Source: an uncultured Bacteroidota bacterium (GTDB lineage Bacteria; Bacteroidota; Bacteroidia; Chitinophagales; Chitinophagaceae). From it: DNA of 64,000 bases. Below the pieces are notes generated by a model. That model was not told where the DNA came from. It saw only the letters and a list, made by a program, of their open reading frames with translations, and did no database searches. Both the position numbers and the translations under genes were made by a program. This document shows, in pieces, positions 1 to 64,000 of this stretch. The stretch is taken from contig CAIVEW010000073.1 in the NCBI GenBank assembly GCA_903905065.1, positions 62,001 through 126,000 on the forward strand, given 5' to 3'. Position 1 is the first letter of the stretch. Each line of letters opens with the position of its first letter.

Positions 1-160
1 AAGTGTATGAGTCCTTTGTGCTGTCCACGCGGCTCTTCAGCGTCATTACCTCCTGTGCATAGATGCGCCCACTCTGTTTCTGCAGGCTCATTTCCCAAAA
101 CACTATAGCAGCTATAATGTAAGCGAGTAAAAGCAGGTGTACAGATGTGAAGAAACGCAT
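1..160 (-). CDS. partial N-terminal part of a small membrane protein
   Basis: The reading frame starts at an ATG at 160 and runs off the left edge, so only about 53 residues are visible. Residues 6-22 are hydrophobic (SVHLLLLAYIIAAIVFW) and look like one membrane anchor or uncleaved signal, followed by a polar stretch with LKSRVDST that could begin a coiled coil. It follows gldH in the same direction with a gap of about 75 bases. I do not recognise the family; a function cannot be given from this fragment. Confidence 0.5.
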   Translation of the reverse strand, partial: MRFFTSVHLLLLAYIIAAIVFWEMSLQKQSGRIYAQEVMTLKSRVDSTKDSYT

Positions 161-189
161 GTTTTCAATTTGAAAATTTGAAGATGTGC

Positions 190-207
190 TCCCGGTAGCT
201 ATCGGGA
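190..207. repeat. 18-bp near-perfect palindrome (REP-like)
   Basis: TCCCGGTAGCTATCGGGA is self-complementary except for one G-T type mismatch. It lies between gldH and the next minus-strand gene, where it may act as a weak terminator or processing hairpin. A related half, CCCGATAGCTATC, occurs near 39412, so it seems to belong to a dispersed family. Confidence 0.5.
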
Positions 208-236
208 TGAAAATGCCCGCATTTTGATGGTTTGTG

Positions 237-725
237 CTACTGCCTTCTGCCACCCTTCACCAGCCTCAGCCCTACATGTAGTATCTCCGGCAATGGGTTG
301 ATGCGCATATTTTGTTCCAACGTTATTTCGTAGGTGCCTTTGTGATCAAACCGTATGGAATCTCCCAGGTCCACAGGCATCCGCTGCTCCCATATTTCGC
401 CCATGCCGCGGCCCAGCCATTTGCCGGTAGCTTCCGCCAGCGGCACGTTTACCCGCACTTTTTTTGCAATAGTTTCCCCGGGGCCTTTTACATACATCCA
501 TATCCACAGGTTATTGTAAGGATATGCCTGGGAATGCTGAATAAGGAAAAAAGGATGATAATTAACGGTGGTGTCTGTAATATCCACAGAGAATTTAGGA
601 CGGAAATTATAGTTCCACGCGTTTTGAGGCACGGCTTCTTCTTTCTGGTAATACGGCGCCGGCAGGCAACCCGCTAAGTAAAAAGTAAAGAGTAAAAAGT
701 AAAAAAAGCGCTGTTTACAATTCAT
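237..725 (-). CDS. gldH: gliding motility lipoprotein GldH
   Basis: A 162-residue lipoprotein of the GldH family, needed for gliding motility in Flavobacterium; members sit in the cell envelope and are linked to the type IX secretion/gliding machinery. I chose the start at 725 because it gives a clean lipoprotein signal ending in LAGC with Cys20, and because a TAnnTTTG promoter box (755-762) lies upstream of it; a start at 770 would place the promoter inside the gene. The region around YNNLWIWMYVKGPG and the GKWLGRGMGEIWE segment match the GldH pattern. The hydrophobic part of the signal peptide is encoded by four tandem 7-base repeats (678-705). Family assignment is by recognised motifs. Confidence 0.85.
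   Translation of the reverse strand: MNCKQRFFYFLLFTFYLAGCLPAPYYQKEEAVPQNAWNYNFRPKFSVDITDTTVNYHPFFLIQHSQAYPYNNLWIWMYVKGPGETIAKKVRVNVPLAEATGKWLGRGMGEIWEQRMPVDLGDSIRFDHKGTYEITLEQNMRINPLPEILHVGLRLVKGGRRQ
678..705. repeat. four-copy heptanucleotide repeat inside the gldH signal peptide
   Basis: On the plus strand the units are GTAAAAA, GTAAAGA, GTAAAAA and GTAAAAA, head to tail. On the minus strand they encode residues 7-16 of GldH. Gain or loss of one unit would shift the reading frame. Confidence 0.8.
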
Positions 726-754
726 ATTGCGAAGCAGTGATAACCTGTTAACGA

Positions 755-762
755 CAAAACTA
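755..762 (-). promoter_or_regulatory. -7 promoter box for gldH
   Basis: CAAAACTA on the plus strand reads TAGTTTTG on the minus strand, an exact match to the Bacteroidota -7 consensus TAnnTTTG. It lies about 30 bases upstream of the chosen gldH start. Confidence 0.55.
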
Positions 763-809
763 CACCACATAACTCACTTTTTGGTATTGACTTTTAACTT
801 CTTACTCAA

Positions 810-1685
810 CTACAGTATATTCAGTATCTGCTCTTTGGCTTTTTCCAGCTCATCCTTCATGTTGATCACGATCTGCTGTATCTCGGCATGGTTGGCTTTT
901 GAACCGAGGGTATTGATCTCTCTCCCGATCTCCTGTAATATAAAATTCAGTTTACGTCCTATGGCCATGTCGTTTTCATTCACAGTAGCACTAAAGTATT
1001 CGCAATGCTGCCTCAACCTGATCTTTTCTTCCGAAAAATCCATTCGCTCCAGGTAATAGATCATCTCCTGCTCAAAGCGGTTTGGGTCTATTTTTTCTTT
1101 GCCGGCCATATCCGCCAGCCATTGTGTGAGGCGGGCCCGCACCCGCTCTACTCGTTCGGCCTCCAGTGGCAGTATCTTTTCATGCAGTTGCTCTATGTTG
1201 TTTATGCGCAGCATTATATCTTTCAGCATAGCCGATCCTTCGTGAAGGCGGTGCTGCATCAGATCTTTGGCTGCTTGCTCTATTACTTTTTTTACTTCTT
1301 CCCAGTCCTTTTCGGGGAGCACATCTGTATCCGGGGCCACAACCTCAGGCATACGCATGAGTGTAGAGATGATGTTTTCCTGTGGCAGGCCGGTTTGCTC
1401 GGCTATTTGCTTCATGCCCTGGTAGTAGAACAAAGCAAGGTCGGTATTCACTACCATCGGTTTTGAGGCCCCTTCCTGCCTCACGCTCACCGTGAGGTCT
1501 ATGGTGCCGCGCTGCAGCATGTTGTTCATCAGGTTGCGTATATCCAGCTCATAGGAGCGCAGTATGGGCGGCAGCTTGGTGTTAATGTCAAACTGTTTGC
1601 CATTGAGCGCTTTTACTTCCACTACTACCTGGCGGCCATTTACCAAGGCCTCTGCCCGCCCGAAACCCGTCATTGAATACAGCAT
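810..1685 (-). CDS. yicC: YicC-family endoribonuclease
   Basis: The 291-residue product begins MLYSMTGFGRAEA, the signature of the YicC/YloC family, and has the family's usual length. The N-terminal YicC domain covers roughly residues 1-160 and the C-terminal DUF1732 domain about 205-291, containing RMDFSEEKIRLRQHC and a well kept GREINTLGSKANHAEIQQIV block. E. coli YicC is an RNase linked to small-RNA turnover; the same role here is inferred from the family. It is the gene upstream of gldH on the same strand, with the gldH promoter between them. A gene of this family often precedes gmk, which is not seen here. Confidence 0.9.
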   Translation of the reverse strand: MLYSMTGFGRAEALVNGRQVVVEVKALNGKQFDINTKLPPILRSYELDIRNLMNNMLQRGTIDLTVSVRQEGASKPMVVNTDLALFYYQGMKQIAEQTGLPQENIISTLMRMPEVVAPDTDVLPEKDWEEVKKVIEQAAKDLMQHRLHEGSAMLKDIMLRINNIEQLHEKILPLEAERVERVRARLTQWLADMAGKEKIDPNRFEQEMIYYLERMDFSEEKIRLRQHCEYFSATVNENDMAIGRKLNFILQEIGREINTLGSKANHAEIQQIVINMKDELEKAKEQILNIL

Positions 1686-1814
1686 ATCTTTTCCTTTGCT
1701 GCAAAAGAAAACAAACGTTTGGCAATAAAAAAACTTATCGCTCGTTTTTGTGCAAAATCAGTATAAAATCGTCTTAAAACTGCAACAACTGCGTAAATCA
1801 GCGTTTTTATTAGC

Positions 1815-1822
1815 TATTTTTG
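1815..1822 (+). promoter_or_regulatory. -7 promoter box for the EnvC-like gene
   Basis: TATTTTTG matches TAnnTTTG and lies 17 bases before the ATG at 1840. It predicts a very short leader. No clear -33 element is seen. Confidence 0.45.
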
Positions 1823-1839
1823 TTTTACTCTAACTGCCC

Positions 1840-3204
1840 ATGCGTGTAACCGCTTTCCTTTTATGTCTCCTTTTATCAGTAACGGCAATTGCCCAGAAGC
1901 AACTGCCGGTGCAGTACACCATGACCAAGGAGCAGTATGAGGCAGAGCGCCAGAAGATACTGGATGCGATCAATGAGACCCAGCAGCAGCTTGATGCTAT
2001 AAAAAATGACAAGAAAGCGACAATGAGCCAGTTGCGGGCTTTGCAGAATAAGCTTGCAGACCGCCAGCGGCTTATAGGAAACATCAACCAGCAACTGGAT
2101 AATATTGATAACACCATCAAAACCTCATCCACCGAGGTTGGATCGCTAAAGCAGCAGTTAGAGCGGCTGAAGATCAGGTATGCGCAGTCCATACGGTATG
2201 CGTATGAAACCCGCAGCTCTTACGATATGCTGGCGTTTCTTTTTTCTTCCAGTAGTTTTAACGACGCTATGCGCCGAATGAAATACCTGAAAAAATTCAG
2301 GGAATTCCGCAAGCAGCAGGTGGAGCAGATACGTATAACCGAAAACCAGTTGCAACATAAGATCGGTGTGCTTAACGCCGAAAAGGCGCAGAAAGATGAG
2401 CTGCTGGTCTCCCAGGTGCAGCAGAAACAAGTGCTGGTAAAGGAAACCGATGAGCAAAACAAGGTAATACAGGACCTGAAGGGAAAAGAAAGCCAATTGC
2501 TGAAAGAAATAGAAAAAAACAGGAAAACTGCCGCAAGGATAAGCAATGCTATCAATACCATGATAGAACGTGAGATCAAGAAGGCGGAGGAAGAGGAGCG
2601 GAAAAAAGCAGAATTGGCTGCGAAGGCAAATGCGCCAGCCAAACCGGCTGCCTCCACGAAACCTGCCAAACCGGGTGCACCGGAGGGGGTAACCAGTAAT
2701 GAGCCGGTTTCCCCCCGCGTGAGGGAGCCTAAGACCGAATTACAGCCACTTTTGGTTACACCTACAGATGTAGCCCTTTCCGCAAATTTTGAAGGAAATA
2801 AGGGTAAGCTATATTGGCCTGTAGAAAAAGGTTATATCTCTGGTCATTTTGGTGTGCATCCACACCCGGTGGAACACCAGGTAATGATAGACAACGACGG
2901 AATTGATATCCAGACAGCTGCGGGATCCGAGGCCCGTGCAGTGTTTGATGGCGTTGTGTTAAGCGTTTTTTCAACAGGAGATAATTCGATCGTCGTGGTG
3001 AAACATGCGAATTATTTTACCGTTTACAACAACCTGAGCAATGTGCTTGTAAAAAAAGACCAGGCTGTAAGCGTAAAACAGCCACTGGGCACTGTGGCTG
3101 AGAACGAAGAAGGGATACCTACCATAAAGTTCCAGATATGGAAAGCCGCTAAGGGCAAGTCAACAAAGCTGAATCCCGAGCAATGGATAGGCAAGGCGCG
3201 CTAG
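1840..3204 (+). CDS. EnvC-like murein hydrolase activator (coiled coil + LytM/M23)
   Basis: The 454-residue protein has a signal peptide (about residues 1-19), a long coiled coil (about 28-250, rich in Gln, Lys and Glu heptads), a Pro/Ala/Lys linker (about 258-295) and a C-terminal LytM/peptidase M23 domain (about 325-450). The zinc-binding residues of active M23 enzymes are not kept: the usual HxxxD/HxGID position reads NDGID and the HxH position reads KFQIW. This is the pattern of EnvC, which activates cell-wall amidases at the division site instead of cutting peptidoglycan itself. That role is inferred. Located in the periplasm. It has its own promoter box at 1815-1822. Confidence 0.85.
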   Translation: MRVTAFLLCLLLSVTAIAQKQLPVQYTMTKEQYEAERQKILDAINETQQQLDAIKNDKKATMSQLRALQNKLADRQRLIGNINQQLDNIDNTIKTSSTEVGSLKQQLERLKIRYAQSIRYAYETRSSYDMLAFLFSSSSFNDAMRRMKYLKKFREFRKQQVEQIRITENQLQHKIGVLNAEKAQKDELLVSQVQQKQVLVKETDEQNKVIQDLKGKESQLLKEIEKNRKTAARISNAINTMIEREIKKAEEEERKKAELAAKANAPAKPAASTKPAKPGAPEGVTSNEPVSPRVREPKTELQPLLVTPTDVALSANFEGNKGKLYWPVEKGYISGHFGVHPHPVEHQVMIDNDGIDIQTAAGSEARAVFDGVVLSVFSTGDNSIVVVKHANYFTVYNNLSNVLVKKDQAVSVKQPLGTVAENEEGIPTIKFQIWKAAKGKSTKLNPEQWIGKAR

Positions 3205-3327
3205 CCCCTCATTTCACTGAAATCCGCGCGTAGGAACAATTTCCCCTCAAAAACATTAACGCTTACTTTAGGATTTCGCGGGGCTTTTTACGCCGGAGTC
3301 CAGCTAAAATTTAGTAAATTACATTGC

Positions 3328-3343
3328 ATTTGCAACTGCAAAT
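3328..3343. promoter_or_regulatory. 16-bp palindrome upstream of nrdJ, candidate operator
   Basis: ATTTGCAACTGCAAAT is a perfect 7-2-7 inverted repeat about 170 bases before the nrdJ start. Length and symmetry fit a repressor site; it is not the classic NrdR box sequence, so the regulator is unknown. Confidence 0.4.
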
Positions 3344-3399
3344 CTATTAATCATATTAAGATAATAAATGTTTATATTAGGGGGCTTGCACTTCATCGG

Positions 3400-3408
3400 T
3401 TATCCACA
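3400..3408 (+). promoter_or_regulatory. DnaA box upstream of nrdJ
   Basis: TTATCCACA is a perfect match to the bacterial DnaA-box consensus, about 105 bases before the nrdJ start. Ribonucleotide reductase genes are controlled by DnaA in E. coli; a similar link here is inference from one 9-base match. Confidence 0.4.
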
Positions 3409-3513
3409 GGCATGTTAGTTTCTTTTGTTGTGTTTAGCCTTTTCTTTTTAATAATTTAGCTGTCCGGCATTTCAGCCGAAATCCCCAAATTTTAACGTTA
3501 AAATAATACAGTA

Positions 3514-6500
3514 ATGAGCGCCAAATCTAAAAATAAAGGTCTTTCCTTCGACCGCCACTATACCCGCGACGAAGTGAGCCCATACGACATGTTCGAGTAC
3601 GACTATCGTACATCCGTGATCCGCAATCCGAATGGCGAAAAGGTTTTCGAAATGACCAATGTGGAAGTACCAAAACACTGGTCGCAGATAGCCACTGATA
3701 TATTGGCCCAAAAGTATTTCCGCAAAGCCGGGGTGCCGCAAAAAGATGGCAGCCTGGGTCGGGAAACGTCTATAAAAGAAGTCGCGCATCGTCTTGCCCA
3801 CTGCTGGCGCACATGGGGTGAGAATTACGGCTACTTCGCTTCAAAAAAGGACGCACAGGTTTTCTACGATGAGCTGGCATACAGCATCATGGCGCAAAGC
3901 TGTGCACCAAACTCACCGCAGTGGTTCAATACCGGCCTGTTCAGCAGCTACGGCATTGATGGTAAGGCACAAGGTCACTACTATGTAGACCCAAAGACCG
4001 GTACGCTGGAGCGCTCTAAGAATGCTTACGAGCGCCCTCAGCCACATGCGTGCTTCATACTCAGTGTAGACGATGACCTGGTAAATGAAGGCGGCATCAT
4101 GGACCTGTGGGTGCGTGAGGCGCGCATTTTCAAATATGGTTCCGGCGTAGGTACTAATTACTCCAACATCCGTGCCGAGGGTGAAAAACTCAGCGGCGGC
4201 GGCACTTCCAGCGGCCTCATGAGCTTCCTCAAGATTGGCGACCGTGCTGCGGGCGCCATCAAGAGCGGTGGCACTACCCGCCGCGCGGCCAAGATGGTGT
4301 GCCTTGACCTCGACCACCCCGAAGTAATAGACTTCATAGACTGGAAGGTAGAAGAAGAAAAGAAAGTAGCCGCGTTGATAGCAGCCGGTTATGCATCTGA
4401 CTATGAAGGTGAAGCATACAAAACAGTATCCGGACAAAATTCAAATAACTCTGTTCGTGTACCAAATGAGTTTTTCCACGCCCTTGATAACAATGCAGAT
4501 TGGGAAATGACCGCCCGCAGCACCGGCAAGGTAATGAAGACCATTGCTGCCAAAGAATTGTGGGAGAAGATCTCCTATTCAGCATGGCGCTGCGCTGATC
4601 CCGGGACGCAATACGATACCACCATTAACGAATGGCATACCTGCCCCGAGGGCGGAAGGATACGTGCTTCCAATCCTTGCTCGGAGTACATGTTCCTTGA
4701 TAATACAGCATGCAACCTGGCTTCACTCAACCTCCGTCGTTTCTTCGACGAGGAAACCGGAATCTTCGATGTACCCGGCTTTGAATACATGACCCGCCTG
4801 TGGACGGTGGTGCTGGAAGTATCTGTACTTATGGCGCAGTTCCCATCGCCGGAAGTAGCCCAATTGAGCTATGACTACCGCACCCTTGGTTTAGGTTACG
4901 CTAACCTCGGCTCCATGCTGATGGTAAGTGGTATAGCGTATGACAGCGAAGAAGCCCGTGGCATTGCTGGTGCGATCACCGCCATTATGAACGGTGTTGC
5001 GTACAAGACATCGGCTGAAATGGCTGCCAGCCTTGGTGCGTTCCCCCGCTACCAGGAAAATAAAGAACACATGATGCGTGTAATGCGCAACCACCGCGCA
5101 GCGGCTTATGATGCTGCTGATGCGTTTGAAGGAATAGAGATCAAGCCAGTAGGCATTAATGCAAAATACTGCCCCGACTACCTGCTGAAAGCGGCTACCC
5201 GCGCGTGGGACGACGCCGTACAGATGGGTGAGCTGCACGGCTACCGCAATGCACAGGCTACGGTTATAGCCCCTACAGGCACCATTGGCCTGGTAATGGA
5301 TTGTGATACTACTGGTGTTGAGCCTGATTTCGCACTCGTGAAATTCAAGAAGCTCTCCGGCGGCGGCTACTTTAAGATCATCAACCAGTCGATCCCGGCA
5401 GCACTTAAGAAGCTGGGCTACACTCCTGAGCAGCAGGATGCTATTGTGAAATATGCCAAGGGCCATGGCTCTTTTGCCGGTGCGCCCTTCATCAATCACC
5501 AGAGCCTGAGCGAGAAAGGATTTATCGCTGAAGAACTGAAGAAGCTGGATACTTCGGTAGAGAGTGCTTTTGAAATAGGTTTTGTGTTCAATCACTACAA
5601 CCTTGGTGAGGAGTGCTTACAGCGCCTGGGCTTCAAGCCGGAGCAATACTTCGCGCCAGACTTTAACCTGCTCGAGTCACTCGGGTTCTCTGATGCCGAG
5701 ATAGATGCAGCCAATGACTACGCCTGCGGCACCATGACTGTGGAAGGCGCCCCATTCCTGAAAGATGAGCACCTCTCCGTATTCGACTGCGCTAACAAGT
5801 GCGGTAAGAAAGGCGAGCGCTTCATACATGCTCACGGCCACATCCGTATGATGGGTGCTGTGCAGCCATTTATCAGCGGTGCTATCTCCAAGACCATCAA
5901 CCTGCCAAACGAGGCAACTATCGATGAGATAAAAGACTGCTACTACCTGAGCTGGAAGCTGGGCCTGAAAGCCTGTGCGCTTTACCGCGATGGTTCTAAG
6001 CTGAGCCAGCCGCTGAGCAACAAGAGCGACAAAAAAGAAAAGAAAACAGAAGCCGCAGCCGAGCCGGAAATAAGCCAGATCATAGACATGAGCAAGCTGA
6101 CAGTAGGCGAACTGCTGGAAGAAGTGAACAGGCGCGTACAGGCCAGCCCGGATACGCAACTGAAGCGCGAACTGAGCCGCATTGTGGAGCGCAAGCAACT
6201 GCCCGCCAAACGTCGTGGCTATACTATAAAGGGTAAGGTAGGCGGCCAGGCGCTGTTCCTGCGTACCGGTGAGTATGGCGATGGTACATTGGGCGAGATA
6301 TTCATAGATATGGCCAAGGAGGGCGCTACTATGCGGAGCCTGCTTAATAGCTTTGCCATAGCTATTTCGGTAGGCCTGCAATACGGTGTGCCACTGGAGG
6401 AATATGTAGACAAGTTCGCATTCTCCCGCTTCGAGCCATCAGGCATTGTAGACCATCCGAATATCAAGAATGCCACTTCAGTGCTCGATTATATCTTCCG

Positions 6501-6828
6501 CTTACTGGCTTATGAATACCTCGACCGCGACGACCTGGTACACGTACCCGATCCAAACCGCGTGACGCACCAGCAGGAAATGGAAGCCATACAGCAGGAA
6601 CTGTCGCAGGTGCGGGTTACGGCGCCACAATCGCAGCAGGCGCAGAAACCAAAACCAACATTAGCGCCAACACCGGTTGGTGTGAACGCACAAAACAGCC
6701 TGGAACTGAAAAAACTAATGGGCACCAGCGCTGATGCCCCTGTTTGCCGCAACTGCGGCAACATTACCCTCCGCAACGGCACCTGCTACATGTGCCCCAA
6801 TTGCGGAACAACCACTGGCTGTAGTTAA
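3514..6828 (+). CDS. nrdJ: adenosylcobalamin-dependent (class II) ribonucleotide reductase
   Basis: The 1104-residue enzyme makes deoxyribonucleotides for DNA synthesis in the cytoplasm, using vitamin B12 to form the active-site thiyl radical. Family landmarks are NSPQWFNTG (about residue 132), the catalytic NPCSE motif (about 386-390), APTGTIG (about 587) and a C-terminal Cys-rich tail with CRNCGN, CYMCPNCG and a final GCS, which regenerates the active-site disulphide. An acidic/Lys linker precedes the C-terminal TSCPD-like region around residues 890-1000. It is a long bacterial NrdJ type. The upstream region has a palindrome and a DnaA box; two terminator-like hairpins follow. No class I nrdAB genes are in the window. 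Confidence 0.95.
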   Translation: MSAKSKNKGLSFDRHYTRDEVSPYDMFEYDYRTSVIRNPNGEKVFEMTNVEVPKHWSQIATDILAQKYFRKAGVPQKDGSLGRETSIKEVAHRLAHCWRTWGENYGYFASKKDAQVFYDELAYSIMAQSCAPNSPQWFNTGLFSSYGIDGKAQGHYYVDPKTGTLERSKNAYERPQPHACFILSVDDDLVNEGGIMDLWVREARIFKYGSGVGTNYSNIRAEGEKLSGGGTSSGLMSFLKIGDRAAGAIKSGGTTRRAAKMVCLDLDHPEVIDFIDWKVEEEKKVAALIAAGYASDYEGEAYKTVSGQNSNNSVRVPNEFFHALDNNADWEMTARSTGKVMKTIAAKELWEKISYSAWRCADPGTQYDTTINEWHTCPEGGRIRASNPCSEYMFLDNTACNLASLNLRRFFDEETGIFDVPGFEYMTRLWTVVLEVSVLMAQFPSPEVAQLSYDYRTLGLGYANLGSMLMVSGIAYDSEEARGIAGAITAIMNGVAYKTSAEMAASLGAFPRYQENKEHMMRVMRNHRAAAYDAADAFEGIEIKPVGINAKYCPDYLLKAATRAWDDAVQMGELHGYRNAQATVIAPTGTIGLVMDCDTTGVEPDFALVKFKKLSGGGYFKIINQSIPAALKKLGYTPEQQDAIVKYAKGHGSFAGAPFINHQSLSEKGFIAEELKKLDTSVESAFEIGFVFNHYNLGEECLQRLGFKPEQYFAPDFNLLESLGFSDAEIDAANDYACGTMTVEGAPFLKDEHLSVFDCANKCGKKGERFIHAHGHIRMMGAVQPFISGAISKTINLPNEATIDEIKDCYYLSWKLGLKACALYRDGSKLSQPLSNKSDKKEKKTEAAAEPEISQIIDMSKLTVGELLEEVNRRVQASPDTQLKRELSRIVERKQLPAKRRGYTIKGKVGGQALFLRTGEYGDGTLGEIFIDMAKEGATMRSLLNSFAIAISVGLQYGVPLEEYVDKFAFSRFEPSGIVDHPNIKNATSVLDYIFRLLAYEYLDRDDLVHVPDPNRVTHQQEMEAIQQELSQVRVTAPQSQQAQKPKPTLAPTPVGVNAQNSLELKKLMGTSADAPVCRNCGNITLRNGTCYMCPNCGTTTGCS

Positions 6829-6862
6829 AGTATAAACTATAGAATGTTTATTTAGACATTAA

Positions 6863-7002
6863 ACAGCAAAAGAACCGTCAGCCCCCTGATGGTTTTTTTG
6901 TTTTGTAAAGAAACCGAATGCATAATCTAATCAATTTAAAGAGCAAAAGAACCCTGCCCCCTGACGGTTTTTTTGTTTTCGGGAGCGGAGGAAACCGAAG
7001 GT
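6863..7002 (+). repeat. tandem duplication of the terminator segment
   Basis: Two copies of a segment beginning agcaaaagaacc, passing through a CCCCCTGAyGGTTTTTTTG core and ending gaaaccgaa lie side by side. In the second copy the left arm has lost bases, so its hairpin is much weaker. Confidence 0.6.
6874..6899 (+). terminator. intrinsic terminator of nrdJ
   Basis: ACCGTCAG and CTGATGGT pair (one G-T) around a CCCC loop, followed by seven T. A second, degraded copy of the same segment lies at about 6944-6976. Confidence 0.8.
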
Positions 7003-7019
7003 ATAAAATTATTATTTCT

Positions 7020-7027
7020 TAGTTTTG
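7020..7027 (+). promoter_or_regulatory. -7 promoter box of the toxin-antitoxin operon
   Basis: TAGTTTTG matches TAnnTTTG exactly and lies five bases before the antitoxin ATG at 7032, so the transcript is probably leaderless or nearly so. Confidence 0.45.
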
Positions 7028-7031
7028 TGAA

Positions 7032-7256
7032 ATGACATTGATAAAACTTCATATGCCCGATGATCTGGCAGATAAGGTTAGACGCGTTACAAGTAATGCG
7101 GAAACCTACATTATCGATTTGCTTCGTTCTAAGCTAACGGATATAGATAAGCCAAAATCATTGGCGGATGAATATCGCATGGCAGGTACTGAAAATGCCA
7201 GGTTATTAAGTGACTTTACTCACACAGACCTGGAGGGGTGGGACGATGAATATTAA
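7032..7256 (+). CDS. MazE-type antitoxin
   Basis: A 74-residue acidic protein directly upstream of a MazF/PemK toxin and overlapping it by 11 bases, which is the usual antitoxin-first order. The N-terminal part (MTLIKLHMPDDLADKVRRV) looks like a ribbon-helix-helix-type DNA-binding segment; the acidic C-terminal tail ending LEGWDDEY would bind and block the toxin. The assignment rests mostly on the neighbour and size. It probably represses its own promoter at 7020-7027. Confidence 0.75.
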   Translation: MTLIKLHMPDDLADKVRRVTSNAETYIIDLLRSKLTDIDKPKSLADEYRMAGTENARLLSDFTHTDLEGWDDEY

Positions 7257-7587
7257 GCGAGGGTCTGTTTGGTTGGCTAATCTGGATCCTACGGTAGGTA
7301 GCGAGATACGTAAGACTCGACCAGTTGTCGTAATATCTAATGATGTAAATAATGCGAACAATAATGTAGTCACCGTCTTGCCAATAACTTCCAATACAAC
7401 TCATGTCTTTTCTTTCGAAGTATTATTACCCAAGGGAATAGGCGGTCTTCCTAAGGATTCCAAAGCAAAAGCTGATCAAATTCGCACATTGGATAAAAGC
7501 AGGTTGATCAAATCAATAGGTACATTACCTGAAAGCTATATCGTATTGGTTGACGAAGCAATTAAGTTACACCTAGCTCTGAAATGA
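7246..7587 (+). CDS. MazF/PemK-family endoribonuclease toxin
   Basis: The 113-residue protein has the MazF/PemK signature: an N-terminal RGSVWLANLDPTVGSE, then KTRPVVVISND and a KADQIRTLDKSRL segment. Family members cut mRNA at short sequences and stop growth when the antitoxin is degraded. I chose the ATG at 7246, inside the 3' end of the antitoxin gene, because it starts just before the conserved IKRG segment and has a purine-rich tggagggg stretch about six bases upstream; an earlier in-frame start at 7210 has no family similarity. Confidence 0.88.
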   Translation: MNIKRGSVWLANLDPTVGSEIRKTRPVVVISNDVNNANNNVVTVLPITSNTTHVFSFEVLLPKGIGGLPKDSKAKADQIRTLDKSRLIKSIGTLPESYIVLVDEAIKLHLALK

Positions 7588-7621
7588 GTGAGTTAGGGGC
7601 TGAATTCGATATCCGCGATAC

Positions 7622-8176
7622 TCAGGGAATTGGCCTTACCAATGAATAAACCGCCGAATCCAGAAACTTCCCGTTATAGAAATAATTCTCTTTAAAGTAT
7701 CCTTCCCTAATGAATCCATTCCTTTCCAGCAACCTTATGGATTCCTTGTTTCCCGGATTTGTATTGGCTTCTACTGAGTGTAGGTTCATGACATTGAAAC
7801 CATAGTCAAGCACAGAGTGTAACGCTTCATTCATTATCCCTTTTCCGTGGTGCGCCGGGTGCAGCCTGTAGCCTATTTCTGCACGATAGTTCGGGCTGTC
7901 CATTCTCCAGAAACATATATCGCCAATGATCTTAGGTTCACCTTTCAGCGTGATCGCCCAGTTAATGGATTCATTATTGGCAATCGCAGTATTTATCATT
8001 TGTATGAATGCCACGGCCTCATCAACCGACTGTGCGGGAGCCCGGTCCAGGTATTTCATTACCCGCTCGTTTGATCTTAGGAAGAACATTTCATCGGCAT
8101 CGGTTTTATCCAATTGCCGCAGCACCAGTCGGTCTGTGGTTAATGTGGGGAAGGGATTAAAGTTTAGCTCAAGCAT
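7622..8176 (-). CDS. GNAT-family N-acetyltransferase (RimJ/RimL-like)
   Basis: The 184-residue protein has the GNAT fold pattern of the RimJ/RimL group: TDRLVLRQLDKTDADEMF at the start, an acceptor-site region with GDICFWRMDSPNYRAEIGY, the acetyl-CoA loop HPAHHGKGIMNEAL and the closing SIRLLERNGFIREG. It transfers an acetyl group from acetyl-CoA to an amino group; the substrate (protein N-terminus, small molecule or antibiotic) cannot be told from the sequence. It is a single gene, convergent with the mazEF-like pair. Confidence 0.88.
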   Translation of the reverse strand: MLELNFNPFPTLTTDRLVLRQLDKTDADEMFFLRSNERVMKYLDRAPAQSVDEAVAFIQMINTAIANNESINWAITLKGEPKIIGDICFWRMDSPNYRAEIGYRLHPAHHGKGIMNEALHSVLDYGFNVMNLHSVEANTNPGNKESIRLLERNGFIREGYFKENYFYNGKFLDSAVYSLVRPIP

Positions 8177-8329
8177 TCCGTTCTTGTTTCGGTAAAAATA
8201 CTTTTTCCGCTTTAATTAATAAGGGAGGGCAACCGCTGGCGTATGCACAATTTTCGGCCTGCTTTAACACCGCAAAAACACGATAGCTAAAATGTTTTTA
8301 TTATTCTTGCATCACAAAATGAGTGATTT

Positions 8330-9238
8330 ATGAAACTAAAACTTACACTACTACTCTCCATTGTATTGCTGCCACTCTTTTCGTTTGCACAGAGCAGCAT
8401 TACTATTTTCTCCGAGGATGGAGATAAATTCTACCTGATGCTGAACGGGCAGAAGCAAAACGATGTGCCACAGACCAACATACGGGTTGATGGCCTCACC
8501 CAGCCGTTTTACAAGGCAAAAATCGTTTTCGAAGATAAAGCTAAAGGAGACATTGATAAAAGCATTCCGGTAAATGATCCGGCGACCAATGCAAATGCGG
8601 ATGTTGTCTATAAGATCAAGAATAAAGATGGGGACATGAAACTTCGCTACTTTTCTTCACAACCCGTGCAACCTAACTACACACCGCCTGCTGATGTTTA
8701 CGTAATGCACTACGGACAGCCAGCGCCGGCAGCTAACACAGTTACGCAAACCACTGTCACCACGACCCAGGTAAACCCAAATACTTCCATAAATGTGAAC
8801 GCTGGTGGTGTAAACATGAGTGTAAATATGCCCGATGCAAATATGACCACCACGCAGACAACGGTGACAAGAAGCACGACTACTACTACATCAACGGATA
8901 ATGGTTATAGCCAGGAGCAAGCGTCACAACCCGCCGGCTGCCAGTACCCTATGGATTTTGGCAGCTTTAAATCGGCCAAAGAATCAGTAGAAAAAGCTAG
9001 TTTTGAGGATACAAAACTCTCTACCGCAAAAGCGATACTTGGCGGCAATTGCGTTTCCGCTGAGCAGGTAATGCAGATCTGCAAGCTCTTTTCGTTTGAA
9101 GCGTCCAAACTCAATTTTGCGAAATTTGCATACAGTAAAACAACCGACAAAGGAAACTATTTTAAGGTCAACAACGTATTCGATTTTGATGCCAGCAAGA
9201 CCGAACTGAACAATTTTGTGAGCAACGGAGGAAGATAG
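8330..9238 (+). CDS. secreted DUF4476-domain protein
   Basis: The 302-residue protein has a signal peptide (about 1-20, ending SFAQS), an N-terminal beta-rich part (about 21-120), a very Thr/Asn/Val-rich middle (about 130-195 with runs such as TTQTTVTRSTTTTT) and a C-terminal DUF4476 domain (about 205-298). DUF4476 occurs in many Bacteroidota secreted proteins and has no known function. Expected location is periplasm or cell surface. A strong terminator follows at 9266. Confidence 0.8.
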   Translation: MKLKLTLLLSIVLLPLFSFAQSSITIFSEDGDKFYLMLNGQKQNDVPQTNIRVDGLTQPFYKAKIVFEDKAKGDIDKSIPVNDPATNANADVVYKIKNKDGDMKLRYFSSQPVQPNYTPPADVYVMHYGQPAPAANTVTQTTVTTTQVNPNTSINVNAGGVNMSVNMPDANMTTTQTTVTRSTTTTTSTDNGYSQEQASQPAGCQYPMDFGSFKSAKESVEKASFEDTKLSTAKAILGGNCVSAEQVMQICKLFSFEASKLNFAKFAYSKTTDKGNYFKVNNVFDFDASKTELNNFVSNGGR

Positions 9239-9265
9239 CAGTTTACTACGTTTTTTGTTTTTCAT

Positions 9266-9295
9266 TGCCCCCGCCATTCGGGGGCATTGTTTTTA
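9266..9295 (+). terminator. intrinsic terminator after the DUF4476 gene
   Basis: TGCCCCCG and CGGGGGCA form a perfect 8-bp stem around CCATT, followed by TTGTTTTTA. Confidence 0.85.
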
Positions 9296-9415
9296 CACGA
9301 TCATTGTAATATGAAATTAGGATTATATTAAGGTTTATATTTTAACCTTTGTCTGATCTTATAGTCTTAACTTTTCCGGCATGGGATTGCAGTACAATTA
9401 AAAAAATATCCGTAT

Positions 9416-10696
9416 TTGAAATTAGCAAAACAGTTTGCTGCAATTTTTTTGTGCATCCTGCCCGCATTGCGGAGCACCGCGCAAGAGAATCATGCTATCC
9501 CGATATTACCCCCCCGTGATTCCTGTGGTAACGATAGCTTTTGCGTAAAACGGAACTACAAAAATGAACTTGATTTTAAGGACCTGGCCGGAGATCTGTG
9601 GCACGATATGACCGGCAGAAAAGTGGCGAAACGTATAGATACTGGTGAAGTGATTAATACGAAAGTCCGTATCTCCGCAGTGCCGGCTGCAGGTTATTCC
9701 TTGGCTACCGGACTCGCCGGGCTTGTTGCGGCGAATGCTACTTTTCGTACTAACGTGGATGCGAATACCTCTACGATGGTAACCAGCTTTACCTATACGG
9801 TCCGTAACCAGATCATACTGCCACTGATCACCAGCATCTGGACCGGCGATAACAAATACAATATTGTTACCGACTGGCGCTATGTAAAATTCCCCTCCTA
9901 CACTTACGGCCTTGGTGGCTATACTACCATCAGTGACGGCTACCTGATCGATTATTCAGCAATACGCCTGCATTCTACACTGCTCCGGATGATAAGGCCC
10001 CATATGTATGCTGGCGTAGGCTACAACATGGACTATTTCTATGACATAGAAGAAATAAACCCGCCAGCCGGAAAAATAACGGATTTCGAAAGGTACGAGC
10101 TGAGTAAAATTGTAAACAAAACAGAATTCTCGTCGGGCATCACTTTCAATTATTTGTATGATGACCGGTCCAACCCGCTGAACCCGGAAAAAGGGAATTT
10201 CGTCAATGTGATCTACCGTACCAATATAGTTTCTCTGGGTAACAATTATAGCTGGCGCTCGCTCGTGGTAGATGCACGCAAGTATATTCCATTCCCGTCC
10301 AACTCTGAAAATGTCCTTGCTTTCTGGACCTATGATTGGTTCACCGTTACCGGCCAGGCCCCCTACCTGATGATGCCCAACACCGGGGGCGATCCGTACA
10401 GCAATACTGGCCGTGGCTACATCCTCGGCAGATTCAGGGGAAACAATATGGTGTATGCAGAAGGGGAATACCGCTTCGGGATCACGAATAACGGGCTGAT
10501 AGGGGGCGTAGTATTTGCCAACGCCGAGTCGATGACGGAGGAGACTTCGGGCCGATTTGAAACTATAGCGCCCGGTTGGGGCGCCGGCATAAGGCTTAAG
10601 CTGGATAAATTTTCCCGTACCAATGTAGCGCTTGATTATGGTTTTGGCCTCAATGGTTCCGGCGGGCTATTTGTGAATATCGGAGAGGTGTTTTAG
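9416..10696 (+). CDS. BamA/TamA-family outer-membrane beta-barrel protein
   Basis: The 426-residue protein has a signal peptide (about 1-22, ending STAQ) and a C-terminal barrel of the surface-antigen (D15/BamA/TamA) type: YLYDDRSNPLNPEKGNF is the typical start of the repeated strands and it ends in a Phe (GEVF), as barrels often do. There are no POTRA repeats, so it is a short member, likely an outer-membrane transporter or assembly factor; substrate unknown. The start is a TTG at 9416: no in-frame ATG precedes the signal peptide. It is convergent with mutL. Confidence 0.8.
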   Translation: MKLAKQFAAIFLCILPALRSTAQENHAIPILPPRDSCGNDSFCVKRNYKNELDFKDLAGDLWHDMTGRKVAKRIDTGEVINTKVRISAVPAAGYSLATGLAGLVAANATFRTNVDANTSTMVTSFTYTVRNQIILPLITSIWTGDNKYNIVTDWRYVKFPSYTYGLGGYTTISDGYLIDYSAIRLHSTLLRMIRPHMYAGVGYNMDYFYDIEEINPPAGKITDFERYELSKIVNKTEFSSGITFNYLYDDRSNPLNPEKGNFVNVIYRTNIVSLGNNYSWRSLVVDARKYIPFPSNSENVLAFWTYDWFTVTGQAPYLMMPNTGGDPYSNTGRGYILGRFRGNNMVYAEGEYRFGITNNGLIGGVVFANAESMTEETSGRFETIAPGWGAGIRLKLDKFSRTNVALDYGFGLNGSGGLFVNIGEVF

Positions 10697-10737
10697 AAAG
10701 GCGAGGGTTGTATGATACAGGCATTTTCAAATTCTCA

Positions 10738-10761
10738 AACCTGCCTGCCGGTAGACAGGTT
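10738..10761. repeat. 24-bp imperfect palindrome at the mutL 3' end
   Basis: AACCTGCCTGCC is followed by GGTAGACAGGTT, a 12-12 inverted repeat with two mismatches that allow G-U pairing. It lies between the convergent barrel gene and mutL and touches the mutL stop codon; it may end transcription from both sides. It resembles CCTGCC-type repeats common in Bacteroidota. Confidence 0.5.
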
Positions 10762-12616
10762 ATCCAAGCATTCCTTCCAGTTCTTCCTTCCTGATGATCA
10801 CAAATACTCTTTTACCATCCGGGGTGTACTCCGGTTGGGAACAGGCAAACAGCTCATCTATAAGGCCTTGCTGGCCTTCAGGCTGCAGGATGGCGTGTTT
10901 GTTACGGCTGAGGCGTCGGGCCATATGGGTCAGCAGCATTTCCGTACGCTTGTTTACGGCATCTGGTGATTCATGTTTCAGGTGATCTATTACTTCATCC
11001 AGCACATTTCTCTCTTCGCCATCCGGTAGGCTGCCCGGTACCCCCTGCATGGCAAAAGTGTTTTTTCCAAAGGGAGCTATATCAAAGCCTATCCGGGCGA
11101 GATCTGGCAGCACGCCAGTGAGCAATATCGCATCCTGCGGGCTGGTCTCATAAGAAATAGGGAACAATACTTGCTGCGATGGTGTGTTGTCGCTATTCCA
11201 TTCGGCCAGCAGCCGCTCATACCATATACGCTCCTGTGCCCGGCGGATGTGGATCATCATCAGCCCGCTTTTCACGGTGGTAGCCAGCATATTACCATGT
11301 AGCAGCATCATACCATTGCTGCTTTTACCATCAGTTTCGGTACCTGTGAGCAAGCTAGCCTGGCTGGCGAAATCGTCTTCCTGCCCAACTGCCGACTTCA
11401 AATTGCTCGGTGCCAGTTGTTGTGGTGTCTTAGCTATTTCATAAAGTTCTTTCCAGCGCTTCAGGCTGTCTTTACGCTCTATAATATGTGCCTGATCTTT
11501 ATCACTGAAAGCACTGTACAGATAACCTTTTTGTGTTTCCTGCTTTTGGGTCTCGGTATAGGGCAATTGCACTGACGGAAGGTGCTGTATCTCCGGGTTA
11601 AGCGTAAAATCCAATGACGGGGCAATATTGTATCGCGCCAGGGAATGCTTTACAGCACTGTTCAGGTAAGAGTACATCATGCGGTCGTCCTCAAACTTCA
11701 CTTCCTGCTTCGTGGGGTGAACGTTTACATCCACCCGGGCTGGGTCCACCTCCAGGAACAGTACATAGAACGGAAAGGCGTCTTTTTCTATCAGGCCTTC
11801 ATAGGCCTGCACTACAGCATGGTTCAGATAGGCATTGCGTATAAAGCGGCCGTTGATGAAGAAGAACTGCATGCCCCGTGTGCGGGTAGCCGCCGCCGGC
11901 TTACCTATAAAGCCGTATATATTCAGGATGTCCGTCTTCTCGGTTACCGGTACCAGGTTCTTTTCATAGGAACTGCCCAACAAAGCCACTACACGTTCCT
12001 TCATATTTCCCCGTTCCAGGTGGAACTGCTCGGTGCCATTATTCCAAAACCGGAAGCCAATACCCGGATTGGCCAACGCGATACGGGTGAATTCGTCAAG
12101 TATGTGCCGTAACTCAGTGCTGGCGCTTTTCAGGAAGTGCCGCCGCGCGGGCACATTGTAAAAAAGGTTTTTTACACTGATGGTGGTACCGGGGTTTACA
12201 GCACATGGCTCCTGCACCTTTACTTCGGTGCCCTCTATCACTATGCGGCTGCCCACATCGCTGGCAGCCAGGCGGGTCTTGAGTTCCACCTGGGTCACCG
12301 CAGCTATAGATGCCAGCGCCTCGCCCCTGAAACCCATGGTGCGTATCTTGAACAGGTCCTCTATGTTACGTATCTTGGAGGTTGCGTGCCGCTCAAAGCT
12401 CATACGGGCATCTGTGGGGCTCATGCCCTTACCATTGTCCGTTACTTGTATTAATTCTTTACCGGCATCCTTTACGATCAGTAGTATCTCGGTAGCTCCC
12501 GCATCTATAGCATTTTCCAACAGCTCCTTCACAGCCGAGGCCGGGCGTTGGATCACCTCGCCGGCAGCTATCTGGTTGGCTATATGGTCTGATAATAATT
12601 GAATTACATCCGGCAC
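10760..12616 (-). CDS. mutL: DNA mismatch repair protein MutL
   Basis: The 618-residue protein couples mismatch recognition by MutS to strand removal. The N-terminal GHKL ATPase is complete: ENAIDAGA (about 33-40), the VTDNGKGM box and TMGFRGEALASI, followed by the S5-fold domain to about residue 330. The middle linker is variable and the C-terminal dimerisation domain begins near 430. The endonuclease motif DQHAxxE expected in organisms without MutH is altered: the aligned stretch (about 450-465) reads HIRRAQERIWYER. Whether nicking activity is kept is open. It is a single gene on the minus strand. Confidence 0.93.
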   Translation of the reverse strand: MPDVIQLLSDHIANQIAAGEVIQRPASAVKELLENAIDAGATEILLIVKDAGKELIQVTDNGKGMSPTDARMSFERHATSKIRNIEDLFKIRTMGFRGEALASIAAVTQVELKTRLAASDVGSRIVIEGTEVKVQEPCAVNPGTTISVKNLFYNVPARRHFLKSASTELRHILDEFTRIALANPGIGFRFWNNGTEQFHLERGNMKERVVALLGSSYEKNLVPVTEKTDILNIYGFIGKPAAATRTRGMQFFFINGRFIRNAYLNHAVVQAYEGLIEKDAFPFYVLFLEVDPARVDVNVHPTKQEVKFEDDRMMYSYLNSAVKHSLARYNIAPSLDFTLNPEIQHLPSVQLPYTETQKQETQKGYLYSAFSDKDQAHIIERKDSLKRWKELYEIAKTPQQLAPSNLKSAVGQEDDFASQASLLTGTETDGKSSNGMMLLHGNMLATTVKSGLMMIHIRRAQERIWYERLLAEWNSDNTPSQQVLFPISYETSPQDAILLTGVLPDLARIGFDIAPFGKNTFAMQGVPGSLPDGEERNVLDEVIDHLKHESPDAVNKRTEMLLTHMARRLSRNKHAILQPEGQQGLIDELFACSQPEYTPDGKRVFVIIRKEELEGMLG

Positions 12617-12726
12617 AGCGTCTCTTTTTGTGTAAATATACGGCGCGTTTAGCTAGTTATATGTGGCACGCCCTTGAGGTGTGACACATCTGTGCGCCTC
12701 GCCCAAAATATTTCTTTGTGCAAATG

Positions 12727-12757
12727 TTTGGATATGTATAGCCAATTATTTATTTTG
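12727..12757 (+). promoter_or_regulatory. promoter of the small secreted protein gene
   Basis: A -33 TTTG (12727-12730) lies about 19 bases before TTATTTTG (12750-12757), a one-mismatch form of TAnnTTTG, about 20 bases upstream of the ATG at 12777. Confidence 0.4.
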
Positions 12758-12776
12758 TACTCGAAATTGAAAAACT

Positions 12777-13133
12777 ATGACGAAACACTACCTGCTTATC
12801 TCCTTTTTATCTCTTGCTTTACTCGGTGGCGCAAAAGCCTCGGCACAGGGAAGAAGTGACGATGCCATGCACGCAGCTTACTGCGACTGCATCGCGAAAT
12901 ACTCTTATACTGCGCATTACGACGAGTATAATAACAGCGAATACAAATGCTACCGCGCATGGAAAAAAGACATGAAGCGCAAGAAAAAAGAGTGCCAGGC
13001 TAAAGCGCTCGAAACAAGCCGCCCGCTTTCTGCTGAAAGAAAAAGAAAAAGAGCTGAAATGAAGGCCTGGAAGAGAGACCAGATGGAAACCGCCCACAAA
13101 GACGCTGGTGACCACCATGACTACTGGAATTAA
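12777..13133 (+). CDS. small secreted charged protein, paralogue 1
   Basis: The 118-residue product has a signal peptide (about 1-23, ending ASAQG) and a mature part full of Lys, Arg, Glu, Tyr and a few Cys. The segment CYRAWKKDMKRKKK and a later AWKRDQME recur in the next gene, so the two are tandem paralogues. Two extra Cys occur in the sequence HAAYCDCIAK. I do not know the family; expected location is periplasm or outside. It has its own promoter. Confidence 0.65.
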   Translation: MTKHYLLISFLSLALLGGAKASAQGRSDDAMHAAYCDCIAKYSYTAHYDEYNNSEYKCYRAWKKDMKRKKKECQAKALETSRPLSAERKRKRAEMKAWKRDQMETAHKDAGDHHDYWN

Positions 13134-13228
13134 TTCCGGCGAAAAAAAAAGGATAATATTGTATCGACTATAAAAAGTTGAATTTACATCACCAACAAAA
13201 TACTTCGCTCACAAAAATTAACCATTTT

Positions 13229-13579
13229 ATGAAAAAACGCATCCTCATTCCTTTTGTAGCTTTAATGTTCCTTGCAGCAGGAAGTGCTTCTGCGCAGGAC
13301 AAGGCTAAGGAATCCAATGACGAAACTTCGTGCCTCGAAGGCCACTTTAAAGGCGACTACCATTGCTACAGGGCCTGGAGAAAGGACATGAAGATCAGAA
13401 AAAAAGAAATGCAGGCCGAAGATATGGAGCACTATCGTCCATGGGCTGCAGAAAGAAAAATGCGTGCAGCTTACCGCAAAGCGTGGAAGCGTGATATGCT
13501 GGAAAATGAACATCGCACTGGTGGATACAGCCACGATTGGTGGGGCTGGGGCTGGCATGGCCGTGATTATTGGTATTAA
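13229..13579 (+). CDS. small secreted charged protein, paralogue 2
   Basis: The 116-residue product has a signal peptide (about 1-23, ending SASAQ), then a Cys-containing segment with CYRAWRKDMKIRKKE, RPWAAERKMRAAYRKAWKRD and a Trp/Gly/His-rich end (DWWGWGWHGRDYWY). It is clearly related to the gene before it, with a gap of about 95 bases. I chose the ATG at 13229 because it opens a normal signal peptide; an earlier TTG would add an unlikely N-terminus. A very strong terminator follows. Function unknown. Confidence 0.65.
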   Translation: MKKRILIPFVALMFLAAGSASAQDKAKESNDETSCLEGHFKGDYHCYRAWRKDMKIRKKEMQAEDMEHYRPWAAERKMRAAYRKAWKRDMLENEHRTGGYSHDWWGWGWHGRDYWY

Positions 13580-13603
13580 TAATCTTGCCTAACTCATATA
13601 AAT

Positions 13604-13636
13604 AACTCAGCCCCTGCTACTGCAGGGGCTGAGTTT
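13604..13636 (+). terminator. strong intrinsic terminator
   Basis: AACTCAGCCCCTGC and GCAGGGGCTGAGTT form a perfect 14-bp stem with the loop TACT, followed by a short T run. Confidence 0.85.
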
Positions 13637-13740
13637 GCTGTTTTCGGAAGTTCCTGCTTTATGGTTATGGTATCGCCTGTACGGTCAAAGCCCGAATGCG
13701 CTGGGAGCATGTCTTCTGGCTTTAGTCCAGGCTGAATAGC

Positions 13741-13770
13741 AAAGGGCGGACATAAACGCCCGCCCTTTTT
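13741..13770. terminator. terminator between the small secreted genes and tig
   Basis: AAAGGGCGG and CCGCCCTTT form a 9-bp stem around about ten bases, with T run on the plus strand. It could serve both strands, including the end of tig. Confidence 0.6.
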
Positions 13771-13796
13771 ACTTTCAATTTTTTACTTTTTAACTC

Positions 13797-15179
13797 TTAA
13801 TGGTGGTGGTGCGCTGCGTGTGCGTCTCCCAATTTGAAGAATGCCTCTTCTTCTATTTCTTTTTCCTCGATCGTAAACTGTGTTTCCAGGAAGCTAAACA
13901 GTTTTGCGAACAGCAACCTGCGGTAGGTCTCGTCCAGCATCTTTTCATCCTTCTGTATTTTGGCCATGTAGCCTTCCATCCACGGAGCCTGGTCTTCATC
14001 ATCCGGCCCCAGCCCGAAATAGGCGAGTACACGGGTCTTGATATCTTTTTCCACTTCCTTGCGGTCTATAGTGATCCCGTGCTCCTGCATCAGCTTGTCG
14101 GAGATAAGCTGCCAGCGGAGCTGGTGCTCAAAGCCGCCAAACTCATGCTCTACTTCCTGCACTGATTTCCTGGTTTCACCACCCTCGCGCATCCAGCGCT
14201 TCAGGAAGTCAACCGGTAAGTTTATAGGCGTGTTGTGTACCAGCAGCTCATATATCTCGTTGTGGAGACGCTCACCCGTGATCCGGTCAAACTCCCGTGT
14301 TAATTCCGCCTTTATCTTCTCGCGAAATTCCGCTTCATCCTTTACTTCCGTATTCTGAAATACCTGCGCATACAGCTCAGGGCCCACTTCCTGTGGTATC
14401 AGCCTACCTATTTTATTTATAGTCAGTTTGTAGAAGTGTTCAGCCGCTTCCTCGCCTGCCTTCAGCGGGTCTTTAAGAAAAGCCTTCAGCTCATCGGGTG
14501 TGCAAACATCGGCCGGGCGGAAAACCATGGTATCGCCTGCTTTCTTGCCCATCACCATTTCTTTCAGCTTTGCAGGCATTTTGTCCTGCATTTCTGTATC
14601 CGCTATTTCGTTGCCCTCACCGGTCACATTGCCGTGCTCATCGCATGGGTGGTAAGATGCATAAATGATATCTTCTTTAGAGGTAACGGTATCCTGCGAT
14701 TCCACCTTGCCATAGCGGCGCGTGATGCGCTCCACCTCATCGTCCATCATCTTATCGGTAACCGTTATTTTGTAACGGGTGAGATTTGCTTTATTAGCAA
14801 CCGCCGGTACGTCAAATTCCGGTTTCAGGCCAACCTCGAACGCGAAGTCGATATCTTCTGGCTTGCTCATATCCGGCTGTGTGCGGGCCTGGTCGGGCAG
14901 CACCATGGGCTGGGCAAAGATGGCCAGTTTTTCTGCTATCATATACTCCTCCAGCTTCTTGCCTGCGGCGCGCACTACCTCTTCGTTAAGGATAGTTTGA
15001 CCGTGCATTTTGCGCACCATACCAGCAGGTACCATTCCCTTGCGGAAGCCGGGCACATTGGCGGTTTTAGCATATTGTTTCAGGTTTTTCTCAAAAGCCG
15101 GCATATAGTCGTCCTTGCTCAGCTTCACAGTCAGTTTATCGTGCAACGTACCTATGTTTTCGCGCGTTACCGTAGCCAT
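13797..15179 (-). CDS. tig: trigger factor (ribosome-associated chaperone)
   Basis: The 460-residue protein folds nascent chains at the ribosome exit tunnel. The N-terminal ribosome-binding domain contains the GFRKGMVP signature (about residues 41-48); a diverged PPIase-like domain follows at about 160-250 and the C-terminal helical arms at about 255-430. The protein ends in AHAAHHHH after a highly acidic stretch, a natural His-rich tail that could bind metal. It is a single gene on the minus strand; the length is slightly above the usual 430-450. Confidence 0.93.
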   Translation of the reverse strand: MATVTRENIGTLHDKLTVKLSKDDYMPAFEKNLKQYAKTANVPGFRKGMVPAGMVRKMHGQTILNEEVVRAAGKKLEEYMIAEKLAIFAQPMVLPDQARTQPDMSKPEDIDFAFEVGLKPEFDVPAVANKANLTRYKITVTDKMMDDEVERITRRYGKVESQDTVTSKEDIIYASYHPCDEHGNVTGEGNEIADTEMQDKMPAKLKEMVMGKKAGDTMVFRPADVCTPDELKAFLKDPLKAGEEAAEHFYKLTINKIGRLIPQEVGPELYAQVFQNTEVKDEAEFREKIKAELTREFDRITGERLHNEIYELLVHNTPINLPVDFLKRWMREGGETRKSVQEVEHEFGGFEHQLRWQLISDKLMQEHGITIDRKEVEKDIKTRVLAYFGLGPDDEDQAPWMEGYMAKIQKDEKMLDETYRRLLFAKLFSFLETQFTIEEKEIEEEAFFKLGDAHAAHHHH

Positions 15180-15422
15180 AGTCTTGTATATTTTAAGTGT
15201 TATAAAAACAGCCCCTTATTAGCAGGGCCGCAATGGTATTTGGGGCGGCGAAGGTACAATATTCGGTGTTAAATTGGGGTAAAAATTGGGAAAATTGCGA
15301 TGAGTGGGTGGCTCCTTTCTACAAGATATAGACAATATATATGTCTCACAACCCAAGGCATTTCGCGATATACACGTCTATACTATCAGAGGCTGCCCAT
15401 TTTGGTATAAATTTACTGCTGC

Positions 15423-16778
15423 ATGAAGAGCTTATTATTCCTGTTACTTTTTCTGCCTGTTTTTGCCCGTGCGCAGACAATAACTACTGTTGCCGGCAAC
15501 GGAGCTGCCGCCAACACCGGCGACGGCGGTCCTGCTAGTGATGCCTCGATAAATGCACCTGCCTTTAACGTAATTGACCGCTACGGCAACATGTATGTAT
15601 CTACCGTCGACAGGGGATTTTCAGTCCGTAAGATATCAGCAACTGGTATTATCACAACGGTCGCAGGAAGTGCTGGCGGGTTAAGCGGCTTTAGCGGCGA
15701 CGGCGGCCCGGCAACCAATGCATTATTCGGTGGCCCCGGAAGTATTGCGGTTGATACAGCCGGTAACATTTACGTCTGTGATGTGTTTAATTCAAGGGTG
15801 CGCAAGATAACCGTATCCACAGGCGTTGTCACCACGATTGCGGGTAATGATACCACAGGCTATTCGGGCGATGGCAACCCAGCGGTACATGCATCTTTAA
15901 ATCGCGCAAACGGAATATGTGTGGATCGGCGTGGGAATATATTTATTTGTGACCAGTCAAATAACAGGGTCCGTAAAATAGATGCCGCCGGAATAATCAC
16001 TACTGTGGCAGGAACAGGTGTTTCGGGATACAATGGAGATGGCCGTGCAGACACAACGGAAATTTCCGATCCCTTTTCGGCATGTTCAGACCCCTTCGGT
16101 AACGTATACTTTTGCGATGCCGGCAATTCCATGTTGCGTATGCTGGACACGCTCGGGTTTATTCATACCATAGCGGGTACCGGTGCATCGGGCAATAGTG
16201 GTGACGGCGGCCCGGCCACGGCTGCAGCACTGACCCCCTTAGGCGTTGCTATGGATCTCCAAAGCAATATTTATATTTCCAGCTCCAGCATCACTGCCAA
16301 TTTCGTGAGAATGATTGATACTTCCGGCATTATCACAACCCTAGCCGGCGCATTGGCCAGCGGATTTTCCGGTGATGGGGGGCCAGCCGATTCAGCCCGG
16401 TTGAACTGGCCACTTGGTTTAGCCACAGACCCATGCGGCTACCTCTATATTTGCGATTACAACAACTACCGCATAAGGAAAGTAACGTTCCCGGCCTGCA
16501 TCGATGTAGCGGTGCCGGTGCAGCCAGGGAAACTTGAATTATCGGTTTACCCTAACCCCGCTACAACACAGATCACGGTATCCTCATCCGAAAATATTAA
16601 CTCCGTCGCCATCACCAACCTTCTCGGCCAAATCGCTTATCTGCAAACTGCCCCTGCAAACTGCCAACTGATACACCTGGATGTTGCTGCACTGCCAAGT
16701 GGGATTTATCTAGTGAAGGTGAATGGCTCTTCGGCAGGCGCGGAACCGGTTGTTGTCAGGAAATTCGTGAAGGAGTGA
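15423..16778 (+). CDS. T9SS-exported NHL-repeat beta-propeller protein
   Basis: The 451-residue protein has a signal peptide (about 1-17), six or so NHL repeats (each with ITTVAG, GxSGDGGPA and a following NIYVCD/YICD block) between about 20 and 360, and a C-terminal type A sorting domain (about 372-451: SVYPNPATTQITV, LLGQ, LPSGIYLVKV and a final RKFVKE). It should cross the outer membrane by the type IX secretion system and become anchored at the surface. NHL propellers usually bind partners or carbohydrate; the ligand is unknown. It heads a run of three T9SS cargo genes. Confidence 0.88.
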   Translation: MKSLLFLLLFLPVFARAQTITTVAGNGAAANTGDGGPASDASINAPAFNVIDRYGNMYVSTVDRGFSVRKISATGIITTVAGSAGGLSGFSGDGGPATNALFGGPGSIAVDTAGNIYVCDVFNSRVRKITVSTGVVTTIAGNDTTGYSGDGNPAVHASLNRANGICVDRRGNIFICDQSNNRVRKIDAAGIITTVAGTGVSGYNGDGRADTTEISDPFSACSDPFGNVYFCDAGNSMLRMLDTLGFIHTIAGTGASGNSGDGGPATAAALTPLGVAMDLQSNIYISSSSITANFVRMIDTSGIITTLAGALASGFSGDGGPADSARLNWPLGLATDPCGYLYICDYNNYRIRKVTFPACIDVAVPVQPGKLELSVYPNPATTQITVSSSENINSVAITNLLGQIAYLQTAPANCQLIHLDVAALPSGIYLVKVNGSSAGAEPVVVRKFVKE

Positions 16779-16848
16779 TGAGAAAGTAGCTACATTTACT
16801 CACGTTCGTCTTCGTTTAATCGTCTATTAGAGTAGTAAATACGCTTTT

Positions 16849-18210
16849 ATGCTAAAAAAATACGTGTTACTATTTATCGTTTGCCTCGTCTTGTTCAACT
16901 CAGGTATTGTCCGCGCGCAAAGCTGGGTAAGCGTAGGAAGCCCGAGTTTTTCGGGCACAGAGGCTGATAACGGCACCCTGGCCATAGACAGTAACGGAAC
17001 GCCCTATGTGGCTTTCGTGGACCTGGGCACACCCTTATTCCAGGCTACGGTGATGAAGTACGGGCCTACCGGTTGGGTGCCAGTGGGCCGTCGTGGTTTT
17101 ACCGCGGGCCAGGTGGAGTTCACCTCTATAGCTATAGATCATAATAATGTGCCCTATGTAGCCTATATGGATGCGAATACGGCGCACTACCGGGCATCGG
17201 TAATGAAGTATATGGATACCGGCTGGGTGGTGGTGGGCGATACCGGCTTCTCCCAGCTACAGGCGTCATCTGTATGTATGGCCATAGATACGGCCGGCAC
17301 CCCTTATGTGGCCTACCTCGACGATTCTGGCTGCTCGGGCCTGCCCACAGTGATGAAATACAATGGCGCCAGTTGGGTAAATGTAGGTGCTCCCAGGTTC
17401 GACTCCGGCAATGTTTTTGCTATCAGTATAGCAATTGCGGGCAGTACACCCTATGTGGCCTTCCCGGACGGTTACGATACGGGCAAAGCAACAGTGATGA
17501 AGCTCGTAGATACCAGTTGGGTACCCGTCGGCAACCGTGGTTTTTCGGGGCAGGATGTGGGCGCTATAACGCTGGCGATGAACAGGGACACGCCCTATGT
17601 TGCCTTCACAGATTTTGCCAACAGCCGCAAAGCCACCGTGATGAAATACGATGGCACTAACTGGGTAACCGTAGGCCCGGCCGGTTTTAGCGCAGGGGAG
17701 GCCGACAATGTATCTATAACTATAGACAAGCACGGCACGCCTTATGTGTTCTACGGAGACGCTACCACAGCTAACCTGGGCGGTACGGCCATGAAGTATG
17801 ACGGTACTAGCTGGGTACCCCTGGGCATACCGGGCTTCACTACCGGCCTCGACGCTGGCAACACTATAGTGGCCACAGACAAAAACGGTACCCCTTACGC
17901 CTGTTACCAGCAATTTCCCGGAGCAACTGCATCTGTGATGAAATTTGCTGCTGCAACTGAAGTAAAAAGTGTGGCAGCGGTCAGCAGTTCGCTGTCTGTG
18001 TACCCCAACCCCGCCACTACACAGCTCACCGTCTCTGCCACTGAAAATATAACCTCCGTTGTGATCACTGATTTACTGGGGCAAACGGTTTACAGTTCAC
18101 AGTCGGCAGTTGGCAGTTTGCAGGCCAGCGTTGACGTTACTACGTTGCCAAGTGGGGTTTATCTGGTAAAGGTGAATGGCTCAGAAGTAAGGAAGTTTGT
18201 GAAGGAGTAG
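16849..18210 (+). CDS. T9SS-exported repeat protein (seven-fold GTPYVA repeats)
   Basis: The 453-residue protein has a signal peptide (about 1-24), about eight repeats of roughly 45 residues marked by WVxVGxxGF, (T/N)PYVAF and ATVMKY, and a C-terminal type A sorting domain (about 380-453) ending RKFVKE. The repeats probably form a beta-propeller. The sorting domain is very like that of the gene before it. Exported by the type IX system; function unknown. The next gene is of the same cargo class. Confidence 0.85.
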   Translation: MLKKYVLLFIVCLVLFNSGIVRAQSWVSVGSPSFSGTEADNGTLAIDSNGTPYVAFVDLGTPLFQATVMKYGPTGWVPVGRRGFTAGQVEFTSIAIDHNNVPYVAYMDANTAHYRASVMKYMDTGWVVVGDTGFSQLQASSVCMAIDTAGTPYVAYLDDSGCSGLPTVMKYNGASWVNVGAPRFDSGNVFAISIAIAGSTPYVAFPDGYDTGKATVMKLVDTSWVPVGNRGFSGQDVGAITLAMNRDTPYVAFTDFANSRKATVMKYDGTNWVTVGPAGFSAGEADNVSITIDKHGTPYVFYGDATTANLGGTAMKYDGTSWVPLGIPGFTTGLDAGNTIVATDKNGTPYACYQQFPGATASVMKFAAATEVKSVAAVSSSLSVYPNPATTQLTVSATENITSVVITDLLGQTVYSSQSAVGSLQASVDVTTLPSGVYLVKVNGSEVRKFVKE

Positions 18211-18404
18211 CTCATTCATGTATTGCCGCGCAAGCCACCGCACAACCCACCAGCGCAGCAATCCATTCACTCGCTACACTTGCTCTTACCTACGCTGCTA
18301 CCAGTGGCATAGTTAGCCAACGCTGGGGCGGGTGCTTTAAAATAGGTATTTATACCTAGTTCGTGCATTAAGATTGTACGTAACTTTACTCCATAAGATA
18401 CCAG

Positions 18405-20063
18405 ATGAAAAGGTTATTGCTCATCCTTCTTTTGTTACCTGTGTGTGTTGCTCAAAATGCATATGCACAGGGATGGGAGTGGGCAAAGGGTGCAGTCGGC
18501 AATGAGAGTGAAGCAACTTTTTGCGCAACAGATGCCTCTGGTAATATCTATGGTGCAGGTTACTTTTTCGGTGAGACATCTTTTGAGCATGATACCCTTC
18601 GCACTAATATATCTGGTCTTGGCATCATGTTGTTGGTGAAGTATAGCAGCACAGGTACAGTATTATGGGCAAGTGCTCCCGATATTGGGCTATCATATGC
18701 AGACGGCATTGCTACAGATTTGTTTGAGCATGTATATGTTTTGGGAGTCTACGACACATTTTTCCGACTTAATGGTCATACATTATCTAATCCCTATCCT
18801 GTAAGCACAACAAATTTCTTGGCAAAATATGACAGTGCTGGCAATATTATATGGTTAAAGAATATTGGAAATATTGCTGCAGGAAACAACTGGGCAAGCA
18901 CAAGTATTGCAACTGATGCCTACGGGAACATTTATCTTACTAGCTCATATTATAGTAACGGGAGGATTGGGGTTGACTCCTTTACAAATCATGGAGGTAC
19001 GGCAGATATCTTTTTGTCAAAATTGGACTCCTCAGGCAATCCAATCTGGACAAAAACCTTCGGAGGTAGCGGAATGGATATTACGACTGGAATTGCAGTT
19101 ACTCCAACTGGCAGCAACATTTATATAGCGGGATATTTTGATTCAGATACACTGGCTTTTGGAAGCACCATTCTTACAGATACATCGTCTATTCCCCACT
19201 ATTATGGGATGTTTCTGACTAAGCTCGACAATCTGGGAAATTCTATATGGAGTAGAGGCTCTGGCACTGTGCAGCCTTATGGGCCTATGCGTGGCGTCGC
19301 AATCGACTCCAGTGAAGATATTTTTATCACGGGTAGTTATTCCTTGTATCCGATAAATTTTGGTGCATTTACACTACCGCAATCAGGAACAGGGCTTAAA
19401 GGTTTTCTGGTCAAGTATAGTTCCCTAGGTAACGTTGAATGGGCGAAAGCTATGCAAGGTCCAAGCGTAGCACCATACTCTGTGTCATATGATAATTGCG
19501 GCAACAGTGTATGGATTGTAGGCAGCATCTATAGAGTTGGAAATGACACTATCGACGGTCATATACTTTCTCCTCCACTCATGAGTACAGAGCCGTCTTT
19601 CATTGCTGGTTGGTATCCTGACGGCACTTATATTCGCGCGTCTAGTATTCAGACTGATGGTTATAGCACGATTGCATGTGATGGACTTGGGAATATTGGC
19701 ATCTGTGGTGACGGAGAGCAGGATACATTGATATTGGCTAACGACACTCTAACGAATATGAACGAACATGTGTTTGTAGCGAAATATAATATTTGGAGAG
19801 ATTGCGCAACGAGCTCGGTGGCAAATCATACTCCGATAGGCGATGAAATAATGATCTACCCTAACCCTGCTATTACACAAATAATCATCCAGTCCCTCAA
19901 TAAGTCCCTCAACTCTATTTCGATTTATAACTTCCTAGGGCAAGCCATGTATGCCCAGCACTATAACGCACTGAAAGTGGAGATAGACGTTTCAGCCCTT
20001 CCAGTAGGTGTTTACCTCATCCGCATCAATGGAACGGAGGTCAGGAAGTTCGTTAAGCTGTAG
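18405..20063 (+). CDS. T9SS-exported SBBP-type beta-propeller protein
   Basis: The 552-residue protein has a signal peptide (about 1-22, ending AYAQG), repeats of the form FLxKYDSxGNxxWxK with a GNIY(L/I) partner, as in SBBP (beta-propeller) proteins, and a C-terminal type A sorting domain (about 478-552) starting MIYPNPAITQ and ending RKFVKL. Codon use looks more AT-rich than in the two preceding genes, so it may have a different history. Function beyond surface display is unknown. Confidence 0.85.
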   Translation: MKRLLLILLLLPVCVAQNAYAQGWEWAKGAVGNESEATFCATDASGNIYGAGYFFGETSFEHDTLRTNISGLGIMLLVKYSSTGTVLWASAPDIGLSYADGIATDLFEHVYVLGVYDTFFRLNGHTLSNPYPVSTTNFLAKYDSAGNIIWLKNIGNIAAGNNWASTSIATDAYGNIYLTSSYYSNGRIGVDSFTNHGGTADIFLSKLDSSGNPIWTKTFGGSGMDITTGIAVTPTGSNIYIAGYFDSDTLAFGSTILTDTSSIPHYYGMFLTKLDNLGNSIWSRGSGTVQPYGPMRGVAIDSSEDIFITGSYSLYPINFGAFTLPQSGTGLKGFLVKYSSLGNVEWAKAMQGPSVAPYSVSYDNCGNSVWIVGSIYRVGNDTIDGHILSPPLMSTEPSFIAGWYPDGTYIRASSIQTDGYSTIACDGLGNIGICGDGEQDTLILANDTLTNMNEHVFVAKYNIWRDCATSSVANHTPIGDEIMIYPNPAITQIIIQSLNKSLNSISIYNFLGQAMYAQHYNALKVEIDVSALPVGVYLIRINGTEVRKFVKL

Positions 20064-20398
20064 CCCATCCAGCCGTTTACCAATATAAAGAGGGTACATG
20101 AGTTTTACATAACACTATATACGCTGCCGCGAACGTAGGCAGTAAAGTTCTCCTGAGCCTCATCTATTCTTGGCGCATCCATCTTGCTAAAGATAGCACT
20201 GCCGAGGTCGCTACATGCCAAACTGTTCGCATCCTTTATCAATCTGGATGGCAGTTTATCCCACCGTTTACATGGCGTAGCTATTAAAAAGAAAGTACCA
20301 AGCTTGCAAAATGCTTGCAAAAACTCGGTACTTTACATTTCGGAGGTATGACTGCTCGTGTCATACTTCCATCGTAACATGCTGATTAACAGCTTAAG
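20064..20398. other. 335-bp region without a clear gene
   Basis: Only a weak 71-residue minus-strand frame at 20105-20320 is open, without a recognised family or signal. The notable structure is an inverted repeat AAAGTACC/GGTACTTT (20292-20299, 20327-20334) that encloses two direct copies of GCTTGCAAAA. It may be a remnant of a lost gene followed by a hairpin. Confidence 0.4.
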
Positions 20399-20480
20399 TG
20401 CGGGCGGAGGGACTCGAACCCCCAAGCCGCGAAGCACTAGATCCTAAGTCTAGCGTGTCTACCAATTTCACCACGCCCGC
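20399..20480 (-). tRNA. tRNA-Leu (anticodon UAG)
   Basis: The minus strand folds as a class II tRNA: acceptor stem GCGGGCG/CGCCCGC, D-arm with GGTAGACAC, anticodon stem CTAGA/TCTAG with loop CTTAGGA (anticodon TAG, reading CUA/CUN), a long variable arm, and the T-arm GGGGGTTCGAGTCCC. The discriminator base is A and CCA is not encoded. Confidence 0.95.
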
Positions 20481-20585
20481 ATCTTCTTCCCCCGGTGGCT
20501 TTTTTCCGGGAGGGCAAAGGTAGGGAAAATCAATTCAAAAAGAAATCCAAAATGAAAGGCAAAAGAAAGCATGTATATTTTTCTG

Positions 20586-20593
20586 TATTTTTG
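20586..20593 (+). promoter_or_regulatory. -7 promoter box of the small lipoprotein gene
   Basis: TATTTTTG matches TAnnTTTG about 50 bases before the ATG at 20644. Confidence 0.4.
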
Positions 20594-20643
20594 CAGTCCA
20601 ATAAGAAAATCGGAGAACAATTTTTACGTAAAAACAAGCTGTT

Positions 20644-20952
20644 ATGCGCTTTTCAAAACAATTCTTTTTGCTGATCCTGGTAGTTGCTTTTGCCTCCTGT
20701 AAACACGGATCTACGAACGATAATGCCACGACCACAATAAATGGGCGCATTAACCCCAAGGGCACTACCAGCTACAATTATGGTACCCACCTGGTAACGA
20801 CCAGCGCCTACAACGCATATTTGGTGGAAAGTACCTCCATTAACCTTGATTCTTACGATGGCGATTCGGTTCAGGTAGTAATGAAAGACATGGGCATCAG
20901 GCAAAACCCGGGACCAGAACTGTACAACGTCATCCAGATCACGCCACTTTAG
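20644..20952 (+). CDS. small predicted lipoprotein
   Basis: The 102-residue product has a lipoprotein signal with the lipobox AFASC (Cys at about residue 19), then a polar mature part with NGRINPKGTTSYNYGTH. No family is recognised. It lies 46 bases before a response-regulator gene in the same direction and could share its transcript. Expected location: inner or outer membrane, facing the periplasm. Confidence 0.6.
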   Translation: MRFSKQFFLLILVVAFASCKHGSTNDNATTTINGRINPKGTTSYNYGTHLVTTSAYNAYLVESTSINLDSYDGDSVQVVMKDMGIRQNPGPELYNVIQITPL

Positions 20953-20998
20953 TATAAACCGATTTCCCTAATAATAATTTTTATCAAAGTAATCCCTC

Positions 20999-21709
20999 AT
21001 GGCCACCAAAACGTATAAGGCATCGGTACTCGTAGCTGAAGATGAAGAGAGCCTGCGCGAAGCCCTGAAGCTGAACCTGGAGCTGGAAGGCTATGAAGTG
21101 ACAACGGTAGACAATGGCCCTGCCGTGATCAAAACCGTGAAGAACGAATACTTTGACCTCATAGTGTTGGATATAATGCTGCCGGACATGGACGGCATAA
21201 CCGTATGCGAAACCATCAGGATGCAGCACAATGATGTGCCTATACTTTTTCTCTCGGCGCGCAACAGCAGTGCGGATAGGGTAGAAGGGCTAAAGAAAGG
21301 CGGAGACGACTATCTCACCAAACCCTTTAACCTGGAAGAACTTTTACTGCGGGTGGACAAACTGGTGACCAAGAACAAACGACTGAAAGAGCCGCAAACG
21401 ATGAGTGACACCTATGAATTTGCCGGCTGCAAAATAGATTTTGCGGCGCACGAGTGTGTAGATAAAAATAAACACACGCAGGAGTTGAGCAAGAAAGAAG
21501 CGGCACTTTTAAAGCTGCTGGTAGAGCATGAAGGCGAAGTAGTAAGCCGTGAGCAGATACTGCAGATAGTATGGGGCTACAATGTATATCCTACCACCCG
21601 CACCATAGACAACTTCATTCTCAACTTCCGTAAATTTTTCGAGAAAGACAGCCGCAACCCAAAACACTTTCATTCCATCAGGGGCATCGGGTATAAGTTT
21701 ACGAAGTAA
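20999..21709 (+). CDS. OmpR/PhoB-family response regulator
   Basis: The 236-residue DNA-binding regulator has a receiver domain (about 8-125) with acidic residues DEE near 15, phospho-acceptor Asp58 in LIVLDIMLPDMDG and Lys108 in LTKPF, and a C-terminal winged-helix domain (about 140-235) with SKKEAALLKLL and RTIDNFILNFRKFFE, ending at RGIGYKF. It should act as a transcription factor once phosphorylated. No histidine kinase gene is next to it, so its partner is unknown. Confidence 0.92.
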   Translation: MATKTYKASVLVAEDEESLREALKLNLELEGYEVTTVDNGPAVIKTVKNEYFDLIVLDIMLPDMDGITVCETIRMQHNDVPILFLSARNSSADRVEGLKKGGDDYLTKPFNLEELLLRVDKLVTKNKRLKEPQTMSDTYEFAGCKIDFAAHECVDKNKHTQELSKKEAALLKLLVEHEGEVVSREQILQIVWGYNVYPTTRTIDNFILNFRKFFEKDSRNPKHFHSIRGIGYKFTK

Positions 21710-21713
21710 GTGC

Positions 21714-22433
21714 TTATGGCATCAGCTTCGGTCCTAACAAGACCAGCCACAAATAAGCCCCGGTAAGGCCACCAGTAAAACCTGCGAGAATAAACGTTAG
21801 CCGCTGCCTGGCAGGAATAAACCGGAATATCACTACCCATAAAACCAGCAGGCTTACAATACTGGTTACAGTAAAAATGCTCCACGTAGGCCAGTGAAGA
21901 CTCCTTGCCATTAGGAATTCGTCTCCCTCCATCCATGCGCGGCCTGCCCACAATCGAATCACCGCAACCACAACATCAAATATTTCCCGCAGCCAGAATA
22001 AAGACAAGAACACCATTAGCCACTGACCGAAGGACAACCAATCAGTTTGTGCAATTTTTTTGCGGTAAAGAAACAGTAGCAACAGTCCTATTGTTCCTGC
22101 GAGCATTGTCTCCAATGGCCCTCCGGCGGTGATCAGGAAGTAATCGCGATCCCGAGTATTTTGTAGTTTTTGATATTCACCCTTGCCTGGAAAATCAACG
22201 CCACTGCTGAATTCTGCATACTCTGCTTGTAGGGTTGAATCGCGCCGGAGCCATTTGTCATCAGGTCGTCCATAGAACGTGGCATTGTAGCGGATATGCT
22301 GACCATGGAAGCCAAAGCACCTTGTGACCAGCCAGTGGCCGCATTCATGAGACATGATACCAACTACAACGGCAAGTATAAAGCTGACGAACAGGTACAA
22401 AAACAACCGCTTATGAAATATGAATGGAAGCAT
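21714..22433 (-). CDS. predicted membrane zinc metalloprotease-like protein (M50-like)
   Basis: The 239-residue protein has about five membrane segments (near 8-28, 97-117, 128-150, 186-206 and 212-232). The first carries HECGH (residues 29-33), the HExxH zinc motif, and a later AGGPLET resembles the second conserved site of site-2 proteases, which lies at a membrane segment start. These features suggest an M50-type intramembrane protease; the conserved LDG motif of S2P is not obvious, so it may be a diverged or inactive member. It is convergent with the response regulator, with only a few bases between them. Confidence 0.6.
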   Translation of the reverse strand: MLPFIFHKRLFLYLFVSFILAVVVGIMSHECGHWLVTRCFGFHGQHIRYNATFYGRPDDKWLRRDSTLQAEYAEFSSGVDFPGKGEYQKLQNTRDRDYFLITAGGPLETMLAGTIGLLLLFLYRKKIAQTDWLSFGQWLMVFLSLFWLREIFDVVVAVIRLWAGRAWMEGDEFLMARSLHWPTWSIFTVTSIVSLLVLWVVIFRFIPARQRLTFILAGFTGGLTGAYLWLVLLGPKLMP

Positions 22434-22487
22434 GGTTAGCCCGGATTTCTAATCTTTGATTTATAGATTCAGGTAGCTGGAGTTAAC

Positions 22488-22634
22488 TTATTGCATTTTA
22501 TCATAGATGGCATCCTCATCAGAATATCCTGCAAAAAACTGGGTTGCCGCCAGCTTTTTCCATGAATCTTCACCTTTAGAAACCTCAATAGCTTCGGATG
22601 AATGTAGCTTAGTTTGAAATTCGATAGCCTTCAT
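22488..22634 (-). CDS. small 48-residue protein, antitoxin-like
   Basis: The frame runs from ATG 22634 to TAA 22488 and would encode 48 residues starting MKAIEFQTKLHSSEAI and ending DEDAIYDKMQ. The size, the MKxIEF opening and the acidic tail recall antitoxins that partner PIN-domain toxins, but no toxin gene lies beside it. A near-consensus box (TAACTTTA, minus strand, 22657-22664) lies upstream. It may be an orphan or a real small gene. Confidence 0.4.
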   Translation of the reverse strand: MKAIEFQTKLHSSEAIEVSKGEDSWKKLAATQFFAGYSDEDAIYDKMQ

Positions 22635-22791
22635 TTTTTGTCCGAATTACTCTTGGTAAAGTTACAGAAAAAAGAGTGTAGGAGGCTTCGCTTACTTTTG
22701 AGACATCAAGGCTCAGGTAGCAATTGTCCCCCAAAGAATTCTGCAGTTGAAAATATATTCACCGGTTGAAGCCCCTTCAGGGGTTTGGGGT

Positions 22792-23115
22792 TTACCATTT
22801 CAGATCCGGATCGCCGCTTTCATTCGTCTTTCTGTGTGCCATCCTGCTATGTATCTTTTGCAATTGCCGGTCATAGATCAGCCTGGCTATTTTTAGAGCC
22901 ACATCGTCCTCTAGCAAGATAGCGTTGAGTTTTTTCTCCGAAATATCGAGACGGTACATCAACTGGAAGAAGGTTTCCGGGCCACGTTCCAATACAGTCA
23001 CTATTCGGTCCGCCAGCAATTTCAATATCGCTTCTTCCGACAAAGTGTCCGGCAGCTTCAGGTCCCAATCCTGGCCGAGCGCGATGGCGGCTTCCTGCAA
23101 AATATTATCGGGCAT
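22792..23115 (-). CDS. conserved hypothetical protein
   Basis: A 107-residue soluble, mostly helical protein, starting MPDNILQEAAIALG and ending in a charged tail. No signal peptide or membrane segment is seen. It has the look of a Bacteroidota-specific conserved protein; I can give no function. It lies downstream of glyS on the same strand, with a nested inverted-repeat element between them, and ends next to a GC-rich hairpin (AACCCCT/AGGGGCTT near 22770-22790). Confidence 0.55.
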   Translation of the reverse strand: MPDNILQEAAIALGQDWDLKLPDTLSEEAILKLLADRIVTVLERGPETFFQLMYRLDISEKKLNAILLEDDVALKIARLIYDRQLQKIHSRMAHRKTNESGDPDLKW

Positions 23116-23140
23116 AAGCTATGGGTCATTAACTCAAATC

Positions 23141-23281
23141 AGTTGCCCCGGCCTTTAGGTCGGGGAGATATCGTAGCATAACTCGGAGGCTTTAGCCAAA
23201 ATGCTAAAACGGGAACAAGTAATTTGGCTAAAGCCCGAATCAATTTCATTCTTAGTCCCCGACCTAAAGGCCGGGGCAACT
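23141..23281. repeat. 141-bp nested inverted-repeat element
   Basis: The ends are perfect 26-bp inverted repeats (23141-23166 and 23256-23281) with the core GGCCTTTAGGTCGGGG. Inside, a second perfect 13-bp inverted repeat (GGCTTTAGCCAAA at 23188-23200, TTTGGCTAAAGCC at 23223-23235) is centred between them. There is no coding potential. It resembles a MITE or REP/BIME-type mobile palindrome and lies between glyS and the hypothetical gene. Confidence 0.8.
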
Positions 23282-23291
23282 ATTTTTAACT

Positions 23292-24722
23292 TTAAAACAT
23301 CTTTATCTTATCCAGCACAAGTTCCTTAACGGCCGACAATGAAATGCGCTCCTGTGTCATACTGTCGCGATAACGGATAGTTACGGTTTGATCTTCCTTG
23401 GTCTGGTGGTCTATAGTGATGCAGAATGGTGTGCCTATCGCATCCTGCCTGCGGTAGCGCTTGCCTATGCTGTCCTTTTCTTCATAGAAGCACTTGAAGT
23501 GCGGCTTGCACTGGTCTATCAGTTCGCGGGCTATTTCCGGCAGGCCATCTTTTTTGGTAAGTGGCAATACGGCCAGCTTAATAGGCGCCAACATCGGCGG
23601 GAAACTGAGCACTACGCGGCTATCCTGCTTGTCGGCGGTACTCAGATCTTCCTCCTTATAGGCCTCGCTGAGTATCAGCATCACGGTACGGTCCAGGCCT
23701 ATAGAGGTTTCCACCACATAAGGCACGTAGTGCTGGTTAATATCCGTATCAAAATAAGTGAGCTTTTTACCGCTGTATTCCTGGTGGTTCTTCAGGTCAA
23801 AATCAGTGCGACTGTGTATACCTTCTACTTCCTTAAACCCCATCGGGAAATCATATTCTATATCGCAGGCCATATCGGCATAGTGCGCCAGTTTTACGTG
23901 GTCGTGAAAACGGTATTTATCAGGGCTTATGCCCAGGCTCATATGCCACTTCATGCGCACCTCTTTCCAGTATTCATACCATTCTTTTTGCGTTCCCGGC
24001 TTTACAAAAAACTGCATTTCCATCTGCTCAAACTCGCGCATACGGAAGATAAAGCCCCGGGCAACTATTTCATTACGAAAAGCCTTGCCCGTCTGCGCTA
24101 TACCGAATGGTATTTTCATACGTCCGGTCTTCTGCACATTCAGGAAGTTCACAAATATGCCCTGTGCTGTTTCCGGGCGCAGATAGATCACATTGGCCTC
24201 TTCCGCCACCGAACCTATCTCTGTGGAGAACATCAGGTTGAACTGGCGCACATCTGTCCAGTTACAGGTACCGCTCACGCCGCATGTTATTTTGTTGTCT
24301 TCAATTAGTTTTTTTATCCCGGTAAAGTCATTGGCAGCCAGCATGATTTCCATATCATGTAGCAGAGCATCTCCTTTTTCCTTGTCCATGGTTTCGGCAT
24401 ATCCCTCTATCAGATGGTCCACACGGTAGCGTTTCTGGCTATCCTTGTTATCTATCATAGGGTCACTGAAATTGTCCACGTGGCCGCTGGCTTTCCACAC
24501 GGTAGGGTGCATGAATATGGCGGCGTCTATACCCACAATATTGTCATGCATTTGCGTCATGCTGCGCCACCAGTAATCGCGGATGTTCTTTTTCAGCTCG
24601 GCGCCATATTGCCCGTAGTCATACACAGCACTGAGGCCGTCATATATTTCACTCGATTGAAAGATAAAACCGTATTCTTTGCAATGCCCTATTATGTTTT
24701 GCAGTTTATTGTCATTTGCCAT
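23292..24722 (-). CDS. glyS: glycyl-tRNA synthetase, single-chain class II
   Basis: The 476-residue enzyme charges tRNA-Gly. It is the alpha-2 type shared with eukaryotes, archaea and some bacteria: GFIFQSSEIYDGLSAVYDYG at the start, the DNFSDPM motif, RPETAQGIFVNF (motif 1 region), FRNEIVARGFIFRMREFEQME (motif 2) and ETSIGLDRTV (motif 3), then the anticodon-binding domain from about 365 to the end. It is shorter than eukaryotic enzymes, as usual in Bacteroidota. It has its own promoter box at 24730-24737. Confidence 0.95.
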   Translation of the reverse strand: MANDNKLQNIIGHCKEYGFIFQSSEIYDGLSAVYDYGQYGAELKKNIRDYWWRSMTQMHDNIVGIDAAIFMHPTVWKASGHVDNFSDPMIDNKDSQKRYRVDHLIEGYAETMDKEKGDALLHDMEIMLAANDFTGIKKLIEDNKITCGVSGTCNWTDVRQFNLMFSTEIGSVAEEANVIYLRPETAQGIFVNFLNVQKTGRMKIPFGIAQTGKAFRNEIVARGFIFRMREFEQMEMQFFVKPGTQKEWYEYWKEVRMKWHMSLGISPDKYRFHDHVKLAHYADMACDIEYDFPMGFKEVEGIHSRTDFDLKNHQEYSGKKLTYFDTDINQHYVPYVVETSIGLDRTVMLILSEAYKEEDLSTADKQDSRVVLSFPPMLAPIKLAVLPLTKKDGLPEIARELIDQCKPHFKCFYEEKDSIGKRYRRQDAIGTPFCITIDHQTKEDQTVTIRYRDSMTQERISLSAVKELVLDKIKMF

Positions 24723-24729
24723 AGTGCGG

Positions 24730-24737
24730 CAAAAATA
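24730..24737 (-). promoter_or_regulatory. -7 promoter box of glyS
   Basis: CAAAAATA reads TATTTTTG on the minus strand, an exact TAnnTTTG match eight bases before the start codon at 24722, so the leader would be extremely short. Confidence 0.5.
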
Positions 24738-24845
24738 AGTCGATTAGTTGAAAGGTGGATTATTAGATTGTTAGTGCAAAGGTCTATGCTCATTTGCCAC
24801 TAATGGAAATCGTATATTTAGCTATTTATAACCAGTTAAACAGAA

Positions 24846-25946
24846 ATGAAACGATTGCTGGCGTGGTTGTGCGTTTTATTTGGAGTGGCGGCACTTATTG
24901 TGTCCACCTCCCGCTCTATCATGCACAGCATTGCTGCGGCTCGCGATGTTTCAGACTACACCCCTTGGTGGGCTATACAGCACAGCGATTGGGGGGATCT
25001 TGTGGGCATGTCTTACCTCGATGATGTACCAAAATTCAGAGAAGCGAAACGATACAACTTTGGCAAAGCGGACACCTGCGATAAGACGGTAGATCTTTAC
25101 CAATGGGGAGATAGCTACCTGCAAGACGTACCAGACTCGGTTTACAGACATGTAAGTGCGTATCATTTCCTTTTCAGAAACGACTCCTTCACCTTTAAAT
25201 TGGACACCACTAAAAGAAACATACTCATTATTGAGTCCGCGGAGCGGTTTGTACGGTCGAAATTTCGTGACACAGGATTTATAAACTATCTTAATATCGC
25301 CTGCGCAGAGAGCCGCTCGCAAAACCCTGATATCGGCCTGGTAAAATACCCGGTTCGCCATATTGCTACGGCATCGGTTTTACCTGATTTCAACATTGAC
25401 GATCTGTTTAACAAAAAGATAAACCAGAACCTCGAATACAACCTATTTAATTACAATTTTCTCAAACGGCCGCGGCTACTAAAAGCGGATATCAACTATT
25501 ATAGTTTTAATCGTGCATCCGGCGACGTTGCGGTTTCAGATAACGGACAATACCTTTTCTTTAAGCCAACCATCACCAACCCGGATGTCGCCAGTAGTTA
25601 CGAGTCCGTGAACACGAGGCAGATAGACAGCATCGTGAATTCACTTAACAAAATATACATTCATTACAAACGTGCGGGCTTTTCAGAGATATATCTTGGA
25701 ATAATTCCAAATCCGGCCAGCATATTGCAACCAGAGGGCTATAATGACCTGATTCCGTTGGTACAAGGTCATCCGGCGCTCAAAATGCGCGTCATTGATC
25801 TTTATTCCGTGTTTAAACAACACAAGAAACCGGCAACATTGTATCGGGCTGGCGATACACACTGGAATGATAACGGTATGAAGATATGGCTGGAAAAGGT
25901 CAATAAAATTATGGATGAAGAAGCAACTAAACTAACAAATATGTAA
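24846..25946 (+). CDS. membrane-anchored SGNH/AlgX-like protein (DHHW-type)
   Basis: The 366-residue protein has one N-terminal membrane segment or signal (about 4-22). YQWGDSYLQDV (Gly88-Asp89-Ser90) fits block I of SGNH hydrolases and GDTHWNDNGMKIW near residue 340 fits the D-x-H-W block of the AlgX/AlgJ/DHHW group. Such proteins move acetyl groups onto exported polysaccharides or cut them, in the periplasm. No acyltransferase membrane partner is adjacent; an MBOAT gene lies 16 kb away. Substrate unknown. Confidence 0.65.
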   Translation: MKRLLAWLCVLFGVAALIVSTSRSIMHSIAAARDVSDYTPWWAIQHSDWGDLVGMSYLDDVPKFREAKRYNFGKADTCDKTVDLYQWGDSYLQDVPDSVYRHVSAYHFLFRNDSFTFKLDTTKRNILIIESAERFVRSKFRDTGFINYLNIACAESRSQNPDIGLVKYPVRHIATASVLPDFNIDDLFNKKINQNLEYNLFNYNFLKRPRLLKADINYYSFNRASGDVAVSDNGQYLFFKPTITNPDVASSYESVNTRQIDSIVNSLNKIYIHYKRAGFSEIYLGIIPNPASILQPEGYNDLIPLVQGHPALKMRVIDLYSVFKQHKKPATLYRAGDTHWNDNGMKIWLEKVNKIMDEEATKLTNM

Positions 25947-26101
25947 AATAACACAACAATAACTGTCGTTAACGATGGATTTGCAACTAATTCCCAAAAG
26001 ATGGGCTAAATTTGTAGATACCTACTAATTAATTCTAAACACATAGTGGTTTAACACATAATATAATAATAAGATAGGCGTTTCACCGAAAGAAGAACTC
26101 A

Positions 26102-27874
26102 ATGAAAAAAGGATTACTGGTAATTGAAGCTAATGGGACGAAATACGCGACATTAAATAAACTGCTCACCGAACTTCACTACTCAAAAGAAAGGATTTCC
26201 AGGAGTTTTTCTATTGATGAATCTTTATCCCATCCAAAAGATGATTTCTTTATCATAATAGCAGATGTTTCGTCACCTGCCGCCAGTATCGCCCCTTCAT
26301 TACAGGCTATCCAGAAACATTTTAAGAACATTCCGGTCATCGTATTATCAGACAATGATGATAAAGAAGATGCGCTCGCAGCAATACGGGAGGGGGCCCA
26401 GGATTTCCTCGTGAATGGCAAATATGACGCCTGGCAACTGGAGAAGGCGATATTATTTGCAACGGAAAGAAAGACCGTCACGGTAAGAACAGAATATGCG
26501 GTAAGAGAATATAAAAGACATTTTGAGAACGGGCCTATACCCATGTGGATCGTTGACTCCACGACACAGAAATTCCTCATCGTAAATAATGCCGCGGTAG
26601 AAAAATATGGCTACAGCAAGGAAGAGTTCAGGCGGATGACGATCAACGACATACTACCCTCCCATGAAAAGGAGCCTGTTCCCGAAAGCAATATTCTTAG
26701 AAAAAAAGATTTTTATGATGCGGGCTATCGCAAATACCTTACTAAGAAAGGCGAAACATTTTATACGCATATTTACACACACGCCACCCAATTCGGCAAT
26801 ATTGATGCACAGTTAAGTTTTGCTATCGACGTAAATAAAAAAATAGAGATAGAGAAACACAATGAGGAGCTCACTAACCAGATAAGAGCCCAGAAAGAAC
26901 AATTGGAAAGCCTGCTGTATGCAATGGGTTATACCATTTGGTCCAGGAAGGCAGATACGTTTGAGCTTGTTTACGCCTATCCTAATAATGCCTATCTCAA
27001 ACTGTTCGGTCATTCGGCCGATGAAATGATGAAAAACAAAGGCTTGTTTTACAGTGCTGTGCACCCGGACGATGTAGAACTGGTTTATGAATCGCTGAAA
27101 GAGGCGAATACGAAAGGCGTGTCTGAGGTCATTTTCCGTTATGTACACCCTTCCGGCGAAATAAAGACGCTGAAATCACAGATAAATCTGAAGATAGGAG
27201 CAGATGGTAACCCGGATACAATCAACGGTGTCACCTTCGACATATCTAAAGAGAAACAACTTACCGAAACCATACGCAATACAGAACAAAACCTGCTTGC
27301 CACAATAAATAATACCCGCGACCAGGTTTGGTCCGTAAATTCAAAACTGGAAATAGTATTCTGTAACAAAGCTTACCAGGAGTTCATTTACGAGCTGGCA
27401 GGAGTGGTTCCCAAACCCGGTGATTATGTGCTCGGCGAATGGGGTTCCGAATCGTTCTTCAACACCCGGAAAAAGGACTACGAAAGGGCGCTGGCCGGTG
27501 AATCGTTCACCATTTTTGTGGAAGAGTTTTATGATGGCGCCCTGCTCCATAAGGAGATCAGCTCAAACCCCATTATCGACGACGCAGGCAGAATAGTAGG
27601 CGTTATCTGCATAGCCCGCGATATATCCGAACAGAAAAATCAGTTTGTACAGATACAAAAGCAGAACGAAAAACTCAGGGAAATAGCCTGGATCCAGTCT
27701 CATAAAGTACGTGGCCCGGTTGCAAGCATACTGGGGCTCGCTTCACTGTTCAACTACGAGGCCATCCATCACGAAACAAACATAGAAATACTGGAGAAAC
27801 TCACCATTGCCACCCAGGACCTGGACAAAATAATAAAGGAAGTGGTGGACAAAACCAACAACATTCAGCAGTAG
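26102..27874 (+). CDS. receiver-PAS protein with half kinase module (no ATPase domain)
   Basis: The 590-residue cytoplasmic protein starts with a diverged receiver domain (about 1-120; Asp55 in IIIADVSSP, but the conserved Lys after strand 5 is replaced in FLVNGK). Then come three PAS domains, about 132-255, 270-390 and 393-510, and a C-terminal helical pair resembling the HisKA dimerisation domain with QSHKVRGPVASILGL (His near 536). The gene stops there: the HATPase domain of a kinase is missing. It may be a scaffold or signal integrator. It has no paired regulator beside it. Confidence 0.8.
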   Translation: MKKGLLVIEANGTKYATLNKLLTELHYSKERISRSFSIDESLSHPKDDFFIIIADVSSPAASIAPSLQAIQKHFKNIPVIVLSDNDDKEDALAAIREGAQDFLVNGKYDAWQLEKAILFATERKTVTVRTEYAVREYKRHFENGPIPMWIVDSTTQKFLIVNNAAVEKYGYSKEEFRRMTINDILPSHEKEPVPESNILRKKDFYDAGYRKYLTKKGETFYTHIYTHATQFGNIDAQLSFAIDVNKKIEIEKHNEELTNQIRAQKEQLESLLYAMGYTIWSRKADTFELVYAYPNNAYLKLFGHSADEMMKNKGLFYSAVHPDDVELVYESLKEANTKGVSEVIFRYVHPSGEIKTLKSQINLKIGADGNPDTINGVTFDISKEKQLTETIRNTEQNLLATINNTRDQVWSVNSKLEIVFCNKAYQEFIYELAGVVPKPGDYVLGEWGSESFFNTRKKDYERALAGESFTIFVEEFYDGALLHKEISSNPIIDDAGRIVGVICIARDISEQKNQFVQIQKQNEKLREIAWIQSHKVRGPVASILGLASLFNYEAIHHETNIEILEKLTIATQDLDKIIKEVVDKTNNIQQ

Positions 27875-27880
27875 GATTCA

Positions 27881-28141
27881 CTAAAATCTTTCTGCCATCC
27901 CCAGTCCAAAAAGGGCATAGTCATATACAGCGGGGTCTCCGGGATTCATCAATTTCAGTTGCTGCGTAAGCAGGCGCGCATTGGCCCAGTTCGATTTTAT
28001 GTTGTCCAGCAAGCCCAGGCGCTCCGCTACCCGCGCCACATGCACATCAAGAGGGCATATAAGCTGAGCAGGTTTTATCTTTTTCCATATCCCGAAATCG
28101 ACTCCATTACCATCCTTACGAACCATCCACCGTAGGTACAT
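27881..28141 (-). pseudogene. C-terminal half of the interrupted TIGR02757/DUF2400 gene
   Basis: This 86-residue frame (MYLRWMVRKDGNGVDFG onwards) continues exactly where the frame at 30244-30762 ends (RINM), and both match consecutive parts of the intact copy at 28219-29019 (KINMYLRWLVR). It contains CPLDVHVARVAERLGLL and ends YDYALFGLGMAERF. Together the two halves would make a normal protein of about 258 residues. The halves are separated by an AT-rich insertion of about 2.1 kb. The family has an HhH-glycosylase-like look (PLDVH block), but its function is unknown. Confidence 0.9.
28137..28141. other. left boundary repeat TACAT of the insertion
   Basis: TACAT occurs here and again at 30245-30249, at the two break points of the interrupted gene; it may be a 5-bp target-site duplication or the recombination core. 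Inside it an imperfect terminal inverted repeat with GGTAATTG (28151-28158) faces CAATTACC (30231-30238). Confidence 0.6.
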
Positions 28142-28205
28142 GTAGATTCAGGTAATTGTAGTAGTATGTATTTGGTTAGAAAGGTGAGAAGAGGAACTAT
28201 AAACT

Positions 28206-28213
28206 TACTTTTG
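28206..28213 (+). promoter_or_regulatory. -7 promoter box of the element-borne gene
   Basis: TACTTTTG is an exact TAnnTTTG match six bases before the ATG at 28219, so the inserted gene brings its own promoter and a nearly leaderless transcript. Confidence 0.5.
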
Positions 28214-28218
28214 TAAAA

Positions 28219-29019
28219 ATGGAAGTTAAGCATAACTATATTGATGAGGAAATTATAGATTTTCTGAACGAGAAGGTGGATCAATACAATAGACCAAATT
28301 TTATTGAGAATGATCCCATTTCAATTCCGCATAGATATAGCTTAAAAGAAGACATTGAAATTTCAGGATTCTTAGCAGCCTCAATATCCTGGGGCAATCG
28401 GAAAATGATAGTTAAGAATGGTCATAAAATGCTTGATCTACTTGGTGAATCTCCTTTTGACTATGTTATGTCGCATGATGCAAAACAATTAAAAAGACTT
28501 AATGGTTTTGTTCATCGAACTTTTAATCAGGAGGACTTTAAATTCTTCATCAAGGCTCTTAAACATCTGTATCAAGTTCATGGAGGATTAGAAGCAGTAT
28601 TTAATAAATATGCAACTGGGGAAAGCCTTCAACCAGCTATTCATCAATTTAAAAAAGTCTTCTTTGAGATTCCACATTCTCAAAGAACTACAAAACACAT
28701 TTCTGACCCGTTTAAAGGCTCGGCAGCAAAGAAAATCAACATGTACCTTAGATGGCTTGTTAGGGTCGATAATCGTGGCGTGGACTTTGGATTGTGGCGA
28801 AAAATTAAACCATCACAATTATCGTGTCCGTTGGATGTTCACTCTGGTAATATTGCTCGGAAATTAGGATTACTAACAAGAAAACAAAATGATTCAAAAG
28901 CGGTTGCTGAGTTGGATAGCAATCTTCGTATATTGGATGCAAGCGATCCAGTTAAATATGATTTTGCTCTTTTCGGGTTTGGTATAATGAGTACACCGAT
29001 TGAGAAGAAGCTAATTTAA
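28219..29019 (+). CDS. intact TIGR02757/DUF2400 family protein carried by the insertion
   Basis: The 266-residue product covers the whole family: DEEIIDFLNEKVDQYNRP at the start, DIEISGFLAASISWGNR, KKINMYLRWLVRVDNRGVDFGLW and CPLDVHSGNIARKLGLL, ending YDFALFGFG. It aligns end to end with the two native halves that flank it but differs at many positions, so it is a divergent homologue and not a recent duplicate. It lies on the opposite strand to the broken gene. It probably replaces the lost function. The family is uncharacterised; the PLDVH region resembles the catalytic part of HhH-type DNA glycosylases, which is inference. Confidence 0.88.
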   Translation: MEVKHNYIDEEIIDFLNEKVDQYNRPNFIENDPISIPHRYSLKEDIEISGFLAASISWGNRKMIVKNGHKMLDLLGESPFDYVMSHDAKQLKRLNGFVHRTFNQEDFKFFIKALKHLYQVHGGLEAVFNKYATGESLQPAIHQFKKVFFEIPHSQRTTKHISDPFKGSAAKKINMYLRWLVRVDNRGVDFGLWRKIKPSQLSCPLDVHSGNIARKLGLLTRKQNDSKAVAELDSNLRILDASDPVKYDFALFGFGIMSTPIEKKLI

Positions 29020-29056
29020 AGTCTTAATTACAATTTACCTCAAATACCATCTAAAT

Positions 29057-29154
29057 AAATTGCATAAATAAATATGTATTGGTTGTCGCATATTTATTGA
29101 TGCCATTTGTGTTGTCTGGCTTAGGTTTCAATGGTTTAGTAATTTATGCAATTT
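29057..29154. repeat. nested inverted repeats inside the insertion
   Basis: AAATTGCATAAAT (29057-29069) and ATTTATGCAATTT (29142-29154) form a perfect 13-bp outer pair. Partly overlapping the left arm, ATAAATATG (29068-29076) pairs with CATATTTAT (29089-29097). The stretch is non-coding and lies just before the winged-helix gene; it could be a resolution site, an origin or an operator. Confidence 0.6.
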
Positions 29155-29200
29155 GTTTCTATCAATTTTTTTTATTAATTTTTTAAAAATAAGATAAAAA

Positions 29201-29605
29201 ATGAAATGCACAAAGACAAAATGGAACCAGCTAACTACCAGCGGTGCTTATCGGGTAATCAATCTATCACTCTATAATCACATAAGAGATTTACATGCCA
29301 CATTAATGATTGAAGAATTAATTGATATGTACTATTACCAACATGGTAATAAAAAATTGATAGATGACTATATCTACTATACTGATAAAAGTATGGGAGA
29401 TAAGATTTTAGTATCTGCGAATAAGGTTGGAGATCTAAGGAATATATTATTAAACCATAATTATGTTAGTTACATAAGGAAGGGTAATCCATGTAAGGGT
29501 CATTATAAAATTAACTTTGATCAAATAGAGAGGGACATAAAAACTAACCTTAGTTTATCTAAAACAAAAAATGAAGATCAAAATAAGTCAGAAGCAGTCC
29601 AATGA
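29201..29605 (+). CDS. winged-helix replication-initiator-like protein
   Basis: The 134-residue basic protein has a C-terminal half typical of the winged-helix proteins of phages and conjugative elements: a recognition-helix region (ILVSANKVGDLRNILLNHNYVSYI) followed by a wing with RKGNPCKGHYKIN, as in replication proteins that end in a KGxPxxxYYxIN pattern. The N-terminal part (LYNHIRDLHATLMIEELIDMYY) is helical. Function is inferred to be DNA binding or replication control for the element. It is preceded by a structured AT-rich stretch. Confidence 0.55.
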   Translation: MKCTKTKWNQLTTSGAYRVINLSLYNHIRDLHATLMIEELIDMYYYQHGNKKLIDDYIYYTDKSMGDKILVSANKVGDLRNILLNHNYVSYIRKGNPCKGHYKINFDQIERDIKTNLSLSKTKNEDQNKSEAVQ

Positions 29606-29888
29606 AAGCCCTTGTATTAGCTTATTTCATGGCATTTTAATTCTTTTACTATGTTTATCAGCTTCGGTATAATATTATCAGGATCCCTACCAGGATCCCT
29701 TTTAATATATTGTGAAAATTTGTATAGATATAAGAAAAAATTCATTCGGACTATAGATGCCTGTTTTATATGTTAATATATAATTAATATATAAAGAAGC
29801 GGATACTGTGTTTGACTATTTTAAACAGATAACTTTTCTTGCCTGGAAACGGGGTAGGCGGGTTCCCGATCAAAGACAAATAATGAAG
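29606..29888. other. AT-rich non-coding part of the insertion
   Basis: No gene is seen. It has two direct copies of AGGATCCCT (about 29680-29702) and long A/T runs. Confidence 0.4.
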
Positions 29889-30170
29889 TTAAGCCGTAGC
29901 TATTTTTAAGTCATTCTTGAATGCCAGCTTCTTTATCTTGGTTACCGTATTAACATGCACTTTAGCAGCAGCAGCAGCATCTTTACAGGTTAAATCCTTC
30001 TTCAATAGTTCTATAACCTTTTTGTTCTGGGGCTTGCTCAAGAAGGTAAGAGTATCTTCTTTATTACCAGGCTTACGCCCTTTATACAAACCCTTAAGCT
30101 TCGCAATCCTAATCCCGTCAACTTGTCTTTCCTTAGATATATTTCTCTCCATTTCACCGAGCGTTCCACA
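29889..30170 (-). pseudogene. C-terminal remnant of a serine recombinase (resolvase)
   Basis: The frame reads TLGEMERNISKERQVDGIR and then IAKLKGLYKGRKPG, the end of the catalytic-domain E-helix and the start of the DNA-binding arm of resolvases, followed by an HTH (LTCKDAAAAAKVHVNTVTKI). A TAA stop lies just upstream of the first codon shown and the N-terminal catalytic part with its serine, about 120 residues, is missing. An ATG at 30152 could still give an 87-residue DNA-binding fragment. The right end of the insertion lies only about 75 bases away, so the gene was probably cut when the element lost its right part. Confidence 0.75.
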
Positions 30171-30243
30171 TTATCAGCCCATAATTAAGATTGAAAAGAA
30201 TGAGGTGTACTTGTTCGATTAATGCCACATCAATTACCCGCAT

Positions 30244-30762
30244 TTACATATTGATGCGCTTACATGCTGACCCGCGGGCCGGCGTGGATATATGTTTCTT
30301 TGTTCGTTCCGGGTGCTCAATAGAAAAGAAATAGTTGTGAAAATGTATCAGCGCCTGCTCCACGGTTTCTTCTTTGTATGTTTTGGCGGGCACAAAAGCA
30401 TCCTCCAACGAATAATAGCGCATGTAGTGATATTGCAGGAACGATATGAAGTACAGCAGGTCAGTGGCATTAAACGTGCGGTGCGCAAAATGTACGAAAG
30501 GTTTGAGGTCAGTATCCTTGTGATTCACTATAAAATCATGAGGGGCATTACCCATCCAGTCCATCAGTTTCCGGGAGTTGTTGATGATAGTAGTGCGGTT
30601 ACCCCATGCCAGTATTGCCGCAAAGAGGCCGGCTATTTCTATATCCTGCTTTTTTGTGAAAAGATGTGGCATACATACCGGGTCTTTTTCAATAAATGCC
30701 GGCTGGTTATATAGTTTCACCTTATCATCGAGAAATTCTTTCAACTCTGGCATCAACTCCAA
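30244..30762 (-). pseudogene. N-terminal part of the interrupted TIGR02757/DUF2400 gene
   Basis: The 172-residue frame starts MELMPELKEFLDDKVKLY and ends GSACKRINM followed at once by a TAA created at the insertion border. It matches residues 1-175 of the intact copy (DIEIAGLFAAILAWGNR, FAHRTFNATDLLYF, RTKKHIS). The rest of the protein is found at 27881-28141. Its start overlaps the end of the gene at 30753-31085 by ten bases, so it was once translated together with it. A truncated product could still be made. Confidence 0.9.
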
Positions 30763-31085
30763 TTAGCATCAAGAGAATCGCCGGAAGGAAGGGAACATTT
30801 CATTTCCATTTTCAGCGCCGCAATATCCGACTTGAAGTCTTCCCGCGCCTTATCAAACCAGAACTGTTGTTTCTTACCTGCCGGCTCTTTCTTGGCCCTG
30901 CCGATGTTCAGACCGATATCATAACAAATGGGCGTGTGCTTCTTAATAGTTGGGTTACTATCTAAATTTTCGTTGAGCAACGCATCGTAGGCTTCTTGTT
31001 GTTTTTCTATCGTCGCTATTCCCGCTTCGCTATAAGCGGGTATTTTACTCAAAATACTGTCCAGCTTGTCACATAGTGTTTCCAT
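30753..31085 (-). CDS. hypothetical protein upstream of the broken TIGR02757 gene
   Basis: The 110-residue soluble protein starts METLCDKLDSILSKIPAY and has a helical, charged middle with KKEPAGKKQQFWFDKAREDF. No family is recognised and there is no signal peptide. Overlap of its end with the next start suggests a two-gene operon that the insertion has damaged downstream. Confidence 0.5.
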   Translation of the reverse strand: METLCDKLDSILSKIPAYSEAGIATIEKQQEAYDALLNENLDSNPTIKKHTPICYDIGLNIGRAKKEPAGKKQQFWFDKAREDFKSDIAALKMEMKCSLPSGDSLDANWS

Positions 31086-31133
31086 AACCGATTTTTTAAT
31101 ACCAATTTACAAATCTTTAGGAGAGCAAGAACC

Positions 31134-31177
31134 CCGAATCAAGAAAATCCTTCAATCAGGTGAATCAAGGTTTAGAC
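31134..31177. repeat. dispersed repeat, copy 1 (after polA)
   Basis: AATCAAGAAAATCCTTCAAT and the following AGGTGAATCAAGGT form a motif that recurs in altered form at 37959-37996 and, inverted, at 42937-42960. All copies are intergenic. Confidence 0.5.
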
Positions 31178-34096
31178 CTAATGTGCCTCCAGCCAGTTGT
31201 TCCCCATCCCTGTCTCCACATTCAGCGGCACATCATGGGGCAGCTTCATGGCATTGCTCATCCCCGTCTTTATGATCGCCTGTGCCTCTTCGGTCTCATC
31301 GAGCGGGACATCAAACACAAGTTCGTCATGCACCTGCAGTATCATGCGCGTGCGCATATTGCGCTTCACCAGCTCCCGGTGAATAGTGATCATGGCCAGC
31401 TTTATCATATCCGCGGCGGTGCCCTGTATGGGCATGTTAATGGCGTTGCGCTCGGCATAACCACGCACCGTGAAGTTGGCGCTGTATATATCCTTCAGCC
31501 AGCGCTTGCGGCCCATCACCGTTTCCACATAGCCATGTTCCTTGGCAAAGTTTATCGACCGGTCCATGTACAGCTTCACCGATGAGTACTGCGTAAAGTA
31601 GTTATCTATTATTGTTTTGGCCTCTGTGCGGCTCACGCCTATGTTCTCCGCCAGCCCAAACGCGCTCTGACCGTATATAATGCCAAAGTTCACCGCCTTG
31701 GCTGCCCTGCGCTGTGCGCTCGTCACCTCGCTCTCAGCCACCCCATACACCTTGGCTGCAGTGGCAGTATGAATGTCTTTGTTCTCTTTAAAGGCCGATA
31801 TCATGTTCTCATCGCCGCTTATGGCAGCCACTATGCGCAGCTCTATCTGCGAGTAGTCGGCCGATACCAGCGTATAGCCATTTCCTCTGCTTATGAATGC
31901 CCTGCGTATCTCCCGCCCGCGGTCTGTGCGTATGGGTATATTCTGCAGGTTCGGGTTGTTGCTGCTCAGCCTTCCCGTCACCGCCACCGACTGGTTGAAG
32001 CTGGTATGCAGCCTGCCTGTGCGTGGATTTATCAGGCCCGGCAAGGAGTCCACATAAGTGCTCTTCAGTTTCGTAAGCTCACGGTAGGCGAGTATGTCTT
32101 CCACTATCTGGTGCTTCAGGCGTAGCTTCTGCAGCACATCCTCTCCGGTGGCATACTGCCCGGTCTTCGTCTTCTTTTGCCCGGCATCTATCTTCATCAC
32201 TTCAAACAGCACTTCGCCCAGTTGCTTCGGCGAGCCTATGTTGAACTTCACCCCGGCATGGTTGTATATGTTCTCCTCTGCCTGCTTTATATCCACCTCC
32301 AGCACCTTCGAGTACTCCCGCAGAAAGGGCACATCCAGCCCCACACCTTCATACTCTATATCTATCAGCACCGGCACCAACGGATTCTCCACCTCGTCGA
32401 ACACACGCTTCACATCCTTTTCTATCAGCAGGGGGTCAAAAGCTTTCTTCAGTTGCAGCGTTATATCGGCATCCTCGGCAGCGTACTCCTTCACCGCTTC
32501 CAGCGGGGCGTCGCGCATATTGCCCTGCCCCTTGCCCTTTTTGCCAATTAATGTTTCTATACTTACCGGCTCATAGGCCAGGTACTTCATGGCAAGCATA
32601 TCCATGCTGCGCTTGCCATCGGGGTCTATTACATAGTTGGCGAGCATGGTATCGTATATAGGCCCTTTCAGGCTATAACCGTACCACTTCAGCATCATCA
32701 TATCATACTTTATGTTCTGGCCCACCCACAGCACATCCGGGTTCTCAAACAGCGGCCTGAACCGCTCCAGCACCTTTATCACGCCCGCTTTATCCTCCGG
32801 CACGCTCACAAACCACGCTATACCCTTTTCAAAGCAAAAGCTCATGCCCACCAGGTCCGCCAGGTTAGCATCTATATTCGTGGTCTCTGTATCAAAACAT
32901 ATCTCTTTCTTCCCCTCCAGGTGGCTCAGCAGTTCCGTTATCTCCTCATCCGTTTGCACAAGGGTATACACGTGTGGCACCTGCTCCAGTGTAGTCAGGT
33001 GGCTCGGTAACATCTCTTTCTCCTCTCCATCCGTATCTGCTTCCCGCCCCTGCCAACTGCCTTCTGCCCCTGCCTCTGCCTCCTGCGAACCGCCGACTGG
33101 AACTGTCTTCTGCTTTATCGGGTTCCCAAACAGATCCAGACTCCTGCTATTGTCCACTGCGCTGCCACCTGCCCCTGCCTTCTGCTTACTAAAGAGCTCC
33201 GTCTCCACCGCTGGTGCAAAGATGCGCTTGGCTATCGTCTTAAACTCCAGCTCATTGAATACTTCCGTCAGCGCTTCCACATTCTTCTCCTTCACACGGA
33301 AGTCCTCATCATGAAAGGGTACGGGCACATTGGTGATGATGGTGGCCAGCTTCCTGCTCATCAGCGCCAGCTCCTTGTTGTTGCGTATCTTCTCGCCCAG
33401 CGCGCCCTTTATCTTGTCGGCATTGGCAAGGATGTTCTCCATATTGTCATACTCGGCTATCAGCTTGGCGGCCGTCTTCTCGCCCACACCGGGTATGCCC
33501 GGAATGTTGTCCACTGCGTCACCCATCAGGCCCAGCATATCTATCACCTGGTCTACTCGCTTTATGCCCCACTTGGCGCACACCTCTTTTTCGCCCAGCG
33601 TTTCCTGGTCGCTGAAAGTGCTCTTGGGCTTGTACATGTATATCTTTTCACGCACCAGTTGGCCATAGTCCTTATCGGGGGTTACCATGTATACGGTATA
33701 GCCCAGGTCCGCCGCTTCCAGGGCCAGCGAGCCTATTATATCATCTGCCTCGTAGCCATCCAGCTCCAGGCAGGGCAGGTTAAAGCCCTTTATGATGCGC
33801 TTGATATCCGGTACCGCTGCGCTCAGGTCTTCGGGCGTCTCCTGGCGGTTGGCCTTGTAGTCTGCAAAGTCGGTGTGGCGCTCCGTGGGCGCGCTGGTGT
33901 CAAACACCACCGCCAGGTGCGTGGGTTTTTCCTTTGTCAACAGCTCCAGTAGTGTATTCGTAAATCCGAATTGTGCATTCGTATTCTTGCCCTTGCTGGT
34001 GATGCGCGGGTTGCGTATCAGCGCATAGTACGCCCTGAATATGAGCGCAAATGCATCGAGTAAAAACAGTTTCTTTTCCGGTGTATTTTCAGACAT
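31178..34096 (-). CDS. polA: DNA polymerase I
   Basis: The 972-residue enzyme fills gaps and removes RNA primers. The N-terminal 5'-3' exonuclease (about 10-270, with LDAFALIFRAYYAL and GVGEKTAAKL) is followed by a low-complexity linker (about 302-355), an intact 3'-5' proofreading domain (DTETT near residue 400) and the polymerase domain (about 560-972: SADYSQIELR, RRAAKAVNFGIIYG and QVHDELVFD). I chose the ATG at 34096 because it opens the conserved KLFLLDAFAL segment; a start 78 bases earlier adds unrelated residues. The linker is encoded by CTGCC-type repeats. Confidence 0.95.
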   Translation of the reverse strand: MSENTPEKKLFLLDAFALIFRAYYALIRNPRITSKGKNTNAQFGFTNTLLELLTKEKPTHLAVVFDTSAPTERHTDFADYKANRQETPEDLSAAVPDIKRIIKGFNLPCLELDGYEADDIIGSLALEAADLGYTVYMVTPDKDYGQLVREKIYMYKPKSTFSDQETLGEKEVCAKWGIKRVDQVIDMLGLMGDAVDNIPGIPGVGEKTAAKLIAEYDNMENILANADKIKGALGEKIRNNKELALMSRKLATIITNVPVPFHDEDFRVKEKNVEALTEVFNELEFKTIAKRIFAPAVETELFSKQKAGAGGSAVDNSRSLDLFGNPIKQKTVPVGGSQEAEAGAEGSWQGREADTDGEEKEMLPSHLTTLEQVPHVYTLVQTDEEITELLSHLEGKKEICFDTETTNIDANLADLVGMSFCFEKGIAWFVSVPEDKAGVIKVLERFRPLFENPDVLWVGQNIKYDMMMLKWYGYSLKGPIYDTMLANYVIDPDGKRSMDMLAMKYLAYEPVSIETLIGKKGKGQGNMRDAPLEAVKEYAAEDADITLQLKKAFDPLLIEKDVKRVFDEVENPLVPVLIDIEYEGVGLDVPFLREYSKVLEVDIKQAEENIYNHAGVKFNIGSPKQLGEVLFEVMKIDAGQKKTKTGQYATGEDVLQKLRLKHQIVEDILAYRELTKLKSTYVDSLPGLINPRTGRLHTSFNQSVAVTGRLSSNNPNLQNIPIRTDRGREIRRAFISRGNGYTLVSADYSQIELRIVAAISGDENMISAFKENKDIHTATAAKVYGVAESEVTSAQRRAAKAVNFGIIYGQSAFGLAENIGVSRTEAKTIIDNYFTQYSSVKLYMDRSINFAKEHGYVETVMGRKRWLKDIYSANFTVRGYAERNAINMPIQGTAADMIKLAMITIHRELVKRNMRTRMILQVHDELVFDVPLDETEEAQAIIKTGMSNAMKLPHDVPLNVETGMGNNWLEAH
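33037..33190. repeat. CTGCC-type low-complexity repeat inside polA
   Basis: The plus strand holds many CTGCCAACTGCC, CTGCCTTCTGCC and CCTGCC units. On the minus strand they encode the Ala/Glu/Gly/Gln-rich linker between the two exonuclease domains of PolA. Similar units occur in two T9SS genes (16641-16670, 18101-18123) and at the gldH 3' end (239-251). Confidence 0.6.
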
Positions 34097-34212
34097 ACTG
34101 CAAGGTACAAAATCGAAATTCCAAATTCCAAACCTCGTTCTGAGGGCCACCCTTTGATTTATCGCCTTTGCCAAATATTATTTACCTCGTAACTTTGTAA
34201 AAAGCCCGACAA

Positions 34213-34460
34213 ATGGCTACAATAGCAAAAAAACAAAAGCTGCATCAATACATAGAGCTTGCCAATAAGGGCGATATAGATGTGCTGCCAAGCTACATTG
34301 AAAAGGCTATGGAACCGAGTGTGCCATATGATAAATGGAATGATGCTGAATTTGTTGCAGAAATGGCGCCGGGTAAATGCATTTCAAGATGGCACAGATA
34401 AAGGCTTTACCTGGGGAAGAAGTAAAAGAGCGGGCCAGGCGTTTTTTGAAAATATAATGT
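34213..34460 (+). pseudogene. frameshifted antitoxin relic
   Basis: The start MATIAKKQKLHQYIELANKG and the segment VPYDKWNDAEFVAEM are typical of small antitoxins of RelE-type toxins in Bacteroidota; the C-terminal continuation RRVNAFQDGTDKGFTW is in another frame because two bases are missing after the EM codons, and one extra G after the TGG then shifts the EEVKERAR part again. No toxin gene remains. A second broken copy lies at 39602-39830 on the other strand. Confidence 0.75.
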
Positions 34461-34629
34461 AGTCGATAGATGAACTAAAGATCAGCTTACGATGGCGCCT
34501 TAAGGCTGTCGTAGATACGAATTCTGTAGTGGATTAATAGCAAAATGCTGATACGATTGAATAGTTCAATAGCAGCAAGGATAGGCAGAATTTCAGCGCC
34601 ATGATGATGATAGATGCTTTGAGATAACA

Positions 34630-34735
34630 GCGCAGAGCTTTTTTTTTCCGGCGGAGCCTTTGGAAAAAAATCGCCTTTTTCTTTGTTACTTTCTATTTGG
34701 CGAAGCAAAAAGAAAGTAAGGGGATGAGGGTGTTC
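34630..34735. repeat. intergenic repeat with two hairpins
   Basis: TTTTTTTCC and GGAAAAAAA pair around GGCGGAGCCTTT, then TTACTTTCT and AGAAAGTAA pair around ATTTGGCGAAGCAAAA. The block reads like a common Bacteroidota intergenic repeat; the open frame across it is not believed to be a gene. Confidence 0.5.
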
Positions 34736-34817
34736 CTCGCGCCAAACGCCCTCCCAATTTTTTAATGCCATTGTTGTCGTAACTATTTTATCTTTACTCA
34801 TCAAAATATTCAAAATA

Positions 34818-35495
34818 GTGCGCACAAACAGCTACTATACCACCACCTGCATGCTCATACTCACATTGTTGCTATCGGCAGTGCAGAAAGGAAGTGCGCT
34901 GGAGGGCGACGTGTATAAGGAGCAGAAAATTCACGGCTTCACCTATGGCATCGTGGCGGGCGCAAACCTGGCTACTATAGACGATCATAATTTCACACAC
35001 TACTACAAAGTGGGTGCAAACCTTGGTGGATTTGCTTTTGTGCGCATCCTGCCGGAGGCAGACATAAGCATAGAGCTGCTTTACTCACAGAAGGGGCGCA
35101 ATACCAGCACGCTCACCGGCACCAATGTGCCCAACCTGAGCTTTACCAGGATGTATGACCGCCTCAATTACGCCGAAGTGCCGGTGATGATCAACTACCT
35201 CGATGGAAACAACGATCATTTTGGTGCCGGGGTCTCCTATGGCCGTTTGCTGAACTATACCGAGTCCCTGACCCCCGACGGACACATAAACCTCCACGCC
35301 CAAAACTACCCGTTTAACCAGGATGATTTTGAACTGCTGGCCGGAGCGGAGTTCCATATATGGCAGCAGTTTTACCTCACCCTCCGCTACCAGTATTCTC
35401 TCTTCCGCCTCCGCCCCGAAGGCCCCGGCAACTTCACCACCCCCGGCGCGCACAACAACCTATGGGTAGTGCGGGTTGCGTATATGTTTAATTAA
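34818..35495 (+). CDS. outer-membrane beta-barrel protein (PorT/OMP_b-brl_2-like)
   Basis: The 225-residue protein has a signal sequence (about 1-28) and alternating hydrophobic strands beginning GFTYGIVAGANLATI and GFAFVRILPEADISIELLYSQKG, ending AYMFN, the usual layout of small porin-like barrels of Bacteroidota. The start is a GTG at 34818; the next in-frame ATG (34851) would leave a signal without its basic N-terminus. It is found in the outer membrane by inference; function unknown. Confidence 0.7.
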   Translation: MRTNSYYTTTCMLILTLLLSAVQKGSALEGDVYKEQKIHGFTYGIVAGANLATIDDHNFTHYYKVGANLGGFAFVRILPEADISIELLYSQKGRNTSTLTGTNVPNLSFTRMYDRLNYAEVPVMINYLDGNNDHFGAGVSYGRLLNYTESLTPDGHINLHAQNYPFNQDDFELLAGAEFHIWQQFYLTLRYQYSLFRLRPEGPGNFTTPGAHNNLWVVRVAYMFN

Positions 35496-35595
35496 GCGCC
35501 TCACTGCGAGGAACGAAGAGGCGTAAACGGATTTTTCGCTGGAGATTTGAATAGTGGATTTCTTTAAGTAATATTAACCTGCATATAAGCATCAA

Positions 35596-36426
35596 ATGGC
35601 TGATTGGTCGGAACTCGAGGTTGATATTATTGTTGACGATTATTTCCAAATGTTGCAGGAGGAGATAAGGGGGCTTGCTTATAGTAAAACTGCGCATCGA
35701 AATAAGTTATTAAATTTCCTACAAAACAGGAATGAAGGTTCTATCGAGTTCAAACACCAAAACATCAGTGCCGTCCTAGTCAATAATGGTCTACCATACA
35801 TTTCGGGTTATAAACCCCGGGGTAATTACCAAAAACTGTTAGAAGAAAAAGTCCTCGCGTATCTGGTAAAAGATGCAGCAATAGAAAAGGATTTTAATGC
35901 ATTCGCAAATCAGCAAATAGAAGTTAAGCCACGATTGATAGAATACGAAAAATGGATTGATACACCACCCAGGTCATCAATTATTCAAGAACCCGCAGAC
36001 AACAATTATAAACCCAAAAAGAAAAACTATTTAGAACTCGAGCAAAGAAATCATTCAATCGGATTTGCTGGAGAGGAACTAGTGTTTGAATATGAAAAAT
36101 GGCGCTTAATAAATGCAGGGCTTCCGAAATTAGCAAAGGAAGTTAAATGGATCTCCAGAGACGACGGCGACGGTGCAGGGTATGATATACTATCAAGAAA
36201 AGTTACCGGCGAAGATATCTTTATCGAAGTTAAGACTACAACTTTAGGAAAAGACACACCAATTTTCTTTTCAAAAACAGAAAACGATTTTTCCAACGAT
36301 TACAAGGATGCATTCCATCTTTATCGCGTCTTTAATGTAAAGCAACAGCCCAAAATGTTTTCTCGGGCTGGGCGATTCAAAGACATGTGTTCAATGGAGC
36401 CTACAAATTTTAAAGGTATTTTCTAA
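35596..36426 (+). CDS. DUF3883-domain restriction endonuclease candidate
   Basis: The 276-residue protein has two parts. The N-terminal part (about 1-110) carries SIEFKHQNISAVL and GLPYISGYKPRGNYQ, seen in proteins encoded beside DNA methyltransferases. The C-terminal DUF3883 domain (about 155-270) has a PD-(D/E)xK nuclease layout: Glu in the AGEELVFEYE helix, GYDI and IEVKTT, then FSKTENDFS. It overlaps the 3' end of the convergent m5C methyltransferase by 17 bases, so the pair is most likely a type II restriction-modification system with this as the cutting enzyme. Recognition site unknown. The coding sequence is AT-rich against its neighbours, a sign of transfer. Confidence 0.8.
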   Translation: MADWSELEVDIIVDDYFQMLQEEIRGLAYSKTAHRNKLLNFLQNRNEGSIEFKHQNISAVLVNNGLPYISGYKPRGNYQKLLEEKVLAYLVKDAAIEKDFNAFANQQIEVKPRLIEYEKWIDTPPRSSIIQEPADNNYKPKKKNYLELEQRNHSIGFAGEELVFEYEKWRLINAGLPKLAKEVKWISRDDGDGAGYDILSRKVTGEDIFIEVKTTTLGKDTPIFFSKTENDFSNDYKDAFHLYRVFNVKQQPKMFSRAGRFKDMCSMEPTNFKGIF

Positions 36427-37660
36427 TCTCCTCTGCAATTCGCTTGGCCATCAATGGCGGTACAGCATTGCCTATTTGTTTAAATGCCGCAGTCCTATTC
36501 ATCCCTTCCCTTTCAGCTTCAAAATAATAGTCATCAGGAAAAGATTGTAGCCGCGCAGCTTCTCTGACAGTTAGCGACCTGCACTGTTTAATATCAGGAT
36601 GAATATAGTAATGCCCATCTTTTGAAATGTGCGCTACGACAGTATGCGATGTGTTTAAATCACCAGCCACTACTTTAAAACGGTCTTTAAATATCTCTCT
36701 GTTTGCATGGGTTTTCAATTCTTCTGGCAGATCATTATAATCCAATCGCTCTTTGTTCTTATTCCATTTTTTGATTGCTATACGGTATATCTGTTTATCC
36801 TGTATTGTATGTGCACGGCCTAAATGCTGCGTAACTATTTGAATATCGCCCCTAATTCCAGAGTAATCTAAATACTTATTTGTTGGCCCAACGTAGCCAG
36901 TGTACTTATCTAACCCTTGCCCGGCTTGTAATGCAGGCAAGTCATGCAGCAAAACACTTACCGTATAATCATTTACATTGCCGTTCAAATCAAATCCAGT
37001 CAGCATCAAGTCTTTTCTATGTCCAATCAGTATAATCCTTTTCCTGTCCTGCAACACATCAAAATCTCTCGCAGTAACAACAAAATCTTTGATTTCATAT
37101 CCCAGGTTTCTGAACGTTAAGAGCATATGCCGTAAGTAACCGCCTTTATTAGCGGAGTGCAACCCTGTTACATTTTCAAACACAAACATTTTAGGTTTGT
37201 ATTTGTGCAGGAACTTTGCATATTCAAGAAACAAGAAATTTCTTTCATCTCCTTTCATTCCGTTTTCAGATCGTGCCCTGCCTACTAATGAATATGCTTG
37301 GCATGGCGGTCCTCCAATTATTAGGTCAACCTTTTGATCCAAAAGTCGTTCATCTATCAGCGCGAATATTTTTTGATTATTTGCTTTGCCAATTGCAAGG
37401 TTGATAACACTGTCCAGCTTCTCTTTTGGAATAGCATCATAAAGCTTCTCCCTGTTTATTTCGCTCTTTAAATAGGCAATGTAATGTTCTAAATTATCTG
37501 TAGCTTTTAAATGATTGTAGGCAACTCTTGTCTTTAGCGAGTAACATGCGGCTTTATCCATTTCCACATGTGCAACGGGATTGAAACCCGCGTTGATAAA
37601 GCCTTCTGATAATCCACCGGCGCCTGCAAAAAGGTCAATATACGTTAGTTGTTGTTTCAT
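36410..37660 (-). CDS. DNA (cytosine-5) methyltransferase
   Basis: The 416-residue enzyme methylates cytosine in DNA at a specific site. It has all main m5C motifs: DLFAGAGGLSEGF (motif I, about 9-21), GGPPCQAYS (motif IV with the catalytic Cys, about 115-123), FENVTG (VI), QDRKRIILIG (VIII) and QIGNAVPPLMAKRI (X, near the end). The target recognition domain lies about 225-355. It is the protective half of the restriction-modification pair with the DUF3883 gene. Upstream there is a perfect 16-bp palindrome (37698-37713) that may control it, and a vsr relic. Confidence 0.93.
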   Translation of the reverse strand: MKQQLTYIDLFAGAGGLSEGFINAGFNPVAHVEMDKAACYSLKTRVAYNHLKATDNLEHYIAYLKSEINREKLYDAIPKEKLDSVINLAIGKANNQKIFALIDERLLDQKVDLIIGGPPCQAYSLVGRARSENGMKGDERNFLFLEYAKFLHKYKPKMFVFENVTGLHSANKGGYLRHMLLTFRNLGYEIKDFVVTARDFDVLQDRKRIILIGHRKDLMLTGFDLNGNVNDYTVSVLLHDLPALQAGQGLDKYTGYVGPTNKYLDYSGIRGDIQIVTQHLGRAHTIQDKQIYRIAIKKWNKNKERLDYNDLPEELKTHANREIFKDRFKVVAGDLNTSHTVVAHISKDGHYYIHPDIKQCRSLTVREAARLQSFPDDYYFEAEREGMNRTAAFKQIGNAVPPLMAKRIAEEIRKYL

Positions 37661-37697
37661 TTTTTTGAGTCGTTTGCTATGAATATAGATCGTTCAC

Positions 37698-37713
37698 AAA
37701 CTACTTGTAGTTT
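37698..37713. promoter_or_regulatory. 16-bp palindrome upstream of the methyltransferase
   Basis: AAACTACTTGTAGTTT is a perfect 7-2-7 inverted repeat about 38 bases before the methyltransferase start; position and symmetry fit an operator of restriction-modification control. Confidence 0.45.
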
Positions 37714-37802
37714 TAATTCCAGTCAATCGGATATAAGTGAACTTTGCAAAATTGTGACATTCCAATTTCACTACATTCGCTTATAAGTCACGTTTTGAAA
37801 AT

Positions 37803-37919
37803 TTAAATTCGTCGCGTGAGAGAGAAATACTGCCCATGCAAAAACCGCCGCACCAGCATTTCAGGCTTTGTATCCTTGCCCTTTATGCGGCTCATATTAT
37901 AGCTGCGGGTTTCCTTGAG
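37803..37919 (-). pseudogene. truncated vsr (very short patch repair endonuclease) relic
   Basis: The minus-strand frame reads LKETRSYNMSRIKGKDTKPE and then MLVRRFLHGQ, the N-terminal signature of Vsr endonucleases, which nick T:G mismatches left by deamination of 5-methylcytosine. The similarity ends after about 35 residues; the frame closes at 37803 and the catalytic core of about 100 residues is absent. It sits upstream of the m5C methyltransferase on the same strand, where intact vsr genes are often found. Confidence 0.8.
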
Positions 37920-37958
37920 ACAAACGCTATTCAGCAAATGACAGTTTCTTCATAGCCT

Positions 37959-37996
37959 CGAATCAGGAAAATCATTGGATCCTTAGATCAAGGTCC
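37959..37996. repeat. dispersed repeat, copy 2
   Basis: GAATCAGGAAAATCATTGGA and the following TTAGATCAAGGT recall the motif at 31134-31177. Confidence 0.45.
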
Positions 37997-38000
37997 AAGA

Positions 38001-38032
38001 TTGTGGATATCTTTCAAACAAGATATCCACAA
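38001..38032. repeat. 13-bp perfect hairpin
   Basis: TTGTGGATATCTT and AAGATATCCACAA pair around TCAAAC. It lies in the non-coding region (about 37920-38219) between the vsr relic and the HTH gene. Confidence 0.6.
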
Positions 38033-38219
38033 AGCCATTGCTATCTCATTTCCCCTCCTCAACTTTGTCTTCGCCCGCCATAGTGTCAGCGACGGCAGGA
38101 TTCACCCGCTAAGAGAATACTCGCCCTTAGCGCCCTTAAAAACAAAATAAGTGAACTGCTCCCCTGCGCCTTTGCGAGAAACCATTTTTTTACCGCTCCG
38201 CGAGCCCAAAACACGAGAA

Positions 38220-39077
38220 ATGAAAAACGAACAACAACAGCAAGCCAGGCACCTGTTCCTCCAGACAGACCTCACCAAAACACAGATCGCGAACCTCCTC
38301 GATGTGGACCGCCGCACCATCTATCAGTGGTCCATCGATGGCAGTTGGGAGCGCCTCAAAATGGCTGCCGCAAATATTCCCTCGCTCCTCGTTGAGAAAT
38401 GCTACTACCTCTTTGGCCATTTCGCAGATCACTTGCTCAGTCGTCCGGAAACCAACGGCGCCATCACCCGCAGCGAAGTAGAATCGCTCTACAAGCTCAC
38501 CCTCAGCATCGGCAAGCTGAAGAAAGGCAGCACCCTCAACGAGAATATGGAAGCATTCACCTGGTTCCTCGAAAGCATGAAAAGAAAAAACCCCGCCCTT
38601 GCGCAGCAGGTATTGCCATACATGGACGAATATATCAATGCCCGCAAAGACTTTTCCGAAACACATTTCCTCCCCGAAGGCTACACCGAAGATGGCTACA
38701 AACGTCCGCGCAAACCCACACCCGCACAGGAAGCCGAACAGAAAGCCGATGCGCAAGACCTCGAAGCCCTGCTCCGGCATCTCAAAGCAATTAAAAAAGA
38801 AGACCACCAACCTGTGCCACAACCCGCTCCGCCACAACCCGAAACCGAAACAGGCGCCATAGATCTCGAAGCCCTTATGAAAGAACTAAACGGTATCACC
38901 AAAACTGATCCTGAACCAAGCCACAACGAACAAACTCCTGGTGATACCCGTCCCACCGGCGCTGAAGCCCTGGCAATCATGAATGCCCTTATGGACGACC
39001 TCGAAACCCAATACCCCCACCTCCGCAACCCGAACGTCCGTCCCAAAACAAATCAATACACACCCCGCGCTGCATAA
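38220..39077 (+). CDS. HTH protein resembling phage terminase small subunit
   Basis: The 285-residue protein has an N-terminal helix-turn-helix (about 8-45: LTKTQIANLLDVDRRTIYQW, then GSWERLK), as in the small terminase subunits of Mu-like phages and related DNA-binding proteins. A helical middle follows (about 50-155) and a low-complexity Pro/Glu/Gln-rich tail (about 165-285). No terminase large subunit or other phage genes are near. I chose the ATG at 38220, right before the HTH; an earlier in-frame ATG at 38151 adds a non-conserved segment. DNA binding is inferred; its job is unknown. Confidence 0.65.
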   Translation: MKNEQQQQARHLFLQTDLTKTQIANLLDVDRRTIYQWSIDGSWERLKMAAANIPSLLVEKCYYLFGHFADHLLSRPETNGAITRSEVESLYKLTLSIGKLKKGSTLNENMEAFTWFLESMKRKNPALAQQVLPYMDEYINARKDFSETHFLPEGYTEDGYKRPRKPTPAQEAEQKADAQDLEALLRHLKAIKKEDHQPVPQPAPPQPETETGAIDLEALMKELNGITKTDPEPSHNEQTPGDTRPTGAEALAIMNALMDDLETQYPHLRNPNVRPKTNQYTPRAA

Positions 39078-39601
39078 AAGAGAAAAACATTGCAAATCAA
39101 AAAAAGAACACGCAACACACTCCCCTCCTTTCTTCAAGGTGCCTGCAAGGGCACGACCGCAGGTATATGCTGGAAAACATAGCGAAGCAGTGTTTTCCAG
39201 CTGGGGTGATTGGCTCGCGTACAACGCGCTACACAAACAGCCGAATGACCCGGCATTACAATAGAAGCAAAGAAAAAGTAAAGGCAACGCAGGCAAACAA
39301 CACCCCATGGAAAATACCGCTGAAAACAAAATCTCCCACTCCCTCAAAAAACGGGAGGTTTTTGAGAGATTTTTATAACCGGATTTAGCTCCAAACCATT
39401 GATCATCAACAATCCCGATAGCTATCAAGAGAGAAAAAAATTCCCCGCGAAAACGGGAGATTCACCGGTGTGCCACACTTCAAAAGTGTGGCACACCTTA
39501 CTTTTCCAGAATTGCGCAACTCAGGTTGTAATACCTTGGTCTCAAAGATGTGCGAGATTTGTGGCTGAAAAATGGCTGTGGATTACTTTCTGTACTTGCC
39601 T
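39078..39601. other. 524-bp accessory region without genes, rich in hairpins
   Basis: No gene is seen. It contains three inverted repeats: CTGGAAAACA/TGTTTTCCAG (39170-39200), CTCAAAAA/TTTTTGAG followed by T residues (39343-39366, terminator-like), and a perfect 14-bp palindrome at 39467-39497 listed separately. CCCGATAGCTATC occurs near 39412. Confidence 0.5.
39467..39497. repeat. 31-bp perfect palindrome
   Basis: GGTGTGCCACACTT and AAGTGTGGCACACC pair perfectly (14 bp) around CAA, followed by TTACTTTTCC. It could act as a terminator or a mobile palindrome. Confidence 0.7.
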
Positions 39602-39830
39602 TTAGGGTTTCGGCTGGTATGAAAAATGGAAGAAATGTAAATTGTTTTCTTTTTCTGCCTTTATCGCCTGCCTGGCCCGTTCTTTTACTTCTTCCCACGT
39701 AAACCCTTTGTCCGTACCACTTTCCAATGCTTTCACCCTACGGTCCATTTCCGCTACAAATTCGGCATCATCCCATTTATTGTAAGGCACCGGGCTCCAT
39801 AGCTTTGTCGATATAGTTCAGCAAGCCTTT
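39602..39830 (-). pseudogene. second antitoxin relic (frameshifted)
   Basis: The minus strand encodes LLNYIDKAMEP, then, after a two-base deletion, VPYNKWDDAEFVAEMDRRVK and FTWEEVKERARQAI. This is the same antitoxin family as the relic at 34213-34460. The N-terminal part is missing and there is no toxin. Confidence 0.7.
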
Positions 39831-40006
39831 TCACAAAGTTACGGGGTAAATGAATTTCAACAAAAAGGATAAATCAACGGTATTATCTCAGCCGTTTAAC
39901 AGACAAGGTATTAATTGTGAATAAGTACGTTAGAAACTAATCCGGCCAATGCAGTATTAATATCCGCAGCTATACTAATTTCACGTAGGTAACTTTTCCG
40001 CACCGT

Positions 40007-41386
40007 ATGCGCCACAATAAGGATGTTGTTGTATTCACACTCGTCATCACGTCCATCTTATTGATCTATTCTTTTTTCGCCGCGTTCTCTCACTTCGATC
40101 TGCTGCACCTGAAAAAAGTAAGCATCCTTGCCGATGTGTTTTACGATAAGCAGAGCAAGGCCGGGCCGGCCAGCACGATACCAGACACGGTGATTGCCCC
40201 GGCAGACCGGGTAGCCGATGAGCCGCTGCCGGGTGAGGATACGGGCAAAAAAGTATTCAGCAAGTACCTGGAGCCTAAGATCATCACCAACTTCAGCGCA
40301 GATGCCACCCGTCCCGCGCTGCCCCGGCTCATAGCAAAGCTGCATGCGATAAAGAACGGCAAGAAGGCCAAAGTGCGGGTCGCATGGTTTGGCGATAGCC
40401 TTGTAGAGGCAGATATACTCTCCATGGAGTTTCGCAAGCAGATGCAGCAATACTTTGGGGCGTTTGGTGTGGGCTTTATACCGGCTACGTCTATCACTTC
40501 TAAGTTCCGCATCACGGCCACCCACACCTGGAAGGGCGACTGGGCGGAGGAGAACTTTAAGTCGAAAGACGTGAGTGCGCCGCTGTTCTTCTCGGGCCAC
40601 ACCTTCTTTACCGCAGATGGCGAGGTCACGGTGCAGGACAATACCGTGCGGGATACCCCGGCTGTGCAGCTACTGGAAAAGAGCCTGATCTGTGGACCAT
40701 CGAAAAGTGGCACCGTGATGCTGACCGTGGATGGCAGGCAGAAGCAGTACCCGGCAGATAAGCTGGTGAACCGCATAGTGATGGACAACAGCAACAGCCG
40801 CTCTATAACAGTGGGCGTGCACGATAAGCAGCTACCGGTATACGGCATAAGCATGGAGCCGGACGCGGGCGTGGTAGTAGACAACTTCTCGTTTCGCGGC
40901 ATCAGCGGCATAGAGCTGGGCCGGTTCGATAGCTCGTTCCTGGCCACACTGGCGCGGGAAGATAATTACGACCTCGTAGTGCTGGAGTATGGCGCCAACA
41001 TCCTCTACCACCCAAACGACATGGACTATAGCTGGTATGGCGCCAGCATGAACCATGTGCTGCGGAAACTAAGAAAGGCTATGCCGAACACGGAGATACT
41101 GGTGATCAGCACCGCAGACCGCGCCTTCCTCTACGACGGCGAATGGCGCACCGCGAAGGGCATACACAACCTGGTGAAGGTACAGGCGGAGATGGCGTAT
41201 AACAATGGCGGGGCGTTCTACAACATGTTCCTGAACATGGGCGGTGAGGGCACGATAGCCAAGTGGGCCACCAGCAATCCACCCCTCGCCAAGGATGACC
41301 GCATACACCCGAACTACAAAGCCAGCATAGTGATGGGCGACATGTTTTACCAGTCGTTCATGGATGAATATAATAAGATAAAGTGA
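40007..41386 (+). CDS. membrane-anchored SGNH/GDSL-type hydrolase or acetyltransferase
   Basis: The 459-residue protein has an N-terminal membrane segment (about 8-28) and a periplasmic SGNH domain: GDSLVEAD (block I, Ser near residue 131), a Gly/Asn block (EYGANIL) and DDRIHPN with the catalytic Asp-His pair near the end. It is directly followed by an MBOAT acyltransferase gene, and a second SGNH gene faces them. This mirrors the PatA/PatB and DltB/DltD logic, in which the MBOAT protein moves acyl groups across the membrane and the SGNH enzyme places them on a wall or capsule polymer. That role is inferred. Confidence 0.75.
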   Translation: MRHNKDVVVFTLVITSILLIYSFFAAFSHFDLLHLKKVSILADVFYDKQSKAGPASTIPDTVIAPADRVADEPLPGEDTGKKVFSKYLEPKIITNFSADATRPALPRLIAKLHAIKNGKKAKVRVAWFGDSLVEADILSMEFRKQMQQYFGAFGVGFIPATSITSKFRITATHTWKGDWAEENFKSKDVSAPLFFSGHTFFTADGEVTVQDNTVRDTPAVQLLEKSLICGPSKSGTVMLTVDGRQKQYPADKLVNRIVMDNSNSRSITVGVHDKQLPVYGISMEPDAGVVVDNFSFRGISGIELGRFDSSFLATLAREDNYDLVVLEYGANILYHPNDMDYSWYGASMNHVLRKLRKAMPNTEILVISTADRAFLYDGEWRTAKGIHNLVKVQAEMAYNNGGAFYNMFLNMGGEGTIAKWATSNPPLAKDDRIHPNYKASIVMGDMFYQSFMDEYNKIK

Positions 41387-41450
41387 GCGTAAAGTCCTGG
41401 TGAGCGTAGTCGAACCATGACATACCGAACTGCAAACCAATTAATACCAG

Positions 41451-42938
41451 ATGCCGATTTTTGATACGCAGGAGTTCCTGCACCAGTTTTTATATGATCC
41501 TAAAAATCCTTTGTTGTTCAACAATGGGTTTTTCGTGTATTTCTTTGCTGCCTTCATAAGCCTGTATTATGTGTGCCGCAATAAGATACGGGCGCGGAAT
41601 ATGGTGGTGACGCTCTTCTCGCTGTACTTCTTTTACAAGGCCAGCGGCTACTTTGTGTGGCTGGTCATTATATCCGCCATCACCGATTACTTTCTGTCTA
41701 ACGCCATATACCGTGAACAGGATAAGCGTAAAAAGAAAGCATTGCTGTTACTCAGTGTGGCCGTGAACCTGGGGCTGCTGTTCTATTTTAAGTACACCAA
41801 CTTCTTCCTCACCCTGTCCAACCAGTTCTTCGCTACGCACATCAATCCGCTGAACATACTGCTGCCCGTGGGTATCTCGTTTTACACTTTTGAGAACCTG
41901 AGCTATACCATAGATGTTTACCGCGGAGAGTTTGAGCCGGAGAAGAAATTTATCAATTATATCGTCTTTCTGTCGTTCTTCCCGAAGCTGGTGATGGGGC
42001 CTATAGTACGGGCCCGGGACTTTCTGCCACAACTCCGCAAGCCCTATGAGCTGCAGGAGGGCGATTTCGCAAAGGGGTTTTACCTCATCATGTCTGGCTT
42101 AGTGAAGAAGCTGGTGATCTCCGATTATCTGACGCTGAACCTTGTGAACTATGTCTTCGACGACCCGGCAAGGCATACGGGGCTGGAATGCGCTGTGGCG
42201 GTGTTTGCCTATGCCATCGTCATCTACTGTGACTTCAGCGGTTATAGCGATGTGGCCATAGGTATCGCCAGGTGGCTCGGCATTACGATTCCGCCCAACT
42301 TCAACTTGCCGTACCAAAGCAAGTCCATCACGGAGTTCTGGCGGAGGTGGCATATATCATTGTCTAGCTGGCTGAAAGATTATCTGTACATCTTCTGGCT
42401 GGGTGGTAACCGGAAAGGCAGGGTACGCACCTATGTGAACCTATTCATCACCATGCTGCTCGGCGGCCTGTGGCATGGCGCCAACTGGACGTTCATCATT
42501 TGGGGTGGTCTGCATGGCATAGGTCTGGCCGTGCATAAAATATGGATGGAGCGCGCAAGCGGGTTTATAAAGAGAAATGAAACCAATGCGCTCTATAATC
42601 TTGCGGCAGGCCTGCTCACATTCCTGTTTGTTTGCTTCTGCTGGATATTCTTTAAGTCGCCAGATTATGCAACTGCCTCCATCATGATCTCGCAGATCTT
42701 CACCGATTTCTCATTGAGTGTGTGGCCCACTTTCTGGGGCACCTACCACAATGTGATCTGGCTCATGCTGCTGGGGTATGCCCTGCACATGGTGCCGGAG
42801 ACCCTGCCGGGGGTGATCATCGCGAGAATACAAAAAGCACCGATGGTAGCGTTTGTGGTGGCTTTTATTGCGTTCCTTGTACTGTATGCGCAGTTTAAAT
42901 CGAGTACGCCGGTGATGCCTATTTATTTGAAGTTTTGA
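41451..42938 (+). CDS. MBOAT-family membrane O-acyltransferase (AlgI/DltB-like)
   Basis: The 495-residue protein has about ten membrane segments and the MBOAT signatures: LPVGISFYTFENLSYTIDVY (about 138-157), FPKLVMGPIVRARDF, WRRWHISLSSWLKDYLY (about 297-313) and the active-site His in GLWHGANWTFIIWG (about 341-354). Such proteins pass acyl groups from the cytoplasm to extracytoplasmic acceptors. It lies between two SGNH genes, 64 bases after the first. Confidence 0.92.
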   Translation: MPIFDTQEFLHQFLYDPKNPLLFNNGFFVYFFAAFISLYYVCRNKIRARNMVVTLFSLYFFYKASGYFVWLVIISAITDYFLSNAIYREQDKRKKKALLLLSVAVNLGLLFYFKYTNFFLTLSNQFFATHINPLNILLPVGISFYTFENLSYTIDVYRGEFEPEKKFINYIVFLSFFPKLVMGPIVRARDFLPQLRKPYELQEGDFAKGFYLIMSGLVKKLVISDYLTLNLVNYVFDDPARHTGLECAVAVFAYAIVIYCDFSGYSDVAIGIARWLGITIPPNFNLPYQSKSITEFWRRWHISLSSWLKDYLYIFWLGGNRKGRVRTYVNLFITMLLGGLWHGANWTFIIWGGLHGIGLAVHKIWMERASGFIKRNETNALYNLAAGLLTFLFVCFCWIFFKSPDYATASIMISQIFTDFSLSVWPTFWGTYHNVIWLMLLGYALHMVPETLPGVIIARIQKAPMVAFVVAFIAFLVLYAQFKSSTPVMPIYLKF

Positions 42939-42960
42939 TCAGGATTTGAGGATTTTCAGG
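42937..42960. repeat. dispersed repeat, copy 3 (inverted)
   Basis: GATCAGGATTTGAGGATTTT is the reverse complement of a variant of the motif at 31134-31177. It lies between the convergent MBOAT and SGNH genes. Confidence 0.4.
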
Positions 42961-42974
42961 GTGCGCGGGTAAGA

Positions 42975-44390
42975 TCACTGCTCGTACTTCACATGTATCT
43001 TACTGTTTTTGTTACGCGCAGATGTGGTATCGGGTTTGGCCACCGGCCTTTTGTTTTCTCCCGATTCTGAAGCATGTTTTACTGGACCGTCGGGGTTTTT
43101 CTCTGGCTTAGGTTTAGCAATAGTTTTTGGAGTGGGCTTTTTGTGCGCTACTGGTTCAGGATTGTAGGGGTGCAGTTTTGCGTAGTTGTTATAGGCCTTA
43201 GCAAATGCGCTGAGCAGTAGTTGCCCTTGTAGTTGGTAACCTTTGGGCTGGTAGTGTACCAGGTCATGGCCGAGGAGGCCGGCGTGCTTCCATCCTGCTG
43301 CGCTTTTCTTTCCACCGCTTATGTCGTAGAGGTCCCACCAGGCGGCTCCACTTTTTTCAGCGGAGCGGATGAGGCCATTGGTTACTTTGCTGAGTACGGC
43401 ATTGGGACGTTTGCCTTTGTAAAAGGAGCCGGCCGGTGTTGTTATCAGTACGGGCGCACCAGGTGCTATTTGATGAATTTTATGGATCATCGAGTCGCAT
43501 AATGCCGCCATTGCCTGCTCGGTGAGGTCGGGGTTTTGCGCTTCGTTGGTACCCATAGACAGAATGAAGAGATCGCCGTTCAGCGCCTTCAGTTGCTGCC
43601 AGAATAGATCGCTGCCTACATATTGGTCAAAGCGAGCGCCGTTGGCGCCAATGGTGTGGTAGATCACTCCGCAGGTATCCTTCCGCTCCAGCGAGACACC
43701 ATAGAACTTGTAATCGCCGAAGGTTGTTTTGGTAAGCGCACAGCCGGATAGCAGGGCATCGCTCTCGTAAACGAGCGAAGGGCTGTTGGCCTCTTCTATT
43801 GTGGAAAGTGATATTGGGTTGCCCTTGCTGCTGTCTGTGAGCAGGTAGTCTTCTTTCTGTTTGCCAAGGAAGAAAACCATGCGGTTAAAGTATTCGGGGT
43901 TTCCGTTTTCGTCCTTAAGCCACACATTTACGGTCGCTTCTTTGTGGGCAGATACCATACCATATCCACAGATACCTGTCTCTATGGGTGAAGTGTTGTT
44001 GGTGATCCGGTTGCTATGCCAGGTGGCATTTGAGGATGCATGCAGGTCTCTGGGCCCGTTGGTATTAGCAAGGGAGTAAGGGAAAACCAATCCCCGCCCT
44101 GCGTTCCCGAAGTAAGCCTGGAAACCGTTGCGCAACACACTGGTGATGCCATCGGCCTGCAGGTGGGAGTCGCCGATATGCACTATGTTTACCCGGCCCT
44201 TGTGGGAGGCGTGCACGGCTACCAATTTTCTAAAAACACTGTCCAGTTCAGTATGATGAGCGATAGCGTTCTCATCAAAATGTATGAAGCCATAATGATC
44301 CGGGGCAGGAACATGCCATTTTACAGTATCCATCTGCGCATCAGCTACAAGGGGAAATAACACAGCCAAAAGGAATAAGAATTGTTTCAT
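42975..44390 (-). CDS. secreted SGNH/GDSL-type hydrolase with Lys/Pro-rich tail
   Basis: The 471-residue protein has a signal peptide (about 1-18) and an SGNH domain: HIGDSHLQADG (block I, near residue 73), MGTNEAQ (Gly/Asn block, about 278) and HDLVHYQPKGY (Asp-x-x-His, about 376-380), then a basic, Pro-rich tail from about 405 that may bind the wall or another polymer. It is convergent with the MBOAT gene and probably acts with it. Same block I form (GDSHLQADG and FGNAGRGL) as in peptidoglycan O-acetylation partners; inference. Confidence 0.78.
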   Translation of the reverse strand: MKQFLFLLAVLFPLVADAQMDTVKWHVPAPDHYGFIHFDENAIAHHTELDSVFRKLVAVHASHKGRVNIVHIGDSHLQADGITSVLRNGFQAYFGNAGRGLVFPYSLANTNGPRDLHASSNATWHSNRITNNTSPIETGICGYGMVSAHKEATVNVWLKDENGNPEYFNRMVFFLGKQKEDYLLTDSSKGNPISLSTIEEANSPSLVYESDALLSGCALTKTTFGDYKFYGVSLERKDTCGVIYHTIGANGARFDQYVGSDLFWQQLKALNGDLFILSMGTNEAQNPDLTEQAMAALCDSMIHKIHQIAPGAPVLITTPAGSFYKGKRPNAVLSKVTNGLIRSAEKSGAAWWDLYDISGGKKSAAGWKHAGLLGHDLVHYQPKGYQLQGQLLLSAFAKAYNNYAKLHPYNPEPVAHKKPTPKTIAKPKPEKNPDGPVKHASESGENKRPVAKPDTTSARNKNSKIHVKYEQ

Positions 44391-44443
44391 CGTTAACGGT
44401 ACAACAAGCTACTAAAATTAATTGCCGGATTTCGTTTTGCAAT

Positions 44444-45508
44444 CTACTTCTTTCTTTTTGCGCGCTCATACTGCTCAGGCCAGGCCATTTCGTCATAGCT
44501 GAGTTCGCGGGCGGCTCGCAATGGGAAGTAAGGGTCACGCAGTAATTCGCGGGCCATGAATATCAGATCGGCCTGGCCGGATGTGAGTATCTCTTCGGCC
44601 TGTTCGGCAGAAACGATAATACCTACGGCTCCGGTGAGTATGCCGGTCTTGCGCACTGCAGCAGCAAATGGTACCTGGTAATTGGGTTTAGCGGGGATCT
44701 TAGCATAGGAAACAACACCACCTGATGAACAATCAACAAGGTCTACACCTCTACCCTTAACCAGTTCACCGAGCTTAACAGAGTCTTCCACTGTCCATCC
44801 GCCGTCGGCCCAGTCGCTTGCTGATATGCGCAGAAACAAGGGTAGCTCTTGTGGCCAAACGCTTCTTATCGCGTCAATGATCTCAACGAGAAAACGGGTG
44901 CGGTTCTCAAAGTTTCCACCATAATCGTCGGTACGCTTATTGCTCAAGGGAGACATAAACTCATTGATGAGATAGCCATGAGCGCCATGAATCTCAATTA
45001 CCTTGAAACCGGCAGCCAATGCCCGCTTTGCAGCGGCTTTAAAGTCGGTAACTATCCTTTTTATTTCTCCAAGGCTAAGTTCGAGCGGCGTGTCTTTATC
45101 ATCCGAAAAAGCTAAGAGGCTTGGGGCTACGGTCTTCCAGCCTCCTTCCGAAACCGGTATTAACTTATCATTTTTCCAGGGCTCGGTGACGCTGGCCTTT
45201 CTGCCGGCATGGGCTAACTGCATGCCCGGCACAGCCCCTTGCTGCTCTATGAAGTGTGTTATCTTTTTTAGTTGCTCAATATGGTCATCCTTCCAGATAC
45301 CCAGATCATGCGGGGATATACGTCCTTCGGGGCTCACCGCCGTGGCCTCAGTGAACACCAACGCTGCGCCCCCTACTGCCCTGCTCCCCAGGTGCACAAA
45401 ATGCCAGTCGTTGGCAAAGCCATCTTCGCTGCTGTACTGGCACATGGGCGAAACCACTATGCGATTTCGAAGGGTGATCTTTCTTATCGTGAGCTGGGTG
45501 AATAACAT
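44444..45508 (-). CDS. namA: NADPH dehydrogenase of the old yellow enzyme family (YqjM/NamA-like)
   Basis: The 354-residue flavoenzyme folds as an FMN-binding barrel: PMCQYSSEDGFANDWHFVHLGSRA at the start, LAHAGRKAS, FKVIEIHGAHGYLINEFMSP with catalytic His residues, NRRTDDYGGNFENRTRF-like segment (SNKRTDDYGGNFENR) and RELLRDPYFPLRAA. The enzyme reduces activated C=C bonds using NADPH. The short motif order and PMCQYS start match the YqjM class. A single gene, on the minus strand. Confidence 0.92.
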   Translation of the reverse strand: MLFTQLTIRKITLRNRIVVSPMCQYSSEDGFANDWHFVHLGSRAVGGAALVFTEATAVSPEGRISPHDLGIWKDDHIEQLKKITHFIEQQGAVPGMQLAHAGRKASVTEPWKNDKLIPVSEGGWKTVAPSLLAFSDDKDTPLELSLGEIKRIVTDFKAAAKRALAAGFKVIEIHGAHGYLINEFMSPLSNKRTDDYGGNFENRTRFLVEIIDAIRSVWPQELPLFLRISASDWADGGWTVEDSVKLGELVKGRGVDLVDCSSGGVVSYAKIPAKPNYQVPFAAAVRKTGILTGAVGIIVSAEQAEEILTSGQADLIFMARELLRDPYFPLRAARELSYDEMAWPEQYERAKRKK

Positions 45509-45565
45509 AATAGCTCAAAGTTAGAGAATTCAGGATTAAGGGGCTGTTGGCGTGCAGGCATAAAA

Positions 45566-45593
45566 AAAGGATACTGAAATTTCAATATCCTTT
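45566..45593 (-). terminator. terminator of the secreted-protein gene
   Basis: AAAGGATA and TATCCTTT form a stem, with seven T after it when read on the minus strand, directly behind the stop of the gene at 45616-46137. Confidence 0.75.
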
Positions 45594-45615
45594 CTGAATA
45601 TGATCGCAAAATAAA

Positions 45616-46137
45616 TTAATCCATGTAGTCGTAATCGCGCCAATGGTAGTGGTCTGCACCTGCGTAAATAGAGCTTATTTCTATTTCGTAGTATGGCTTA
45701 TCGTCATCGCGGAAAGAAATGTCGTACAGGTGTACTATGATCTTGTCGTTGGTATAGATATGCTCCATATATTGCTCACGTGTGAAACGGCGAAGGGCAG
45801 TGCGGTAGTAGGTCAGACTCGCCTCACACTGTTTCTTGATGCGTTCAAATTCCTCCTTATTGCTTGTTTCAAATTTGATCGAAACGTGGTTGTGATACGC
45901 GTATCCGTTGTCGTAGTTATGGGTGTACGAGATCACATTGGTGCCGTTGCGGAATACGGTGCTGCGGTCGTTATATTCCAGATGAGACAGTTTGTACCCT
46001 TTGTCATGTACATAAGTTTCAAAAGCCGGAAAGTTATCAGACCTTAATTTCACCAGATCATCGAAGGAAAAATCCTGCGCAAAGCTCAGTGTACCAAAGC
46101 TGAACGAAATCAAAACAAGCAGTAATATTTTTTTCAT
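45616..46137 (-). CDS. secreted protein of unknown function
   Basis: The 173-residue product has a signal peptide (about 1-20, ending LSFAQ) and a mixed alpha/beta mature part, with FRNGTNVISYTHN and an acidic/aromatic end (YAGADHYHWRDYDYMD). No family is recognised. It is expected in the periplasm or outside the cell, and has its own terminator. Confidence 0.65.
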   Translation of the reverse strand: MKKILLLVLISFSFGTLSFAQDFSFDDLVKLRSDNFPAFETYVHDKGYKLSHLEYNDRSTVFRNGTNVISYTHNYDNGYAYHNHVSIKFETSNKEEFERIKKQCEASLTYYRTALRRFTREQYMEHIYTNDKIIVHLYDISFRDDDKPYYEIEISSIYAGADHYHWRDYDYMD

Positions 46138-46503
46138 GTTATTAATTTGAGAGACAAATATAACGGGTGAGCGGTGAAATCAGAAACATTTGGGAATAAA
46201 TTTCTCTTCGAACGATTCAGAGCTAAGTAAGATCCGTCGCTCAGCAGAAAAAGTTCGCGTGATTTCAATGTATATTTTTTGATATTTATGCGAGAGGCGC
46301 ATCTTGGTATACTTCCACATGTATTCATTTCTTGCGAAAATTTGTTAAAAGCGGCTTAAGTTTTCCGTCCTACCGCCTTGCGGGCATTGTCCGATTCAGA
46401 ATTTTCAGTAGCCGGATACCAGCAGGCGGGTCAAAGAATTGCAAGATTGTATGATATTCCGGATGGAAGGCATAGATGTATTATTTTCTATTCTCCATAA
46501 TCA
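46138..46503. other. 366-bp region without a gene
   Basis: I see no gene, tRNA or clear repeat. It contains the upstream region of the secreted-protein gene and the 3' flank of the pseudouridine synthase gene. Confidence 0.4.
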
Positions 46504-48192
46504 TTAAAAATCCTCCCCCACCTCAAAACTAATCCTCTCCTTCGTCTTAGGATGCACAAATGAAAGATAGGCAGCGTGGAGGTACAACCGCTTATCGGCG
46601 GTACCATAAAGATCATCGCCAACGATGGGGGCATTGAGGCCAAGCTCATGGGCGGCATGCATGCGGAGCTGGTGGGTGCGGCCGGTGAGGGGCCAAAAAT
46701 GGACTTTGGTTGTGTTTTCGGTTCGTGCTACTACCTTCCACCGGGTGATGCTTTTTTTGCCGGTCTCAAAGCAAACCAACTGCAGCGGCCGGTTGTAAGG
46801 ATCGGGAGTTAAGGGAAGTCTTATTTCTCCATCTGCCCGGTCGATGACTTTGGAGAGCAGTGCGGTGTATCGCTTACTTATGGTGCGGTCGAGAAACTGC
46901 TTTTGGATATGCTTGTGTACCTCTGCGGTTTTGGCTACTACCAATAGTCCGGAGGTGCCCATATCCAGCCGGTGAACGAGCAGCGGCTCGATATTTACCA
47001 AAATGGATTTAAGCCGGGTATATACCGAATCGTTGATGTCGATACCGGGAACGGATCTTAGTCCGGCAGGCTTGTTAACTACGAGGAGGTATTCGTCTTC
47101 ATAAACGATTTCAAGGCAGGCACTATCTTCAGCGGGTTGCAGGAACGGGTTTTCGTCCATGGGCATTCCTTCCAGCATATGCGCCAGGATGGGCTTGCAT
47201 TTACCGGCACAGGCAGGGTAAAACTGTTTGTGTTTCCTGATCTCTGACCTCGGTGTGGCGCCCCACCAAAACTCTGCCATAGCCAGCGGTTCGTATCCAT
47301 TCGCAAAAGCGAATTGCAGCAGCTTGGGGGTGGCACATTCGCCAGCGCCGGCCGGTGGCCTGCCGAAAGCGGTAGGGCTGAAAATATCGTGTAAACTCTT
47401 GCTTTTACCGGCTTTGTTCAGAAATGAATATTGTTCAAAAAGTTGCCCCTGCAAAGCTGCCGACCTTTCCTTGCGTTCATTTTTCAGTGCTTCGATACGG
47501 CCGTCAAACTGTGCCACTTTTGCGCGTACTTCTTCTAAACATTGCTTCCAGTCGTCGGCAAGCATTTTGAGTACCCACTGATCATGGTTACTCTGCCGTA
47601 CGAGGTCTGCTTCAACTAAGGCATAGCTAGCTTGATCGAGGTTGTTCTTTTGCTCCTCACGGCGTTTTCCGCGGAGTTCTTTATTGATCTTTAACTGTTT
47701 TTTTAGATCGGATATTTCCTGTAATGATTCGGCGGAAAGCCGTTCCATATCCCATTTCAGGCTATTGTAATTTTGATCTACCTGTATTGCCTCGATCTGC
47801 CTGTTGATGGCATCAATGATCTCCTGCTCTTTCAGAAAAAAACTGTTCTCTGTCAGCATATCAAAGACAGGCGGAACGAATTTGGGGTGATCGTTTGTGC
47901 CTGCCAGCTTACCCGAGCAGCCGGACAGGTAACCAATTTTCCCATCCCGGTCCCGCACCACTAAAACGCCAAACATCTTGCCGATGACGTAGCCCTCCTT
48001 ATCTGTGGTAAGTCCGAAATTATGGTCGAGGTCAGTTTGCGTTTCCAGGTAATGCTGTAGCTCCGCCGCGGCTATTTTTGTTAACGGGTGTGGCTCATAA
48101 TAAAAAGGGAAAGTGAACCGCTCAGGCAGGCCTACCTCACTTATCACACTATCCGGAAACCAGGAAATCCTGTTTTGATCACTGTTGGCCAA
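46504..48192 (-). CDS. RluA-family pseudouridine synthase with long N-terminal extension
   Basis: The 562-residue enzyme converts uridine to pseudouridine in RNA. The catalytic domain is C-terminal (about 345-560): an EDEYLLVVNKPAGLRSVPG opening, the active-site Asp in HRLDMGTSGLLVVAK (about 407-421) and the KRYTALL and TGRTHQLRMH blocks. The N-terminal 340 residues form an unusual extension with a coiled coil (about 125-260) and an FANGYEPLAMAEFWWG plus CxGKCKP segment that may bind RNA or metal. It is a separate long subgroup of the family. Target nucleotide unknown. A TATTTTTG box is at 48214-48221. Confidence 0.88.
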   Translation of the reverse strand: MANSDQNRISWFPDSVISEVGLPERFTFPFYYEPHPLTKIAAAELQHYLETQTDLDHNFGLTTDKEGYVIGKMFGVLVVRDRDGKIGYLSGCSGKLAGTNDHPKFVPPVFDMLTENSFFLKEQEIIDAINRQIEAIQVDQNYNSLKWDMERLSAESLQEISDLKKQLKINKELRGKRREEQKNNLDQASYALVEADLVRQSNHDQWVLKMLADDWKQCLEEVRAKVAQFDGRIEALKNERKERSAALQGQLFEQYSFLNKAGKSKSLHDIFSPTAFGRPPAGAGECATPKLLQFAFANGYEPLAMAEFWWGATPRSEIRKHKQFYPACAGKCKPILAHMLEGMPMDENPFLQPAEDSACLEIVYEDEYLLVVNKPAGLRSVPGIDINDSVYTRLKSILVNIEPLLVHRLDMGTSGLLVVAKTAEVHKHIQKQFLDRTISKRYTALLSKVIDRADGEIRLPLTPDPYNRPLQLVCFETGKKSITRWKVVARTENTTKVHFWPLTGRTHQLRMHAAHELGLNAPIVGDDLYGTADKRLYLHAAYLSFVHPKTKERISFEVGEDF

Positions 48193-48213
48193 GGCTTATT
48201 TGTATCTGATCTG

Positions 48214-48221
48214 CAAAAATA
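48214..48221 (-). promoter_or_regulatory. -7 promoter box of the pseudouridine synthase gene
   Basis: CAAAAATA reads TATTTTTG on the minus strand, about 22 bases before the start codon at 48192. Confidence 0.45.
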
Positions 48222-48252
48222 ACGCATCTTTGAAAGATATGGGGAGGAATGG

Positions 48253-48561
48253 CTAAGATCGCCTTTTAAATTTTTTAGGCCTTTTGTGTGTATTCATTAC
48301 CGAAAGAACAACGACCTTTTGCCCACGAATTTCAAAGATGATTAAATAGGGGAAGGAGTGCAGTTTTACATCTCTGATATTGCTTTTGCGAGTTGTAAAA
48401 ACAAAAGAATAATGTTGTAGATTTGATTGTAGTTTTTGATAAGTCTCTGACAATTCTTTGAAAAAACGCTCTCCTAATTTTGGATCAATGCCGTCATAAT
48501 AATCAACCGCATCCTTGGCTTCCAACTGCGCCTCGACATTGACGATCAAATCATACTCCAT
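48253..48561 (-). CDS. RelE/ParE-family toxin
   Basis: The 102-residue protein follows the RelE/ParE pattern: a helical start (VEAQLEAKDAVDYYDGIDPKLGERFFKEL) and a C-terminal sheet with RDVKLHSFPYLIIFEIRG and VVVLSVMNTHKRP. Members cut mRNA on the ribosome (RelE) or act on gyrase (ParE). It overlaps the antitoxin gene before it by 11 bases, antitoxin first. Confidence 0.85.
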   Translation of the reverse strand: MEYDLIVNVEAQLEAKDAVDYYDGIDPKLGERFFKELSETYQKLQSNLQHYSFVFTTRKSNIRDVKLHSFPYLIIFEIRGQKVVVLSVMNTHKRPKKFKRRS

Positions 48562-48796
48562 TTTTCTTCCTGTGCTTTTTGATATTCTCCAGCGATTCCT
48601 TTAATGTATAGATTTTTGCTTTCCCCAAAAATGTGTCCTCACTTCTTTTTTCGAGTTCAGTTAGCAACTCTTCGTCATAAACAAACCGCTCCTGGTTGAT
48701 ATTTTCTTCCAGCAACGCATAAATTGCCTTTACCTTTTTCTGGTCTGCATTTTCGATATAGTTGTGCAACTTTTCCTTTACTGCCGTATATGTCAT
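48551..48796 (-). CDS. antitoxin partner of the RelE-type toxin
   Basis: The 81-residue protein has KEKLHNYIENADQKKVKAIY and a charged C-terminal tail (YTLKESLENIKKHRKKNG) and belongs to the same antitoxin family as the two relics at 34213 and 39602. It should neutralise the toxin and repress the operon. Confidence 0.8.
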   Translation of the reverse strand: MTYTAVKEKLHNYIENADQKKVKAIYALLEENINQERFVYDEELLTELEKRSEDTFLGKAKIYTLKESLENIKKHRKKNGV

Positions 48797-48888
48797 ATAC
48801 TCCTATTTATTACTACTGTAAATATACCCCAAACAATGCAAAAAACTATACATAAATTTAGATCAGAAAAAGCTTTACAATCAATTCA

Positions 48889-49659
48889 ATGGAATACTCA
48901 AAATCAATAGAACGGCTCAGGAAAATAATGGATGAGTTGCGCGAGCAATGCCCGTGGGATAAAAAGCAGACGATACATACCCTGAGGCCACAGACGCTTG
49001 AGGAGATCTATGAGCTGATGGATGACATCACCAGCGAGAACTGGCAAGGCATAAAGGAAGAGCTGGGCGACCTGCTCCTGCACATTGTTTTTTACAGCAA
49101 AATAGGCGCGGAGCAGCAACAATTCACTTTTGATGATGTGATAGAAACCGTTTGCAATAAGCTCATAAACCGCCATCCGCATATATACGGCAGCGTGAAA
49201 GTGGAAAACGAAACGGAGGTAAAGCAGAACTGGGAAAAGATAAAGCAGGCGGAAGGCAAAAAATCCGTGTTGAGTGGTGTTCCGCCGTCTATGCCGGCGT
49301 TGATAAAGGCGCTGCGGCTGCAGGAAAAAACGAAGCAGGTGGGCTTTGAGTGGGAAAATACGGGCCAGGTGCGTGACAAAGTGAATGAAGAAATACAGGA
49401 ACTCTATGAAGCAGTAGAGGGCGGCAACCAAAAGGAGATAGAGGATGAATTTGGCGATGTGCTTTTTGCCCTTATCAACTATGCACGCTTTGTAAAGGTG
49501 GACCCCGAACTGGCGCTGGAACAAACGAATAAGAAATTCATCCGCCGCTTTCAGCAGGTGGAAGAAATGGCGCAGGGGCAGGGCAAATCGCTGCACGATA
49601 TGACGCTTTGGGAAATGGATGAGTTGTGGAATAGGGTAAAAGAAGAGGAACGCAGGTAA
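48889..49659 (+). CDS. mazG: MazG nucleoside triphosphate pyrophosphohydrolase
   Basis: The 256-residue enzyme removes non-standard nucleotides by cutting NTPs to NMP and PPi. Two MazG domains are present (about 10-115 and 150-240), with LREQCPWDKKQT at the start and the metal-binding acidic helices EEIYELMDDI plus EELGDLLLHIVFYSKIG, then EIEDEFGDVLFALINYAR. The following kinase gene starts four bases after its stop, so the two are one transcript. Confidence 0.93.
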   Translation: MEYSKSIERLRKIMDELREQCPWDKKQTIHTLRPQTLEEIYELMDDITSENWQGIKEELGDLLLHIVFYSKIGAEQQQFTFDDVIETVCNKLINRHPHIYGSVKVENETEVKQNWEKIKQAEGKKSVLSGVPPSMPALIKALRLQEKTKQVGFEWENTGQVRDKVNEEIQELYEAVEGGNQKEIEDEFGDVLFALINYARFVKVDPELALEQTNKKFIRRFQQVEEMAQGQGKSLHDMTLWEMDELWNRVKEEERR

Positions 49660-49663
49660 ACAA

Positions 49664-52600
49664 ATGTTCAGACGATATCCATATTGGGGCTGGCTCTTCC
49701 TGGGCCTGTTGCTTTGGTGCATCAATGGGTACAACTACCACTTGCACCGTCAGGACATGCTGCCCGAGCGGATGACACAGGCTGTGGGTAGTGACCTGAA
49801 ATATCGCGAAGGTGTTTTTGAGGGGTTCCTGCACGAGCAAAGCCTGCTAGGCAGATTGTTTTCAGATTCCCTCAGCGAAAAAGAGTCAGAGCGGATAAAT
49901 AATTTTCCGTTCTACCTATACGTTTACGACAACGATTCCCTGAAGTACTGGAACACGAACATTTTCACCCCGGCATACAATGACTCATTGCTAGGAAGGA
50001 CGCTGGTGCTGAGAAATGAGAAAGGGGTATTTATTTCCAGGTGTATCAGAGAACCCGGCTCCGCCAAAAAGCTGGTGGCATTATTCCCGGTGCTGATCAG
50101 CTATCCGCTTGAGAACGATTACCTAAAGACACATTTTGTCGCATCTGACAATATACCGGTTACGACAAAAATACTTGCCCCGGTATCGCCCCATGCCGGC
50201 GGCTTTCCCGTTTCCTTGAGCGGCGATGTGGCGTTCTACCTGCAATTCAACCAGGCAGATGTCCAAAAGTGGATACCAACTATGCTGTTCATCATCATGC
50301 TGCTTGCGGCAATGATAGTAAGCATATCGTGGCTGCAACTAATGGTAATATACCTAACCCGCAATAAGTCTTCGCTCACCGGGCTGCTCATTACACTTTC
50401 CCTTGTTACGGTTTTTCGGGCATCGCTATATATCTTCGGCCTGCCGTTCAACCTGGACACGCTTACGTTCTTTTCGCCCAGCCTGTATGCCTCCAGCAAG
50501 TTCCTCTCATCGTTCGGAGACTTATTTATCAACACACTATGTGTGTTATGGATCATTGTTTTCATTACCCGGCATACTCCATATAAAACCTACTTCGATG
50601 GGCTGAAAATAAAGCCGTTGCGCTACCTGATAGCGGCTATACTCATATGCCTGCTGTTTGTGTACATGAATTTTTTTGTGGGGCTGGTGCGGAGCCTGGT
50701 GCTTGATTCCAGCATCTCTTTCGATGTAAGCCATTTTTACGCCATCAATATCTATACAGTTCTTGGGCTATTGGTTATTGGGGCTATGACGGGGATATCC
50801 TGTCTTGTCATCTACCTGTTCAATGTCCAGTTCAAGGCGCTTATCAAAAACAACTGGATAAAATTCCTGCTGATCACCGTTGCCGGGATCAGTTTACTAT
50901 ATATAAATGGAAAACTTCACGATCCTTTCTACTGTTCTCTAGCCGCATGGCTGCTGATATTTATCGTGTTGCTTGATATTCCGGGGTTCACACTCGTATC
51001 CGACCTGTTTGAGCCGCACATGATAACCTGGGCCGTATTTATCTGCTTCTTCTGTACGGGCATAGTGCAGTACTTCAATGAAATAAAAGAAAGGGATGCG
51101 CGCAGGGCCTATGTGGAGCTGCGGTTTTCACCGCATCGTGATAATCCTTTGGAGTATGATTTTAACAACAGAGCCGATGCTATAGAGCGGGATAAAGCGC
51201 TGAAAACTTTTTTCAACAGGCCATCCGCAAACGGACGAAAAAACATCACGGAGCGCTTTAATGCGTTATACTTTACCGGTTCGATAAATAAATACCAGGC
51301 GTCACTCTACCTTTTTGATGCCAACGGCAATGCGCTTTTCAACAAAGACACCCTCAGCTACACTACCCTGCAGAATAAGAAGAATGAATCATGGGCGACC
51401 AATTCGCCGGACATGTTTTATATGGAGGACCTGCACGATGGGCATTTTTACTATGCCTACGTGCCGGTAAATGCCGACTCGACCAATAAGAGGATCGGGT
51501 ATGTAGTTATAGACCTCGACACCAAAAAACCGCTAACGGAAACTGCCGTTTACCCGGAACTTCTAAAAACAAATACCAACAAAACGAACCCGCAGCAGAA
51601 CGAATATTCTGTAGGCGTGTATATGGATGGGAAACTTGTATCACAGACAAAGGATTATCCTTTTACTACGATGCTGAAAAACGACAATCTCAAAGAGCAG
51701 GACTATGCGTTTTTCAATAACAATAATGTGTCGGAGCTACGGTACAAAATAGAAGACAAGCGCGTGGTGGTGGTGGCTTATGAATACAACCGTGTACTGG
51801 AAATGATCACGCTGTTCTCTTACATTTTTGTGATGCAGGTTTTAATAGCGCTGTTCATAGTTCTTTACCAGCTCTATCTTTCTTATTTTACAGAAGCTAT
51901 ATCCCCCGGCAGTTTTCTGAAACTCACATTGGGAAAGCGTGTCAGGTATTCTATGTTGGCCATTGTGTTTATCTCATTCATCGTTGTGTGCTCCGTAACT
52001 ATATGGTTTTTCAGAAATCAATACAAGCTCTCCAGTATCAATAAACTGCAATCAGGTATGCAGATCGCCCGGCAGTCGATGGATGACGAGCTGAGGCTGA
52101 TAAATGCATACTCATCGTCTGCCAGGTTTGATTCAGTGTGTAAGTCAAACTGGTTCAAGGACTACATCATCAAAACAGCTAACCGGCAAAAAATAGACAT
52201 TAATATTTTCCAGGATCGTGGCGTGCTCCTGTCTTCATCGCAGGAAGACATCTATGATAAGGGGCTGGTATCAAGGGCCATGCGGCCGTCTGCCCTTTAC
52301 CAACTCAACAAACTCGGGAAATCTATCGTGGTACAGAATGAGCGCGTCGCAGGCCTATCGTACCTTTCGGCATATGAACCGCTGACAGATGGATTCGGCA
52401 AGACGATGGGCTACATAAACGTGCCGTTCTTCTCTTCAGAAAAAGACCTGAATTTCCAGATATCCAATATTGTAGTCACACTGATTAACCTGTATGCGTT
52501 CATATTCCTTATTTCCAGTGTGATAACTGTTTTTATCACTCGTTGGATAACCCGTACATTCAACATGATCATCAAGCAGTTTGGCCGGATCAATCTGCAG

Positions 52601-53383
52601 CGCAACGAACGTATACAATGGCCATACGATGATGAAATAGGCCTTTTGGTGGCCGAGTATAATAAGATGGTAAACAAGGTAGAGGAGAACGCAGCCAGGC
52701 TTGCACAAAGTGAGCGGGAAAGCGCCTGGCGCGAAATGGCCCGCCAGGTGGCGCATGAGATCAAGAATCCGCTCACGCCCATGAAGCTGAATATTCAATA
52801 CCTGCAGCAGGCAATGAAGAACGATGCTGCCAATATAAAGGAGCTCACGGACAAGGTGGCAAATTCGATAGTGGAGCAGATAGATAACCTATCTTATATA
52901 GCTTCTGAATTCTCCAATTTCGCTACGATGCCCGAGGCGCGGCCGGAGAAACTGGAACTGGGTGAATTGCTGCACAAGGCGGTAGAACTGCACCTGGACG
53001 ACGCACACGTAAAAGTGACCATACTGGATGTGCCGGAAAAACTCTTTGTAAATTCTGACCGCAGCCAACTGCTGCGCGTTTTTACTAACCTTCTCGAAAA
53101 TGCCCGCCAGGCCATACCGGCCGACCGCAACGGTAACATCCTCGTTTCGTTGACCAGTGAAAATAACGAGGTCACCATATCCATCGCCGACAATGGCGCG
53201 GGTATTCCGGAAGAGGTAGTTAAAAAAATGTTTCAGCCTTATTTCACTACAAAGTCTTCAGGCACCGGCCTTGGTCTCGCCATGACAAAAAAAATAATTG
53301 AATTCTGGAAGGGGACGATTTGGTTTGAGACGGAAGAAGGTGTCGGGACTACGTTTTTCATGCGGTTACCATTGAACGTCTGA
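49664..53383 (+). CDS. large NtrY-like membrane sensor histidine kinase
   Basis: The 1239-residue kinase has an N-terminal anchor, an extracytoplasmic domain, a block of about six to seven membrane segments (about 200-470), a second large extracytoplasmic region (about 480-720), further membrane segments near 735, 775 and 950, a HAMP linker (about 955-1010), the HisKA domain with VAHEIKNPLTPMK (His near 1031) and an intact HATPase domain (NLLENARQAI, DNGAGIPEE, GTGLGLAMTKKI). The HEIKNPLTP form is NtrY-like. It follows mazG by four bases; no response regulator is adjacent, so the signal and partner are unknown. Confidence 0.88.
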   Translation: MFRRYPYWGWLFLGLLLWCINGYNYHLHRQDMLPERMTQAVGSDLKYREGVFEGFLHEQSLLGRLFSDSLSEKESERINNFPFYLYVYDNDSLKYWNTNIFTPAYNDSLLGRTLVLRNEKGVFISRCIREPGSAKKLVALFPVLISYPLENDYLKTHFVASDNIPVTTKILAPVSPHAGGFPVSLSGDVAFYLQFNQADVQKWIPTMLFIIMLLAAMIVSISWLQLMVIYLTRNKSSLTGLLITLSLVTVFRASLYIFGLPFNLDTLTFFSPSLYASSKFLSSFGDLFINTLCVLWIIVFITRHTPYKTYFDGLKIKPLRYLIAAILICLLFVYMNFFVGLVRSLVLDSSISFDVSHFYAINIYTVLGLLVIGAMTGISCLVIYLFNVQFKALIKNNWIKFLLITVAGISLLYINGKLHDPFYCSLAAWLLIFIVLLDIPGFTLVSDLFEPHMITWAVFICFFCTGIVQYFNEIKERDARRAYVELRFSPHRDNPLEYDFNNRADAIERDKALKTFFNRPSANGRKNITERFNALYFTGSINKYQASLYLFDANGNALFNKDTLSYTTLQNKKNESWATNSPDMFYMEDLHDGHFYYAYVPVNADSTNKRIGYVVIDLDTKKPLTETAVYPELLKTNTNKTNPQQNEYSVGVYMDGKLVSQTKDYPFTTMLKNDNLKEQDYAFFNNNNVSELRYKIEDKRVVVVAYEYNRVLEMITLFSYIFVMQVLIALFIVLYQLYLSYFTEAISPGSFLKLTLGKRVRYSMLAIVFISFIVVCSVTIWFFRNQYKLSSINKLQSGMQIARQSMDDELRLINAYSSSARFDSVCKSNWFKDYIIKTANRQKIDINIFQDRGVLLSSSQEDIYDKGLVSRAMRPSALYQLNKLGKSIVVQNERVAGLSYLSAYEPLTDGFGKTMGYINVPFFSSEKDLNFQISNIVVTLINLYAFIFLISSVITVFITRWITRTFNMIIKQFGRINLQRNERIQWPYDDEIGLLVAEYNKMVNKVEENAARLAQSERESAWREMARQVAHEIKNPLTPMKLNIQYLQQAMKNDAANIKELTDKVANSIVEQIDNLSYIASEFSNFATMPEARPEKLELGELLHKAVELHLDDAHVKVTILDVPEKLFVNSDRSQLLRVFTNLLENARQAIPADRNGNILVSLTSENNEVTISIADNGAGIPEEVVKKMFQPYFTTKSSGTGLGLAMTKKIIEFWKGTIWFETEEGVGTTFFMRLPLNV

Positions 53384-53426
53384 GTTGCTGTCTGTCCTGC
53401 AGTCGGCGAACCTTGAAGAATCAGGA

Positions 53427-54470
53427 CTATTTCCTGTTCACAACATACAGATTTACTACCAGCGACATCAGCAGGAACATCGCCACAAGTTGATGCAGCT
53501 CTGCCAGAATCTCAAAAGTGCCAAACTTACCAGGAACCATCATTGCCGCACAAAGCACTGTGATTATGCCTAAAGTAACTTGTAGCGCGACTAGGAGGAA
53601 CGGCCACCATCTGGTGGTTTTGAGCAGGCTTGCCGGGTACTTCGCTGCTGTGCGGGCGGCAGAAAAAAACCAGAAAATTAATAGTGTGAGTAAAAGGTAG
53701 GCTATGCCCCTGTGCATAAAATGCACGGCTATCTTATCATTAACTAAGCTGCGTCCCAGGATGCCGTCCGGCACCCACATTCCATTTATGGTGGGCCAGG
53801 TAGCGGCCGCCATTGCAGCTTTGAGCCCGGCCATAAAGGCGCCATAGGTGAGTTGTATAAATAGCAGGAGTATGGTGACCATTGTAAAAGTGTTTAGCTT
53901 TTTGTTGGTGGTTCGTTTTTCCTCCGGTATTAGCAAAATCAGCGCAAACCAAAGTGTATAGCACGCCAATATCATCGCAGATACAAAATGGGCTGCAAGT
54001 TTTATGTGATCTACATATAAGTGGCTATCATTAAGGCCGCTCGCCACCATTATCCAGCCTATAAGCCCCTGCAAGCCGCCAAGCAGAAAAAGAATGATAA
54101 ACGGACGCACCATCGATGCCTCGAAATATTTTTTTACAAGGAAATAAATGAAGCCTGCAGCAAATACAATACCCAGCATACGCGCCCAGAACCGGTGAAG
54201 CCACTCCCAGAAAAAAATAGATTCAAAATCTTCAAGCGTATAGCCGCTATTCATATACTTGAACTGGCCTATTTGTTTATAGCCGTCAAAAGCATCATTC
54301 CATTGTTTGGCGTTCAACGGAGGTAAGATTCCAAAAAGGGGGTTCCACTTAGTAATTGACAGGCCGGAGCCGGTGAGCCTTGTCACCCCGCCCAGCAACG
54401 TCTGGATAATGATCATTATAACACCAGCTAATAACCAATATGCAACAGCGCGACGCTTTTTATTGTCCAC
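53427..54470 (-). CDS. ctaA: heme A synthase (COX15/CtaA family)
   Basis: The 347-residue membrane protein oxidises heme O to heme A for terminal oxidases. It has eight membrane helices and the heme-ligand His motifs: LLGGVTRLTGSGLS in helix 1, EWLHRFWARMLG, LAAHFVSAMIL, HFMHRGIAYLLL and LHQLVAMF. The start is GTG at 54470. A TACTTTTG box lies at 54489-54496 on the minus strand, about 20 bases upstream. No other oxidase genes are in the window. Confidence 0.92.
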   Translation of the reverse strand: MDNKKRRAVAYWLLAGVIMIIIQTLLGGVTRLTGSGLSITKWNPLFGILPPLNAKQWNDAFDGYKQIGQFKYMNSGYTLEDFESIFFWEWLHRFWARMLGIVFAAGFIYFLVKKYFEASMVRPFIILFLLGGLQGLIGWIMVASGLNDSHLYVDHIKLAAHFVSAMILACYTLWFALILLIPEEKRTTNKKLNTFTMVTILLLFIQLTYGAFMAGLKAAMAAATWPTINGMWVPDGILGRSLVNDKIAVHFMHRGIAYLLLTLLIFWFFSAARTAAKYPASLLKTTRWWPFLLVALQVTLGIITVLCAAMMVPGKFGTFEILAELHQLVAMFLLMSLVVNLYVVNRK

Positions 54471-54488
54471 TAAAAGGAATATTTACTA

Positions 54489-54496
54489 CAAAAGTA
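54489..54496 (-). promoter_or_regulatory. -7 promoter box of ctaA
   Basis: CAAAAGTA reads TACTTTTG on the minus strand, an exact TAnnTTTG match. Confidence 0.45.
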
Positions 54497-54665
54497 GTTT
54501 ATCTATACCAACGCTGCCAAAATAACGATACAGAAATAATTAGTTGTTATTTTCACTCTATGCATCTACAATAATGAAATATATAAATAAAATTGGGTAA
54601 TTGGGATAAAATAAGTGGGGAATATTTTCCTCAATAATTCCACACATTTTGTGGTGATTATACAT

Positions 54666-54699
54666 TTTGTGTGGGTGAATAATATTTTGATTATCTTTG
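54666..54699 (+). promoter_or_regulatory. promoter of the HU gene with long leader
   Basis: TTTG (54666-54669) and TATCTTTG (54692-54699) are spaced by 22 bases, a full Bacteroidota -33/-7 promoter. The HU start is about 200 bases further, so a long structured leader is predicted. Two copies of ACATTTTGTG (54644-54653, 54662-54671) overlap its -33 region. Confidence 0.6.
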
Positions 54700-54756
54700 T
54701 AAAAAAATAATTAAGAAAGGTATGCTCGTTGCTTTTAGTTGATAATCAATATGTTG

Positions 54757-54819
54757 TCTATAGATTCTGCTATAGAAGATCTCTGTAAATGGAATATTTT
54801 TATGCTAATGCATAAAAAT
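54757..54819 (+). promoter_or_regulatory. two hairpins in the HU leader
   Basis: TCTATAG/CTATAGA (54757-54763, 54770-54776) and ATTTTTATG/CATAAAAAT (54796-54804, 54811-54819) are perfect short stems in the predicted leader RNA. Confidence 0.5.
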
Positions 54820-54905
54820 GGTCTGATTATTGATTTATCAACGCCAACAAGAAGTACCTGGTATTTCGTGCGGTTTTATTATTAATTAATCAATACATAA
54901 TAGAC

Positions 54906-55232
54906 ATGAGAAAAGCAGATGTGGTAGGCAGTATTGCTGAAAAAACAGGAATACCGAAGGTAGATATCCTTGTTGCTCTGGAAACGTTTTTTAAAGAAGT
55001 GAAAACATCGCTCGTTGAAGGTGAGCCAGTATACGTACGCGGCTTTGGCAGTTTTATTCTTAAGAAGCGCGCCGCTAAAATCGGCCGTAACATAAAGAAA
55101 AATGTGGCTGTTGAGATCCCTGAGCATTTTATTCCGGCTTTCAAACCGGCAAAGGAATTTGTGCAGGCTGTGAAAGAGTCAAAACATGAACTGGTAGAAC
55201 ATACTGACGCTGACTTAGTAGAACACGCTTAA
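54906..55232 (+). CDS. HU/IHF-family DNA-binding protein
   Basis: The 108-residue protein bends and packs DNA as a dimer. It has the HU pattern: MRKADVVGSIAEKTG at the start, the VRGFGSF(I/V)LKKR arm region at about 58-70, and a basic tail-to-core with GRNIKKNVAVEIPEHFIPAFKPAKEF. An acidic tail of about 15 residues follows the normal end of the domain. It heads a group with a TPR gene, a small basic protein gene and RNase G. Confidence 0.92.
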   Translation: MRKADVVGSIAEKTGIPKVDILVALETFFKEVKTSLVEGEPVYVRGFGSFILKKRAAKIGRNIKKNVAVEIPEHFIPAFKPAKEFVQAVKESKHELVEHTDADLVEHA

Positions 55233-55257
55233 ATAAACAGAGCAAGTACGATTTCGC

Positions 55258-55265
55258 TACCTTTG
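55258..55265 (+). promoter_or_regulatory. -7 promoter box of the TPR gene
   Basis: TACCTTTG is an exact TAnnTTTG match 20 bases before the TTG start codon at 55285, which supports that unusual start. Confidence 0.5.
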
Positions 55266-55284
55266 CACCGAAAATCATAATTCC

Positions 55285-56145
55285 TTGCGGGCAGCACATT
55301 ATATCACACTTGCGACAGCAATAGCATTGATCGCTCTTTTATACTGGGGAGGTAACACGGTCCCTCCGGCCAAGAAACCAGGTGCAGCAATGCAGCCTAC
55401 AGCCGGAGCGATGACCCAGGGCCCTAACACCATGAAGCCCGCCTCTTTCGACTCTATAGTAACCGCATCGCGCAGGCAGCTCCCGAAAACAGTTGCTGAT
55501 ACGGTACTAACCATCGAAAATGAACTTACAGCCATGCACGATTCGTCGCGTATGGCTTCTGTTTTTATACGCCTTTCCAGGGTATGGGAGCGACATGGAG
55601 CGAATGCCGTTGCAGCTTATTATATAGCCAAATCAGCTAAATTGGAAAATTCCGAAAAAAAGCTGACCTTTGCAGGCCGAAACTTTTTGGAGCTCATGGA
55701 AAACGAGGGTTCGCCCGCGGTTATGGCCTGGGAAGCAAGGGAGGCAGTGAGTTGCCTGGAGCAGTCGTTAAAGATAGCACCGGATGATGAAGACACAAAG
55801 CTGGGGCTGGCTACAGGCTATATAGAGGGTACCGGCGAACCAATGAAGGGAGTGCAGATATTGTTGGCCATTACCCGGGAAAAACCCGACGACATACCAG
55901 CAAACCTCCTTTTAGGAAAGATGTCGATACAGTCGGGGCAGTTTGACAAAGCGGTAGGAAGATTTGAAACGATATTAAAACAGGAGCCAGAACACAAAGA
56001 AGCGCTTTACTTCCTGGCAACTGCATATGAAAGAAAAGGCGACAAAAAGAAGGCGATAGAACTGCTGGAGCGGCTAAAGCAACTTGTGGCAGAGAATAAG
56101 GATTTCAGCAAAGAAATTGACCAACATATAAATTCATTAAAGTAA
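55285..56145 (+). CDS. membrane-anchored tetratricopeptide-repeat protein
   Basis: The 286-residue protein has one N-terminal membrane segment (about 5-23), a Pro/Ala/Thr-rich linker and TPR repeats from about 90 to the end; the best are DIPANLLLGKMSIQSGQFDKAVGRFE and HKEALYFLATAYERKGDKKKAIELLE in two consecutive repeats. The start is a TTG, needed to include the membrane anchor and supported by the promoter box at 55258-55265. It probably acts as a scaffold for protein contacts; partners unknown. Confidence 0.75.
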   Translation: MRAAHYITLATAIALIALLYWGGNTVPPAKKPGAAMQPTAGAMTQGPNTMKPASFDSIVTASRRQLPKTVADTVLTIENELTAMHDSSRMASVFIRLSRVWERHGANAVAAYYIAKSAKLENSEKKLTFAGRNFLELMENEGSPAVMAWEAREAVSCLEQSLKIAPDDEDTKLGLATGYIEGTGEPMKGVQILLAITREKPDDIPANLLLGKMSIQSGQFDKAVGRFETILKQEPEHKEALYFLATAYERKGDKKKAIELLERLKQLVAENKDFSKEIDQHINSLK

Positions 56146-56166
56146 CTTTTTAAAAAATTACAGATT

Positions 56167-56259
56167 ATGCCTTGCGGTAAAAAAAGAAAACGTCATAAGA
56201 TAGCCACGCACAAACGCAAAAAGCGTTTGAGAAAGAACCGTCATAAGAAGAACAAGTAG
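56167..56259 (+). CDS. 30-residue highly basic ribosomal-type protein (mS38/COX24-like)
   Basis: The frame encodes MPCGKKRKRHKIATHKRKKR and ends RLRKNRHKKNK in overlap with that segment, almost entirely Lys, Arg and His. The pattern of HK..KRK(K/R)LR(K) resembles the C-terminal motif of small ribosomal proteins of the mS38/bS22 type, so it is likely a ribosome component. It lies between the TPR gene and rng, a frequent position in Bacteroidota. Too short for routine gene finding. Confidence 0.7.
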   Translation: MPCGKKRKRHKIATHKRKKRLRKNRHKKNK

Positions 56260-56310
56260 GCTTTCACCACTGCTTCCTTTCAAGAACGCTGCTGTTAAAC
56301 CATGCATAAT

Positions 56311-56335
56311 CTGCTGCCTCATAAAGAGGCAGCAG
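56311..56335 (+). promoter_or_regulatory. perfect hairpin between the basic-protein gene and rng
   Basis: CTGCTGCCTC and GAGGCAGCAG form a perfect 10-bp stem with loop ATAAA. No T run follows, so it may be a processing site or a leader element of rng instead of a terminator. Confidence 0.55.
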
Positions 56336-56464
56336 GAATATGCGGGTTTATTATTATAGCCTATAGGGCTCCGCTGAAATATGGAGCTCTTTCAGCAGCG
56401 ACCAGGAGATCCCACGGAATAAACAAAACGCCGGAATTTTTACGGGGAGCGAAATGGTACACCA

Positions 56465-58024
56465 ATGAACAAAGAACTTATTATAAATTCCTCAGCCGAA
56501 GGAGTGGAACTGGCTTTATTAGAAGACAAAAAGCTGGTTGAACTGCATTACGAGCGTGGGCAAGACCAGTTTGCCGTAGGCGACCTGTACCTTGGCAAAG
56601 TGAAGAAGTTGATGCCGGGCCTCAACGCCGTGTTTGTGGATGTGGGATATGAGAAAGATGCCTTCCTCCATTATACTGACCTTAGCCCATACCTGAAATC
56701 TCTTGTAAAATTCAGCACACAATCTGTAGCGGGAAGTACTACCTGGGGCGATGATTTTGGAAAATTTAAGAACGAAGCCGAGATCCAAAAGAACGGGAAG
56801 ATAACGGAGGTATTTACCGGCAAGCCAGAAATCATTGTCCAGATATTAAAGGAACCGATCTCGTCAAAAGGCCCACGCCTGAGTTGCGAAATATCTCTGC
56901 CTGGGCGTTTTGTGGTGATGACGCCATTCAACGATGTGGTAGCCATCAGCCGCAAGATACACAGCTCTGACGAGCGCAAACGCCTGCAGAAAATAGTAGA
57001 AGGCATCAAGCCGAAGAATTTCGGGGTGATCGTGCGTACTGCTGCGGATGGCAAAAATACTGCGGAGCTACATGCCGACCTGCTGGAACTGGAAAAGACC
57101 TGGATAACACTGCAGCACAATCTAAAAGGTGCAAAAGCGCCGCAGATGGTGCTCAGCGAGCAAGACAAAACTACCTCAATACTCCGCGACCTGCTGAGTG
57201 TAAGTTTTCAGAAGGTAGTAGTGAACGATAAGAAGATACAAACCATAGCCAAGGAATACATATCGCGGGTATCACCGGGCCAGGAAGATATTGTGAGCCT
57301 GCATACCGGTGCTCAATCGATATTTGAGACCTATGGTGTGGCCAAGCAGGTGAAGGCGGCCTTTGGAAAGACCGTGAACCTGAATAGTGGCGCCTACCTG
57401 ATCATAGAGCATACGGAAGCCCTGCATGTAATAGATGTGAACAGTGGCACCCGCCATGCGGAAGCAGGGCAGGAGGCAAATGCACTTTCCACTAATCTGG
57501 AGGCAGCACAGGAAATAGTGCGTCAGATGCGCCTGCGCGACCTGGGCGGCATCATTATCATAGACTTTATAGACATGAAGCTGCCGGAAAACCGGAAACA
57601 GCTTTATGAAGCGGTAGAGGACATGATGGCCAATGACCGCGCAAGGCATACGGTACTGCCTATCTCCAAGTTCGGGCTGATGCAGATAACCAGGCAGCGC
57701 CTGCGCCCGGAGCTGAACATCAACACCAGCGAAGTATGCCCTACCTGCAAGGGAACCGGCATGATAGGCCCAAGCATATTGCTGGGCGATGATATAGAAA
57801 AAGATGTGAAGTATATAGCTAATCAAGGTATCAGGAATATGAACCTCCATGTTCACCCGATAGTTGAAGCCTACCTCACCAAGGGCAGCTTCTTCAAACC
57901 ATCGATCGTGAAGAAGTGGGCTAAAGCACTGAAAGTAAAAGTGAAGGTGGTGGCTGATAATAACTCGCCCCTTACCGAGTACAACTTTTATGATGCACAG
58001 ACAGACGATTTGATCAAGTTATAA
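56465..58024 (+). CDS. rng: ribonuclease E/G family protein (RNase G)
   Basis: The 519-residue endonuclease acts in RNA decay and rRNA processing. It starts with an S1 domain region (GDLYLGKVKKLMPGLNAVFVDVG, about 37-60), has the catalytic site VIDVNSGTRHAE plus GGIIIIDFIDM (about 325-375) with the metal-binding Asp residues, and the zinc-link CPTCKGTG (about 422-429). It lacks the long C-terminal scaffold of RNase E, so it is the short G type. A strong terminator follows at 58055. Confidence 0.93.
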   Translation: MNKELIINSSAEGVELALLEDKKLVELHYERGQDQFAVGDLYLGKVKKLMPGLNAVFVDVGYEKDAFLHYTDLSPYLKSLVKFSTQSVAGSTTWGDDFGKFKNEAEIQKNGKITEVFTGKPEIIVQILKEPISSKGPRLSCEISLPGRFVVMTPFNDVVAISRKIHSSDERKRLQKIVEGIKPKNFGVIVRTAADGKNTAELHADLLELEKTWITLQHNLKGAKAPQMVLSEQDKTTSILRDLLSVSFQKVVVNDKKIQTIAKEYISRVSPGQEDIVSLHTGAQSIFETYGVAKQVKAAFGKTVNLNSGAYLIIEHTEALHVIDVNSGTRHAEAGQEANALSTNLEAAQEIVRQMRLRDLGGIIIIDFIDMKLPENRKQLYEAVEDMMANDRARHTVLPISKFGLMQITRQRLRPELNINTSEVCPTCKGTGMIGPSILLGDDIEKDVKYIANQGIRNMNLHVHPIVEAYLTKGSFFKPSIVKKWAKALKVKVKVVADNNSPLTEYNFYDAQTDDLIKL

Positions 58025-58054
58025 AGTTAAATGGGTACAGGGTTAAATGGTACT

Positions 58055-58079
58055 TGCCGGATTACTTTCCGGCATTTTT
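58055..58079 (+). terminator. intrinsic terminator of rng
   Basis: TGCCGG and CCGGCA pair around ATTACTTT, followed by five T. Confidence 0.85.
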
Positions 58080-58101
58080 GTTAAAGCTTTTAGGTTAAAA
58101 T

Positions 58102-58548
58102 ATGAAGAAGATAATTGGGTATCGGAAGTTGCTTGGAGTGCACGAGAAGACTGAATTGGCGGAATTAAAAACAATTTACCGGAACCTGATGAAGGACTGG
58201 CACCCGGATAAATTTCACGACGACCATGAGCAAAAGGAGTTGGCAGAGGCGAAGAGTAAGCATATAATAGAAGCATATCACTTCCTGGTGAGTATTGCAC
58301 CGGAAACACGGGCTCAAACGTTGGCCGAGTATACGCTTACAACGACCAGTTCTGCAATAACAGATTTTGAATATAAATCGGAGACGCTGCAGATAAAGTT
58401 TGCAGACGGAACGAGCTACGAATACTTCGGCGTGCCTAAAGCTATCTACGTAAAGCTGGTAAACGCTCCCGCGCCGGCAAGATTTGCGCGCAGGCACATT
58501 TGTAATTCGTTTGCCTACAGAAGTGTGAGCAAGGAAATGGCAGTGTAA
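58102..58548 (+). CDS. J-domain protein fused to a KTSC domain
   Basis: The 148-residue protein begins with a J domain (about 3-62): helix II ELKTIYRNLMKDW and the HPDK motif that triggers Hsp70 ATPase, then helix III. The second part (about 85-145) matches the KTSC domain: ITDFEYKSETLQIKF, GTSYEYFGVP and YVKLVNAPAPARF. KTSC proteins are small and of unknown function, sometimes linked to nucleic acids or lysyl-tRNA synthetase. The fusion suggests a DnaK co-chaperone that brings a KTSC ligand. Single gene after rng. Confidence 0.8.
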   Translation: MKKIIGYRKLLGVHEKTELAELKTIYRNLMKDWHPDKFHDDHEQKELAEAKSKHIIEAYHFLVSIAPETRAQTLAEYTLTTTSSAITDFEYKSETLQIKFADGTSYEYFGVPKAIYVKLVNAPAPARFARRHICNSFAYRSVSKEMAV

Positions 58549-58628
58549 TTTCCTCCCGTTTGACTCCAGTTATAAACTGGCTAAATTATATAGACACGAG
58601 TCCCCTATACACAGGGCTTGGCTACAGA

Positions 58629-58661
58629 CTCGCGCCAGTGGAGGTAACACACTGGCGCGAG
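58629..58661 (+). terminator. strong GC-rich hairpin after the J-KTSC gene
   Basis: CTCGCGCCAGTG and CACTGGCGCGAG form a perfect 12-bp stem with a nine-base loop; a short T run follows after CGCAAA. Confidence 0.65.
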
Positions 58662-58769
58662 CGCAAATTTTTCAAATTCCCAGATAAATAATTTTTTCAG
58701 ATAATAAATACTCACTATTTCCGTTTCCTATATCTTTATCTCTTTGTCAACCTACCCAAAACCGAAAAA

Positions 58770-59492
58770 ATGAAAAAAATCCTTTCCATCGCTATGATCT
58801 TTATGATCATACTTGTGTCTTGCAAAAAAAGCGGCACTACCAACAACATCACTATCGTGAACTCGAATGGCATTCCTTCTTTTGTGGTGGAGGGCCTTAC
58901 CAACATTACCCTAACCAATAACACTAGCGGGTATGTCTATGAGTCAATTACCATACAATATGAAGACTCGGCGCAGGAGATGGTTACCTTATCATTATCC
59001 GGAGTGCCGGCAGGCATCACAACCGACACAACCTGGCAGGCAAGCGGCTACCCAACTTTCAGCACTACTATTGTTTTTTACGACACCACCGCGGCAGGTG
59101 CAACACCCGGAACTTACCCGCTAACGCTCAATGTAACGAGCCCATCGAAAGGTACCAGGTCGTTTGCCTTTAAACTGACCGTCAAAAACCCTCCGCCTTG
59201 CACATCAACCGTCACAAGGAACTATGTAAATTGTCAAAACTGCACGTCTGTGGGTTATTATTCTGACAGCGTTTATGCAGACGCGACTGTATTTAACAAA
59301 ATATGGTTTACCAACATCGACAATTCGCACAATCTTGTTTATGGATTATTGTTATGCAACACAGGTCAGGTCACTATCCCCGTCCAAACAGTGGGGGGAG
59401 TAACGTACAGTGGCTCTGGTAGTTTTTACTATTACCAAATGAACATTGACTTGCTTATCAATTCATCTTATTGCTCCACCTATATTCAGTGA
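58770..59492 (+). CDS. predicted lipoprotein
   Basis: The 240-residue product has a lipoprotein signal with lipobox ILVSC (Cys near residue 18) and a beta-rich, Ser/Thr-rich mature part. Its middle (about 65-140) resembles an immunoglobulin-like fold (LSGVPAGITTDT, TPGTYPLTLNVT), and it then has CTSTVTRNYVNCQNCTSVGY with several Cys. Likely surface or periplasmic; function unknown. Confidence 0.65.
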   Translation: MKKILSIAMIFMIILVSCKKSGTTNNITIVNSNGIPSFVVEGLTNITLTNNTSGYVYESITIQYEDSAQEMVTLSLSGVPAGITTDTTWQASGYPTFSTTIVFYDTTAAGATPGTYPLTLNVTSPSKGTRSFAFKLTVKNPPPCTSTVTRNYVNCQNCTSVGYYSDSVYADATVFNKIWFTNIDNSHNLVYGLLLCNTGQVTIPVQTVGGVTYSGSGSFYYYQMNIDLLINSSYCSTYIQ

Positions 59493-59650
59493 GGTGCGAT
59501 TTGAGATAACTACTCCACAAGTATCGAAGTTCGATTAACTGAAGTCATTGAAGTTCGTGCCATCCGCAATAGAATCCGCTTATCCATAAATCTGAAAATC
59601 CTCGCTTTTGAGTGGGCAAATATCCCTATTTTTACAAACGTACAGCGTTT

Positions 59651-59797
59651 ATGAAACGGATCAAGAGGAGGTTTTTTATTTTTATTGTATTGCTTAGTGT
59701 GTCCGGCATGATAACTGAGGGGTGCAACAGCAGTAAAAAATGCGGTTGCGGCCACGACTTGAACGGGGTTTACAAGCCCAGCAGACGGTACAGGTGA
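59651..59797 (+). CDS. 48-residue predicted lipoprotein
   Basis: The frame starts MKRIKRRFFIFIVLLSV and has a lipobox-like MITEGC followed by NSSKKCGCGHDLNGVYKPSR. The size and short Cys-rich end suggest a small membrane-tethered peptide. No family is recognised. Confidence 0.5.
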   Translation: MKRIKRRFFIFIVLLSVSGMITEGCNSSKKCGCGHDLNGVYKPSRRYR

Positions 59798-59835
59798 TGG
59801 TACGATTATTGGTTAGGTTTTGATAAAATGGCCTT

Positions 59836-60075
59836 ATGTGGCGGGAAAATAATCTTTGGTTGCATTACGTAAAAAACATCATAGCCGCTGATGTTACAGC
59901 GGCTGTGTTCCTTGCTTCCTATCTCCGCCATAGCCGTATGAGCAAGAATTATGCATCCTCCCTGGAGATCATAGACCTGCAGAAATACAAAGTCATCACA
60001 CAGGAAAATAAAGTGCGTATAGCCCTGCGGGAGCGCACAAATATCCCCTTCGTTTTTGTGGTGGGTAAGAACTAG
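59836..60075 (+). CDS. uncertain small protein
   Basis: An open frame that could start at the ATG 59836 or at the internal ATG near 59938 (MSKNYASSLEIIDLQKYKVI, 45 residues). The shorter form has a balanced composition and ends IPFVFVVGKN. No family and no strong ribosome site are seen; it may be a small real gene or chance. Confidence 0.3.
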   Translation: MWRENNLWLHYVKNIIAADVTAAVFLASYLRHSRMSKNYASSLEIIDLQKYKVITQENKVRIALRERTNIPFVFVVGKN

Positions 60076-60276
60076 GACGCTTCTTATCGCAAATTTGTTT
60101 TCATTATATTTTCTTCTGCAAACTTTTCTGAATAACTTTATAACCTTAGGCTGGGGTGAAATTTTATGCAGGCAAAATAATATGTTGCTTTGCAGCAGGC
60201 TTTTTTTAATTTTAAGGCCAGTTAATGAGGTTTTGGTTTCCCCGGAAGCCGGCATAAAAACTATTAAACAGAAAGT

Positions 60277-60966
60277 ATGAAACTATTGAACACAACCGGT
60301 AACGTGCAAGAAGTGGAAACGGAAAGAGGATTTGATCTGTCCCGCCGCCGTTTTTTCCAGCTTGCAGGTGGTATTACCGGTGCCGGGCTCGTATTATCGG
60401 CTTGCAGAACTACTCCACCCAGCACTACTTACGTTGGCAGTGGGGATGCCGGGCTGCTGAATATGATGTATATAGTAGAGCAGGTGCAGGCGGGTTTTTA
60501 CACGCAAGCAGCCATCACTCCTTATTATGGCATCACCACCAGTGAGTCATCATGCTTTATAGACCTGCGCGACCAGGCTATTGCGCACAGCGAGTACCTG
60601 AAAGCGCTGCTGGGCACCAATGCCGCCAAGCCAATAGTATTGAATCTGTCATTAGCCATATTCGCTGACCGTACCAGCACCCTTGCCAATGCCTATGGCA
60701 TAGCTGATCTTGCGGTAGGTGGTTATAATGGTGCTGCCCGCCTGTTAAGCAGTACCGACTTTATACATGCATTCAGCAAGATCGTTACCGTACAAGCTCG
60801 CCGAAGCGCCTATATGCGCGATACGCTGAATTACAATTCTTTTGCCGATGCATCAGCCGTTGACAGCAATGGACTGGACCTGGCAACCGAGCCAGCCAGC
60901 GTGATGGCAGGAATAGAGCAGTACATCCAGACAAAATTCGACATAAGCAAATTACCTTCTTTCTAA
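60277..60966 (+). CDS. Tat-exported ferritin-like protein, first of a pair
   Basis: The 229-residue protein has a Tat signal with SRRRFFQLAGGITGAG (about 24-39) that ends in a lipobox-like LSAC, so it is probably exported folded and lipidated. The rest (about 55-225) fits the ferritin-like PF13668 group: helices with IVEQVQAGFYTQAA and RDQAIAHSEYLKALLG, whose Glu and His residues could hold a di-metal site. It is followed at ten bases by a second ferritin-like gene. Confidence 0.75.
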   Translation: MKLLNTTGNVQEVETERGFDLSRRRFFQLAGGITGAGLVLSACRTTPPSTTYVGSGDAGLLNMMYIVEQVQAGFYTQAAITPYYGITTSESSCFIDLRDQAIAHSEYLKALLGTNAAKPIVLNLSLAIFADRTSTLANAYGIADLAVGGYNGAARLLSSTDFIHAFSKIVTVQARRSAYMRDTLNYNSFADASAVDSNGLDLATEPASVMAGIEQYIQTKFDISKLPSF

Positions 60967-60976
60967 TAATACGATC

Positions 60977-61879
60977 ATGAATTTTAAGAATATACTCAGA
61001 GAAATTGAGAAGTCTGATCCGGAAGTGTATGAGCGGCTCAGTGGCCGCAGGCAGGTATTGAAGAGCTTTGGCTCCAAGGTAGCTGTGGCTGCCCTTCCAT
61101 TAGCAATTGGGTCATTGTTCAAGAAAGCCTATGGTAAAACCGCCGATGCCAACGGAGTGATCAACGCGTTGAACCTGGCCCTGGAAATGGAGTATTTTGA
61201 ATACAACTTTTATCATACAGCTAATAGTTTGCCCGACTTGATCCCGCCCAGCAGCGCATATCCTTCAGGTAACGACAAAGCCGGTTTTATTACTATAGAG
61301 GCCCAGGAAAAGGCGCATATTCTGTTACTGAATACTGTTATCACAACCTTAGGTGGAGTACCCTTTACACCAAAGAATTACAGCGCTACCGCTGTTAATC
61401 CTTTGTACGTCCCTTCCGCTTATGATTTTACTGCCGGTGGTACATACTCCGCTGTATTCAACGACTACCCGACGTTCCTTATTATGGCCCAGGTGTTTGA
61501 AGACACCGGGATACATGCTTACCAGGGGCAGATACCCAGCCTATGGAGCAATGCCAGCGTCCTCGGCCAGGCATTCCAAATACAAAGCACGGAAGGCCGT
61601 CATGCTGCACATGTGCGCCTCATACGCAGGCAGCCTCCTATAAGCGCACCGGAGAATCCCGCGCCGTGGATCAACAACAATATACCTCCTACCATCGCAT
61701 TGCAAAGCTATTATTTGGGTGAGGATAACACCCAGCAGATAGGCGGTATAGACATCTCCGCGCTGAAGGATAGTTATAGTTCAACAGGTACAGTGCCACT
61801 GCTGTCTGCTACTGCCGCATTTGATGAAGGCATGGATAGCGCTACCATATTGTCATTGATACAGCCTTTCCTATTATAA
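60977..61879 (+). CDS. ferritin-like protein, second of a pair
   Basis: The 300-residue protein starts with a Tat-like segment (SGRRQVLKSFGSKVAVAALP, about 22-41), then a four-helix ferritin-like domain: ALNLALEMEYFEYNFYH, IEAQEKAHILLLN, MAQVFEDTGIHAYQG and STEGRHAAHVRLIR give the two Glu, Glu-x-x-His and His positions of a di-metal centre. Function in iron or oxidant handling is inferred. It is translated with the preceding gene; a terminator follows at 61899. Confidence 0.82.
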   Translation: MNFKNILREIEKSDPEVYERLSGRRQVLKSFGSKVAVAALPLAIGSLFKKAYGKTADANGVINALNLALEMEYFEYNFYHTANSLPDLIPPSSAYPSGNDKAGFITIEAQEKAHILLLNTVITTLGGVPFTPKNYSATAVNPLYVPSAYDFTAGGTYSAVFNDYPTFLIMAQVFEDTGIHAYQGQIPSLWSNASVLGQAFQIQSTEGRHAAHVRLIRRQPPISAPENPAPWINNNIPPTIALQSYYLGEDNTQQIGGIDISALKDSYSSTGTVPLLSATAAFDEGMDSATILSLIQPFLL

Positions 61880-61898
61880 TAAGCTGAACAAAATTTCA

Positions 61899-61925
61899 AA
61901 AGCCACACAGTCGTGTGGCTTTTTT
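61899..61925 (+). terminator. intrinsic terminator of the ferritin-like operon
   Basis: AAAGCCACAC pairs with GTGTGGCTTT around AGTC, followed by a T run. Confidence 0.85.
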
Positions 61926-61946
61926 GTTTGTAGCTGCTCGTAAAGA

Positions 61947-62825
61947 TCAGGGTACGATAACCTTCTGTGCCCCTTTTTGGATCGTAAATTTAATTTCGTT
62001 CTCACAGGTATGTGCGTCTCCGTCCGTCTGCATCAGCTTCAGCAGCGGGTTGGAAACGGTTATCTCTTTACCCGTAAGATGTTTCACAAACGGACTCTTT
62101 TGTATGGTGCCGGTCATGGCGCGCACCACGAGCAGGCCGCCGAGTATTTTGGGGAATTTCCGGATGATGATAACATCAAGTATGCCATCGGTGTAACTGG
62201 CCATAGGGGCTATTTTGAAGTTATAACCAAACTGCTGGCCATTGGCCACATTGATCATAAATGCTTTCGACTTGTGCTCCACGCCATCAACAACGATCCT
62301 GAAATCGCGCACTTTGTAAAGCCACATATATTTGGTTACCAGCCAACTGTAAACCATCAGGCCGCGTTTTTCGCTTTTTGCAAATTTTTTGGAGATCAGT
62401 GCGTCAAATGCTACACCGGCATTACTGATAAACGGGGCGCCATTAGCAAACGCCACATCCATTTCACAAACATTCCCTCTATTGATCACTTTTATTGCTT
62501 CCGATACGTCAAGCGGTATGCGCATGGTGCGGGCCATGCCGTTGCCGGAGCCCTTGGGTATTATGGCCAGCAAAGTATTTGTACCCATCAGCCCTTGCAC
62601 AATGTCATTTACAGACCCGTCTCCGCCAACAGCGACTACTGCATAAGCGCCTTTTTCAGCCGCCTCTCTTGCCAACGCTATACCATGTTTGGCATATTCA
62701 GTATTACATATTTCATGTGTATGCCTTTTCTCATCAAGGTGGGCTAAAATAGCCGCATTAATTTCCTTTTGGCGCTCCACTCCTGATTTAGGGTTGATGA
62801 TAAACACCACATGTTTTTTACTCAT
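61947..62825 (-). CDS. diacylglycerol/lipid kinase (YegS/DagK family)
   Basis: The 292-residue kinase phosphorylates lipids at the membrane. It has the nucleotide-binding GGDGSVNDIVQGLM (about 67-80) and IPKGSGNGMARTM (about 90-102), followed by the sheet domain with the YDFKIAP-like YNFKIAPMASYTDGILDV. Its start overlaps the stop of nadC by four bases (ATGA), so it is translationally coupled. The exact lipid is unknown. Confidence 0.9.
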   Translation of the reverse strand: MSKKHVVFIINPKSGVERQKEINAAILAHLDEKRHTHEICNTEYAKHGIALAREAAEKGAYAVVAVGGDGSVNDIVQGLMGTNTLLAIIPKGSGNGMARTMRIPLDVSEAIKVINRGNVCEMDVAFANGAPFISNAGVAFDALISKKFAKSEKRGLMVYSWLVTKYMWLYKVRDFRIVVDGVEHKSKAFMINVANGQQFGYNFKIAPMASYTDGILDVIIIRKFPKILGGLLVVRAMTGTIQKSPFVKHLTGKEITVSNPLLKLMQTDGDAHTCENEIKFTIQKGAQKVIVP

Positions 62826-63661
62826 AGTATCTGCGCTTTTAGGCTTAAGTCCATGCTTACTGCGTGGTGGATTATGGCCCCAACCGATATAAAATCAACT
62901 CCGGTGCGGGCATAGGCTACGATGTTATCCAGCGTTATACCTCCGGATGCTTCTGTCTCGTACTTACCGCCGATAAGAGTTACTGCTTCTTCAATCTGGT
63001 CGGGCGTATAGTTGTCCAGCATTATCCGGTCTATTTTACCCACAGCCAAAACCTGTTTCACATCATCTATATTTCGTGTCTCCACTTCTATCTTAAGATT
63101 GAGCGCGTTCTTTTTCAGATAGTCACAGGTATTTTCGATTGCCTGCCTTATTCCGCCGCAAAAATCTATGTGGTTATCCTTCAGCATCACCATATCGTAT
63201 AGTCCCATGCGGTGATTTAGACCACCGCCAATACGCACGGCTTCTTTCTCATATGCCCTGAACAAGGGCGTCGTCTTGCGTGTGTCTAGAATTTTGGTTG
63301 GGTATCCCTTTATAGCATCCACATACTTGCCGGTGAGTGTGGCGATACCGCTCATGCGCTGCATACAATTGAGCACCAGCCGCTCAGCTTTAAGAATAGT
63401 GTGAACACTGGCAGATACTTCAAAAGCTGCTTCACCGTTGCTGACCCTATCTCCATCCTTTTTAAAAAAAGTGAACGTTGCGCCTGCTTCCAGGAAACGG
63501 AATATCTCGGCAGCAAGGTCTATACCAGCGATTATACCATTCTCTTTAATTTTCAATACGGCTTTACCCTTTGCGTCGGCCGGTATGCTGGCCAGTGTAG
63601 AGTAGTCGCCATTTTCCACATCTTCCTGTAAAGCGGCCTCAATAAATTCGCGTGTGTTCAA
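62822..63661 (-). CDS. nadC: nicotinate-nucleotide pyrophosphorylase (carboxylating)
   Basis: The 279-residue enzyme makes nicotinate mononucleotide from quinolinate and PRPP in NAD synthesis. Landmarks are the start EAALQEDVENGDYST, LNCMQRMSGIATLT (about 99-112), the Arg/His-rich ILDTRKTTPLFRAYEKEAVRIGGGLNHRMGL (in two adjoining blocks) and LKDNHI, then EVETRN and GGITLDNI. The start is a TTG at 63661, supported by a TAATTTTG box at 63682-63689 just upstream. It leads a two-gene operon with the lipid kinase. Confidence 0.93.
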   Translation of the reverse strand: MNTREFIEAALQEDVENGDYSTLASIPADAKGKAVLKIKENGIIAGIDLAAEIFRFLEAGATFTFFKKDGDRVSNGEAAFEVSASVHTILKAERLVLNCMQRMSGIATLTGKYVDAIKGYPTKILDTRKTTPLFRAYEKEAVRIGGGLNHRMGLYDMVMLKDNHIDFCGGIRQAIENTCDYLKKNALNLKIEVETRNIDDVKQVLAVGKIDRIMLDNYTPDQIEEAVTLIGGKYETEASGGITLDNIVAYARTGVDFISVGAIIHHAVSMDLSLKAQIL

Positions 63662-63681
63662 TATATAGTTATTAAATGGTT

Positions 63682-63689
63682 TGCAAAAT
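63682..63689 (-). promoter_or_regulatory. -7 promoter box of nadC
   Basis: CAAAATTA reads TAATTTTG on the minus strand, an exact TAnnTTTG match about 21 bases before the TTG start of nadC. Confidence 0.5.
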
Positions 63690-63713
63690 TACAAAATGGT
63701 CATTATGTCTATG

Positions 63714-64000
63714 TTAAATGTTAAGCCCTGTATTCCATAACAAGCTACCATCCCCATAGCTCAAGAACCGGAAGTTGTGCTCCATTGCGTATTCATAAAC
63801 CCGCCGCCAGTCATCTCCAATAAAAGCGGATACTAATAGCAACAGTGTCGACTTCGGCTGGTGAAAATTTGTGACCAGCCCTTTTACAACCCTGAATGTA
63901 TATCCCGGCGCTATTAATATTTGTGTACGGGTGATCAGCTTAGCAAGCCAGTTAGTATCGAGGTATGTCAGCACAGCCTGCAGCGCATCCGCCGCAGTGC
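63714..64000 (-). CDS. queA: C-terminal part of QueA (tRNA ribosyltransferase-isomerase)
   Basis: The frame enters from the right edge and continues through residues such as [26 protein letters not shown] and [18 protein letters not shown] to SYGDGSLL, which are the C-terminal signature of QueA. This enzyme builds epoxyqueuosine in tRNA from S-adenosylmethionine. Only about 95 residues are in the window. It ends just upstream of the nadC promoter. Confidence 0.93.

What the first reader, a model, noticed from the sequence alone, without database searches (positions are those of the whole stretch)
27881..30762. Insertion that breaks a conserved gene and brings an intact replacement copy
A minus-strand TIGR02757/DUF2400 gene is split exactly between the codons for INM and YLRW, with no residue lost. 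The 2.1-kb AT-rich insert between the halves carries a full-length, divergent homologue of the same gene on the opposite strand with its own -7 box. An element that targets a conserved gene and supplies a substitute would pay no fitness cost for the disruption. I do not know a described family with this plan. Alternative: recombination between a foreign gene copy and the chromosome at the conserved INMYLRW site.
Basis: partly seen in the sequence, partly recalled or inferred. Interest (0 to 1): 0.9.

Follow-up and report, generated by a model that had tools for sequence, protein, structure and literature searches.

The report
Mobile element replaces gene it breaks
A mobile DNA element in Bacteroidota inserts itself into one exact spot of a conserved gene that looks like a DNA-repair gene, breaking it, and carries a complete foreign version of that same gene with its own promoter-like signal, so the host probably keeps the function; the copy in this window is a shrunken remnant of a family with complete members in other species.

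Summary
Window 28140-30247 is a 2.1-kb insert between the INM and YLRW codons of a TIGR02757/DUF2400 gene, and it carries a full-length, 45%-identical TIGR02757 gene. A same-genus genome has the uninterrupted gene at the same locus.

The insert is the decayed remnant of an integrative element. Each lies at the same codon, with an intact divergent TIGR02757 gene just inside one end. A large serine recombinase (LSR) or its remnant sits at the other end in seven; the eighth contig stops short. Three on one contig are 22, 24 and 38 kb long; examined cargo is BREX and type III restriction-modification.

In all seven cases where both ends are held, attP rebuilt from the ends is a palindrome centred exactly on the AT of the Met codon. 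Both insert orientations occur. The replacement gene has a TAnnTTTG promoter-like box in 7 of 8. In the window's genus it is under purifying selection and moved horizontally. Two LSR cousins inserted in comM carry no replacement.

Islands that restore part of their target are known; I found no report of whole-gene replacement. Activity and complementation are untested.

The parts
27881..28141 (-). C-terminal half of the broken native TIGR02757/DUF2400 gene
   Evidence: (DUF2400 profile 145-224)
30244..30762 (-). N-terminal half of the broken native TIGR02757/DUF2400 gene, ending in-frame at ...KRINM-stop
   Evidence: (DUF2400 profile 1-145)
28140..30247 (.). the inserted element, core to core (decayed LSR integrative element)
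28140..28171 (.). element end beside the C-half: palindromic half-site, AT core 28140-28141
30218..30249 (.). element end beside the N-half: matching half-site, AT core 30248-30249
28206..28213 (+). TACTTTTG, -7-like promoter box (TAnnTTTG) of the replacement gene
   Evidence: 7 of 8 elements; 0.58 expected
28219..29019 (+). intact replacement TIGR02757/DUF2400 gene, 266 aa, 45% identical to the native protein
29201..29605 (+). 134-aa ORF without a Pfam or NCBIfam match up to E 0.1 (element cargo)
29889..30152 (-). C-terminal fragment resembling an Mpi-family small serine recombinase, lying where the LSR gene should be
   Evidence: NF009949, E 0.0021, 17.8 bits against a cut-off of 272, model positions 122-193 of 203
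30169..30222 (+). remnant of the LSR gene: last 17 codons and stop (HYQPIIKIEKNEVYLFD*)

Best explanation
The insert is the remnant of an LSR integrative element that targets the Met codon of the conserved INM-[YF]LRW stretch of TIGR02757 genes. Shown by sequence: precise insertion at one dinucleotide, a near-palindromic attP centred on it, integration in either orientation, a replacement TIGR02757 gene beside one end behind (in 7 of 8) a promoter-like box, an LSR gene at the other end, differing cargo, and spread between species of the window's genus. Inferred: the LSR cuts at the AT dinucleotide of the ATG; because AT is its own complement and attP is palindromic, the element can enter either way round; the foreign gene is expressed from its own promoter and supplies the (probably DNA-glycosylase-like) function that integration destroys. 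In the window most of the LSR gene has been lost, so this copy is probably fixed in place, while its TIGR02757 gene is kept.
For: Eight elements with N-half plus intact replacement: G000, G004, G006, G033, G145, G431 Lacinutrix venerupis DSM 28755, G432 Salegentibacter flavus DSM 17794, G774. The C-half is held in seven (not G033). An LSR is seen at the other end in G004, G145, G431 (complete), G774 (two in-frame stops), G432 (cut by the contig start), G006 (C-terminal 94 residues) and the window (17 residues). Empty site in the same genus. attP palindrome 18-25 of 30 pairs against a shuffle mean of 9.2-10.0, best at the AT core among 13 centres in 7 of 7. Orientation: replacement gene beside the N-half in six, beside the C-half in two. 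TAnnTTTG box in 7 of 8, 0.58 expected. Inner copies of the window's genus: dS 0.17-0.64, dN/dS 0.08-0.14; native N-halves of the same genomes: dS 2.1 or saturated; native C-half G000-G004 0.93, the other two pairs saturated. Tree. Control: G809 and G547, LSR cousins inserted in comM, have no second comM copy.
Against: No integration, excision, expression or complementation was tested. Six of the seven other elements were found with the replacement protein as query, so 8 of 8 is partly ascertained; only G774 came from an LSR search. G173 and G189 hold a broken gene with element remnants and no intact copy found (rated 99% and 96% complete), so the gene is not strictly required there. G145 lacks the promoter-like box. 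The outer halves show no sign of decay yet. The tree is a quick one (SH-aLRT only), leaves the native copies of G431 and G432 and the inner copy of G432 unresolved within the flavobacterial clade, and does not contain G774. The comM control is two genomes with related LSRs.
Confidence: 0.9

Rival explanations
1. The TIGR02757 copy is ordinary cargo, unrelated to the target; such DNA-repair-like genes travel on mobile DNA anyway.
For: TIGR02757 homologues occur in 15 phage records and 5 plasmid records; in the four phage records examined they lie among phage genes with no integrase annotated within 6 kb.
Against: In 8 of 8 elements it is the first gene inside one end, about 55-82 bp from the junction; the tree needs at least three changes of the inner label (gains and losses not told apart); the comM-targeting cousins carry neither a comM copy nor a TIGR02757 copy in the stretches held.
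Confidence: 0.06
2. Homologous recombination between an incoming foreign gene and the chromosome at the conserved INMYLRW codons produced the split.
For: Inner and outer copies share ATGTACCT at this point in the window.
Against: LSR genes or remnants, and palindromic ends centred on the same dinucleotide in seven elements, inserts of 2 to 38 kb, both orientations, and a separate complete gene rather than a chimera.
Confidence: 0.02
3. A DDE transposon with a 5-bp target duplication (ATGTA).
For: ATGTA flanks the window insert on both sides.
Against: The shared stretch differs between elements and is explained by identity of attP and attB around the core; one codon is hit in eight genomes; an LSR, not a DDE transposase, lies at the end where that end is held.
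Confidence: 0.01
4. The replacement works mainly as a lock: once the broken native halves mutate, the host depends on the element's copy and cannot lose it.
For: The window element has lost its LSR but keeps an intact TIGR02757 gene; purifying selection on inner copies.
Against: In the window and G004 the native halves are still open frames with low dN/dS where it can be computed, so excision would still restore them; G173 and G189 lost the intact copy.
Confidence: 0.15

Closest known systems
Genomic islands that restore their target gene (dusA islands, PMC4482086, passages read; tRNA/tmRNA islands, PMC4383910, start of abstract in a search listing; general statement in PMC12884075, passages read)
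   Same: Site-specific insertion into a conserved gene, with compensation by sequence carried on the island
   Different: They supply one end of the gene, fused to the host's remainder (tyrosine integrases for tDNA islands, per the PMC4383910 abstract); here a complete divergent gene stands apart and both host pieces stay broken
Serine-recombinase IMEs and ICEs that insert inside genes (rumA, maff2, snf2, traG; PMC5704250 and PMC5357655, passages read)
   Same: Serine integrase, insertion inside a coding sequence, very short shared core
   Different: Described as disrupting genes, dispensable for the bacterial host in PMC5704250; no replacement mentioned in the passages read
LSR elements catalogued with predicted attB sites (PMC10083194, passages read)
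   Same: LSR, attL/attR, target gene clusters; their enrichment of DNA competence genes among targets fits the comM cousins
   Different: No replacement gene mentioned in the passages read; the word beginning Bacteroid- does not occur in its main text
SpyCI in mutL (PMC3430984, abstract read)
   Same: A DNA-repair gene as target; a promoter inside a decayed element rescues the gene
   Different: Growth-dependent mutator switch at the 5' end of mutL; the abstract reports no second gene copy

Membership tests
LSR integrative element | large serine recombinase (Resolvase + Recombinase + zinc ribbon domains) at one end | tested here: met
   complete in G004, G145, G431. In the window itself only the last 17 codons remain
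LSR integrative element | fixed attB with a short shared core and an empty site in relatives | tested here: met
LSR integrative element | excision or circular form and recombinase activity | not testable with these tools
   No reads or bench assay
Target-restoring islands | an island-supplied segment completes the host gene in frame | tested here: not met
   Both host halves remain partial; the copy is separate and complete
Target-restoring islands | function of the target kept after insertion | not testable with these tools
   Only indirect signs: intact ORF, promoter-like box in 7 of 8, purifying selection in the window's genus
SCC (Ccr) elements | recombinase reaches the curated Ccr score | tested here: not met
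   Best of the three LSRs: CcrB 67.4 bits against a cut-off of 900
HhH-GPD DNA glycosylase superfamily (the replacement protein) | EndoIII/MutY-like fold | tested here: inconclusive

The most novel reading that the evidence does not exclude
A distinct strategy of mobile elements: self-compensating integration. Recombinase lineages specialise on one conserved, costly-to-lose gene and repeatedly capture a divergent, independently promoted version of that gene. The replacement is divergent so that it neither recombines with nor is fused to the broken copy, which frees the element to insert mid-gene and in either orientation. After the recombinase decays the foreign gene can stay, giving xenologous displacement of core genes.
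Probability: 0.6. Interest if true: 0.85.

Novelty: new variant of a known kind. Interest (0 to 1): 0.8.

Why it matters
Serine-recombinase elements that insert inside genes are described as hitting dispensable genes (PMC5704250, passages). Here is a family that appears to solve the cost by bringing a whole substitute. It gives a testable route by which core genes are replaced by foreign versions, an attP/attB pair predicted to work in both orientations because attP and its core are palindromic, and an argument that the uncharacterised TIGR02757 gene, probably a DNA glycosylase by fold, is costly to lose. It also marks TIGR02757 as a landing site for defence cargo (BREX, type III restriction-modification) in Bacteroidota.

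Tried and rejected
DDE transposition (the 5-bp ATGTA repeats of the window): rejected, because the shared stretch varies between elements and the ends are palindromic att half-sites. Homologous recombination at INMYLRW: rejected (see rivals). Phage or plasmid origin: 15 phage and 5 plasmid records hold TIGR02757 homologues, all under 60% identical; four phage records were opened and show no integrase within 6 kb; the plasmid records were not opened. Two viral-contig scans gave one TIGR02757 contig and three LSR contigs, none with TIGR02757 beside an LSR. Foreign-type single copies in other genomes (14 rows) were checked as possible further elements: none has an element end directly upstream (motifs 0.6-0.7 kb upstream in four; L073 and L101 have only 58 and 216 bases upstream), and in the five whose neighbours I listed the ORFs look to me like ordinary host genes, so none was counted. 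Second or partial matches in G138, G151, G213, G308, G041, G047, G057, G156, G196, G097 and G444, G467, G749, G807, G822 look like full duplicates, frameshifts, contig ends or unexplained fragments and were not counted as elements; other genomes with a single weak match were not opened. An LSR profile search of 395 genomes drawn from the phylum found nothing at E 1e-80; no genome known to match was in that draw, so it shows little. No solved structure by sequence up to E 5.

Literature: DUF2400 occurs in 1 paper and TIGR02757 in 0 of 5.39 million; combined searches showed no whole-gene replacement among the titles and abstract starts listed; this covers only openly licensed papers. Mageeney 2020 (regulated gene integrity) is not held and may contain related cases.

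Full report
What is in the window. A native TIGR02757/DUF2400 gene is cut between INM and YLRW: N-half 30244-30762 (-), C-half 27881-28141 (-). Between them lie about 2.1 kb of AT-rich DNA (28140-30247, GC 0.330 against 0.464) with a complete 266-aa TIGR02757 gene on the other strand (28219-29019, +), 45% identical to the native protein. The search of the whole genome G000 finds only these three pieces.

Empty site. In same-genus genome G001 (locus L029) polA (98.6% identical over the part held), the g110 gene (78%), an uninterrupted TIGR02757 gene and the PAS kinase gene (91% over the part held) lie in the same order. Its sequence reads through ATCAATATGTACCTGCGG, the junction rebuilt from the window's flanks apart from base changes.

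A family, not a single accident. Of 60 genomes in the first search (window's own included), 57 have a TIGR02757 match, and besides G000 three of them (G004, G006, G033) show the same split with an inner copy 90-94% identical to the window's. In a draw of 396 genomes of the order (376 with a match, G000 included), G145 shows it too (details). Lacinutrix venerupis DSM 28755 (G431) and Salegentibacter flavus DSM 17794 (G432) were recognised by script among the 80 loci kept of 587 and confirmed in their genomes. Among 395 genomes of the order of G431 (itself included), 245 have a match, and G431 and G774 have the split with replacement. That makes eight elements, window included. In the window's genus they are in 4 of the 35 genomes searched (G000 to G034; G025 has no match at all).

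Anatomy of fuller members. G145 (22 kb), G431 (24 kb) and G774 (38 kb) lie on one contig each: N-half, replacement gene, cargo, LSR gene, C-half. G004 has a complete 603-aa LSR with Resolvase, Recombinase and zinc-ribbon domains. The LSRs of G431 and G145 are 51% and 41% identical to it; that of G774 is broken by two stops, and that of G432 is 34% identical to the G431 LSR over the part held. Cargo examined: BrxA, BrxB, BrxC, PglX, PglZ and BrxL in G774 (together a type I BREX set, recalled), and type III restriction and modification genes with a helicase in G431. In the window, G004-like DNA remains at both ends, including the LSR's last 17 codons, and the rest of the LSR gene is gone; a fragment resembling an Mpi-family recombinase lies there instead.

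Attachment site. I rebuilt attP from the two ends of the seven elements for which both are held (G033 lacks its C-half). Each is a strong palindrome, 18-25 of 30 pairs against 9.2-10.0 in shuffles, and among 13 centres tried the best is always the AT of the Met codon (7 of 7). attB is much less symmetric: 7-12 of 20 pairs, clearly above shuffles only in G145 and G006. Since attP and the AT core are palindromic, both orientations are expected, and both are seen: the replacement gene lies beside the N-half in G006, G033, G145, G431, G432 and G774 and beside the C-half in G000 and G004. The decayed G173 has its LSR fragment beside the N-half, as in the second group. That the LSR cuts at AT is inferred.

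Expression. In 7 of 8 elements a TAnnTTTG box (the Bacteroidota -7 motif, recalled) lies between the element end and the start of the replacement gene; 0.58 expected from base shuffles of the same spacers. G145 lacks it.

Origin, transfer and selection. In a quick tree of 99 proteins (G774 not included) the native halves of the window's genus and of G145 group with single copies of their host lineages, those of the window and G004 with G001's; the inner copies all fall in a flavobacterial-type clade. In G431 and G432, themselves Flavobacteriaceae, the tree does not resolve the native copies or the G432 inner copy; there the native gene is known by being split. Starred branches force at least three changes of the inner label, which suggests several captures but does not tell gains from losses. 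Among G000, G004, G006 and G033 the inner genes have dS 0.17-0.64, while their native N-halves are at dS 2.1 or saturated (C-half G000-G004 0.93); inner dN/dS is 0.08-0.14. So the element moved between species after these hosts diverged, and the replacement is kept as a protein. Replacement and own native protein are 45-47% identical in the window's genus and G145 (46% for the G033 N-half alone) and 64-70% in G431, G432 and G774.

Control. The LSR search (E 1e-80, 395 genomes) found four genomes: G431 (part of the query alignment) and G774, both in TIGR02757 with replacement, and G547 and G809, whose LSR adjoins a broken comM; both comM halves are held in G809. A whole-genome search with the comM N-half finds no second comM copy in either, only matches of 20% and 23% identity. 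So, on this small sample, carrying a replacement goes with the TIGR02757 target.

Against the simple story. G173 (N-half, LSR remnant, last 27 residues) and G189 (C-half behind an LSR-type element end) have no intact TIGR02757 found in genomes rated 99% and 96% complete: the gene can be lost. G361 has an intact copy and, 5 kb away, a displaced C-half behind an element-end-like sequence, perhaps a later stage. Six of the seven other elements were found with the replacement protein as query.

Known or new. Islands that restore the end of their target gene are well known (PMC4482086 and PMC12884075, passages read), and serine-recombinase IMEs are said to disrupt dispensable genes (PMC5704250, passages read). 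Searches listed no element that carries a complete divergent replacement of its target. I therefore call it a new variant of a known kind.

Noticed in passing
L234 (G809) 401-12487; L235 (G547) 6674-9525; L213 (IMG/VR) 8910-11236: LSR cousins beside or inside a broken comM (Mg-chelatase-like competence gene), about 10.5 kb in G809, without a second comM copy in G809 or G547; a viral-collection contig (L213) shows a similar LSR beside comM.
   Followed up: partly
L231-L232 (G774): A BREX gene set (BrxA, B, C, L, PglX, PglZ) rides on the element.
   Followed up: partly
L187 (G173) 3796-4680; L189 (G189) 7345-8590: Decayed elements: broken TIGR02757 with LSR-end remnants and no intact copy found in the genome.
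   Followed up: partly
L186 (G361) 6623-12656: Intact TIGR02757 plus a displaced C-half 5 kb away behind an element-end-like sequence, with transposase-like ORFs between; possibly a recombined later stage.
   Followed up: partly
L217-L220 (Bacteroides and Parabacteroides phages): TIGR02757 homologues among phage genes, annotated in two of the four records as N-glycosylase/DNA lyase; suggests that phages use this enzyme.
   Followed up: partly
L148-L154, L083: Flavobacterial-type TIGR02757 in several Bacteroidota genomes outside Flavobacteriaceae (the only copy found in the seven searched) without element ends directly beside it: possible xenologous displacement.
   Followed up: partly
window 28980-29019: The inner copies of G000, G004 and G006 end in an unusual GIMST... 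tail instead of the usual GLG-like F tail kept by G033.
   Followed up: no
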